A DNA stretch of 36,113 nucleotides from positions 1-36,113 of the forward strand of contig JAFYLE010000045.1 in assembly GCA_017537265.1 (NCBI GenBank), given 5' to 3'. The position numbers were made by a program, and so were the translations under genes. Positions 1 through 36,113 of this stretch are shown here, piece by piece (within the stretch, counting starts at the first letter, position 1; each line of letters begins with the position of its first letter). This stretch comes from Clostridia bacterium. Lineage in GTDB: Bacteria; Bacillota; Clostridia; Oscillospirales; SIG627. A model generated the notes under the pieces. That model did not search any database and was not told the origin of the DNA. It was given only the letters and a program-made list of their open reading frames with translations.

Positions 1-3000
1 GCTCTTCAAAGCCTCCAGGTTTGCGGTCGCGTGACGGCCGGAGGCACCGAGCAGGGCAAGAATTTCGTTACCGTAGCGTTCCTGTGCGGGAGCATCTACC
101 CAGAACTTCATGAATTCCCATGCGTTGAGTCGGTGCGGGTCGTTGTTGTCCACACCGCAACCGCGCAGCATCTGAATGGCGCCGACGGTAGAGGAGGTGC
201 GGTGGTTAACGGAAACGCTGCCATCATTATTAGTATTGTAAGTACCGGGAATGATGGTGAAGCTCCACAGGCCGCGAAGCTCCGGTGCGACGACCATCAG
301 CGTACCGTAGAAGCCGTATCCTTGAATGCCGATGGGCATCTCACCCGTGCGGAAGCGGTTCTGGAAGTTGAATGTACGGGGGAAGGAGTACAGGGTGAAG
401 TATTCACACATCTGCTTGAAGCAGGACAGTGCGTTTTCGCCGTCGAGGTTGACCTGCATACCGTAGGTCAGATTGAACTGCGTGCCGTCCGGCATGACGT
501 AGATGGCACCCTCCGTAAGAGCACCGGGCTTGTAGCCGTTTTCAAACGGATAACCGATGCCGTACTCGTCGTTGACGCCGTTGGGATACTGCAAGGAGCC
601 GTCGAGCAGATTGCCGTTTGCATCGTAATCGTTTTCACCGAACGGAACCTTCGTGTTGCCCCAGCGGAAGTTCTCCTCGGAAGCGTAACGCTGGTAGAGG
701 TAATCCGCAGGACCGGTGGGGACCGCCATCTGCATGTTGTTGTTCTGCAGCGTGGGGATGATGTCGTAAATGTCTTCCCAAGTCTCCGGCGGGTCGATAC
801 CGAGAGAGGCCAAAACGTCCTCGCGATAGAACATAACGCTGAAGTTCTGGGTGTACGGCAGAGCGTAGGTCTTACCGTAGAGAGTCAGAGGAACCATGGC
901 GGAGGTGGTGAAGCGCTTGCACACTTCGGCAAATCCGGGCAGTTCCTGCAACGGGATGTTTGCGTTACGGATCGCCCAGGTGATAACGCCGTCTTCGCCT
1001 TCCTGAAGGTCAATGTCAGGGCCGACACCTGCAAGCACTGCCTGCAGCTGACCGCCGGCGACGAGCTTCAGGTTGATCGGAATTCCCGTCTCTGCGGTGA
1101 AGAGGTCGTTGACCATGGAACGGATGATCTGCGCCTGGTCGCGGCCGGTCTGCATCCAGACCTCCACGGCGTCGGCGGTGACATTATCCTCCGCGTTCTG
1201 ACTCATGGAGTTGTAGTCGGTGGTGAAGCTGACGAGGAACGCCTTGAATTCAAAGACGAGGCCTTCCCAAAGGTTGGCTTCTGCGGGAGGCAGGACCACG
1301 TCGTCACTTGCGGGAGTGAAGAGGAAGTAGTCGATCTGCAGAGGTTGCAGACGGGCGTCGGTGATCCAGGTACCGAGCGCGGAGACCTGGTCGTTCAGAT
1401 TGCTGAAGTTCTCAGCGATCTTGTATTCATCGCCGCCGAGAGTCTCCAGAAGGAGCGCGATCTCTTCCAGGGTGACGACTTTTTCGCCGGTGTAGCCGTT
1501 GATCTTAGAAAGCTGATCGGCGATGTCGTAGAGGACCTTGGAAACGTCGATCATGCCCTGCAAAACGTCCGGCAAGAGCTTGGAAAACTCGTAGTCGCGG
1601 TAGGTGTCGGGCTGAGAGCCGGTGAGCTTCAGGATCTCAATGTAGTAGCCGTTCATCTTGTTCATGACAGCTTCCGCTTGAGCCAGGATCTCACCCATTT
1701 CGCCAAGCACGACGTTCATGCGCAGGGTGTGCTCGCCCTTGGTCAAGTAGAACTTGAGGGGCGTGCCGTCCGGCAGGGACAGCGGGCCGAGCTTCCACTC
1801 GTTGCTGTAGGTGAACTGCAGCTCACGTGCTTCGGCAAAGGGAACCTTGCCGTCGATGAGCAACGCACGGGAGGTGTAAACGCCGTCGAACACGTTCTGA
1901 ATGGTTCGGGGAGTGATGTAGTACAGACCGTCCTCGGGAACGGTGAAGGTCCACTGCACCCACTGACCGACGGTGTTCCACTTTTCGCCGCCCAGGGTGT
2001 TGAGCATCAGAATAGCGGGATCCTGCGGGTCGGTGATGGCACTGGTACGGTCGTTGGTGGCGTAAACCGTCTGCGCGGAGGTGTAATCCGGATACTCGGC
2101 GTCGAGTTTGGGATAATTCTCGGGCGCGATGGAGGGAGCGGTGTAGCCGTTTTTATCGTAGTCCTTCAGGACTTCTTCATAACTCGGAAGACTCTGGGGA
2201 GGAGCGAGTTCGATGTAACGAAGAATCAGGGGCTCCTGCACCTCGGTGAGGGTCAGGGTGTGCTTGCCCGCCGTCAAATAGTAAGAAAATTCCTGCTGGT
2301 AGTAACCGGTGGAGTCGTTGGCGTACACGGTCTCCCACAGGGGCGTCTGGAATTTGGTGGGGCGAAGCTGGCTGTCAGAACTTTCGTCCTGCTGGAACAT
2401 GCGGTTGCCCTCTTCATCGAACAGGTACTTATCCTGCCAAGTGCGAGGGAACTGCAGGTAGCGGGATTCCTTGAACGGAAATGCGCCGTCCACCTTCAGA
2501 CCGCGTTCGGCGGAAGAGCCGTAGCCGCGGATGATCGGGTTGCCCTCCTCATCCTCGCCGAACTTGTCCACGGAAGTGTAGCGGAAACGGATGGCATACA
2601 GGCCGGTCTCGGGAACTTCCACTTCCCAGGTGACCGTTCCGGTTTCGTTGATGACGATGCTCACGCCCTCTTCCACAAGGCCTTCGTAGTCTTTGTGGTC
2701 CTCGGTCAAAAGGATGAGCGCGGTGCTCTGATCTGCAATGTAGTCAGCGGCCTCCACGCGCAAAGTCTGCGTCGCCAAAGGCGCGTTTTCATACGACTGA
2801 CGATAGGCGCGGTAAGTGATTGCGGAGAGCAAGGCCTTCATTTCCTCGCGCTTCGCTTCTTTTTCCGCACGCTCCGCTTCCGTCTCCTGCGAAACGGATT
2901 CGTCGGGCTCGCCGCCGTAATGCGCCGCGAAGGTCGCCATCGGCGCGACGAGCATTGCGACTGCAAGCAGCAGGCACAACAGGTGTTTGAGTTTACGATT

Positions 3001-3003
3001 CAT
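1..3003 (-). CDS. Large extracellular solute-binding protein (carbohydrate ABC transporter), 3' end outside the window
   Basis: The frame is open from the ATG at 3003 to the window edge (1001 codons, no stop). A GGGAGGA Shine-Dalgarno lies just upstream. The N-terminus is a signal peptide: basic MNRKLKH, then a Leu/Ala/Val-rich core ending near ATFA. Residues 30-60 are charged and probably helical. Two similar beta-rich modules follow, roughly 70-280 and 300-480. Each contains a 'TWEVEVPETGLY' or 'WTFTVPEDGLYY' strand and a 'LTAGKHTLTL' or 'LTKGEHTLRM' strand, like CBM6/35-type sandwiches. From about residue 600 the protein looks like a family 1 solute-binding protein ('GIDPPETWEDIYDIIPTLQ', then 'GEMPIGIQGYG' near the edge). 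Family 1 proteins are usually 400-450 residues, so this one is more than twice that size. It probably captures an oligosaccharide outside the membrane; permease genes would be expected beyond position 1. Substrate unknown. Confidence 0.85.
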   Translation of the reverse strand, partial: MNRKLKHLLCLLLAVAMLVAPMATFAAHYGGEPDESVSQETEAERAEKEAKREEMKALLSAITYRAYRQSYENAPLATQTLRVEAADYIADQSTALILLTEDHKDYEGLVEEGVSIVINETGTVTWEVEVPETGLYAIRFRYTSVDKFGEDEEGNPIIRGYGSSAERGLKVDGAFPFKESRYLQFPRTWQDKYLFDEEGNRMFQQDESSDSQLRPTKFQTPLWETVYANDSTGYYQQEFSYYLTAGKHTLTLTEVQEPLILRYIELAPPQSLPSYEEVLKDYDKNGYTAPSIAPENYPKLDAEYPDYTSAQTVYATNDRTSAITDPQDPAILMLNTLGGEKWNTVGQWVQWTFTVPEDGLYYITPRTIQNVFDGVYTSRALLIDGKVPFAEARELQFTYSNEWKLGPLSLPDGTPLKFYLTKGEHTLRMNVVLGEMGEILAQAEAVMNKMNGYYIEILKLTGSQPDTYRDYEFSKLLPDVLQGMIDVSKVLYDIADQLSKINGYTGEKVVTLEEIALLLETLGGDEYKIAENFSNLNDQVSALGTWITDARLQPLQIDYFLFTPASDDVVLPPAEANLWEGLVFEFKAFLVSFTTDYNSMSQNAEDNVTADAVEVWMQTGRDQAQIIRSMVNDLFTAETGIPINLKLVAGGQLQAVLAGVGPDIDLQEGEDGVITWAIRNANIPLQELPGFAEVCKRFTTSAMVPLTLYGKTYALPYTQNFSVMFYREDVLASLGIDPPETWEDIYDIIPTLQNNNMQMAVPTGPADYLYQRYASEENFRWGNTKVPFGENDYDANGNLLDGSLQYPNGVNDEYGIGYPFENGYKPGALTEGAIYVMPDGTQFNLTYGMQVNLDGENALSCFKQMCEYFTLYSFPRTFNFQNRFRTGEMPIGIQGYGFYGTLMVVAPELRGLWSFTIIPGTYNTNNDGSVSVNHRTSSTVGAIQMLRGCGVDNNDPHRLNAWEFMKFWVDAPAQERYGNEILALLGASGRHATANLEALKS

Positions 3004-3156
3004 AGGTTCCTCCCAGAGTATTCGCGGGATATTTCCCGTTACTTCGCGCTTTTTTGACGAAAAAAACGCAAAAAAGTGTAAAAGACAACTCTTGACAAAA
3101 GTCGCGCAAGCGCGCAAAACCGTTGCCAAAAGTTGCAGCAAACAAAGTTGCCGGAC

Positions 3157-3174
3157 GGAAGATATATATCTTCC
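3157..3174. promoter_or_regulatory. Perfect 18-bp palindrome in the leader, possible operator
   Basis: GGAAGATAT followed by ATATCTTCC, symmetric about 3165/3166. It lies some 15-30 nt downstream of the predicted start of transcription. A dyad there could be a repressor site controlling carbohydrate uptake, or a small RNA hairpin. Function is inferred from position only. Confidence 0.4.
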
Positions 3175-3193
3175 CCCTCATATTACGCCCGTA

Positions 3194-3222
3194 ATTTTAG
3201 CATTTTACCCCCCGTTTGTCAA
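3194..3222 (-). promoter_or_regulatory. Sigma-A-type promoter for the solute-binding protein gene
   Basis: On the minus strand, TTGACA (3222-3217), a 17-bp spacer and TAAAAT (3199-3194). Transcription would start near 3187. Confidence 0.65.
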
Positions 3223-3511
3223 GAAAGAGAAACGCCGAAAAACCTTGACAGAATGCCACTCTTTGCACCCTTGCGCTCCCCCTCCCGCGCGCTGCGGAAA
3301 GTCCGGAAATGAACAGGGACGGGCATATGGCAAAATGCACAAAAAAACAATTCATAAAAAACACAAATCGTCCAACACTTTTTTCAAGTTGCCAAAAAAG
3401 CGCATAATATAGGGGTTTTTTAATTCTTTTTGCATACATAATTATATACTTTCATTTGCACAATAGACAAAAAGATAATTTATAACTTTGCAGCAAAAAT
3501 CGCTTTTTTGA

Positions 3512-3541
3512 CAAAAAAAGAAATGCCCATTTGGGCATTTC
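3512..3541 (-). terminator. Rho-independent terminator of the iscR-mnmA operon
   Basis: A 20-nt perfect inverted repeat (3521-3540; AAATGCCCA / TGGGCATTT) is followed on the minus strand by CTTTTTTT (complement of 3513-3520). It lies about 75 nt past the mnmA stop. Confidence 0.85.
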
Positions 3542-3613
3542 AAACGAAGGTTTTTTGTATATATTGTATAAAAACAAGTCAAAATTTTCTACAAAATCAC
3601 GAATTTTGTTTTT

Positions 3614-4642
3614 TCAAAAATTTGGTTCGATCACGCCGCCGCAAAGCACGTTTTCCTCGCCGTCGTAGCAGACGAGACTCTGTCCGGGCGCAAAGATCGC
3701 ACGGGCTTCTCCCTGCAGTTTTACGCGCGCCTCATCGCCCTCCACCGTCAGAACGGCAGGCAAAAGCGGGGCGCGGTAACGCACGCGGCAGAGCACGCGG
3801 TACGTCCCGTCCTGCGGGGCAAGTTTCTGAAAATTCACGCTCGAAAGTCTGCAGGAATCACCCTCGCACGCCTCTCTGTCCGAGAGGATCACGCGGGCGT
3901 TTTCCGCATCGATCGCCTTGACGTAAACGCGCTTTCCAAAGCCCGTGCCAAAGCCGCGACGCTGGCCGACCGTATAGCGAAAGATCCCGCCGTGGCGCGC
4001 CAAAACGCGTCCTTCGGCGTCTGTGAAATCACCCGCTCTTTTCGCTTCTTCGGGCAAGATCTTCTCCAAAAAAGAGATCCTGTCGTCCGCGGGAACAAAG
4101 CACACTTCCCTGCTCTCTCTCGTGCCTTTTGGCAAAAGATCGCCCACGCGCGAAGAGAGCTCCCGCTTCTTGGCATCCGCAAGGATCATCTCCGTTTTTT
4201 GCAGTTCTTCCTGACTGACGCGCCAGAGGAAATAGCTCTGATCGCGGCTCTTATCCGCACCCGCACGCACGAAAAACCGTCCGTCTTCTTCCAAAACGTT
4301 TGCGTAATGCCCCGTTGCGACCTTGTCGCAGGCAAATTCCTCCGCCGCACGGCAAAGAGAGGCAAATTTCATCACGCGGTTACACAGCGCGCAGGGGTTC
4401 GGCGTTCTGCCGCGCGCGTATTCGGCGGCAAAATCCGCCACCACGCTCTCCGCAAACTCCCGCCGCGCGTCAAATACGTGAAATTCGATCCCGAGCTTCT
4501 CCGCCACATAACGAGCGGGCGCAGGGTCGCTCTCGTCAAAAAAGCGCAGAAAGACCCCGACCGCGTCGTGACCCGCGTCGGTGAGTGCCAAGGCCACGGC
4601 GGCACTGTCCATGCCGCCGGAAAGCCCGACGAGATAGCGCAT
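3614..4642 (-). CDS. mnmA: tRNA-specific 2-thiouridylase MnmA
   Basis: This enzyme thiolates U34 of tRNA Lys, Glu and Gln, activating the base with ATP and taking sulfur that starts at IscS. The start ATG at 4642 overlaps the iscU stop (TGATG), giving 342 residues; in-frame starts further upstream lie inside iscU. The PP-loop SGGMDS is at residues 8-13. The Cys pair is present: C87 in NPCALCNRVMKF and C181 in SREVCFV. Motifs of the central tRNA-binding part ('TGHYAN', 'KSRDQSYFLW') are clear. It is the last gene of the Fe-S operon, so the sulfur donor iscS, the scaffold iscU and this sulfur acceptor are made together. Length is close to the usual ~360. Confidence 0.95.
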   Translation of the reverse strand: MRYLVGLSGGMDSAAVALALTDAGHDAVGVFLRFFDESDPAPARYVAEKLGIEFHVFDARREFAESVVADFAAEYARGRTPNPCALCNRVMKFASLCRAAEEFACDKVATGHYANVLEEDGRFFVRAGADKSRDQSYFLWRVSQEELQKTEMILADAKKRELSSRVGDLLPKGTRESREVCFVPADDRISFLEKILPEEAKRAGDFTDAEGRVLARHGGIFRYTVGQRRGFGTGFGKRVYVKAIDAENARVILSDREACEGDSCRLSSVNFQKLAPQDGTYRVLCRVRYRAPLLPAVLTVEGDEARVKLQGEARAIFAPGQSLVCYDGEENVLCGGVIEPNF

Positions 4643-5067
4643 CAGTGGTGGTCGCAATGGTCGCAGCAGCCGCCGCAACCGAGGTCAAAATCGATCTCGC
4701 GACCGATCTTGTTGTAGTAATCCGCAACGGCGGTCTTCACCGCCTCTTCCGCGAGCACGGAACAATGCAATTTCACCGGAGGCAGGCCGTCGAGCGCTTC
4801 CACGACCGCCTTGTTGGTCAGCTTGAGCGCCTCGCTGACGGGTTTGCCCATGATCAGTTCGGTCGCCATGGAGCTCGTGGCAATGGCCGCACCGCAGCCA
4901 AAGGTCTGAAACTTCACGTCCGTGATGACGTCGTTGTCGATTTTGAGGTAGACCTTCATGATGTCGCCGCACTTGGCGTTGCCGACCTCGCCGACACCGT
5001 CCGCATTCTCGATCTTGCCGACGTTGCGCGGGTTTGTGAAGTGATCCATTACTTTTTCGGAATACAT
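4642..5067 (-). CDS. iscU: Fe-S cluster scaffold protein IscU (NifU N-terminal type)
   Basis: This scaffold assembles a [2Fe-2S] or [4Fe-4S] cluster from IscS sulfur before transfer to client proteins. The chosen start (5067) has AAGGAG eight bases upstream; a longer in-frame start at 5094 lacks homology. The 141-residue protein begins MYSEKVMDHF, the canonical start of the family. The three cluster cysteines are C33 (NAKCGD, with the neighbouring Asp), C59 (TFGCGAA) and one in LHCSV near 102. The C-terminus ends in a Cys/His-rich tail (CGGCCDHCDHH) seen in clostridial NifU-like scaffolds; this could bind metal. It lies 71 bp downstream of iscS and overlaps mnmA. Confidence 0.95.
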   Translation of the reverse strand: MYSEKVMDHFTNPRNVGKIENADGVGEVGNAKCGDIMKVYLKIDNDVITDVKFQTFGCGAAIATSSMATELIMGKPVSEALKLTNKAVVEALDGLPPVKLHCSVLAEEAVKTAVADYYNKIGREIDFDLGCGGCCDHCDHH

Positions 5068-5138
5068 AGTCTTCTCCTTTTTGCCCCGGGACAAGGGGCG
5101 GTATCAAAATGCTGTTTTGTCGCGAAATATCGCGCTTT

Positions 5139-6305
5139 TTATATGGAAAGCGGGCTCATGGCACGCAGTTTTTCCAAGGTCTTCTTCACCGCGTCAAGAA
5201 TGAACTCCACGTCCTCCTCGGTGTTGTCAACGTCCAAGGAAAGGCGCAGAGAACCGTGCGCGATCTCGTGCGGCAGGCCGATGGCAAGCAGCACGTGCGA
5301 GGGATCGAGAGACGCCGTGGAGCAGGCAGAGCCGGTCGAGGCGGCAACGCCCATAATGTCGAGCCACATAATAAGCCCCTCACCCTCGATGAAACGGCAA
5401 GAGACGTTGACGTTGCCGGGCAGACGGCGCTCACGGTCGCCGTTCAAACGCACGTGATCGATCTCCAACAGGCCGTCGATGAGTTTCTCGCGCAGGGCAA
5501 GAATGCGTGCGCGCTCACGCTTGCCCTCTTCCCCGCACATAAATTCCAGCGCGACGGCAAGGCCGACGGCGCCCGCCACATTCTCCGTGCCGCTGCGCTT
5601 GCGTTTTTCCTGACCGCCGCCCTCGATGAGGTTGGTGATCCACATGCCCTTCTTGATGTAGAGCGCGCCGATGCCCTTAGGCGTATGCAATTTGTGCCCG
5701 GAGAGAGACAAAAGATCCACGCCGAGTTCGTGCAGATCGATGTCCACGTGTCCCACTGCCTGCACCGCGTCGCAGAAGAACGGCACTTTCTTGGCGTGGG
5801 CAACCTCCACCAGCTCGCGGATCGGCTGAATGGTGCCGATCTCGTTGTTGGCAAACATCACGCAGACGAGCGCGGTATCCTCGCGCAAGGCTTTTTCCAG
5901 ATCCTCCACGCGCACGATGCCGTTTTCGTACACGTCCAGCCACGTGATCTCGTAGCCTTCCTCTTTTTGCAACTTCAAAAGCGTATTGCGCACCGCGGGG
6001 TGTTCAATAGAGGAGGAAACGATGTGTTTTTTGCCTTTTCTGGCGCGCGCGGCACCGAGGATCGCCCAGTTGTCGCTTTCCGTGCCGCCCGAAGTGAAGA
6101 AAAGCTCCTCCGCGTCACAGCCGAGCATCTTCGCGCATCTTGCGCGGGCATCCTCCAGAGCGGCGCGGGCGCGCTGACCGAAAGAATAGAACCCGGAGGA
6201 GGCGTTGCCGTACTCCTCGAGATAGTAAGGCGTCATCACCTCAAGCACTTGCGGCAAAACGCGCGTGGTTGCGGCGTTATCTGCGTAAACGTATTTTCTT
6301 TCCAT
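5139..6305 (-). CDS. iscS: Cysteine desulfurase IscS/NifS
   Basis: This PLP enzyme converts cysteine to alanine and passes persulfide sulfur to IscU and to tRNA thiolases. The start at 6305 (MERKYVYADNAATT) has AAGGACA upstream and begins at the family N-terminus, giving 388 residues; upstream in-frame sequence overlaps rnhA and shows no homology. The PLP lysine is K205 in SGHKLH. The catalytic loop cysteine is C328 in STGSACSTAS. Motifs TSGGTESDN and SIEHPAV (substrate and PLP contacts) are intact. It sits between rnhA (14-bp gap) and iscU in one operon. Confidence 0.95.
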   Translation of the reverse strand: MERKYVYADNAATTRVLPQVLEVMTPYYLEEYGNASSGFYSFGQRARAALEDARARCAKMLGCDAEELFFTSGGTESDNWAILGAARARKGKKHIVSSSIEHPAVRNTLLKLQKEEGYEITWLDVYENGIVRVEDLEKALREDTALVCVMFANNEIGTIQPIRELVEVAHAKKVPFFCDAVQAVGHVDIDLHELGVDLLSLSGHKLHTPKGIGALYIKKGMWITNLIEGGGQEKRKRSGTENVAGAVGLAVALEFMCGEEGKRERARILALREKLIDGLLEIDHVRLNGDRERRLPGNVNVSCRFIEGEGLIMWLDIMGVAASTGSACSTASLDPSHVLLAIGLPHEIAHGSLRLSLDVDNTEEDVEFILDAVKKTLEKLRAMSPLSI

Positions 6306-6319
6306 AGTCGTGTCCTTGT

Positions 6320-6757
6320 TTATTTTCCATTCTCGATCGCCGCGACGGCAAGGCGATCGCAACGCTCGTTTTGTACGTGTCCGTCGTGTCCCTTCACCCA
6401 ATGGAAGGTCACTTCGTGTCCGTCCATCGCCATGAGAAACCGCTCCCACAGATCGCGGTTGAGGACGGGTGATTTATCTGCTTTTTTCCAGCCGCGGCGC
6501 ACCCAGGAGTCAAGCCAGCCCTGCAAGTTTGCATCCACGAGGTACTTGGAGTCGCTGTAAAGCTCCACACGGCACGGCTCAGTCAACGCCTCAAGCCCCA
6601 TAATGGCTGCGGTCAGCTCCATACGGTTGTTGGTCGTGTTGTTTTCAAAACCGCTCATGACCTTCTCCTTGCCCTTATAGACCAAGATCGTGCCCCAGCC
6701 GCCGCGCCCGGGATTGCCGGAGCAGGCGCCGTCGGTGTAAATTTCCACTTGTTTCAT
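6320..6757 (-). CDS. rnhA: Ribonuclease HI
   Basis: It removes the RNA strand of RNA-DNA hybrids (R-loops, primers). The 145-residue protein has the full D-E-D-D site: D9 ([11 protein letters not shown]), E47 (NRMELTAAI), D69 (YSDSKYLVD) and the Asp of NERCDRLA near 134. The basic helix region ([11 protein letters not shown]) and the loop His of WVKGHDGH are present, so it is a complete type 1 enzyme. The ATG overlaps the tlyA stop (ATGA), and AAGGAG lies eight bases upstream inside tlyA. Its place in an Fe-S operon is not a functional necessity. Confidence 0.95.
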
Positions 6758-7584
6758 AAATTCTCCTTATGGAACTCCGGCAGAGCAAGCGCCTCGTCCA
6801 CCGCAGTTCTTGCAAGAGTCAAAAGTTCTTCCTTTGAAAGCCCCTCGCCGCAAAACCTCAAGTGCAGAAAAAACTCCACCACCCCGGTATTTCCGCGCAC
6901 GGGCGACGGTATGATGCCGCAAAGAGCGGCGTTTTGCGCAAAGAAGAAGTCGATCAGGTCCTCCCAGACCGCCATGAGCGCCGCAGCGTCGTTGATCTTG
7001 CCCGTGCGGCGGATCTCGCTGTCCCGCGTTTCAAAAATGGGTTTGACCAGAAGCACGCACTCCCCGTCCCCCGCCACGATCTCTTTCAAGTGCAAAAACG
7101 CGTCCGTAAGCGAGAGGTACGAGAGGTCGATGGTCGCAAGCGTGGGCTTGGGAGAAAGGGTGCGAAGAGAGACGTCCGCAAGATTCGTGCGCTCCAGATT
7201 GACCACGCGCTCATCCTGCTGGAGTTTGCCCGCAAGCATACCGTGTCCCGCATCCGCCGCGTAAACGCGCGCGGCCCCCTCGTGCAAAAGGCGGTCCGTA
7301 AAGCCGCCCGTGGAAGCCCCGCAGTCAAAACAGACGCGATCGCAAACGCTGATCCCGAAGGCGCGCAAGGCACTCAAGAGTTTGAAGGCGCCTTTGCCGA
7401 CGAAATCCCGCTTGTAGAGTTCCTTGACACGAAGCGTCGCGGTCGGCAAGATCTTCTCGTGCACGCTCATCACGCGCACGTCGTTTGCCAGAACACGCCC
7501 GAGAAGCACCCACTTTTTGGCCTCCTGCTCGTCGGCAAACACGCCGTCGGAGAGAAGTTTTTCCAAAACGGTGATCTTCTTCAT
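6754..7584 (-). CDS. tlyA: TlyA-family rRNA 2'-O-methyltransferase
   Basis: The protein combines an N-terminal S4 RNA-binding domain (about 5-65; '[20 protein letters not shown]') with an FtsJ/RrmJ-type SAM methyltransferase (about 65-250; SAM motif [11 protein letters not shown]). Family members 2'-O-methylate 16S and/or 23S rRNA. Some relatives have haemolysin-like phenotypes, which gave the name, but a toxin role is not implied. Length (276 residues) fits the family. The start overlaps the iscR stop (ATGA) and the stop overlaps rnhA (ATGA), so translation is coupled on both sides. TlyA in Firmicutes is more often near NAD kinase and recN genes; its location between iscR and iscS is unusual. 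Confidence 0.92.
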
Positions 7585-7997
7585 AGCGCGACCTTTTCGG
7601 ACGCGAGGTCGGCGATCGTCACGCTCTCCAGATACTCGTCGATGATGCGGTCCAAACGCGCAAACACCCCGACGGTGGGGCAGCTTGCCGCGTGTTCACA
7701 CTGCGCCTTTCCCTCATGCACGCAGGCAACGGGCGACAGAGAGCCTTCGGTCAGCTTCAGCACGCGTCCTACAGTACATTCTTCGGGCAGGACCGCAAGC
7801 TTGTACCCGCCGCCTTTGCCGTGCACGCCCTCAATGAGGTGCGCCTTGGAAAGCAGGGTCATAATGCTCTCAAGATATTTCGGGCTGAGACCTTGACGCA
7901 CGGCAATGTCGCGCGAGGGAGTATAGTCCTCGGCGGGACATTGCGAAAGGTCCAGCATCACACGAAGGGCGTAACGCCCTTTGGAAGAAATCATCAT
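7581..7997 (-). CDS. iscR: Rrf2-family Fe-S-responsive repressor, IscR-like
   Basis: This 138-residue winged-helix regulator has the Rrf2 N-terminus (SSKGRYALRVMLDL), a recognition region (GLSPKYLESIMTLLSKA) and the GKGGGYKLA wing. Three cysteines in the dimerisation segment, C92, C100 and C106, match the IscR-type [2Fe-2S] ligand arrangement, so it can plausibly sense cluster status. It heads the operon containing iscS, iscU and mnmA, as expected of an autoregulator. A strong promoter and an imperfect dyad at the predicted transcription start lie directly upstream. The ATG at 7997 is followed by a second ATG at 7994; the Shine-Dalgarno (GGTAGG) is distant, so either could be used. A CymR-like role is the main alternative, but the cysteines and context favour IscR. 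Confidence 0.9.
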   Translation of the reverse strand: MMISSKGRYALRVMLDLSQCPAEDYTPSRDIAVRQGLSPKYLESIMTLLSKAHLIEGVHGKGGGYKLAVLPEECTVGRVLKLTEGSLSPVACVHEGKAQCEHAASCPTVGVFARLDRIIDEYLESVTIADLASEKVAL

Positions 7998-8017
7998 AAC
8001 GGCTATTTACCTACCAA

Positions 8018-8034
8018 CCTAATATGTTAATTGG
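8018..8034. promoter_or_regulatory. Candidate Rrf2/IscR operator
   Basis: An imperfect dyad (CCTAATATGTTAATTGG) sits between the -10 and the leader, on the predicted start of transcription. Its AT-rich core with CC and GG ends resembles Rrf2-family sites. Autorepression by the first gene is inferred. Confidence 0.4.
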
Positions 8035-8064
8035 ATTATAACACTTCCCCCCCGCCTCTGTCAA
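8035..8064 (-). promoter_or_regulatory. Promoter of the iscR operon
   Basis: On the minus strand, TTGACA (8064-8059), an 18-bp spacer and TATAAT (8040-8035). Both hexamers are perfect; the start would be near 8028. Confidence 0.75.
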
Positions 8065-8078
8065 TTGAAAAAGACAAA

Positions 8079-8106
8079 AAAAGAAAGGCAAAAACTGCCT
8101 TTCTTT
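8079..8106 (-). terminator. Terminator downstream of the VOC gene (can form on both strands)
   Basis: An inverted repeat (AAAGAAAGGCA / TGCCTTTCTTT, loop about 8091-8094) is followed by T-rich sequence on both strands. It ends the minus-strand VOC gene and insulates the iscR promoter that starts 15 bp further on. Confidence 0.8.
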
Positions 8107-8128
8107 TCGTCTTTTTACACAGAAAAGA

Positions 8129-8527
8129 TCACTTCTCGCAAAAGAGTTCGATCTCCTCGCCGCACACACCGACGACAAACGCGATGCGCGCGGGGAGCGG
8201 CGGGTTTGAGGGAATGCAGATGTCGCGCGGCTCCATGGTCACGGCAAAGCCTGCCGCACGCGCCTTTTCGACAAGCGCGTCCACGTCCGTCGTGCGAAAC
8301 GCCACGTGGCGAAGCGGTCCGCCCGCCTGTGTCGGATCCCCCGCGGCGGAAAGCTCCATGTACCCCTCACCGAAGGCAAGCATGGCACCGGAAGTGTTCC
8401 CCTCGCCCCAGGTACGCACGGTCTCAAGCCCGAGAACGTCGCGGTAGAACGCGACCGTCTTCAAAAACTGCTCCTCTCCGCACGCCTTAATGGCAACGTG
8501 ATGAATGCCGGTAATGTATTTTTCCAT
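8129..8527 (-). CDS. VOC-family (glyoxalase I-like) metalloprotein
   Basis: A 132-residue vicinal-oxygen-chelate protein of two beta-alpha-beta-beta-beta repeats. The four expected metal ligand positions are visible: His in GIHHVAIK (9/10), Glu in YMELSA, His in LRHVAFRT and Glu in EEIELFCEK at the C-terminus. This pattern fits lactoylglutathione lyase or methylmalonyl-CoA epimerase-like enzymes; the sequence does not identify the substrate. The start at 8527 has GGAG nine bases upstream; longer in-frame starts lie across the promoter. It diverges from the LUD-domain gene and has its own promoter and terminator. Confidence 0.85.
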   Translation of the reverse strand: MEKYITGIHHVAIKACGEEQFLKTVAFYRDVLGLETVRTWGEGNTSGAMLAFGEGYMELSAAGDPTQAGGPLRHVAFRTTDVDALVEKARAAGFAVTMEPRDICIPSNPPLPARIAFVVGVCGEEIELFCEK

Positions 8528-8564
8528 AACGGTCTCCTTGACAAGTGTTTTTTGCTTTGCTACC

Positions 8565-8593
8565 ATTATAAAAGAAAAAACGCATTCTGACAA
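8565..8593 (-). promoter_or_regulatory. Promoter of the VOC gene
   Basis: On the minus strand, TTGTCA (8593-8588), a 17-bp spacer and TATAAT (8570-8565). A weaker plus-strand pair, TTGACA (8538-8543) and TACCAT (8561-8566) with 17 bp between, could drive the divergent LUD gene. Confidence 0.6.
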
Positions 8594-8604
8594 GGGAGGT
8601 TTTT

Positions 8605-9208
8605 ATGAATCTTTCCGCCGCGCTTGAATCCTTCGAGAAAAAAAGGCTACACCACGCGCTTCTTCAAAACCAAAGAAGAGGCCGTCGCCCATCTTTGCGC
8701 CGCCTTGAACGGCAAAAAGATCGGCTTCGGCGGCAGCGCCACGCTCCACGAGCTCGGTCTCTTCGAGGCCCTGAGCGAACACAATACCGTGCTGTGGCAC
8801 TGGCGCATCCCGCAGGGAGAAACCGCCGACGAACTCCGCCGCAAGGCCGCTCTTTGCCCCATCTACTTCACCTCGGCGAACGCCATCAGCGAGGACGGCA
8901 AGATCGTCAACATCGACGGCACGTCCAACCGCGTGGCCGCCTACCTCTACGGCAAGGAAAAAGTCTACTTTGTCTGCGGAACGAACAAACTCTGCCCCGA
9001 CGAAGAGAGCGCTGTGGCCCGCGCGCGAAACGTTGCCGCGCCGACAAACGCCGCGCGGCTCGGTCTGGACACCCCCTGCGCCAAGACGCTCTCCTGCCAC
9101 GATTGCAAGAGCAAGAGCCGCATCTGCCGCGCGCTCAACGTCCTGTGGGAAAAACCGACAGGCGCCGACATGGAACTGATCCTCATCGACGAAGCCCTCG
9201 GATATTAA
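8605..9208 (+). CDS. LUD-domain (LutC/YkgG-like) protein, frame broken near the 5' end
   Basis: The ATG at 8605 has a strong GGGAGG ribosome site, but its frame reads MNLSAALESFEKK and then leaves the homologous frame at seven A's (8638-8644). Removing one A joins it to GYTTRFFKTKEEAVAHL, giving a normal N-terminus. The rest is read in the +1 frame to the stop at 9208. Without the join, the only start in the main frame is a TTG at 8624 with no proper ribosome site (194 residues). LUD features are clear: KIGFGGSATLHELGL, IYFTSANAISEDGKIVNIDG, and a C-terminal SCHDCKSKSRICRA segment. LUD proteins of this type occur in lactate utilization systems; the role here is unassigned. The gene may be mutated, phase-variable, rescued by slippage on the A run, or carry a sequencing error. 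Confidence 0.8.
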
Positions 9209-9210
9209 AC

Positions 9211-9245
9211 AAAAAAACGGAGAGTGCCGTGCACTCTCCGTTTTT
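9211..9245. terminator. Bidirectional terminator between LUD and DivPAP genes
   Basis: Stem ACGGAGAGTGC (9217-9227) and GCACTCTCCGT (9231-9241), loop CGT, with T tracts on both strands. It serves convergent genes ending at 9208 and 9256. Confidence 0.9.
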
Positions 9246-9255
9246 GTACGTTCTT

Positions 9256-9717
9256 TTACACAAGGATCAAATTCATGACCACGGCGTTGAACGCGCCAAG
9301 GCACATGCCCGCAAAGACCTGCAAAGGGGTATGGCCGACGAGCATCTTGAGACGCACTTCCGGAAGATCTTCCTTGGTGATGCGCTCCAAAAGCTCGGAG
9401 ATCTCCTGCAGGAGGATCGCCTGCTTGCCCGTCTCCTGACGGACGCCCACGGCGTCACGGCAGACGACTACGGCAAAGACCGCGGCAAGCGCAAATTCAA
9501 ACGAGCCGCAACCGAGACGGAGCGCGGCAAGCAGTGCCAGCGAACAGACCGTCGCCGAATGGGCGGAGGGCATTCCCCCGTCGCCGAAAAGGCGCATGAG
9601 GTCAAGCTTCTTATTGAGAACCCCCTCAATGACGCACTTGATGACTTGTGCAAGCGCCCACGAAGAGACGGCAGTGATCAAAAAGGGGTTGGATACAAGC
9701 TCCAAGAGCCAATTCAT
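9256..9717 (-). CDS. DivPAP (DUF212) family membrane phosphatase-like protein
   Basis: A 153-residue integral membrane protein of the divergent PAP2 family. The conserved GDGGMPSAHSATV motif (near 45-57) resembles the PSGH-type loop of PAP2 phosphatases, and VGHTPLQVFAG near the C-terminus is the second family signature. Several hydrophobic helices are present (10-30, 52-90, 130-153). The activity is not established for the family; a lipid phosphatase is the usual guess. The ATG at 9717 has AAGGAG eight bases upstream. It follows the MFS gene by 66 bp and may also have its own promoter. Confidence 0.85.
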   Translation of the reverse strand: MNWLLELVSNPFLITAVSSWALAQVIKCVIEGVLNKKLDLMRLFGDGGMPSAHSATVCSLALLAALRLGCGSFEFALAAVFAVVVCRDAVGVRQETGKQAILLQEISELLERITKEDLPEVRLKMLVGHTPLQVFAGMCLGAFNAVVMNLILV

Positions 9718-9758
9718 ACAGAACTCCTTATCATTTACGGTAAGCGAACTTCCCCGCT

Positions 9759-9787
9759 ATTTTAACAGAAAACTCTCGCCTTTTCAA
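9759..9787 (-). promoter_or_regulatory. Possible promoter of the DivPAP gene
   Basis: On the minus strand, TTGAAA (9787-9782), 17 bp, TAAAAT (9764-9759). It overlaps the stop of the MFS gene, so the DivPAP gene may be read both from here and from upstream. Confidence 0.45.
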
Positions 9788-10953
9788 GTGCAATCTTTTC
9801 CTTTATCCGTTGCAAAGACGCTCTTCGGCAACACCAGAAGGAAAACAAGGAAGATGCCCGCGGCAAAAAACGGCAGAGCACCGATACCGAAAACAGAACT
9901 TACAAGCCCGAAGAGCGAAGGGGCGGAAATGATGCCCAAACTTGCCGCGGCAAGGAAGGAGCCCGTAAGGCTCTGCGACCTCTCCCGCCCGAAGATGACG
10001 GGGCAAAGGTGCATGAGATTCGGATAAACGGGTCCGAGCCCCGCGCCGATGAAGAAGAGCACGACGGCAGAGGACACGCCGGACAACGGCAAAAACAAAG
10101 CGGCGATGGCAAGCGCCACGACCGCCGAGCCGCCGAAAACCAAATACTTCGCACCGACTCTCTTTGCCAGAAGCCCCGCAACGAAACGCCCCGAGGCAAT
10201 GCCCGCGTAATAAAACGTCACGAGCAGGGCACCGAGCGAAGCAGAGAGGTCGTGCGCGCCGACAAGGTAGGTCGTGCCCCACGTGCCGACGGTAAACTCC
10301 AAGGCACAGGCAAACCCGAAGAGCACCCACGCGCCCTTGACACCGCGGGTCTTTGCCATTTCAAAAAAGCCCAAGGAAACAACCTTTTCCTCTTCGGCAC
10401 CCCGAACCGTTTTGCGCCAGAGCGGAAAGCTGAAGAGCAAGACGGCGGCGATCCCCGTTTGCAGAAGGCTGACCCAGCGAAAACCCGCACTCCACGTGCC
10501 AGCCGCAACAAGCGCGAAGGAAACGAGGGCGGGTGAGATCATGACCCCGATACCGTAGCAGGAGTGCAAAAAGTTCATTTGTCTGGCGCTGTAGTGCAGG
10601 GCGACGTATCCGTTGAGTCCGGAGTCCACCGCACCGGATCCGAGACCGAGCGGGATGCACAAGAGGAGCATCGGCACAAAGCTCTCGGTAAAAGACATGC
10701 AAAAGAGCACGAGCGCGGTCAAAAAAGCCGAGAAGACCGTCACACGGTACGTTCCAAAGCGCGAAAGCAGCCTGCCCGAAAAGAGGCTGGAGACAAAGGT
10801 GCCGCACGTACAGACGACGGGAATGACCCCGCCCCACGCGCTGTCCACGCCGAATTCGGGAAAAACGGCGGGCCAAGACGCACCGAACAGCGAATCCGGC
10901 ACGCCGATGGAGACGAACCCCACGTAGATGATCAAAAGCAAAAGTGTCGCCAC
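9784..10953 (-). CDS. MFS transporter, FucP/sugar-permease-like
   Basis: A 389-residue major facilitator protein with about twelve hydrophobic segments. The first is followed by GVPDSLFGASWPAV, and RLLSRFGTYRVT is the loop 2-3 motif. GSGAVDSGLNGYVALHYSARQMNFLHSCYGIG resembles the FucP-like branch (substrate site between TM4 and TM5). The central loop (about 185-200) is charged. The start is GTG at 10953 with AGGTAGGA upstream. Substrate cannot be told; sugar or related small molecule is likely from the subfamily. It has its own promoter. Confidence 0.85.
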   Translation of the reverse strand: MATLLLLIIYVGFVSIGVPDSLFGASWPAVFPEFGVDSAWGGVIPVVCTCGTFVSSLFSGRLLSRFGTYRVTVFSAFLTALVLFCMSFTESFVPMLLLCIPLGLGSGAVDSGLNGYVALHYSARQMNFLHSCYGIGVMISPALVSFALVAAGTWSAGFRWVSLLQTGIAAVLLFSFPLWRKTVRGAEEEKVVSLGFFEMAKTRGVKGAWVLFGFACALEFTVGTWGTTYLVGAHDLSASLGALLVTFYYAGIASGRFVAGLLAKRVGAKYLVFGGSAVVALAIAALFLPLSGVSSAVVLFFIGAGLGPVYPNLMHLCPVIFGRERSQSLTGSFLAAASLGIISAPSLFGLVSSVFGIGALPFFAAGIFLVFLLVLPKSVFATDKGKDCT

Positions 10954-10988
10954 GAAAGTCCTACCTTTATTTTCACAAAACTGCCAAA

Positions 10989-11017
10989 ATCTTACCGCAA
11001 ACGCGGCGCTTTGTCAA
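10989..11017 (-). promoter_or_regulatory. Promoter of the MFS transporter gene
   Basis: On the minus strand, TTGACA (11017-11012), 17 bp, TAAGAT (10994-10989). Confidence 0.65.
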
Positions 11018-11063
11018 GAAAACACGCCCCACCCCGCTCGTCTTCTCCGCCAAAAGAGCACAA

Positions 11064-11091
11064 AAAAAGCACCGCCGACGCGGTGCTTTTT
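11064..11091 (-). terminator. Terminator of purC
   Basis: GCACCGC / GCGGTGC stem (11069-11075, 11080-11086) extended by A/T pairs, with a T tract on the minus strand, 12 nt past the purC stop. Confidence 0.85.
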
Positions 11092-11102
11092 GATTTGGTA
11101 TC

Positions 11103-11798
11103 TTACAGGCCGAGTTTTGCAAAGAGCATGTTGGAGCAGTCAAGCTGGTTGGGGATGTTGCCCGCTTCATCCTTGACGCGCCAGATGTCGGGGGTGATCT
11201 CATCCGCGACGAAGATCTTGCCACCCTCGTCGTAGCCGACCTCGATCTTGAAGTCGATGAGGGTCAAATTCAGCGCAGCAAGCTCTTTCTTAAGCACTTC
11301 GCCGACCTTGAGGACGATGTTCTGCGCCTCGGCGTACTGGCCTTCCTTAAGGATGCCCTTCATGAGGCAAATACGCTCGGAGATGAGCGGGTCGCCCTGT
11401 TCGTCGTCCTTGAGCGTGACCTCGGCGTACGGCGGATCAAAGGGAATGCCCTCCGGCAGGGTGAAGCGACGGCACATACTGCCCGCGGTGAAGTAACGCA
11501 CGACGAACTCAAGCTTGGGTACGGTGAGGTTACGCACCTTCATCAGACCCGCGTCAACGTCACAGCCGAGGTAATGGGTGGGAATGCCGTTTTTCTCCAT
11601 GAGTTCAAAGAAGTACTTGGAGATGGCAAGTCCGACTTTGCCCTTGCCTTCCACGGAGCCGCCGACGGTGTTGGAACCCGGGTCGAACACGCCGTTTTCC
11701 CCGGTCATGCTGTCCTTGAAGAACAGATGCACGACGCCCGTCTCTTCGTCCAGAACCACGTTCTTGGTCTTGCCGGTGTACAAAACTTTCATAGCCAT
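11103..11798 (-). CDS. purC: Phosphoribosylaminoimidazole-succinocarboxamide synthase (SAICAR synthetase)
   Basis: PurC joins CAIR and aspartate with ATP in purine synthesis. Family motifs are complete: YTGKTKNV near the N-terminus (ATP loop), NTVGGSVEGKGKVGLAISKYFFELM, PTHYLG, EFVVRYFTAGSMCRR, and LIDFKIEVGYD with VADEITPD near the C-terminus (Mg/ATP site). The length of 231 fits bacterial PurC (~235). The ATG at 11798 has AGGAG seven bases upstream; the next ATG (11792) is the alternative. It is a single gene with its own promoter and terminator; guaA, another purine gene, lies in the same window but is not linked. Confidence 0.96.
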   Translation of the reverse strand: MAMKVLYTGKTKNVVLDEETGVVHLFFKDSMTGENGVFDPGSNTVGGSVEGKGKVGLAISKYFFELMEKNGIPTHYLGCDVDAGLMKVRNLTVPKLEFVVRYFTAGSMCRRFTLPEGIPFDPPYAEVTLKDDEQGDPLISERICLMKGILKEGQYAEAQNIVLKVGEVLKKELAALNLTLIDFKIEVGYDEGGKIFVADEITPDIWRVKDEAGNIPNQLDCSNMLFAKLGL

Positions 11799-11835
11799 AT
11801 AGTTTCTCCTAAAACGGTAGAATCACGATAGAAAA

Positions 11836-11864
11836 ATTATAAATGCTTTTTTGCTATTTTTCAA
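11836..11864 (-). promoter_or_regulatory. Promoter of purC
   Basis: On the minus strand, TTGAAA (11864-11859), 17 bp, TATAAT (11841-11836). No purine riboswitch or PurR box could be recognised in the 38-nt leader. Confidence 0.65.
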
Positions 11865-11893
11865 GAGTTTTTGCAAGAAAAACGCGTTTTTCC

Positions 11894-12583
11894 TCAAAGT
11901 CCGACGCTCGTCGTCTCACGGCGGGAGAGGAATACCTCCAAATTGCCGTTGCGGGCACGAACGGCATCGATGAGCGCCTTTTCGCTCGCGTCCTTCTTCA
12001 TGGTCACGTCATAGGTCAGGCGGAACATGCTGCCGAGGTTCACGGTCTTGACCTGCACGAGTTCCGCCTCGGTCGCAAATTCACCGAGCACCTCTTCAAA
12101 TACGCCCGTATAGTCAAGATCCTCCGGCACGGTAATGCGCAGGGTGCGGTACTTGACGGAGTTTTTCTTCTCCCCGAGATCCAGGAAATTGCAGACGATG
12201 AACGCCGCGCAAAGCACGAGCGTAAACAGCACGCCGTAAGCAAGGTAACCCATGCCGACGATGAGGCCCGCACCCATAGCGAGAAAGATCGCCACGATCT
12301 CCTTGGCGGTCCCCGGCACGGAGCGGAAGCGCACGAGGCTGAACGCGCCTGCCACCGCAACGCCTGCGCCGATATTGCCGTTGACCATCATGATGACCAC
12401 GGCGACCACGGCGGGAAGCAGCATGAGGGTGACCACGAAACTCTTGGTGTAGCGAGTCTTCACCATGTAAGAAAGCCCCATGAGCACGCCGATGACGAGC
12501 GCCGCTCCGACGCAGAGCAAAAACTTCTCCGGAGAAATGAGGGCGGTGAATTCGTTGTCAAACAAACCCTTGAATAAATCCAT
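11894..12583 (-). CDS. DUF4956 membrane protein of the CotH-VTC cluster
   Basis: A 229-residue protein with about four transmembrane helices in the first 130 residues, then a soluble ferredoxin-like C-terminal domain ('KYRTLRITVPEDLDYTGVF'). The family signature GAFSLVRFRSVPG is intact near 85-97. DUF4956 proteins have no proven activity, but the genes commonly accompany VTC-domain polyphosphate polymerases and CotH kinases, as here. The ATG at 12583 lies one base after the VTC stop, so translation is coupled; a GTG at 12595 is an unlikely alternative because the ribosome site touches it. No strong terminator was seen after it, only an AAAAACGCGTTTTT palindrome (11878-11891). Confidence 0.88.
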   Translation of the reverse strand: MDLFKGLFDNEFTALISPEKFLLCVGAALVIGVLMGLSYMVKTRYTKSFVVTLMLLPAVVAVVIMMVNGNIGAGVAVAGAFSLVRFRSVPGTAKEIVAIFLAMGAGLIVGMGYLAYGVLFTLVLCAAFIVCNFLDLGEKKNSVKYRTLRITVPEDLDYTGVFEEVLGEFATEAELVQVKTVNLGSMFRLTYDVTMKKDASEKALIDAVRARNGNLEVFLSRRETTSVGL

Positions 12584-12584
12584 T

Positions 12585-13298
12585 TTAATTTGCACCTTTC
12601 ACAGAAAAATTGGGGTAGATCAATTTCGTATATGCCGCACCGTATTTGGAAAACGGCGTTTTATAAATCTTCTCGCGCGAGAGCACGTCACACAGCCACA
12701 GCGGGATCGCACCGAAGGTCTTGATCTCCATCAGGCACCGTCCCTCCTCCAAAAGCGCACTCCCCCACGCCTCGCCGCCGAGGGTGAGTTCCTCCGTCCT
12801 TGCACGAATGGCCGTGTCAAAGGTGATGCGAAGTCCGTCTTGCGACTTTGCCTCGTAGGCCTCGCGGTCGTAAGCGAGAAAGACCTTGGGAGAAAGCGGC
12901 GCGTAGTGCGAGGCAAAGTAAGAGATCTCCTGCGCGATCTGTCCTCCGTCGGGCGCATCGCCCTTGCCGGAAAGCCACGCCAGGGCTTCTTCCTGCGGCA
13001 AAACGAGGCGACGTTTGTACACGACGGAGTCATACTTGCGCTTGATCTCCGCAAACACCCCCTCTCCCTCCTGCACGGGACGGTAGGAGCGCAGACGCAG
13101 TTTTTCCTTGAACACGGGTTTTTCCAGACTGCGGCGAATGAGGTAATACGTCTCGGTGTCAAAGTAGAGGTTGCGAATGGTGGTCTTGCCGTAAACGTCG
13201 GGACGCACGTAGCCTTCCATTGCCTCAAGCACCGCCGCTTTTTGCGCGTCTGTCAAGAGGTATTTGAGTTCAAAGCGTTTGAACACACTCTGATACAT
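12585..13298 (-). CDS. VTC-domain polyphosphate polymerase-like protein
   Basis: A 237-residue single VTC domain of the triphosphate-tunnel metalloenzyme fold. The basic and acidic tunnel residues are recognisable: RFELKY (8-13), IRNLYFDT (41-48), KEKLRLRSY (63-71), EIKRK (about 83-87), AYDREAYE, and LMEIK plus SKYGAAYTKL at the C-terminus. Yeast Vtc4 makes polyphosphate from ATP; bacterial relatives in CotH clusters have not been assigned with certainty. The ATG at 13298 has AAAGG six bases upstream; a GTG at 13322 overlapping the CotH stop (GTGA) is the alternative start. Confidence 0.9.
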   Translation of the reverse strand: MYQSVFKRFELKYLLTDAQKAAVLEAMEGYVRPDVYGKTTIRNLYFDTETYYLIRRSLEKPVFKEKLRLRSYRPVQEGEGVFAEIKRKYDSVVYKRRLVLPQEEALAWLSGKGDAPDGGQIAQEISYFASHYAPLSPKVFLAYDREAYEAKSQDGLRITFDTAIRARTEELTLGGEAWGSALLEEGRCLMEIKTFGAIPLWLCDVLSREKIYKTPFSKYGAAYTKLIYPNFSVKGAN

Positions 13299-13318
13299 GG
13301 CGTCCCTTTCCGACTTTC

Positions 13319-15286
13319 TCACAGAGCGGAAAGTCTCTTGTCAAGATAATGATAACGTTGGTCGATGAAGTCGCGAAGATAGACGATCTGCGACTCGTAG
13401 GTCGGGTACTTTTCGGGGTCCACGCTCGCCACGCCGACGCGTTTTGAGAGAATGTCCCATTTTTTGAAGTTCTCTTCCTGACTGCCCTCGAGCAGGGCGG
13501 CGTAATGATCCACCGCAAAAAGCGCGGTTTCGTAAAGGTCGTCTTTCACCTCGTTCCAGCGCGCCTTGAGACGACTTTGAAACGCCGGATATTCAATGAG
13601 GTAATCCATCCAGTTTTCGGTAATGTACTGATACGTTGACTCCGTAGTGCAAAAACCGTCGTAGCCCGCAAGATCCCCCAAGTGGTTGCCAAAGGCCATA
13701 TCGAAGTCCCACACGGGGCCGAGTTTCAGTTTGCCGCCTTGATTCTTGTAAAGATAGCAACTGCGATAGAAGGACGACTCCGTGTTGAACGTAAACTCGT
13801 TGATGATAAACCAATCCACCCAGGAATCGAGGTCAATGTACTCCTCCCAGCCGTCGTTTGCCACCACGGCCTCTTCCATCTTCAAAATATAGTTTTTGAC
13901 GTAAAGAAATTCCGGCGTGTTGGCGCGGGTGATCTTCGGCTCCTTCACAAAGATGCGCAGCACCATGGAGGTGTCGAAATAGTCGCGGTTGTAAACGTTC
14001 TCCTCATCGAAGTCCCAACCGATCTCCAGCAAAAAGCCGATGTCTGCCTTGCCCGTGGAGGAGAGCGTCGTCTCTCCCAAAGAGAGTCGGCCCGTGCCGT
14101 CCTCGATCTTGTCGGCAAACGTATAAACACCCATATACTCCCCATTGACGTACAGGTGCACGGGAACGTGCGTGGGCGTGTACTCCAAGCCCGAGAGACT
14201 CTGCGCCATGGTGTGTGCGACGCAGTTGCGGATCAGGCTCTTGTCCGTGTAGTTGGAGGCAAGCACCCAGTCGCGGTTTTTCTCCATGCCGAAAAGCTCT
14301 GCCCCTTGAGCGAGCTTCAGGCGGTACGCCTTTTTGGGGAACATGTTCCACGAGGCGTTGCCGCGGCCGCGCACTTCAGTCTCGTAAGAGACGCCGTCAA
14401 CGGTCAGCGTCGCGCGAAGATAGGTGTTCTTTTCCACGATGGGCGCGCCGCCCTCGGTGTCGATCTCCACCACGCTCAAGCGGTAGTTCAAACGGTCGGA
14501 AAACACGAGACACGTGCGCGTCTGCTCGCCGTTTCGAAGCGTCAGCGTATTCGTCGCGCCCGGGTCAAGCGCGCCTTGGTAAAGCACCGCGCCGTCCTCG
14601 GCGTAAAGGGCAACACAAGCGCCCTCCAAAGAGGACTCGGAAAGATGCATGGGCAGGTTGATCTGACAGACGTTTGCGTATGCATAAAGCGTGGCGTCCT
14701 CGACGCTCTTGCCGTTCTTAAGCGTCACCTGCACGCGGCAGGCACGGGCGGAGAGCGAACCGCCGAGCAAGCCCTCGGGCTTTGCCCCGTTTACGGTTGC
14801 CACGTTGTAATACATGGAAAGCTCTGCGGAGCCGATGCGCGTCCCCTCCTCCAAAACGAGGGCGGCATTCGGTGCATCCACGGTGAAGACACCGGCAGAA
14901 AGAAAGTCCAAGCTTGCAGAGGCGACGGAAATTTCCCCCTCGTCCTCCGTTACGATGCGCAAAGCCCCCTCCCACGCACACTCGGCGGGCGCGTAAAGAA
15001 CGCGAACGGGACGGGAGACTTCCAAAACAAAGTTTTCGGGGATCACAAAGGACTCGGTGATGCAAACCGTCGGGCGTGCCTCACTTTTGAAAAACTCACT
15101 TGAGTTTAAGATATTCGTAAGCTCATAAAATGATGCGGCGTAAAAGACGCCCTCCTCTTCCTCGTCGGGCAGGTCTTCAAGCTCGGGCAAATCGGGCGCA
15201 GAAACACCCTCCTGAGGCGCACTCGCGCCGCAGGAGACGAGACAAAACAGTACAAGCAAAAGACAGAAAACTTGTCGAAGTTCCAT
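13319..15286 (-). CDS. CotH-family secreted lipoprotein kinase
   Basis: A 655-residue lipoprotein: hydrophobic signal ending in the lipobox LVSC (C19), followed by an acidic linker (to about 47). Residues 50-290 form a beta-rich region of unknown function. The CotH kinase domain spans about 295-610, with RGRGNASW (306-313), basic FPKKAYRLKL, NRDWVLASNYTDKSLIRN (337-354) and the metal-binding WDFDMAFGN (526-534). Bacillus CotH phosphorylates spore-coat proteins with ATP. This copy would be anchored outside the membrane, where ATP is scarce, so donor and target are open questions. It has GGGAGGG before the ATG and leads an operon with the VTC and DUF4956 genes. Confidence 0.9.
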   Translation of the reverse strand: MELRQVFCLLLVLFCLVSCGASAPQEGVSAPDLPELEDLPDEEEEGVFYAASFYELTNILNSSEFFKSEARPTVCITESFVIPENFVLEVSRPVRVLYAPAECAWEGALRIVTEDEGEISVASASLDFLSAGVFTVDAPNAALVLEEGTRIGSAELSMYYNVATVNGAKPEGLLGGSLSARACRVQVTLKNGKSVEDATLYAYANVCQINLPMHLSESSLEGACVALYAEDGAVLYQGALDPGATNTLTLRNGEQTRTCLVFSDRLNYRLSVVEIDTEGGAPIVEKNTYLRATLTVDGVSYETEVRGRGNASWNMFPKKAYRLKLAQGAELFGMEKNRDWVLASNYTDKSLIRNCVAHTMAQSLSGLEYTPTHVPVHLYVNGEYMGVYTFADKIEDGTGRLSLGETTLSSTGKADIGFLLEIGWDFDEENVYNRDYFDTSMVLRIFVKEPKITRANTPEFLYVKNYILKMEEAVVANDGWEEYIDLDSWVDWFIINEFTFNTESSFYRSCYLYKNQGGKLKLGPVWDFDMAFGNHLGDLAGYDGFCTTESTYQYITENWMDYLIEYPAFQSRLKARWNEVKDDLYETALFAVDHYAALLEGSQEENFKKWDILSKRVGVASVDPEKYPTYESQIVYLRDFIDQRYHYLDKRLSAL

Positions 15287-15307
15287 AACGCCCTCCCAAT
15301 CGATAAG

Positions 15308-15336
15308 ATTATACCAAATTCGCGCCCATTAAGCAA
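15308..15336 (-). promoter_or_regulatory. Promoter of the CotH-VTC-DUF4956 operon
   Basis: On the minus strand, TTGCTT (15336-15331), 17 bp, TATAAT (15313-15308). It has the same hexamers and spacing as the SDR promoter at 16192-16220. Confidence 0.6.
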
Positions 15337-15340
15337 CACA

Positions 15341-15373
15341 AAAAAAGCACCCCCTCTTTTGGGGGGTGCTTTT
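15341..15373 (-). terminator. Terminator of the SDR gene
   Basis: AAAAGCACCCC / GGGGTGCTTTT stem with T-rich loop, followed by a T tract on the minus strand, just after the stop at 15385. Confidence 0.88.
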
Positions 15374-15384
15374 CGCTTGGCTGT

Positions 15385-16143
15385 TTAAAACGCGGTCCAG
15401 CCGCCGTCCACGGGCAGAATGGCGCCGCTGATGTACGAGGAATCGTCCGAGGCGAGGAAGAGCGCCGCGTTTGCAATGTCGCTCGTGCTGCCGGGCGCGG
15501 GCGCGAGTGCCTGCACGGGCTTAACGCGGGCAAAACCGTCCATGTTGGGCATGCCCATGGAAGTTGCGATCTCCGTGGAGATGCCGCCGGGGGCGATGAC
15601 GTTTGCGCGGATGCCCTCCTTCATGTAAGTGTAGGCAACGTGACGGGAGTAGGCGTTGACCGCGGCCTTGGAAGCGCAGTAAACGGCGCCCGCAGCCTGA
15701 TGCATGCTGCCGACGGAGGAGACGGTGATGATGTTGCCCCCGCTTTTCTGTTCCAAAAACACCTGACAGGCCTTGCGCATGGAGCAAAGAGGGCCGTACA
15801 CGTTGATACCCATGACGTAATCGTACTTTTCGTCCGTGACGTCTGCCATGGCCGCCATATCGTCCATAACGCCCGCGTTGTTAACGAGCACGTCAAGCTT
15901 GCCGAACTCTTTCACGGCAAGGTCGATCATAGCCTCGTTGTCCTCGCGGCGGGACACGTCACCGGTGAAGACGACGAGCTTGCCGGGGGCATCCTTCAAA
16001 GACTCTTTGAGCGCGGCGAGACGCTCTGCACGGCGGGCGACCGCCACCACGTTCGCACCCTCACGGACGAAGAGTTCCACGATGTGTTTGCCCATACCGG
16101 CGGAAGCACCCGTAACGACGACGGATTTGTTTTCAAGTTTCAT
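15385..16143 (-). CDS. Short-chain dehydrogenase/reductase (SDR)
   Basis: A classical SDR of 252 residues. The nucleotide motif TGASAGMG is at 11-18, NNAGVM near 87-92, the catalytic serine in the TVSSVGSMH stretch, and the YxxxK motif is YCASK. The C-terminal PGGISTEIATS is the usual substrate-loop region. The 'VAVARRAERL' segment after beta-2 has Arg residues, consistent with NADP(H) use but not decisive. Best matches by motif are 3-oxoacyl-ACP reductase or glucose dehydrogenase-like members; substrate unknown. AGGAGG lies eight bases before the ATG. It is a single-gene unit with its own promoter and terminator. Confidence 0.88.
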   Translation of the reverse strand: MKLENKSVVVTGASAGMGKHIVELFVREGANVVAVARRAERLAALKESLKDAPGKLVVFTGDVSRREDNEAMIDLAVKEFGKLDVLVNNAGVMDDMAAMADVTDEKYDYVMGINVYGPLCSMRKACQVFLEQKSGGNIITVSSVGSMHQAAGAVYCASKAAVNAYSRHVAYTYMKEGIRANVIAPGGISTEIATSMGMPNMDGFARVKPVQALAPAPGSTSDIANAALFLASDDSSYISGAILPVDGGWTAF

Positions 16144-16191
16144 GCGTAAATCCTCCTAAAAACGTAAATGATCTTGGTTTCATTGCCTTTT

Positions 16192-16220
16192 ATTATACCA
16201 AAGCGGCACTCCAAAAGCAA
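16192..16220 (-). promoter_or_regulatory. Promoter of the SDR gene
   Basis: On the minus strand, TTGCTT (16220-16215), 17 bp, TATAAT (16197-16192). Confidence 0.6.
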
Positions 16221-16223
16221 CAA

Positions 16224-16258
16224 AAAAGGAAAACGCCCCGTTCTGCGGGGCGTTTTTT
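16224..16258 (-). terminator. Terminator of the GH3-ECF operon
   Basis: AAAACGCCCCG / CGGGGCGTTTT stem (16230-16240, 16246-16256), which begins at the ECF stop codon itself, then CCTTTTTTG on the minus strand. Confidence 0.88.
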
Positions 16259-16757
16259 ACTTCAAATTGATCTTTGCTTTTTCGAACACTTTCATCAAAA
16301 GCGTGCCGACGACAATGCCGAACACTCCCTGCACGGCGTTTGCGGGGACGTTGACGAGCGAGGCGGAAAAACCATAGAGAAAGCCCTCGAACACGAGGTA
16401 ACCGAGCACCATCAAGACCTCTGCCAAAACACCGCTGAGGATTTGGGACGGCAGTTTTTTCATGCGCTTGTTCAAAAGGCCGAAGCCGTAAAACGCGACG
16501 AGCGCCATGAGTCCTTTGATGAGAAAGGTCGCGGGAGCGTACAGGGCGTAGCCCAAAAGCAAGTCTGCCAAAGCGCTTCCCAGCCCCGCGGCCAAGAAGC
16601 CGTACAACGGCGAAAGCGCAAAGCCCGCAAGCAGCACGACCGAATCGCCGAGATTGACGTAACCGTTCAGCGGAGACGGGACCTTGATGATCATAGTCGC
16701 CACACAGGCAAGTGCCGCAATGAGAGCGGCGTAAACAACTTTACGGATTCTGTTCAT
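16257..16757 (-). CDS. ECF transporter S component
   Basis: A 166-residue, very hydrophobic protein with about five or six membrane helices. It shows the S-component pattern of a short basic N-terminus (MNRIRKVVYAALIAALACVAT), followed by NLGDSVVLLAGFALSPLYG and a Gly/Ala-rich helix (FLAAGLGSALADLLLG). S components bind a vitamin or related micronutrient and share a separate ECF energising module, not present here. The substrate cannot be read from the sequence. It starts 14 nt after the GH3 stop, with AAGGAT before the ATG, so it is probably cotranscribed with the glycosidase. Confidence 0.85.
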   Translation of the reverse strand: MNRIRKVVYAALIAALACVATMIIKVPSPLNGYVNLGDSVVLLAGFALSPLYGFLAAGLGSALADLLLGYALYAPATFLIKGLMALVAFYGFGLLNKRMKKLPSQILSGVLAEVLMVLGYLVFEGFLYGFSASLVNVPANAVQGVFGIVVGTLLMKVFEKAKINLK

Positions 16758-16771
16758 AATTCCATCCTTAC

Positions 16772-18943
16772 TTACAATTCGATCTCGCAGGAGAGGTTCT
16801 CCACCAGAATGCGGTGGACCCCCTCGTTTTTGACGGTCTTCATATTTTCGTCAACGTAAGTGAAGTCCGCATCGGTGAGGGTAAACTCCACGGTCTTCTT
16901 CTCGCCGGGCTTCAGATTGACCTTTTCAAAGGCGCGCAATTTCTTGACGAACGGCGTAGTCGGGCAGTAGAGCATCTTCACGTACACGAGCACGCTCTCG
17001 TCAATTTCATAGCCGCCCGTGTTTTCCACGTCCACACAAACGGAAACGGTACCGTCCGCCGCCTTCTGCGCACGCAGATCGGTGTACTCCAGCGTGGTGT
17101 AAGAGAGACCGTAGCCGAAGGGATACCACGCATCGGGCGAGGCAAGCACGTAATCGCGGCCGGGAGAGGCAAGACTGCCGGGGCGCTTATAAAAGCCGCG
17201 CGCGGACACCTTGCAGTTGTAATAACACGGAATGTGACCCGCCGTCTGCGGCATGGACATGGAGAGCTTGGCGCTGGGCGTCTTGTCTCCGAAGATGAGG
17301 TTTGCAAACGCAGTGCCGCTCTGCTCGCCCGCACCCCAAGAGAACATGAAGGCGTTCACCCTCTCCACCTCGTTTTGAATGGTGAAGGGACGGCCCGCGT
17401 ACAGCACGAGCACGGTGGGCTTGCCGATCTCGGCGATCTCTTCAAACAGGCGTTTTTGCGAGGGCAGGAAGTTCAAGTCGTGTGCGTCGTAGCCCTCACC
17501 GCAGGTGATCTCATCGTGGCGGAACGCGCCGCCGCCGACACCGCCGCCGGTATCGGTACTGTCACCGAGGACCAAAAGGACCACGTCGGCTTCCTTTGCC
17601 GCCTGCACCGCCGCCGCGACGTCCTCGTCCGTGGTGGTGATGTGGTTGCAGCCGCGCGCGTAGATCACGCGGTCTTCGCCGAGGCGAGCTTTCATGCCGT
17701 CGAGGAAATCCACGCAAGCTTGCGTCTGGCCGACGTAATCGCCGAGGAAGCTGTCGCGCGCGTTGTTGCCGATGACGGCAATTTTGCCGATCTTCTTTTC
17801 GTCAAGCGGCAGAATGCCGTCGTTTTTCAACAGCAGGATGGACTCTTCGTCCATCTTGAGCGCGAGGTTCTTTGCCGCCTCAGTATGCATATTCGCTCTC
17901 GCTTCTCTGTCTGCATAGGGATTCTCAAAGAGGCCGAGCTCAAACTTCAAAATCAAAATACGGCGCACCGCCTCGTCAATGAGGGCAGCGTCGATCTCGC
18001 CGTTCTTCACCGCCTCGCGGAATTCAAGGCCGTAGCAGCGGGGGCTCGGCGCCTCAATATCCACACCCGCGCGAATGGCCTGTTTGCCTGCGGTAAGGTA
18101 GTCCTTGGCGGAATGTTGGAAGGTGTGCAGCATGTGCATGGCACCCCAGTCGGAAATAGTCGTGCCCGTAAAGCCAAGCTCGCCGCGCAAAAGGTCGCGC
18201 AAAAGACGCTTGGAGGCGTGCACGGGCTCCCCGTCCACTTCGTTGTAAGCAGGCATCACGGACTTCACGCCCGCATCAATGCATTTTTGGAACGGCTCCA
18301 CCATGACCTCGCGCAATTCGCGCTCGCCCACGTGATTGGGTGCCAGGTTGATACCGCCCTCCGGCACGCCGTAGGCAATGTAGTGCTTCGCGGTGGCGGC
18401 AACGCCCTCGTCCTGCACGCCCTTGACGTACTGCGCGCCGAGTTCGCCCGAGAGGTACGGGTCCTCGCCGTAGGTCTCCTGCGCTCTGCCCCATCTGGGA
18501 TCGCGGGGGATGTCCACGTTGGGCGCAAAGACCTGACGCACGCCGATGGCGCGGCACTCGCGGCCGATGACGCGTGCCATTTCGTAAATATTCTCACGGT
18601 TAAAGCTACCCGCAAGACCGATGCACTGCGGGAAGACCGTCGCACGCTTGTTGTAGAGGCCGTGCAGGGACTCAAACGCCATGATCAGCGGAATCCCAAG
18701 GCGGCTCTTTTCCAAAAAGTGCGCCTGAATTTTATCCAGCGCCTCCTCGTCCTCAAGGTTGTCCAGATTGCCGAAAGTGCCGGCGCGCATGGGCAGATCC
18801 TTGTCTGCCTTCACGTCGTCGCAAAGCACGTTGAGACGCTCGAAAAAGTGCATTTGGTCAATCTTTTCATCCAACGTCATGCGTGAGAGAAGATCCTCCA
18901 CACGCTCGCTGATCGGAAGCGATGCATTCTTATACTTTTCCAT
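16772..18943 (-). CDS. Glycoside hydrolase family 3 beta-glucosidase-like enzyme
   Basis: A 723-residue GH3 enzyme without a signal peptide, so probably cytoplasmic. The N-terminal TIM-barrel domain (1-320) has APNVDIPRDPRWGRAQETYGEDP, KHYIAYG and the nucleophile motif SDWGAMH (D265). The alpha/beta sandwich domain (about 370-590) carries the acid/base region, and a fibronectin III-like domain fills the C-terminus ('KKLRAFEKVNLKPGEKKTV'). The layout resembles BglX. It likely cleaves beta-glucosides or xylosides taken up from plant material; exact specificity is not evident. The start at 18943 (MEKYKNASLP) has only a modest AGGTG site; upstream in-frame sequence has no homology. Confidence 0.92.
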   Translation of the reverse strand: MEKYKNASLPISERVEDLLSRMTLDEKIDQMHFFERLNVLCDDVKADKDLPMRAGTFGNLDNLEDEEALDKIQAHFLEKSRLGIPLIMAFESLHGLYNKRATVFPQCIGLAGSFNRENIYEMARVIGRECRAIGVRQVFAPNVDIPRDPRWGRAQETYGEDPYLSGELGAQYVKGVQDEGVAATAKHYIAYGVPEGGINLAPNHVGERELREVMVEPFQKCIDAGVKSVMPAYNEVDGEPVHASKRLLRDLLRGELGFTGTTISDWGAMHMLHTFQHSAKDYLTAGKQAIRAGVDIEAPSPRCYGLEFREAVKNGEIDAALIDEAVRRILILKFELGLFENPYADREARANMHTEAAKNLALKMDEESILLLKNDGILPLDEKKIGKIAVIGNNARDSFLGDYVGQTQACVDFLDGMKARLGEDRVIYARGCNHITTTDEDVAAAVQAAKEADVVLLVLGDSTDTGGGVGGGAFRHDEITCGEGYDAHDLNFLPSQKRLFEEIAEIGKPTVLVLYAGRPFTIQNEVERVNAFMFSWGAGEQSGTAFANLIFGDKTPSAKLSMSMPQTAGHIPCYYNCKVSARGFYKRPGSLASPGRDYVLASPDAWYPFGYGLSYTTLEYTDLRAQKAADGTVSVCVDVENTGGYEIDESVLVYVKMLYCPTTPFVKKLRAFEKVNLKPGEKKTVEFTLTDADFTYVDENMKTVKNEGVHRILVENLSCEIEL

Positions 18944-18987
18944 AAAACACCTGTTGAACATGGTTTCGTAACACGGCTCATTCCCGC

Positions 18988-19046
18988 TTTTTGCATTGTA
19001 TCTCAGCCGTTTTTTGCATTGTAACACCAAAAAGAAAAAATAACAA
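18988..19046 (-). promoter_or_regulatory. Candidate promoter and direct-repeat site of the GH3 gene
   Basis: A 13-bp direct repeat, TTTTTGCATTGTA on the plus strand, occurs at 18988-19000 and 19011-19023, 23 bp apart. On the minus strand TTGTTA (19046-19041), 17 bp and TACAAT (19023-19018) form a possible promoter whose -10 lies in one repeat copy. The repeat pair may be a regulator site or duplicated -10 elements. Confidence 0.4.
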
Positions 19047-19059
19047 GTTCCAAAAGAAA

Positions 19060-19087
19060 AAATTGCCCCGCAAATGCGGGGCAATTT
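19060..19087 (-). terminator. Terminator upstream of the GH3 gene
   Basis: AAATTGCCCCGC / GCGGGGCAATTT stem, loop of four, then TTTTTTCTTTT on the minus strand. It would end transcripts from the J-protein gene (stop at 19303) or from an RNA made within 19088-19230. Confidence 0.85.
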
Positions 19088-19302
19088 AGACACTGCTCTT
19101 CCACCCGATCTTTCCTCAAACCTTCCGTTGCAAAAAAGTTGCAAAATCGCTTTCGGAATGGTGTCGGGTGGTTTTTAGTGCGTTTTTATGGCTGTTTTTG
19201 CGTTGTTTTATCTCCATTATCCACATTATACCGTCAAAGTGGTGTCAAAAGTGGTGTCACAAAATATGACTAAAAGCTTTTAAGTGTAACGTGTTTTTTA
19301 GA
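19088..19302 (-). other. Non-coding stretch with long-range stem and GTGGTGTCA repeats
   Basis: No gene is evident. CCACCCGA (near 19101) and TCGGGTGG (near 19165) can pair, with TTCCG and CGGAA nested inside and two copies of the palindrome TTGCAA in the loop. A TATAAT on the minus strand (complement of 19225-19230) lacks a good -35. GTGGTGTCA occurs at 19239-19247 and 19251-19259, 12 bp apart. It could be the 3' untranslated region of the J-protein gene, or a small RNA ending at the 19060-19087 terminator. Confidence 0.35.
19233..19247 (+). repeat. Left copy of imperfect 15-bp direct repeat flanking the J-protein gene
   Basis: GTCAAAGTGGTGTCA here and GTCAAAGTGTTGTTA at 20118-20132 agree at 13 of 15 positions, in the same orientation, on each side of the AT-rich J-protein gene. 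Confidence 0.4.
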
Positions 19303-20079
19303 TTAATTAAAATCTTCTGCATCAATGATCTTTTCACTAAAGTTTCCGTCACTCACAGGTGTTAATGTATATTCCCATGTATACTGTGTAAAATCACATA
19401 TCTCATCATCCATTGAGTAACTGGTTTTTTCTCCAAATAGTTTACTCAGCCCATACCAATTCTTACCTGATGCAAAGTATACATACAAATATTCTGAAGG
19501 AACCCCTACAGTAACTGTATCTCCAGCTCTAACATAAAAGCTTAACCTCGTCACACCGCTCGCTGTCTTAAGTTTTACTATACATGACTCACTATGTGGT
19601 GCCGTAACTGTAATTTCTGATTCGTTGTAATATTCCTTTCCCTGTAAAACCTCTCCCGTTCTTGGAATAATGACATTAGCAGGTGGTGATTCCTTAGGCT
19701 CGCTATCAAATACACCTGCATCATCCATTATCATTAGCCCGATAGGAACGCAGAGCACTACCAAAATAATAAGAATAGGTTTTATTTTATCCCAAACGGA
19801 GAAAGTTTTTTTGGGGGGAGTTTTTTGTTGGTGGTCTTTCTGCGTTTGGAAGTTTTGCTGTTGTGTTTGGTATTTTAGCAGATTATCATATTCGTTGCGT
19901 AAAGTAGAGGATGAAAGTACTCGATATGCCTCATTTATTTGTTGCATTTTATGCGTTGCATAGGCTTTGTCACCTTGATAGAGATCGGGGTGATATTGTT
20001 TTGCTAATGCTTTATATGCCGCTTGTATTATTTCTGGCGATGCTGTAGGTACAACTTGCAAGGTGTCATAATGTGTCAT
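19303..20079 (-). CDS. Membrane-anchored J-domain protein with C-terminal beta-rich domain
   Basis: A 258-residue protein. Residues 2-66 form a J domain with the HPD motif at 30-32 and the helix IV residues (NEAYRVLSS) behind it, so it can stimulate an Hsp70 (DnaK). A Gln-rich stretch (71-86, QTQQQNFQTQK) links it to one transmembrane helix (about 101-118). The remaining ~140 residues would face outside if the J domain is cytoplasmic. They look beta-rich ('SESCIVKLKTASG', 'LSFYVRAGDTVTVGVP') and are not a DnaJ substrate domain that I recognise. Base composition is clearly more AT-rich than both neighbours and the gene stands alone, which suggests acquisition. GAGG lies before the ATG. It is not the housekeeping DnaJ. 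Confidence 0.8.
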   Translation of the reverse strand: MTHYDTLQVVPTASPEIIQAAYKALAKQYHPDLYQGDKAYATHKMQQINEAYRVLSSSTLRNEYDNLLKYQTQQQNFQTQKDHQQKTPPKKTFSVWDKIKPILIILVVLCVPIGLMIMDDAGVFDSEPKESPPANVIIPRTGEVLQGKEYYNESEITVTAPHSESCIVKLKTASGVTRLSFYVRAGDTVTVGVPSEYLYVYFASGKNWYGLSKLFGEKTSYSMDDEICDFTQYTWEYTLTPVSDGNFSEKIIDAEDFN

Positions 20080-20117
20080 AAAATACCTCTTTTTATGTTG
20101 TTACGATTCAAACTGTT

Positions 20118-20132
20118 GTCAAAGTGTTGTTA
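20118..20132 (+). repeat. Right copy of imperfect 15-bp direct repeat flanking the J-protein gene
   Basis: Partner of 19233-19247. It lies inside a nested dyad (ACTGTTG ... CAACAGT, with TGTTG / CAACA inside, 20113-20150). On the minus strand TTGACA (20122-20117) could be the -35 of the J-protein gene, but no good -10 follows at 17 bp. Confidence 0.4.
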
Positions 20133-20150
20133 CCCAACATAGCCAACAGT

Positions 20151-20190
20151 GCAAAAAGTGGCTTGGAATAAGGCTTCCAAGCCACTTAAA
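20151..20190 (-). terminator. Terminator of the GMP synthetase gene
   Basis: A 13-bp perfect stem (AAGTGGCTTGGAA / TTCCAAGCCACTT) followed by TTTTT on the minus strand, just after the stop at 20203. Confidence 0.88.
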
Positions 20191-20202
20191 AACCTTATTG
20201 TA

Positions 20203-21204
20203 TTATTCCCACTCGATGGTGCCGGTGGGCTTCGGAGTGAGGTCGTAGAGCACGCGGTTGATGCCCTCGACTTCGCTCGTGATGCGATCCGTGACCTTGT
20301 GAAGTACGGGATACGGGATCTCCTCGATGGTGGCGGTCATGGCGTCGGTGGTATTGACCGCGCGGATGATGGCGGGCCAGCCCTCGTAACGCATTTCGTC
20401 CTTGACGCCGACGGACTTGATGTCCGGAATGGAGATGAAGTACTGCCAGACGTGCTCGGCAAGGCCGGAGAGGTCGAATTCTTCACGCAGGATGGCGTCC
20501 GCCTCGCGCAGGGCGTGCAGACGGTCACGGGTGATGGCGCCGAGGCAACGCACGCCGAGACCCGGGCCCGGGACGGGCTGACGGTAGACCATGGCATGCG
20601 GCAGGCCGAGTGCCTCACCGACCACGCGCACTTCGTCCTTGAAGAGGAGCTTGACGGGCTCGACAAGTTCCATTGCCATTTCGTCGGGCAGACCGCCGAC
20701 GTTGTGGTGGGACTTGACCGGTTTGCCGCTTTCCGCGGCCTTGATGCTCTCTAAAATATCGGGGTAGATGGTGCCTTGAGCCAAGAAGGAGATACCGGAG
20801 AGTTTTGCCGCCTCTTCATCAAAGACCTTGATGAACTCGCCGCCGATGATCTTGCGCTTCTTCTCGGGGTCGGAAACGCCCTCCAAAAGGTTCAAAAAGC
20901 GGTCGGTCGCGTCCACGTACACGAGGTTTGCGTCCAGTTCCTTGCCGAAGACCTCGATGACGGCCTCGCTCTCGCCCTTGCGCATGAGTCCATGGTTGAC
21001 GTGCACGCACACGAGCTGACGGCCGATGGCGCGAATGAGCAGCGCCGCGACCACGGAGGAGTCCACGCCGCCGGAGAGGGCAAGCAACACCTTTCCGTCG
21101 CCGACCTGCTCTCGCACGAGTTTTACCTGCTCTTCAATGAACGCCTCCGCCTGTGCGAGAGTCGTGATGCGTTCCATGTTTTCCGGTCTTCTTGCAAATT
21201 CCAT
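20203..21204 (-). CDS. guaA: GMP synthase ATP-pyrophosphatase subunit (GuaA without glutaminase domain)
   Basis: This enzyme aminates XMP to GMP with ATP. The 333-residue protein covers only the synthetase half: PP-loop SGGVDSS (44-50), HVNHGLMRKGE, DATDRFL, KIIGGEFIKVF, AQGTIYPD, KSHHNVGGLP, PGPGLGVR and the C-terminal PKPTGTIEWE. The class I glutamine amidotransferase domain (~200 residues with a catalytic Cys) that precedes this part in standard bacterial GuaA is absent, and no such gene lies next to it. It may use free ammonia or pair with a separate glutaminase, as in archaea. The start at 21204 is chosen for AGGGGGA five bases upstream; a further ATG is at 21177. Confidence 0.9.
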   Translation of the reverse strand: MEFARRPENMERITTLAQAEAFIEEQVKLVREQVGDGKVLLALSGGVDSSVVAALLIRAIGRQLVCVHVNHGLMRKGESEAVIEVFGKELDANLVYVDATDRFLNLLEGVSDPEKKRKIIGGEFIKVFDEEAAKLSGISFLAQGTIYPDILESIKAAESGKPVKSHHNVGGLPDEMAMELVEPVKLLFKDEVRVVGEALGLPHAMVYRQPVPGPGLGVRCLGAITRDRLHALREADAILREEFDLSGLAEHVWQYFISIPDIKSVGVKDEMRYEGWPAIIRAVNTTDAMTATIEEIPYPVLHKVTDRITSEVEGINRVLYDLTPKPTGTIEWE

Positions 21205-21242
21205 AAAAATCCCCCTGAAAATCAAATTGAAATTCTGTGTTT

Positions 21243-21271
21243 AGTATAATGAAAAAAGGTACGGTTGTAAA
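21243..21271 (-). promoter_or_regulatory. Promoter of the GMP synthetase gene
   Basis: On the minus strand, TTTACA (21271-21266), 17 bp, TATACT (21248-21243). Confidence 0.6.
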
Positions 21272-21278
21272 GAGAAAA

Positions 21279-21311
21279 AATGCATGCGGCGCGCAAAAAT
21301 TTGCGCGCCGC
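21279..21311 (-). terminator. Terminator of the hydratase gene
   Basis: GCGGCGCGCAAA / TTTGCGCGCCGC stem (21286-21297, 21300-21311), then ATGCATTTTTT on the minus strand; 7 nt past the stop. Confidence 0.8.
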
Positions 21312-21317
21312 AAAGCG

Positions 21318-23594
21318 TTAGTTTTTGTAGAAATTGATCAAACAGCCGTCCAGAAGAATTTGACGCTCCTCATCGGAGAGCGCGCCGAGTTTTCCGCTGT
21401 AACGCTCGCCGGTCAGTTTGCCGTCCTTTGAAGTGCGCAACACGAAGAAATCCACGCACTCGCGTTTCTCTTCGATCGCCGCGCGCGCGTCCTCAAACAG
21501 CACCCAGTCGCCGATCTCAAAGACATTCTCCTCCACGACCACAGGCAGCATGCCCCAGTTGATGAGGTTGGAACGGTACCGTTTGGTGGCGTAGGCACGG
21601 GCAAAGTTCGCCTGACCGCCAAGCACCTTCTGACAGCTTGCCGCCTGCTCGCGCGCACTTCCGTCGCCGGGACAGTTGGCAAAAATAGCACTGCCGAGCA
21701 CCGTCGTCTTGGGATCGAAGCCCGCGACGAGGCCCTTGGCGGCGTCGTACACGTCCTTCAATTCTCCAAGCACCTCCACGGGGCAGGTCATTGCCGCGCG
21801 GGCGCGTTCCGCCTCGCGCACCGAAAGGGCGCGCGGAACGTAATCGGGGTCGCGGCGGGACAGAGCAAGGCGAGAGAGTTTTTCGGGGTTGGAGCGCAAA
21901 GACGAGGACTCGCCCGAGGGAAGGAGTTCGTCCGTGGTGGTCACCTCGTCCTCAATGACGCTTGCGATCTTGACAAGCAGATTGTCGGAGAGCGCGGGCT
22001 GGTCGGGCCAGTCGGTGATGTTCGGGCCGATGACGAGCTTCTCGTCCTTCAAGGGCTTGCCGAAACCGCGATAGACCTTCTTCTCGTACACGCTTGCGTC
22101 AAAGTCGAAGGCGGGGATCTCATCGGAATAGTCCAAGGTGTCCGCCGCGGTCAGGACGCCGCCCATCTTCACGGTGGCGGCAATGGAGCGCGCATCCATG
22201 AGGGCAACGGAAGAGATCTGCCCTTCACCGGGCTTGGCGCCCTCGCGCATCGGGAAGTTGCGCGTGGTGTGGCGGATGGAGAAGCCGCGGTTTTGCGGAG
22301 TGTCGCCCGCGCCGAAGCAGGGACCGCAAAAAGCGGTCTTCAGAACGATGCCGGACTCCATCAGGCGGGCGGAAACGCCCTTGCGCGCCATATCGAGCGC
22401 GATGGGCATGGATCCGGGATAGAAGGAAGCGGAAAGATTGTTCGGCGCACAGCCTTCCAAAATGTTGGCGCAAACGGCGAGGTTCTCAAAACTGCCGCCC
22501 GCACAGCCCGCAACGATGGCCTGATCCACGAGGAACTTGCCGTCAACGAGCTTGTCCAAAAGTCCCAGCTCGTGCGCGTTTGCACCGAGGGATTCGCGTG
22601 CGCGTTTTTCCGTCTCGTTTAAGATATCCGCCGTATTGGCAGAAAATTCGCGAATGGTGTACGCATTGGAGGGGTGGAAGGGCAGCGCGATCATCGGCTC
22701 CACCTCGGAGAGGTCAAGCACGATGGCGCCGTCGTAAAGTGCGGCGGGCGCGGGGCGCATCTCACGGTACTGTTCCCCACGGCCGAGGGTTGTCATGAAC
22801 TCGCGCGTCGTCTCGTCCGTCACCCAGATACTGGAAAGACAGGTGGTCTCCGTCGTCATAACGTCAATGCCGCTTCTGTATTCCATGGAAAGATTCTTGA
22901 CGCCCTCGCCCACGAATTCCATGATCTTGTTCTTCACAAAGCCCTTTTCATAGGTCGCGCCGATGATGGCAAGCGCAACGTCCTGCGGGCCGACGCCGTG
23001 GCGCGGCTCACCCTTGAGGTACACGCAGATGACCTCCGGCGGGGTGATGTCCCAAGTGCGGCCGAGCAATTGCTTTGCAAGTTCCGGCCCGCCCTCGCCC
23101 ACGCCGAGCGTGCCGAAAGCACCGTAGCGGGTGTGGCTGTCACTGCCGAGGAGCATGCGACCGGGGGCCGCCTCACACTCGCGCATATAAGAATGGATGA
23201 CTGCCAAATGCGGCGGGACGAACTCGCCGCCGAACTTCTTTGCCGCGGACAGACCAAAGGCGTGGTCGTCCTCGTTGATGGTGCCGCCGACGGCACACAG
23301 AGAGTTGTGGCAGTTGGTCAGTATGTACTTGACGGGAAACTCCGTAAGCCCCGAGGCACGCGCGGTCTGAATAATGCCGACGTAGGTGATGTCGTGGCTC
23401 GTCAGCGCGTCAAACTTCACGCGGAGAAGAGAGGGGTCCGCGGTCGTGTCGTGTGCGGAAAGCACGCTGTAAGCCATGGTGCCCGCGCGGGTCGGCTCGC
23501 CGTATCGGGCGGCGAGAAGTTCGTACTCTTCCCCCTCGCAAGGGACAAGGGTATTAGAATCAAACAATGCAATTTTGGTGTTTTTGAGTTCCAT
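21318..23594 (-). CDS. Aconitase-superfamily hydratase, YbhJ-like
   Basis: A 758-residue [4Fe-4S] hydro-lyase homologue. The SDSHTR motif (151-156) and the three cluster cysteines, C364 in AGCAGGSFENL and C423/C426 in CGPCFGAGDTPQN, are present. A C-terminal swivelling domain follows ('GSAIFANCPGDGSAREQAA', 'YATKRYRSNLINWGMLP'). Size and motif style are closer to the uncharacterised YbhJ-type hydratases than to citric-acid-cycle aconitase A (~890), so citrate activity should not be assumed. The start at 23594 (MELKNTKIALFD) has GAGG upstream. No linked citrate-synthase or isocitrate dehydrogenase gene is visible. It would need Fe-S clusters, which the isc operon in the same window can supply. 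Confidence 0.85.
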   Translation of the reverse strand: MELKNTKIALFDSNTLVPCEGEEYELLAARYGEPTRAGTMAYSVLSAHDTTADPSLLRVKFDALTSHDITYVGIIQTARASGLTEFPVKYILTNCHNSLCAVGGTINEDDHAFGLSAAKKFGGEFVPPHLAVIHSYMRECEAAPGRMLLGSDSHTRYGAFGTLGVGEGGPELAKQLLGRTWDITPPEVICVYLKGEPRHGVGPQDVALAIIGATYEKGFVKNKIMEFVGEGVKNLSMEYRSGIDVMTTETTCLSSIWVTDETTREFMTTLGRGEQYREMRPAPAALYDGAIVLDLSEVEPMIALPFHPSNAYTIREFSANTADILNETEKRARESLGANAHELGLLDKLVDGKFLVDQAIVAGCAGGSFENLAVCANILEGCAPNNLSASFYPGSMPIALDMARKGVSARLMESGIVLKTAFCGPCFGAGDTPQNRGFSIRHTTRNFPMREGAKPGEGQISSVALMDARSIAATVKMGGVLTAADTLDYSDEIPAFDFDASVYEKKVYRGFGKPLKDEKLVIGPNITDWPDQPALSDNLLVKIASVIEDEVTTTDELLPSGESSSLRSNPEKLSRLALSRRDPDYVPRALSVREAERARAAMTCPVEVLGELKDVYDAAKGLVAGFDPKTTVLGSAIFANCPGDGSAREQAASCQKVLGGQANFARAYATKRYRSNLINWGMLPVVVEENVFEIGDWVLFEDARAAIEEKRECVDFFVLRTSKDGKLTGERYSGKLGALSDEERQILLDGCLINFYKN

Positions 23595-23673
23595 AAAACG
23601 CCTCACAAAAAACAGATTGTGCTCATTGTAGCAGAAAAGCCGCTTTTTTTCAATGCGAACGCGAAAAAAACTC

Positions 23674-23702
23674 TTGATTTTTTGCAAACCCTCGTGTATA
23701 AT
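23674..23702 (+). promoter_or_regulatory. Promoter of tRNA-Ser
   Basis: TTGATT (23674-23679), 17 bp, TATAAT (23697-23702), starting the tRNA transcript some 15 nt before its 5' end. Confidence 0.75.
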
Positions 23703-23725
23703 GTGCCTTGCGACCAAAATAGCAC

Positions 23726-23817
23726 GGAGAGATGGCTGAGCTGGTCGAAGGCGCACGATTGGAAATCGTGTAGGCGTTAATAGCGTCTCGAGGGTTCGAA
23801 TCCCTCTCTCTCCGCCA
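23726..23817 (+). tRNA. tRNA-Ser (anticodon GGA)
   Basis: A 92-nt class II tRNA with encoded CCA. The acceptor stem is GGAGAGA / TCTCTCC with discriminator G. The anticodon loop TTGGAAA sits between CACGA and TCGTG, giving anticodon GGA (reads UCC and UCU). A long variable arm follows, then the GGGTTCGAATCCC T arm. The last 21 bases are repeated exactly at 25275-25295, so this gene is the probable insertion target for the cassettes that follow. Confidence 0.97.
23797..23817 (+). repeat. Attachment-like repeat, copy A (3' end of tRNA-Ser)
   Basis: From CGAATCCC to the CCA end of the tRNA; identical over 21 bp to 25275-25295, 1478 bp away. Direct duplication of a tRNA 3' end is the usual mark of site-specific integration. 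Confidence 0.7.
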
Positions 23818-23820
23818 ACA

Positions 23821-23862
23821 AAAAAAGAACCTTTGTCTACCAAGACAAAGGTTCTTTTTTTG
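23821..23862 (+). terminator. Terminator of tRNA-Ser, at the start of cassette 1
   Basis: An 18-bp stem (23821-23838 with 23843-23860), loop ACCA, then T. It shares position, A/T ends and the loop region TTTGTCTACCAA with the terminator at 25296-25338, although the stems differ. Confidence 0.9.
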
Positions 23863-23864
23863 AA

Positions 23865-24036
23865 CTAAGTGTGCCTTGCGGCACGATAAGTACACCTTCG
23901 GTGCGTGAAGCAATGCTTCGCATCGTGAAGTGCCTGCGGGCGTGAGTGGCACACTTAACTTCACATTGTGCAAAGCACAATACTTCACAGCGGCGTTGCC
24001 GCTGCTTCACTTGGGCGAAGCCCAAACTTCACTGAA
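23865..24036. repeat. Hairpin array 1: variable small stem-loops with constant linkers
   Basis: Short perfect hairpins follow each other: GTGCC/GGCAC, CACC/GGTG, ATGC/GCAT, GCC/GGC, ATTGTGC/GCACAAT, AGCGGC/GCCGCT and TTGGGC/GCCCAA. In the first half the linker is GTGAAG; in the second half it is its complement, CTTCAC (four copies). AAGTGTGCC (near 23868) can also pair with GGCACACTT (near 23948), closing the first part into a branched structure. No coding frame fits. The array lies between the tRNA terminator and the promoter of the four-helix-bundle gene. Confidence 0.75.
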
Positions 24037-24038
24037 TG

Positions 24039-24067
24039 TTGCTTGTTACAGATGTTTACGATATAAT
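24039..24067 (+). promoter_or_regulatory. Promoter of the four-helix-bundle / nuclease operon
   Basis: TTGCTT (24039-24044), 17 bp, TATAAT (24062-24067), directly after the last CTTCAC linker. Confidence 0.7.
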
Positions 24068-24090
24068 ATATTTGAATAGGAGGTGTCACT

Positions 24091-24444
24091 ATGTCAGAAA
24101 GCAAATTGAGAACGCAATCAATGGATTTTGCAGTGTCCATTATTAACCTTGTCAAACAACTGAAAGAAAAACGAGAATCCATTATTTCTAATCAAATCGG
24201 CAGAAGCGGTACTTCTATTGGTGCTAATATCCGTGAAGCACAATATGCTCACGGCAAAGCTGACTTCATTGCAAAATTGCAAATTGCTCTCAAAGAAGCC
24301 AATGAAACCGAGTATTGGTTAGAACTGTTATTCAAAACGAATTATATAACCGAAGAAGAATATAAATCCCTCGATTCTGTCTGCACAAGCGTTCGTGTTA
24401 TGCTAATCTCATCCATCAACACCGCGAAGGAGAACTCTAAATGA
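24091..24444 (+). CDS. Four-helix-bundle protein (23S rRNA IVS / Avd-like family)
   Basis: A 117-residue, almost wholly helical protein with the family landmarks: FAVSIINLVKQL (helix 1), SNQIGRSGTSIGANIREAQ (turn and helix 2), KADFIAKLQIALKEANETEYWLELL (helix 3) and a C-terminal helix. Members are encoded in 23S rRNA intervening sequences; relatives (Avd) are accessory subunits of diversity-generating retroelements and bind nucleic acid. No reverse transcriptase is visible here. AGGAGG precedes the ATG. The stop overlaps the start of the nuclease gene (ATGA), so the two are made together. The base composition is much more AT-rich than the surrounding chromosome. Confidence 0.88.
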   Translation: MSESKLRTQSMDFAVSIINLVKQLKEKRESIISNQIGRSGTSIGANIREAQYAHGKADFIAKLQIALKEANETEYWLELLFKTNYITEEEYKSLDSVCTSVRVMLISSINTAKENSK

Positions 24445-25118
24445 AAATTGTTAGTTGGAATTGCGGTGGTAAATTTCGCGAAAAGTTTCAAGATATCATT
24501 GCTGTAGATGCAGACATATACGTTATTCAAGAATGTGAAAACCCTGCCGAATGTAAAAGTATCGCATATAGAAAATTTGCACACAATTATCTTTGGATTG
24601 GTGAAAATAAAAATAAAGGGTTAGGTGTTTTTGCAAAAAACGATATTCAGTTAAGGGAAAATAATTGGCAGAAATATTGCTTGCGAAACTTTCTGTCTGT
24701 ACGCGTTAACGACCTCTTTGATTTGGTTGCTGTGTGGGCATGCAAGCCATATATAGAAGAATACTACATATATCAAAGTATCAATATTCCAAACTATACA
24801 ACGCAAACTGTTATCATTGGGGATTTTAATAGTAATGCCATTTGGGATAAGAAGCACGATACGCGAACTCATAGTTCCGTTGTGCAACAGCTCGCCGAAA
24901 TCGGACTGCATTCAGCGTATCATCAGATTAGCGGTGAAAAACAGGGTGAAGAAACTATCTCAACTTTTTATTTGTATCGACATAGTGACAAAGGTTACCA
25001 TATTGACTATTGCTTTACTGGCAGAAGCAATATAAAAGATTTTCACGTCTTGCACAATATAGATTGGTTGGTAAGATCAGACCATATGCCTATCTTAATT
25101 GAAATTAGCAATAAATAA
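24441..25118 (+). CDS. Endonuclease/exonuclease/phosphatase (EEP, DNase I-like) family protein
   Basis: A 225-residue EEP-fold protein with the full set of catalytic motifs: N7 (VSWNCGG), E31 (VIQECENP), D128 and N130 (IIGDFNSN), and D214-H215 (RSDHMPI). This fold hydrolyses phosphodiesters in DNA, RNA or small molecules; the substrate is not evident. It is shorter than ExoIII-type repair enzymes (~260). Translationally coupled to the four-helix-bundle gene by an ATGA overlap, with AAGGAG upstream, so a functional pair (for instance nucleic-acid binder plus nuclease) is a reasonable inference. AT-rich like its partner and ends shortly before the 107-bp cassette-end repeat. Confidence 0.88.
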   Translation: MKIVSWNCGGKFREKFQDIIAVDADIYVIQECENPAECKSIAYRKFAHNYLWIGENKNKGLGVFAKNDIQLRENNWQKYCLRNFLSVRVNDLFDLVAVWACKPYIEEYYIYQSINIPNYTTQTVIIGDFNSNAIWDKKHDTRTHSSVVQQLAEIGLHSAYHQISGEKQGEETISTFYLYRHSDKGYHIDYCFTGRSNIKDFHVLHNIDWLVRSDHMPILIEISNK

Positions 25119-25129
25119 ATTATCGGGTA

Positions 25130-25236
25130 TACTTTTACTTACTTTACCTCGATTTTACTACGTTTAGTTACTCTTTCGCAAATAAAAAACAGTCACTTTA
25201 CGTGGCTGTTTTTTATTTTTATGTGTTCTGAGAGAG
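25130..25236 (+). repeat. Cassette-end repeat, copy 1
   Basis: About 107 bp, matching 26166-26273 with one 1-base indel (TTACTTTACC versus TTACTCTTACC) and one T/C change. It starts with several TTACT motifs, continues through a terminator hairpin (AAAAAACAGTCAC / GTGGCTGTTTTTT) and ends in CTGAGAGAG, which can pair with the tRNA-tail sequence that follows. Confidence 0.85.
25186..25219 (+). terminator. Terminator at the end of cassette 1
   Basis: AAAAAACAGTCAC / GTGGCTGTTTTTT with loop TTTAC inside the 107-bp repeat; the T run continues as TTTTTTATTTTT. Confidence 0.8.
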
Positions 25237-25295
25237 AGGGGGGTTCGAAGGGCGCGGCTCTGCCCGCAGGCAGGCGAATCCCTCTCTCTCCGCCA
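25230..25295 (+). repeat. tRNA-Ser-tail-like junction between cassettes (attachment copy B)
   Basis: 25275-25295 repeats the last 21 bases of tRNA-Ser exactly, including CCA. Before it stands GGGGTTCGAA, a T-arm half, separated by about 25 GC-rich bases (GGGCGCGGCTCTGCCC and following). GAGAGAGAGGG (25230-25240) is perfectly complementary to 25280-25290, so the whole junction is a long hairpin. No D arm or anticodon arm is present, so it is not a working tRNA. Confidence 0.75.
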
Positions 25296-25338
25296 AAAAA
25301 GAAGTAACTTTTGTCTACCAAAAGTTACTTCTTTTTTT
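25296..25338 (+). terminator. Terminator-like hairpin opening cassette 2
   Basis: GAAGTAACTTTTG / CAAAAGTTACTTC (25301-25313, 25319-25331) between A6 and T7. It is the counterpart of 23821-23862, with a different stem but the same loop region. Confidence 0.85.
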
Positions 25339-25340
25339 AT

Positions 25341-25520
25341 CCAAGCCGCAGGCTTGGTATATCATCACCGCGCGAAGTGCGGTGTATATCATCAGCCCCT
25401 TTGGGGCTGTATATCATCACGCGCCAGCGTGTATTTTCCTGCGGCTTGATGAGATACAACACTTCGTGTTGATGATATACAATGCTTCGCATTGATGATA
25501 TGCAACGGCAAGCCGTTGAT
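25341..25520. repeat. Hairpin array 2: variable stem-loops with inverting linkers
   Basis: Hairpins CCAAGCC/GGCTTGG, CCGCGC/GTGCGG, GCCCC/GGGGC and CACGC/GCGTG are joined by TATATCATCA. After about 25440 the linker is TGATGATATA, its exact complement, joining AACAC/GTGTT, AATGC/GCATT and CAACGGC/GCCGTTG. The plan equals that of array 1 with other linkers, and the AATGC-TTC-GCATT type unit occurs in both. No coding frame. It ends at the promoter of the metallopeptidase gene. Confidence 0.8.
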
Positions 25521-25544
25521 TTGTTCCCGAAAATGTAATATAAT
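25516..25544 (+). promoter_or_regulatory. Promoter of the metallopeptidase gene
   Basis: TTGATT (25516-25521), 17 bp, TATAAT (25539-25544); the same hexamers and spacing as the tRNA-Ser promoter. The -35 overlaps the last hairpin. Confidence 0.7.
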
Positions 25545-25579
25545 ACAGTTAGATAAACTTGAATTGGTAGGTGAGATAT

Positions 25580-26122
25580 ATGTTTGATTATCAAAGACAC
25601 TTTGATGCCTATTGTAATACCGAAGGGCTTGACATATATCTGTCATTTGATATGCCTTCCGGATATGAGGATGCATATGGAACATTTGACGTGACAACAA
25701 AAACCGTTTTTATCAATGATACAATTTTGAGAAATTCTCCCGATTACGAAAAATTGTTCTTTCTGTTCCACGAATTAAGACATGCAACCCAATATCTTGC
25801 ACCAAACAAATTTGATGCTGCAATCAGTAAGAGCCTACAATATGTGATTATGTTTGATGGCACATGCTACAAACTGATTGATGGTGCTTATCATAGATGC
25901 AAATTAGATGGCGAAGAAGATTATTTTGTAAATCTGTATCTTGGACAACCATACGAAATTGATGCCAATACTTTTGCCTATGAATATACAAAAAGTATTT
26001 ATGGGGATTCCGAACCGCTGAAGAAGTTATACGAGTTTTGTGTTCCGCATCAACCGATGCCAAACGAAATTTATGATTCTGTTTTTGCGTTGATTGACGA
26101 GAAATTAAAAGCAGAACCATAA
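25580..26122 (+). CDS. ImmA/IrrE-like zinc metallopeptidase
   Basis: A 180-residue protein with a zincin motif HELRH (H64, E65, H68) in FLFHELRHATQYLA and a downstream YEIDANTFAYEY (E126 as likely third ligand), the arrangement of ImmA/IrrE gluzincins. Those proteases cleave repressors (for example ImmR or DdrO) in mobile elements and stress responses, usually beside a helix-turn-helix gene; none is here. There is no signal peptide. The start ATG at 25580 is preceded by AGGTGAG; a GTG at 25571 is in frame but lies on the ribosome site. AT-rich, and the only cargo gene of cassette 2. Its target is unknown. Confidence 0.75.
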   Translation: MFDYQRHFDAYCNTEGLDIYLSFDMPSGYEDAYGTFDVTTKTVFINDTILRNSPDYEKLFFLFHELRHATQYLAPNKFDAAISKSLQYVIMFDGTCYKLIDGAYHRCKLDGEEDYFVNLYLGQPYEIDANTFAYEYTKSIYGDSEPLKKLYEFCVPHQPMPNEIYDSVFALIDEKLKAEP

Positions 26123-26165
26123 AAATCCGTTATACAAATTCCAATTTATCGAACAGATCGCACAC

Positions 26166-26273
26166 TACTTTTACTTACTCTTACCTCGATTTTACTACGT
26201 TTAGTTACTCTTTCGCAAATAAAAAACAGTCACTTCACGTGGCTGTTTTTTATTTTTATGTGTTCTGAGAGAG
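26166..26273 (+). repeat. Cassette-end repeat, copy 2
   Basis: Second copy of 25130-25236, about 1.04 kb downstream, with its own terminator hairpin (26221-26252). It ends cassette 2 just as copy 1 ends cassette 1. Confidence 0.85.
26221..26256 (+). terminator. Terminator at the end of cassette 2
   Basis: AAAAAACAGTCAC / GTGGCTGTTTTTT, loop TTCAC, within the second 107-bp repeat. Confidence 0.8.
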
Positions 26274-26295
26274 GGGGTGAGACGATTCCCCTCTC
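26269..26295 (+). repeat. Degenerate attachment copy C
   Basis: After the second 107-bp repeat, GAGAGGGG (26269-26276) pairs with CCCCTCTC (26288-26295) around a loop containing CGATTCCCC, close to the CGAATCCC of the tRNA end. It lacks the CCA part. It is likely an old or imperfect tRNA-tail remnant. Confidence 0.45.
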
Positions 26296-26297
26296 AT

Positions 26298-26326
26298 TTG
26301 CTAATTTCTCTCTTTTCTGTTATACT
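26298..26326 (+). promoter_or_regulatory. Promoter of the pyrophosphatase gene
   Basis: TTGCTA (26298-26303), 17 bp, TATACT (26321-26326), starting right after attachment copy C. Confidence 0.55.
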
Positions 26327-26368
26327 AATAAAAACAGCGCAACGAAGAATGAAAAAGGAGAGACGAAC

Positions 26369-26857
26369 ATGAAACACGTTGTGGACGCCTTGATCGAGAT
26401 CCCGCTCGGCTCCAAGAACAAATACGAAATGGACGAGAAGGGCAAGATCCGCCTGGATCGCGTGCTGTACGCCTCCATGATCTACCCTGCGGAATACGGC
26501 ATCGTGGAAAACACGCTCGCACCCGACGGAGATCCCTTGGACATTCTCGTCATCTGCAGCGAGGCAAGCTTCCCCGGCTGCACCGTGCCCGCGCGCATTC
26601 TGGGCTACCTCTCCCTCATCGACGGAGGCAAGGTGGACTACAAGCTCATCTCCGTGGTGGACTGTGACCCGCGCTACGACGACAAGCAGGAGCTTTGCGA
26701 CCTGCCGCCCTTCGTCTTAAAAGAGATCGCAAACTTCTTTGCAAACTACAAGGTACTGCAAGGCGTTGAGGTCAAGGTGGGCGAGTACCACGGCAAGGCA
26801 GAGGCACTGCAGATCATCGATTCCTGCAAGAACGCCTATCGCGCCGTAAACTGCTGA
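26369..26857 (+). CDS. ppa: Inorganic pyrophosphatase (family I)
   Basis: This soluble enzyme hydrolyses pyrophosphate and pulls biosynthetic reactions forward. The 162-residue protein has the family I motifs: IEIPLGSKNKYEMD near the N-terminus, AEYGIVENTLAPDGDPLDILV (metal-binding Asp cluster), DPRYDD and EYHGKAEAL. The start ATG at 26369 has AAAAAGGAG eight bases upstream; the in-frame sequence before it belongs to the cassette border. Composition returns here to the chromosome's normal GC-rich style, so it is the first native gene after the insertions. It has its own promoter and a bidirectional terminator. Confidence 0.95.
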   Translation: MKHVVDALIEIPLGSKNKYEMDEKGKIRLDRVLYASMIYPAEYGIVENTLAPDGDPLDILVICSEASFPGCTVPARILGYLSLIDGGKVDYKLISVVDCDPRYDDKQELCDLPPFVLKEIANFFANYKVLQGVEVKVGEYHGKAEALQIIDSCKNAYRAVNC

Positions 26858-26861
26858 ACGC

Positions 26862-26900
26862 AAAAAAGAAAATCCCGCACGTTCGTGCGGGATTTTTTAT
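26862..26900. terminator. Bidirectional terminator between ppa and the VIT1 gene
   Basis: AAATCCCGCAC / GTGCGGGATTT stem (26870-26880, 26885-26895), loop GTTC, with A and T runs on each side, between convergent genes. Confidence 0.9.
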
Positions 26901-26908
26901 TCTTTTTC

Positions 26909-27787
26909 TCAGACTTCCACGCCGAGGAAGGCCTTTGCCGCAACGCCCACCGCGAAGGAGAGCACGGCCACGCCCACGGAGATGCCCGCCATTTCAAAGA
27001 AACGGGAGAAGAAGGGGCGGGAGAGCGCCACGGAGGTGTAATACGTAAAGACGAGAATGATAAGAAGCACGGCGAGGATCATACAGCACAGCGCCGCAAT
27101 GCAATCGGAAAGCAGAAGGTACGGCAACACGAGCAGTGCCACGGTGATCAGATACGCTACACCCGTGTACGTACAGGACTTGAGGGCGTCCGTTCTGCCC
27201 TCACTGCGGGCGGAAAGGAACTCGCTTGCCGCCATGGAAAAGGTGGCGGAAATGCCGATGATGAGCCCCGAGAGGGCAATAAGCCGCGTATTCTGCAAGG
27301 CAAAGGTGAAGCCCGCAAGCGAGCCCGTAAGCTCCACGAGCGCGTCGTTTAAGCCGAGCACCATACTGCCGACGTACTGCAGTCTCTCCTCGTCCAGAAT
27401 TTCCAGAAGCGCCGCCTCGTGTTCTTCCTCGTCGCGACGAATGGCAAGAGACTCCGGAACTTCTTCCGCCAGTTTTTCGTACTCGGCCTGTGCGCCCGCC
27501 TCGCCGCGCTCCATGAGCTTGACGGCGAAGGTGAAGCCGAAGAGACGCGCGAGAAGCTTGTACTTGAAGACCTTGCCCTTTTTCACCTTGAGGGAGACGC
27601 CGGTGTAGCCCTCCCAGACGGCGCAATGGGCAGCCTCTTCATCCGCCAGACGACAGAGCACCTCGCGGTTGTGTTCCCCTTTTGCAAATTTCGCAATTTC
27701 GCGGTAAATGACACTCTCGTTGAGTTCATTCTGTTGCATTTTCAACACGATCCGACGCGCGGCGTCGGAAATCACTTTTTCACTCAT
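26909..27787 (-). CDS. Ferritin-like/VIT1 fusion, putative iron or manganese transporter
   Basis: A 292-residue protein joining a ferritin-like di-iron domain (about 1-135; RLADEEAAHCAVWEGY and RRDEEEHEAALLEIL supply Glu/His ligands) to a VIT1/CCC1 membrane domain (about 140-292; 'VLGLNDALVELTGSLAGFTFAL', roughly five helices). Fusions of this type (MbfA-like) are thought to sense or oxidise cytosolic iron and export it. It may protect this Fe-S- and hydrogenase-rich cell from iron excess. The ATG at 27787 has GGAGG upstream. Single gene with a good promoter; no Fur box was identified with confidence. Confidence 0.88.
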   Translation of the reverse strand: MSEKVISDAARRIVLKMQQNELNESVIYREIAKFAKGEHNREVLCRLADEEAAHCAVWEGYTGVSLKVKKGKVFKYKLLARLFGFTFAVKLMERGEAGAQAEYEKLAEEVPESLAIRRDEEEHEAALLEILDEERLQYVGSMVLGLNDALVELTGSLAGFTFALQNTRLIALSGLIIGISATFSMAASEFLSARSEGRTDALKSCTYTGVAYLITVALLVLPYLLLSDCIAALCCMILAVLLIILVFTYYTSVALSRPFFSRFFEMAGISVGVAVLSFAVGVAAKAFLGVEV

Positions 27788-27815
27788 AAAAAAGACCTCC
27801 GAAGTTGTTGATTTC

Positions 27816-27844
27816 ATCATACCGACAAGCGCGCAAAAAGTCAA
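27816..27844 (-). promoter_or_regulatory. Promoter of the ferritin-VIT1 gene
   Basis: On the minus strand, TTGACT (27844-27839), 17 bp, TATGAT (27821-27816). Confidence 0.65.
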
Positions 27845-27891
27845 GCCTTCCCCCACGCTTTTACCAAGTTCCTCCTGTGTGATTTTGTCAC

Positions 27892-27919
27892 TTTACAAAG
27901 TGCGGAGAATGAGTATAAT
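27892..27919 (+). promoter_or_regulatory. Promoter of the hydrogenase maturation operon
   Basis: TTTACA (27892-27897), 16 bp, TATAAT (27914-27919). Confidence 0.6.
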
Positions 27920-27925
27920 AAGAAT

Positions 27926-28067
27926 AGAGTAAAAACCGTCCTGACACAAAGAAGTCTCTGCGTGAAAGGTGTGGCATAAAAAACCGCTTTTTTTGATGAA
28001 GCGGTAAGCCTTGCCGCATTCTGCCGCGCCGAGATCGGGCGCGGCATTTGTAATTTATGAGGTAAGT
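27926..28067 (+). promoter_or_regulatory. Structured 5' leader of the hydrogenase maturation operon
   Basis: About 140 nt precede the first gene. ACCGCTT / AAGCGGT (27983-27989, 27999-28005) and a strong TGCCGCGCC / GGCGCGGCA hairpin (28022-28030, 28038-28046) are visible. TGCCGC also occurs at 28012-28017 and could pair with the same GCGGCA, so two exclusive folds are possible. No known riboswitch class was recognised. Confidence 0.4.
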
Positions 28068-28328
28068 ATGCAAAGCAGAGTAGCTGTCATCAGCATCATC
28101 GTGGAGCAGATCGAGAACACGGAAAAGATCAACGCACTCTTACACGAGTGTGCCGAATACATCATCGGACGCATGGGTCTGCCCTACCGCAAGAGGAGCG
28201 TAAGCATAATCTCCATTGCCATTGACGCGCCGCAGGACGTCATTTCCACCCTCACAGGCAAGATCGGCAAACTTACGGGCGTGAGTGTGAAAACCGCCTA
28301 TTCCACGGTGATCTCCGATGAAACGTAG
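28068..28328 (+). CDS. TM1266-type iron-only hydrogenase system regulator
   Basis: An 86-residue ACT/NikR-C-like small protein: RVAVISIIVEQIENTEKINALLHECAEYIIGRMGLPYRKRSVSIISI is the typical start (without helix-turn-helix), followed by IDAPQDVISTLTGKIGKLTGVSVKTAYS. Proteins of this family accompany hydE, hydF and hydG and are called regulators by association, with no proven DNA binding. GAGG stands before the ATG at 28068. It overlaps hydE by 11 bp. Confidence 0.88.
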   Translation: MQSRVAVISIIVEQIENTEKINALLHECAEYIIGRMGLPYRKRSVSIISIAIDAPQDVISTLTGKIGKLTGVSVKTAYSTVISDET

Positions 28329-29385
28329 AGCCGAGGAACTCATCCGCGCGTTGTGGGAGAGGCGCTCGCTTGAAAAGCTCGAGTACGAAGAACTGCTCTC
28401 TCTGCGCGACGCGGACAGCGCGGCGCTCTTGCGCTCCCTCGCCAAAAAAGCGCGCGAGAGCACGTACCGAAACCGCGTATTCTTGCGCGCCCTGATCGAA
28501 ATTTCCAACGTCTGCAAAAACGACTGTCTGTACTGCGGAGTGCGCGCGTCAAACAAGAACGTCTGCCGCTTTTCTCTGACGGACGAGGAGATCCTCTCCT
28601 CCTGTGCCGAGGGATACGCCCTGGGGCTTCGCACCTTCGTACTGCAAGGCGGCGAAGACGCACGCTTCACCGACAAGCGGCTTACAAGCCTGATCACAAA
28701 CATCAAGCGCACCTGCCCCGAGGCAGCCGTCACCCTCTCCCTCGGAGAGCGAAGTCGCAAGAGCTACACCGCCCTTCGCAACGCGGGCGCAGATCGCTAC
28801 CTTTTACGGCACGAGACGGCAAACGCGGCACACTACGCGAGTTTGCACCCCGAAAACATGCGACTCGAAACGCGCATGCGCTGCCTCTCGGACCTCAAAG
28901 AGCTCGGCTTCCAAGTCGGCGCGGGATTCATGGTGGGCAGTCCCAACCAGACGCTTTCCCACCTTGCCGAAGATCTGCAATTCATTGAGACCTTCCGTCC
29001 GCAGATGTGCGGCATCGGCCCGTTCCTGCCACAGCACGACACCCCGTTTGCAAAAGAACCTGCGGGCGACACGGATCTCTGTCTGTACCTGCTCTCCATT
29101 CTGCGCATTCTCGACCCTGCGCTGCTGCTGCCCGCAACAACGGCACTTGCCACGGCACACGAAAACGGTACCATCCTCGGTCTTGAGGCCGGCGCAAACG
29201 TCATCATGCCCAACCTCTCCCCGCGTCGCGCCAAAGAGAACTACGTGCTCTACGACGGCAAAAAGATCACCGGCGACCAAAACGCCGCAAATTTAGAAAC
29301 ACTCAAGCAAACCCTCGCCACGGCAGGCTACGTCCCCGACTTTTCCCGCGGCGATTACAGAAAGGAACACCATGGCACTCTATGA
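28318..29385 (+). CDS. hydE: [FeFe]-hydrogenase maturase HydE (radical SAM)
   Basis: HydE is a radical SAM enzyme acting in assembly of the 2Fe subcluster of the H-cluster. The 355-residue protein has the CX3CX2C cluster motif C66-C70-C73 (CKNDCLYC). The barrel continues through VLQGGEDARF, SLGERSRKSYTALRNAGADRYLLRHETA and GAGFMVGSPNQT, and ends with PNLSPRRAKENYVLYDGK. All of these are typical of HydE and distinguish it from BioB or PylB. The start overlaps the regulator and its end overlaps hydG by 14 bp, which indicates tight coupling. Confidence 0.95.
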   Translation: MKRRAEELIRALWERRSLEKLEYEELLSLRDADSAALLRSLAKKARESTYRNRVFLRALIEISNVCKNDCLYCGVRASNKNVCRFSLTDEEILSSCAEGYALGLRTFVLQGGEDARFTDKRLTSLITNIKRTCPEAAVTLSLGERSRKSYTALRNAGADRYLLRHETANAAHYASLHPENMRLETRMRCLSDLKELGFQVGAGFMVGSPNQTLSHLAEDLQFIETFRPQMCGIGPFLPQHDTPFAKEPAGDTDLCLYLLSILRILDPALLLPATTALATAHENGTILGLEAGANVIMPNLSPRRAKENYVLYDGKKITGDQNAANLETLKQTLATAGYVPDFSRGDYRKEHHGTL

Positions 29386-30820
29386 TCCAAAATCCCTGAA
29401 AGCGGAAGAATTCATCTCCCACGAGGAGATCCTGGACACCCTCGCCTACGCCGAGGCACACAAAAACGACCGAGAACTCATCGACAAGATCCTGGAAAAA
29501 GCACGCCCGAAGAAAAACGGCGCGGGCTACACCTGTGCGGGACTTTCCCACCGCGAAGCAAGCGTGCTGCTTTCCGCAGACGACCCCGAAATCGGCCGTC
29601 GCATCGAAGAGATCGCCGAGGAGATCAAGCTTGCCTTCTACGGCACGCGCATCGTCATCTTCGCGCCCCTGTATCTGTCCAACTACTGTGTCAACGGTTG
29701 CACCTACTGCCCCTACCACGCCAAAAACAAATGCATTCCGAGAAAAAAACTGACGCAGGAAGAGGTGGCGCGCGAGGTCGTTGCCCTGCAGGATATGGGG
29801 CACAAGCGTCTTGCCATTGAGGCGGGCGAGGACCCGAAGAACAACCCCATCGAGTACATTCTGGAGTGCATCAACACCATCTACTCCGTCAAGCACAAAA
29901 ACGGCGCCATCCGCCGCGTAAACGTGAACATTGCCGCCACCACGGTGGAAAACTACCGCAAACTCAAGGAAGCGGGCATCGGCACCTACATCCTGTTCCA
30001 GGAGACCTACCATAAGGAAAGCTACCTCGAACTGCACCCCACCGGCCCCAAGCACGACTACGATTACCACACGGAAGCAATGGACCGCGCCATGGAGGGC
30101 GGCATCGACGACGTGGGTCTCGGCGTGCTCTTCGGACTGGAGAGATACAAGTACGAATTCGCAGGACTTCTCATGCACGCAGAGCATCTGGAGGCCGTGC
30201 ACGGCGTGGGTCCGCACACCATCAGCGTGCCGCGCTTAAAGCGCGCAAGCGACATTGACCCGACGCAATTCGACAACGGCATCGACGACGACACCTTCGC
30301 CAAGATCACCGCCTGCATCCGACTTGCCGTGCCGTACACAGGCATCATCATCTCCACGCGCGAGAGCGAAAAGGTGCGCACCCGACTGTTAAACCTCGGC
30401 GTCAGCCAGGTCTCCGGCGCGTCGCGCACGTCCGTCGGCGGCTACTCAAGCGAGGAGCGCGAGCACGACACGGAGCAGTTTGACGTCTCCGACACGCGCA
30501 CGCTCGACGAGGTCGTCTGCTGGCTGATGGAGCAGGGCCACATCCCCTCCTTCTGCACCGCTTGCTACCGTGAGGGACGCACGGGCGACCGCTTCATGAG
30601 TCTGTGCAAGACCGGACAGATCGCCAACTGCTGTCACCCCAACGCGCTGATGACCCTTGCCGAATACCTCACCGACTACGCAAGCGAAAAAACGAAGTCC
30701 GTCGGACGCGCACTCATTGAGCGCGAACTGAACAACATTCCGAACGAAAAGGCACAAAAGATCGCACGCGAAAACGTGCGCGCCATCTACGAAGAAGATC
30801 GCCGCGACTTCAGATTCTAA
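29372..30820 (+). CDS. hydG: [FeFe]-hydrogenase maturase HydG (tyrosine lyase)
   Basis: HydG splits tyrosine by radical SAM chemistry to supply CO and cyanide ligands as an Fe-CO-CN synthon. The 482-residue protein carries the SAM cluster motif C106-C110-C113 (CVNGCTYC). It also carries the C-terminal auxiliary-cluster motif CX2CX22C at C395, C398 and C421 (CTACYREGRTGDRFM...). ThiH-like core motifs (LFQETYHKESY, DVGLGVLFGLERY) are intact. AAAGGA precedes the ATG. It lies 9 bp upstream of hydF. Complete, with no sign of decay. Confidence 0.96.
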   Translation: MALYDPKSLKAEEFISHEEILDTLAYAEAHKNDRELIDKILEKARPKKNGAGYTCAGLSHREASVLLSADDPEIGRRIEEIAEEIKLAFYGTRIVIFAPLYLSNYCVNGCTYCPYHAKNKCIPRKKLTQEEVAREVVALQDMGHKRLAIEAGEDPKNNPIEYILECINTIYSVKHKNGAIRRVNVNIAATTVENYRKLKEAGIGTYILFQETYHKESYLELHPTGPKHDYDYHTEAMDRAMEGGIDDVGLGVLFGLERYKYEFAGLLMHAEHLEAVHGVGPHTISVPRLKRASDIDPTQFDNGIDDDTFAKITACIRLAVPYTGIIISTRESEKVRTRLLNLGVSQVSGASRTSVGGYSSEEREHDTEQFDVSDTRTLDEVVCWLMEQGHIPSFCTACYREGRTGDRFMSLCKTGQIANCCHPNALMTLAEYLTDYASEKTKSVGRALIERELNNIPNEKAQKIARENVRAIYEEDRRDFRF

Positions 30821-30829
30821 GGAGAACTT

Positions 30830-32008
30830 ATGTCCCTGACTTCCACCCCAAAAGCAGAGAGGCTTCACATCGGCTTCTTCGGGCTTTGCAACGCGGGCAA
30901 ATCCAGCCTGATCAACGCCGTCGCAAACCAAAAGCTCTCCATCGTCTCCCCCACGGCGGGCACCACGACGGACACCGTGCAAAAGGCCATGGAGCTGCCC
31001 CCCCTCGGCCCCGTCGTTCTCCTGGATACCGCGGGCTTCGATGACACGGGCGAGCTCGGCGCACTGCGCGTGCTTGCCGCACAACAGGCGCTCGACAAAG
31101 TGGACGCCGCCGTGCTCGTGCACGACGCCGCCCTCCCCCTCTCCCGCGAGGAAAAGACCTTTTTGGAAAATGCCGAAAACGCAAACAAAAAGACGCTCGT
31201 CGTCTGCAACAAATGCGACCTTACCGAAGGGCGCGAAGAGGGCATGCTCTACGTTTCCGCCGAAACGCAAGAGGGCATTGAAGACCTCAAGGCGGCACTT
31301 GTCAAACTGCTTTCCGACAGAGAAGAAAAATTCATCTTAAAGGACCTCGTGCAAAAGGGCGATCTCGTCCTGCTGGTCACTCCCATCGACGAGGCGGCGC
31401 CCAAAGGGCGCATCATCCTGCCGCAGCAGCAGACGCTGCGCGAGCTTTTGGACCTGCACGCCACCGTTCTCTTCTGCCAACCGCAGGAGGTGGAACAAAC
31501 GCTTGAAAAATTGGCACAAAAGCCGCGTCTTTGCATCACCGACTCGCAGGCCTTTTCCGCCGTGGCAAAGAGCTTGCCCGAAGAGATCCCGCTCACCTCG
31601 TTTTCCATTCTCTTTGCACGCTACAAGGGGGAGCTTTCCACCCTCGTACAAGGCGCAAAGGCATTGAAAAACCTGAAGGACGGTGCGCAGGTGCTCATCT
31701 GCGAGGGATGCACGCATCACCGCTCCTGCGGGGACATCGGCACGGTGAAACTGCCCGCCGCCATCCGCCGCCTGACGGGAAAAGAGCTCTCCTTCTCCTT
31801 CACGCAGGGTTCTGACTTCCCCGTTGACGTCACCAAGTACGACCTCATCGTCCACTGCGGGGGCTGTATGCTCGGCGAAGCGGAGGTGAAGGCCCGCATG
31901 AAGCGCGCCACCGATTGGAAGACGCCGATCACAAACTACGGCATTGCCCTTGCCGCCGCAAGCGGGATCCTGCCGCGCGCACTGTCTCCCTTCGGCATCA
32001 CGCTGTAA
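30830..32008 (+). CDS. hydF: [FeFe]-hydrogenase maturation GTPase HydF
   Basis: HydF is the scaffold that receives and delivers the 2Fe precursor to the hydrogenase apoprotein. The 392-residue protein begins with a TrmE/Era-like GTPase domain: P-loop GLCNAGKSS (18-26), switch GTTTDTV, DTAGFDD and NKCD. The C-terminal part holds the cluster ligands CTHH (near 290) and HCGGCM (near 345), matching the CXH...HCXXC pattern. It closes the operon and is followed by a strong terminator. The hydrogenase structural gene (hydA) is not in this window. Confidence 0.95.
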   Translation: MSLTSTPKAERLHIGFFGLCNAGKSSLINAVANQKLSIVSPTAGTTTDTVQKAMELPPLGPVVLLDTAGFDDTGELGALRVLAAQQALDKVDAAVLVHDAALPLSREEKTFLENAENANKKTLVVCNKCDLTEGREEGMLYVSAETQEGIEDLKAALVKLLSDREEKFILKDLVQKGDLVLLVTPIDEAAPKGRIILPQQQTLRELLDLHATVLFCQPQEVEQTLEKLAQKPRLCITDSQAFSAVAKSLPEEIPLTSFSILFARYKGELSTLVQGAKALKNLKDGAQVLICEGCTHHRSCGDIGTVKLPAAIRRLTGKELSFSFTQGSDFPVDVTKYDLIVHCGGCMLGEAEVKARMKRATDWKTPITNYGIALAAASGILPRALSPFGITL

Positions 32009-32018
32009 AACGCAAAAC

Positions 32019-32057
32019 AAAAAGGACACGCAAAAGGCGTGTCCTTTTTCTTTTTTG
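32019..32057. terminator. Bidirectional terminator between hydF and the 6S RNA gene
   Basis: AAAAAGGACACGC / GCGTGTCCTTTTT, loop AAAAG, with T runs on both strands (TTTTTCTTTTTTG on plus). It can end hydF and also the minus-strand RNA. Confidence 0.88.
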
Positions 32058-32250
32058 TTGCCCCGCCGCTGCCGTGTATCCGCAGATAAAACCCTGCTTC
32101 AGCAAGGGCGGTGTCCGCTTTCCCGATTTCCTCGCTTCCAACGTCCGCGCGCAGAAGGCACGCGGGAGGCCTGCAATCCTCAGGAAAATATGGACTCCAT
32201 TTTTCATTCGTAGGTTTATAAAACAGATATCACGTACAGGGCAGGAAAAC
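32058..32250 (-). ncRNA. ssrS: 6S RNA (RNA polymerase-binding regulatory RNA)
   Basis: 6S RNA imitates an open promoter and binds sigma-A RNA polymerase in stationary phase. On the minus strand the ends pair as CTGCCCTGT (near 32248-32236) with ACACGGCAG (near 32077-32069), with one mismatch. Between them stand segments typical of clostridial 6S RNA: GTGATATCTGTTTTATAAACCTACG, then GGAGTCC, GGATTGCAGGCCTCC, GCGGACACC and CTTGCTGAAGCAGGGTTTTA (recognised from memory). A large internal bubble flanked by stems fits the fold. Length about 190 nt is normal. Exact ends are estimated. No separate strong promoter was seen, so it may be processed from the DUF1292 transcript. Confidence 0.8.
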
Positions 32251-32261
32251 CGTTTGCAAAC

Positions 32262-32549
32262 TTAGTTTGCGCTTTCTTCCTCGTCGTATTCCATCATCAG
32301 CTCGTTGTCAAAAGCTTCCGCAACGCGGTCGAACTCCGCATCGTCATCGATGGTGATGAGCACCTGCTCGTCATCCTCGGTCTCCTCACTCTTGAGAATG
32401 ATGTATTCATCCTCCTCGCTGTCGGTGGGAACGAGTGCATAGTATTCGTTGCCCTCAAATTCCATGACGGCAAGAATGTCAAAGTCTCTCTCCACACCTT
32501 CTTCGTCGGTGAGGGTCACGGTCTCAAATTCGAATTCATGCTGTTCCAT
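32262..32549 (-). CDS. DUF1292 (YrzB/UPF0473) family protein
   Basis: A 95-residue, strongly acidic protein of the DUF1292 family, common in Firmicutes and of unknown function. Conserved features are visible: TLTDEEGVERDFDILAVMEFEGNEYYALVP, followed by an acidic segment (DSEEDEYIILKSEE) and the C-terminal DDDAEFDRVAEAFDNE. In Firmicutes this gene often stands next to the Holliday junction resolvase yrrK/ruvX or alaS region; here it is directly upstream of 6S RNA. AAGGAG precedes the ATG. Confidence 0.92.
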   Translation of the reverse strand: MEQHEFEFETVTLTDEEGVERDFDILAVMEFEGNEYYALVPTDSEEDEYIILKSEETEDDEQVLITIDDDAEFDRVAEAFDNELMMEYDEEESAN

Positions 32550-32580
32550 AACGGTTCTCCTTACTTATTTTTCTATGTTT

Positions 32581-32609
32581 ATTGTACCGAAAACAACCCC
32601 GCTCGTCAA
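32581..32609 (-). promoter_or_regulatory. Promoter of the DUF1292 gene (and possibly 6S RNA)
   Basis: On the minus strand, TTGACG (32609-32604), 17 bp, TACAAT (32586-32581). Confidence 0.6.
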
Positions 32610-32627
32610 GAGCGAACTGTGTCGGAT

Positions 32628-33731
32628 TTACGCAAGATCCAGCCACTCGCCGTTTTGCGCCCTGAAAGTTTCGTAACGGGAAAGCAGCGCGTCGTTGAAA
32701 GTCGGAAGATCCGCCTCGTGCACAAGCGCCTCGCCCGAGGCAAACGCGTGCACCATGAGGTCGTTTATATCCTTGGAATAATGCGTGTAATCCTTGTAAT
32801 TATCAAGGTCTGCCGTCTCGGCAATGGCCTGAAAATCAAAGAGCTTCATATTCCCGTATTCGGAGACCGCGGAAAGAATGTACTTGCGCACCGACAAATA
32901 CGCCTCCATTTCCCCGGTCTGAGAGACGCGCTCCCAGAAGATCTGCGAGTACGGCGGCAAAAAGACCACGCATTCTTCAAACTCCGCACAGTCAAACAGC
33001 TCCAGAACCGCGTCCACGTTCTTTTGCATGCGGGCGACGATCTCTTCCGTCGTGTCAGAGGTCTTTGTGCAATTTGCCGCGCTCTTGCGGTAATCGGAGA
33101 TCAGGTACTCTTTTCCGTACTTTGCGTCTTCATGCCACTCGGCAATGCGATCAATATCGCGCGTGGCGTAAAAACGCGGAATCTCGTAGCCCACGGCATC
33201 CAGCACGGAAAAACCCGCGTTGACCGGCAAGAGGCGCATCCACGTCTCGTACCCGCACAGGTACTTAACGTCATTTAAGACGTCATCGTCGTAAAGATAG
33301 GTCGCGTAGGTCTTCAGGTCGTCGCCTTCCTTATTCATACTCGGAAGATCCAGACAGACGAAGACGGTCTTCGCCTTGCCTTCCTTTTTGAGCAGATCCA
33401 CGGTCAGGCGCATGCCTTCCACGCTCATACCGCCGACGGAGAGCTTGACGGGGTCAACACCGAGTTCTTCCCGCATCAGGGGCATGTCGAAATTCTGCGT
33501 CATACTGCTGCCGACCACCGCGGCGTCGTACTCGGCGTTCTTGGCAATGCCGGGATTGATAAAGCGGTAGTTGTTGATGATCAGTCGGTCTTCCGGCATA
33601 CGGTAATATACGTACGGGTCGTACCAAAAGACGACCAGTGACATCACGAGAAGCACGGCAAGCGACAAGGCGAAAAACGAGAGCAAAAACTTCTTTTCGC
33701 TCATGATCTTCTTTTCTTTTTGCACTTTCAT
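32628..33731 (-). CDS. Membrane-anchored SGNH-like (DltD/AlgX-type) protein
   Basis: A 367-residue protein: basic N-terminus, one membrane helix (about 17-40, ending VVFWYDPY) and an extracytoplasmic domain. The GSSMTQNF motif is a GDSL/SGNH-type serine block, with KLSVGGMSVEG and FVCLDLPSM as following strands, and a C-terminal DYTHYSKDIND that could bring the Asp-His pair. Such proteins work with MBOAT acyltransferases to move acyl groups onto cell-wall or capsule polymers. It follows the MBOAT gene directly. ATG 33731 is chosen for GAGG six bases upstream; ATG 33743 overlaps the MBOAT stop and is the alternative. Polymer and acyl group are unknown. Confidence 0.75.
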   Translation of the reverse strand: MKVQKEKKIMSEKKFLLSFFALSLAVLLVMSLVVFWYDPYVYYRMPEDRLIINNYRFINPGIAKNAEYDAAVVGSSMTQNFDMPLMREELGVDPVKLSVGGMSVEGMRLTVDLLKKEGKAKTVFVCLDLPSMNKEGDDLKTYATYLYDDDVLNDVKYLCGYETWMRLLPVNAGFSVLDAVGYEIPRFYATRDIDRIAEWHEDAKYGKEYLISDYRKSAANCTKTSDTTEEIVARMQKNVDAVLELFDCAEFEECVVFLPPYSQIFWERVSQTGEMEAYLSVRKYILSAVSEYGNMKLFDFQAIAETADLDNYKDYTHYSKDINDLMVHAFASGEALVHEADLPTFNDALLSRYETFRAQNGEWLDLA

Positions 33732-33742
33732 CATCCACCTCA

Positions 33743-35173
33743 TCAGAAATTCACGTAGATAAACGTAGACAGACGCGACAAATGTACAAAGGAGAGCACA
33801 AACAAAAACACGAGCCAACAAAGCGTCTTTTTGTCCAAAACGAGACTTTGCGCCTTGCGGTAAGCGTTCTCAAAGCAGAATACCGCGACAAAGGAGACGG
33901 CAAGCATCCCCAAGACAAAGGCCACAGCCAAGGGCGTCGGCAGACCAATGATGCCATCCTCTGCCAAAACGGAAAACTGCGAGAGACCGAGCGAGGAAAA
34001 GCGGAAGAGCCCGCCGTAGATCTTCGCGGCGCCCTCAAGCGTCGGCGCGCGGAACAGCACCCACAAAAGATTGACCGTAAGGAACGTGCCGATGACGCGA
34101 AGCGTCTTTGGGATCTTCTCCAAAAGCGGCATTGAGATGCGTTCGAAGACCTGGATCGCACCGTAAATGACACCCCAGAGCACGAAGGTCCAGCTGGCAC
34201 CGTGCCACAGACCGGAAACGGCCATGACGAGGAAAATGTTGAGACAGGTGCGTGGGAGACCGCGGCGGTTTCCGCCGAGCGGGATATACACGCAGGTCGT
34301 CAGCGCACGGCCGAGCGTCATGTGCCAGCGTCTCCAGAACACGGTGCAACTCTCCGATTTGTACGGGGAGTCGAAGTTTTGCGGCAGATCAAAGCCGAAC
34401 ATCTGCGCGATGCCGAGCGCCATATCGGAATAACCGGAAAAGTCGAAGTACAGCTGGAAGGTGTAAGAGAGCATCACCGCCCACGCGGCGGGTGCACGCA
34501 GAGCCCCCTCGTAGGCAAAGCCGTTGTTGACAAAAATGGCAAGCGTGTCGGCAAGCACGAGTTTCTTGGCAAGACCGACGACGAGCAGGTACAGACCGCG
34601 GGTGAAACGCGCGGTGTCGAATCTGCGTCTTGAAGGATCCTCGATCTGCTCCGACATGACGGACCAGTCCACGATCGGGCCGGACGAACGGTACGGAAAA
34701 AACGCCAAGAACAGCGCGTAAGTCAGAGGGCTTCCCACCCGATATTTTTCCTGATACACGTTGACCAGAAGCATGAGCTGCTGGAAGGTAAAAAACGAGA
34801 TGCCGAGCGGCAAAAAGATGTTGACCGCGGTAAAGTCCTTGCCGAAGAGAGGCAAAAGATTCTCCGCAAAAAAGTTGTAATACTTGCAGTACGCCAAAAG
34901 GCCCACTTGAATGACAACGCCCAAAACCAAGGCCGTCTTTCTTTGCGCCTTTGTCTGCGCCTTACCGAGCCACAGAGCAAAAAGATACGCAAGCGTACCG
35001 CTTGCCAAAAGCCAGACAAGGTGCAAAACGCCCGCATAGCCGATGAAAACAAGCGATGCGGCAAGCAAAAAAAGACGCTGCCAAACGGGGTTTTTGGCGC
35101 GGGAGAGCGCAAAATAACCCAAGAGTGACAGCGGCAAAAACAAGAACAAAAACAGGTAAGTCGAAAACGTCAT
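33743..35173 (-). CDS. MBOAT family O-acyltransferase (AlgI/DltB-like)
   Basis: A 476-residue polytopic membrane protein, about ten to twelve helices. The MBOAT core is clear: PLGISFFTFQQLMLLVNVYQ, FFPYRSSGPI, YFDFSGYSDMALGIAQMFGF, FWRRWHMTLG and the catalytic-His motif SGLWHGASW. AlgI-like members transfer acetyl groups across the membrane to exopolysaccharides. DltB relatives do so for D-alanine, but no dltA or dltC is seen, so AlgI-type O-acetylation is more likely. AAGGAG lies before the ATG; it starts 9 nt after the ybaK-like stop and is coupled to the SGNH gene. Confidence 0.92.
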   Translation of the reverse strand: MTFSTYLFLFLFLPLSLLGYFALSRAKNPVWQRLFLLAASLVFIGYAGVLHLVWLLASGTLAYLFALWLGKAQTKAQRKTALVLGVVIQVGLLAYCKYYNFFAENLLPLFGKDFTAVNIFLPLGISFFTFQQLMLLVNVYQEKYRVGSPLTYALFLAFFPYRSSGPIVDWSVMSEQIEDPSRRRFDTARFTRGLYLLVVGLAKKLVLADTLAIFVNNGFAYEGALRAPAAWAVMLSYTFQLYFDFSGYSDMALGIAQMFGFDLPQNFDSPYKSESCTVFWRRWHMTLGRALTTCVYIPLGGNRRGLPRTCLNIFLVMAVSGLWHGASWTFVLWGVIYGAIQVFERISMPLLEKIPKTLRVIGTFLTVNLLWVLFRAPTLEGAAKIYGGLFRFSSLGLSQFSVLAEDGIIGLPTPLAVAFVLGMLAVSFVAVFCFENAYRKAQSLVLDKKTLCWLVFLFVLSFVHLSRLSTFIYVNF

Positions 35174-35182
35174 AAAAACTCC

Positions 35183-35749
35183 TTACTCGCTTTTTCCCGT
35201 GATGCGAAGCACGGTAGGACGGTGCCCGACGTAGGGCAAAAAGACCTCGCGGATCGCGCGGGTGGCGATCTTCAGGGTGGAGGTGTTCTTCAGCGGGTGG
35301 CAGCGGATATACTCGGCGTTGTAGATATCCTCGTCCACCAAGAGCGTGATGCGGCGCGCCTTATCGTACATGAGGCCGAGGATGCTGACCGATCCCGGGG
35401 TGCAAGAGAGCATCTCCCGCATTTTCTCCGGGCTTGCAAACGACAGGCGGGACACACCGAGAAGTTTGGACACCTCGGCGGTACGGAAGGGCTTATCCCC
35501 CGCCATCATGAGCAGGTAGAACGCCGTTCCTTGGCGATTTTGCAAAAACAGGTTCTTGCAGATGTGCACGCCGATGACGTCCTCCACGAGGCGGCAGTCC
35601 TCAATGGTATCCGCCGCGTCGTGGTCAACGCGCTCAAAATCGATCTTCAGTTTTTCCAAAAGTGCATAGCACTCCCGTTCCGTTTCGGTGCGCTCGCCGA
35701 GATTTTCCGGCGCGCCGCGGTACAGGGTGGGATCGATGTAAAAACTCAT
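35183..35749 (-). CDS. YbaK/ProX-type aminoacyl-tRNA deacylase
   Basis: A 188-residue protein of the YbaK/EbsC/ProXp superfamily, which hydrolyses mischarged tRNA (for example Ala-tRNA-Pro). The N-terminus has a short extension (to about 24), then CYALLEKLKIDFERVDHDAADTIEDC, followed by CKNLFLQNRQGTAFYLLMM with the conserved Lys. GDKPFRTAEVSKLLGVSRLSFAS and TPGSVSILGLMYDKARRITLLVD follow, a close match to the PrdX (ProXp-ala) branch. The start is directly after the metK stop (TAAATG), with GAAGGA inside metK, so the two are cotranscribed. Exact tRNA specificity is inferred. Confidence 0.88.
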   Translation of the reverse strand: MSFYIDPTLYRGAPENLGERTETERECYALLEKLKIDFERVDHDAADTIEDCRLVEDVIGVHICKNLFLQNRQGTAFYLLMMAGDKPFRTAEVSKLLGVSRLSFASPEKMREMLSCTPGSVSILGLMYDKARRITLLVDEDIYNAEYIRCHPLKNTSTLKIATRAIREVFLPYVGHRPTVLRITGKSE

Positions 35750-36113
35750 TTACGCAAAGTAGTCCTTCAGTTCTTCGGCAAGATCGCACTTCTCGAAGGA
35801 AATGTTGAGGTCCTCGCGGCCCAAGTGGCCGTAAGAGGCAAGTTGCTTATAGATGGGACGGCGAAGATCCAGACGGGTGATGATGCCGCGCGGAGAGAGG
35901 TCGCAGAGGGTGGTAAGCGCCTTGGCGATCTCTTCATCGCTGACCTTGCCGGTGGAGAAGGTGTCCACGAGCACGCTGACGGGCTGTGCCACGCCGATGG
36001 CGTAGGCGATCTGCACCTCGCACTTGTCTGCGAGGCCTGCCGCTACCACGTTCTTTGCCGCGTAACGCGCCGCATAGGAGGCGGAACGGTCCACCTTGGT
36101 GGGGTCCTTGCCC
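35750..36113 (-). CDS. metK: S-adenosylmethionine synthetase MetK, C-terminal part
   Basis: The gene enters from the right edge, so only the last 120 or so residues are seen. [40 protein letters not shown] is the conserved C-terminal domain of MetK, with the Lys and Asp residues that contact ATP and phosphate, and the end region [13 protein letters not shown] is standard. It makes SAM from methionine and ATP, the cofactor used by TlyA, HydE and HydG in this window. The frame is open past 36113; the start is outside. Confidence 0.95.

Follow-up and report, generated by a model that had tools for sequence, protein, structure and literature searches.

Stacked gene cassettes behind a tRNA-Ser gene of an uncultured gut bacterium, probably mobile and related to units at tRNA genes of many isotypes in Clostridia

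In integrons, small single-gene cassettes with varied cargo are arrayed behind one docking site; at the end of each cassette, an imperfect palindrome folds at the DNA level with compensated pairing, and the promoterless cassettes are read from Pc at attI. CRISPR arrays and casposons, which use Cas1, grow in a polarised manner from a leader-like site and duplicate a repeat as they do so, and casposons target tRNA 3' ends. Tycheposons are cargo elements at tRNA genes that carry or derive from tyrosine-recombinase transposons; they are much larger than the units described here, and we know of no hairpin ladder or folded, tRNA-matched site in them. They are mentioned in PMC10872708. Islands and ICEs that use a tyrosine integrase insert at tRNA 3' ends, duplicate the tail and leave the tRNA intact (Islander, PMC4383910). 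S23 proteins are known from intervening sequences in 23S rRNA (PF05635), for example the Coxiella IVS (PMC4990558), where the insert that contains them is small, looks selfish and lies in a structural RNA gene.

The window analysed here, the whole 36,113-nt stretch of DNA from an uncultured gut bacterium, contains two AT-rich cassettes 3' of a tRNA-Ser(GGA) gene, with a GC content of 35-36% versus 56% for the chromosome (Table 1). The initial annotation had described two units of the same plan, and the repeats, their order and the shared plan proved real. The 21-bp tail CGAATCCCTCTCTCTCCGCCA has two exact copies only in the 36-kb window, at 23797 and, as had been reported, at 25275-25295. Both units end in a 97-nt module followed by a tRNA-tail copy, and inspection of the sequence revealed promoter-like sites and then AT-rich genes in both. 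The long repeat, previously put at about 107 bp, measured 97 nt at 98% identity (25144-25240 and 26181-26277), or about 112 nt with the 15 nt upstream, the copies differing by one indel; nothing beyond these two copies was found elsewhere in the genome. A degraded third tail had been placed at 26269-26295; it is present (26265-26300), but its sequence is palindromic, GAGAGGGGG...CCCCTCTC. No recombinase was found when the main ORFs of the window were scanned with Pfam, in agreement with the earlier reading, and no integrase gene of their own was found in the window's cassettes or between the tail copies of minimal units. These results support the view that the cassettes are self-contained, have promoters of their own and are stacked on the 3' end of a tRNA, with no enzyme in cis. 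A second array is present in the same genome (locus L300).

Table 1. Features of the two-cassette region, in window positions
Position	Strand	Feature	Evidence
23726..23817	+	tRNA-Ser(GGA), docking site	ARAGORN; the repeated tail is its final 21 nt (23797-23817)
23818..23863	+	Terminator hairpin, bidirectional, 20-bp perfect stem, abuts CCA	Inverted-repeat search; fold z -8.5
23864..24032	.	Hairpin ladder 1; spacer GTGAAG left, CTTCAC right	Sequence, locus comparison, folding
24039..24067	+	Promoter-like TTGCTT-17-TATAAT, cassette 1	Consensus match only
24091..24444	+	S23 / 23S rRNA IVP-like four-helix-bundle protein, 117 aa	PF05635 E 1.5e-29; TIGR02436; PDB 2rld E 3e-35
24441..25118	+	Cargo gene 1, endonuclease/exonuclease/phosphatase family	PF03372 E 2.9e-6
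25130..25218	+	Cassette 1 3' module (TACTTTTACTTACT...CTTTCGCAAA) and terminator	Direct and inverted repeats
25229..25295	.	Distal folded site: inverted T-arm (25231-25247), short loop, direct tail (25275-25295, ends CCGCCA)	Repeat search; fold z -2.8
25296..25338	+	Cassette 2 terminator hairpin, abuts tail copy	Inverted repeat; fold z -7.8
25341..25519	.	Hairpin ladder 2; spacers TATATCATCA left, TGATGATATA right	Direct and inverted repeats; fold z -6.2
25539..25544	+	-10-like TATAAT, cassette 2	Sequence
25580..26122	+	Cargo gene 2, putative metallopeptidase (DUF6782 / M78-like)	PF20573 E 2.3e-5, below its cut-off
26166..26255	+	Second 3'-module copy and terminator	Direct repeat, 98% identity
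26265..26300	.	Degenerate distal site (GAGAGAGGGGG...ATTCCCCTCTC)	Fold z -3.1

Related units occur behind tRNA genes of many isotypes. A tRNA lay upstream in 59 of 80 S23 loci, the window included (loci at 75-95% amino acid identity), and most loci lacking one were cut by contig ends. The tRNA mostly stood 210-280 nt ahead of the S23 gene, the insert beginning directly at the tRNA end, and the isotypes used were Ser, Glu, Arg, Thr, Pro, Val, Gly, Trp, Tyr, Leu, Gln, His, Asp, Lys and Cys. Two loci, one at tRNA-Arg (L037) and one at tRNA-Val (L040), showed 93.9% identity across the 676 nt that begin with the tRNA tail and end at the S23 stop; beyond this point the cargo differed. Cassettes with a near-identical front (terminator, ladder and S23) occupied different tRNAs, and the cargo behind it switched abruptly (62 clusters). 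Gene-less units of 161-205 nt with a conserved core were found in 80 of 391 Clostridia genomes, and unit sizes ranged from 0.16 to 1.5 kb. The tree of the conserved core contained 16 isotype changes across 10 isotypes, and one core occurred at many isotypes within a single genome (G007, G008). With near-identical cassettes and cores at different isotypes, the element is not specific for one tRNA gene. The family is widespread in gut Clostridia and apparently undescribed; no published description of such units was found in the openly accessible literature.

The duplication of a tRNA 3' end is also the hallmark of tyrosine-integrase islands (Islander, PMC4383910), and phage-type integrases are present in many of the genomes. 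The units might then be satellites or decayed, CIME-like remnants of tRNA-targeting islands, with the distal site as attR and the units as internal deletions. We consider this unlikely, as one core at many isotypes per genome departs from the one-target habit of islands and the minimal units have precise boundaries and near-constant length. Ordinary integrase-bearing inserts at the same tRNAs (L360 at tRNA-Leu, L362 at tRNA-Pro) moreover have a different att block of their own that lacks the inverted arm, and the small unit is located outside them; they were rejected as carriers of the site for this reason. The units differ from islands and ICEs in their size of 0.16-1.5 kb, their lack of an integrase, the use of one core at many isotypes, the inverted T-arm and the stacking.

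The site that closes a complete unit has two arms, an inverted T-arm and a directly oriented duplicate of the final 16-22 nt of the local tRNA; in one large family of sites, the sequence enclosed by the arms is conserved across Clostridia. Forty of 51 sites had a same-strand tRNA within 3 kb, and the direct arm matched it better than every foreign tail in 36 of these 40; in the class-wide set, the local tRNA was the best match in 19 of 20, so that a direct repeat of the tRNA 3' end stands at both borders. About 10 sites per set lacked a tRNA within range, and many of these lay at contig ends. The sites used to build model R1 included their arms, which favours the finding of sites beside tRNAs; the comparison of each arm with its local tRNA serves as the control for this. 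In the window, the inverted T-arm and direct tail of cassette 1 form one long-stem hairpin, a palindromic site. In the distal sites of the window itself the core is short, and R1 does not match them; they therefore join the family by architecture and not by sequence. Among S23 loci, a permutation test of the inverted arm was clear in few (the window, L037, L040, L048 and L079), the match of L040 lies inside a distant gene and is probably due to chance, and most had no recognisable inverted arm within 2.5 kb. We rejected the tail and terminator as one target duplication, since the terminator of the last unit is usually not the same as the following one. The inverted T-arm copy, the DNA-level folding and the spread over isotypes had not featured in the initial annotation.

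The source of the tail copy was indicated by tRNA-Asp (L345) and tRNA-Leu (L351), which have no encoded CCA and whose tail copies likewise lack it, indicating that the copy derives from DNA and not from mature tRNA. An insert that starts exactly after CCA at all isotypes, and a far-end inverted complement that resembles a primer-binding site, would suit retro-insertion primed by mature tRNA, its 3'-CCA extended by a reverse transcriptase. The CCA-less copies largely refute this scheme, the DNA-like pairing also speaks against it, and we regard it as scarcely credible.

In the R1 family, compensatory double changes were found in 20 of 31 pairs of the folded site. The pairs comprised 13 G-T, 10 A-C and 1319 Watson-Crick cells, compared with 144, 8 and 1623 in the tRNA stems of the loci (p 8e-23 and 5e-6), a G-T share of about 1% versus 8%. 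Compensatory changes almost without G-T pairs indicate folding at the DNA level; in this family, the cassette 3' end bears an attC-like, DNA-folding site. The folded DNA may be the recombination substrate.

A terminator hairpin directly follows both exact tails, as the initial annotation had stated (z -8.5 and -7.8 versus shuffles), and that of cassette 1 is near-identical to those of L037 and L040. The "array of small hairpins" behind each terminator was upheld insofar as both arrays fold better than shuffles (z -3.3 for ladder 1 and -6.2 for ladder 2), but they are really ordered ladders, with a spacer on the left and its reverse complement on the right. This pattern, with at least 3 copies of each, occurred in 76 of 118 S23 loci versus 1 of 118 shuffles, and the ladder-2 type was also found in L186/L272 (tRNA-Arg ACG) and in L309 and L310 (tRNA-Arg CCG). 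The ladder hairpins contained 18 G-T versus 31 A-C pairs, and their fold energy showed a small plus-strand preference (p 3e-4, related sequences); there is no G-T excess, and we take the ladders as DNA-like. The strong conserved structure might also belong to a functional RNA, in which ladder and distal site would be transcribed regulatory or processing structures travelling with the tRNA, and Rfam Gut-1 matched both halves of ladder 1 weakly (38 and 37 bits, cut-off 50). However, the two matches lie on opposite strands, G-T pairs in the folded site are nearly absent and as rare as A-C, and both features are located behind a terminator and ahead of a promoter, which makes this account very improbable. 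Above cut-off, the Rfam scan returned only tRNA and 5S rRNA.

Regarding the genes, the start of cargo gene 1 overlaps the S23 stop (ATGA), an overlap also seen in many S23 loci, and cassette 2 has no S23 gene. The solved S23 relative 2rld was deposited with five chains, and S23 may bind the ladder, which is a guess. Nearest-neighbour S23 proteins shared the same spacer class in 60 of 67 cases; this association disappears below 70% identity and is explained by descent, so a coupling of S23 to spacer was rejected. Across the class, the S23 genes with the highest scores are not adjacent to tRNAs. Unlike the S23 intervening sequences, the present inserts follow tRNA genes, are not inserted in an rRNA helix, and carry a ladder and cargo.

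Occupancy differed between relatives. The orthologous tRNA-Arg(CCG) locus had five states in five congeners, empty in G011 and with four different fillings in G007, G008, G009 and G012; its downstream flanks are not all syntenic, so it is not a perfect empty-site pair. At the window's aconitase flank, G020 has the tRNA-Ser without a cassette, while the contig of G013 ends before the tRNA and that of G014 at it; the pyrophosphatase flank gave only family homologues of about 40% identity. Relatives of the 3' module occupy the same place in L035, L037, L039 and L062, and occur also in L049 and in G001, G002, G007 and G008. The mobile-cassette idea would have failed had relatives always carried the region in the same form or had the repeats never bounded other cargo; occupancy varies, and the module relatives do bound other cargo elsewhere. 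Intact sites lie nearest the tRNA and decayed ones distally, which fits a "newest first" order of insertion. This polarity and the tail duplicated at each step also fit a Cas1/casposase-like or other transferase that would join the insert beside a tRNA acting as leader and copy the 16-22-nt tail much as a CRISPR repeat is copied at the leader end, as does the use of tRNA 3' ends by casposons. Such an enzyme leaves the inverted T-arm and conserved folded core unexplained, and the inserts here, unlike those of CRISPR arrays and casposons, contain either genes or a folded core that has an inverted arm; we judge this explanation improbable.

No integron integrase (TIGR02249) was found in any of the 391 Clostridia genomes, the window's own included, in a search run without a positive control; against the integron integrase profile, the tyrosine recombinases of G000, G007, G008 and G010 scored 66-98 bits (cut-off 265). 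The initial annotation had suggested looking for a co-occurring tyrosine recombinase; those found in unit-rich and unit-free genomes alike were Xer-like and showed no association with the units, and no other dedicated enzyme was found. The likeness to integron cassettes drawn in that annotation is supported. Compared with integrons, however, the docking site here is a tRNA gene of any isotype with arms that match the local tRNA, the cassettes have their own promoter-like sites, predicted behind terminators in the window, gene-less units are common, and no integron integrase was found.

Taken together, each unit starts directly after the last base of the tRNA with its own terminator, the tRNA remains intact, and the new tail stands at the far end; many units carry a ladder and a promoter, together with a single cargo gene that can be exchanged and, frequently, an S23 gene. 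These are very probably mobile units at tRNA 3' ends. We propose that site-specific recombination would join the tRNA tail, as an attI-like site, to a distal site folded as a single strand or cruciform, as an attC-like site. Catalysis would be supplied in trans by a host or helper recombinase, of which the tyrosine type would be the most likely; that a tyrosine recombinase is the catalyst is put forward only tentatively. Re-use of the tail would let cassettes accumulate. On this proposal, the region probably consists of two mobile cassettes without an integrase, arrayed at the 3' end of a tRNA gene and moved in this way. It is possible, though less secure, that an undescribed DNA recombination system, widespread in Clostridia, is at work, in which stackable cassettes dock at the 3' ends of tRNA genes whatever the isotype, through a folded site whose arms are refitted to each new tRNA, and with S23 and the ladder as a possible targeting complex. 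If the proposal is true, folded-DNA sites with built-in tRNA addresses would be a possible tool, and the enigmatic S23 four-helix proteins would gain a new genomic home. Many tRNA genes of gut Clostridia would then be places of integron-like gathering and exchange of single genes, which would account for some of the gene turnover in these bacteria and for contigs that break right behind tRNAs.

Two AT-rich cassettes lie 3' of tRNA-Ser(GGA) in the window (36% and 35% GC vs 56% outside), which is contig C48 of its genome (1.12 Mb, 80% complete). In the first, the S23 four-helix gene overlaps an endonuclease/exonuclease/phosphatase-family gene, and the distal palindrome has an inverted copy of the T-arm ahead of the direct tail. 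One further exact copy of the 21-nt tRNA-Ser tail was found in the window. The aconitase-tRNA-Ser order of this locus recurs in genome G020, there without a cassette; in G014, the contig stops at the tRNA. A second array in the own genome, at tRNA-Arg(ACG), comprises one minimal (gene-less) unit, a tail, and a cassette carrying a gene for a putative membrane protein.

A search with the window's S23 protein found at least 80 loci at 75-95% identity to it, in genomes of gut Clostridia and in a few others. Among the matches listed, 59 S23 loci (window included) had a tRNA upstream, and the insert began with the nucleotide next to the tRNA's 3' end; fifteen isotypes were represented. Loci without a tRNA were mostly truncated by a contig end. 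Cassettes at different tRNAs share their front, which runs from the terminator to the stop codon of S23; L037 (Arg) and L040 (Val) are 93.9% identical there over 676 nt, and beyond it the cargo differs. The cargo behind S23 fell into 62 clusters, including NUDIX, MazG-like, P-loop kinase-like, nucleotidyltransferase, and pyrophosphatase-like proteins, and at many loci its start overlaps the S23 stop as ATGA. Locus L062 carries pyrophosphatase-like cargo, and relatives occur in L078 and L104.

The ladder is an ordered hairpin series with a short spacer in its left half and the reverse complement in its right half. A 6-mer repeated three or more times and followed by three or more copies of its complement was present in 76 of 118 S23 loci vs 1 of 118 shuffles, indicating that the ladder is no chance product. 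Both halves of ladder 1 resemble Rfam Gut-1 below its cut-off, and part of what is classed as Gut-1 'RNA' may be DNA elements, namely ladder halves of this kind. In two Lentisphaerae bins (L110, L113), S23 cassettes lie behind tRNA-Ser with the ladder spacer order reversed; if the binning is correct, these cassettes are outside Clostridia.

Features of the window and of compared loci
Location	Coordinates	Strand	Feature
Window, cassette 1			terminator, ladder, promoter-like site, S23 gene, cargo gene, 3' module with terminator, distal palindrome
Window, ladder 1 left half	23862-23936	+	Gut-1 resemblance, 38.2 bits (cut-off 50)
Window, ladder 1 right half	23953-24034	-	Gut-1 resemblance on opposite strand, 37.2 bits (cut-off 50)
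Window, S23 gene	24091-24444	+	
Window, cassette 2			order of cassette 1, other ladder, no S23; cargo a putative metallopeptidase
Window, behind array	26369-26857		inorganic pyrophosphatase gene; relatives in its family of genomes only ~40% identical
L039, behind tRNA-Pro	4324-4960		entire ladder in three tandem copies within one cassette
L285	6035-7087		~1-kb insert, inverted ends GCTACCTACTATAAAGCAGAT...ATCTGCTTTATCGCAGG, splitting the fourth minimal unit's terminator
L360, tRNA-Leu	16098-17520	reverse complement of locus	integrase-bearing element between tRNA and older minimal unit
L362, tRNA-Pro	2625-16140	reverse complement of locus	integrase-bearing element between tRNA and older minimal unit
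tRNA-Arg(CCG), G011			empty
tRNA-Arg(CCG), G008			three to four minimal units
tRNA-Arg(CCG), G007			ladder, S23, decayed site
tRNA-Arg(CCG), G009			two ladders with tail copy, no gene
tRNA-Arg(CCG), G012			another ladder, plus S23 and cargo

The distal end of L037, used as query, gave more than 40 matches in seven family genomes. Many lay in gene-less units, 161-171 nt long and bounded by consecutive tails; some of these stood in tandem. These minimal units were found behind Arg, Lys, Thr, His, Leu, Glu, and Ser tRNAs, and their alignment showed a common core, CGTTAAGAAAACAGTCC-TGT-GGACTGTTTTTAG. The aligned sites form a structure of 31 pairs, with compensatory changes in 20. G-T made up ~1% of base-pair cells, about as many as A-C (13 vs 10), compared with 8% in the tRNA stems from the loci examined (144 G-T vs 8 A-C), which suggests that the site folds as DNA, not RNA. 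The L285 insert looks like another small transposon.

Sites were then detected with R1, a covariance model of one large site family, built with the arms included; it missed the distal sites of the window itself, whose core is short. We placed 51 R1 sites in context, in genomes that are mostly metagenome assemblies breaking at these repeats: 40 had a same-strand tRNA no more than 3 kb upstream, and in 36 it was within 400 nt. In 36 of 40 sites, no foreign tail matched the direct arm as well as the local tRNA did. Class-wide, 80 of 391 genomes carried sites; a tRNA was upstream in 20 of the 29 loci inspected, and the local tRNA was the best arm match in 19 of these 20. On the core tree, 10 isotypes require 16 isotype changes; cores in G009 (His) and G012 (Glu) are nearly identical, with arms fitted to each tRNA. 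S23 was present in 45 of the 80 R1-positive genomes vs 62 of the 311 others (p 8e-10 without correction for descent). The top-scoring S23 genes of the class had no tRNA neighbours and are probably rRNA or other S23 branches. One complete genome (G243:C1) carries several identical S23 genes at spaced positions, possibly 23S rRNA intervening sequences of a branch distinct from tRNA-docked S23.

Occupancy differs between relatives: five congeners share an orthologous tRNA-Arg(CCG) gene located behind a D,D-carboxypeptidase-like gene, and the contents of the locus in each are tabulated. An integron, as judged by its enzyme, was rejected because no integron integrase was found in 391 Clostridia genomes or among the tyrosine recombinases of four genomes, and an ordinary island because the units lack an integrase and use many tRNA targets. 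Real islands do lie between tRNA and unit in L360 and L362, with att blocks of their own, showing layered insertion at a single tRNA. The units were likewise rejected as rRNA intervening sequences and as tRNA-primed retroelements. No description of them was found in a search of papers from outside subscription journals.

The tRNA-Asp (L345) and tRNA-Leu (L351) genes encode no CCA, and their tail copies likewise lack it, indicating that the tail copy derives from DNA. These results show docking at the tRNA end, a re-created tail, a folded site, cargo exchange, and related units at different isotypes. We infer that the tRNA tail would recombine with the folded site through an activity supplied in trans. 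An inverted arm carried along would fit the old tRNA, not the new one; its refitting could be due either to a templated step or to selection that favours pairing in the stem.
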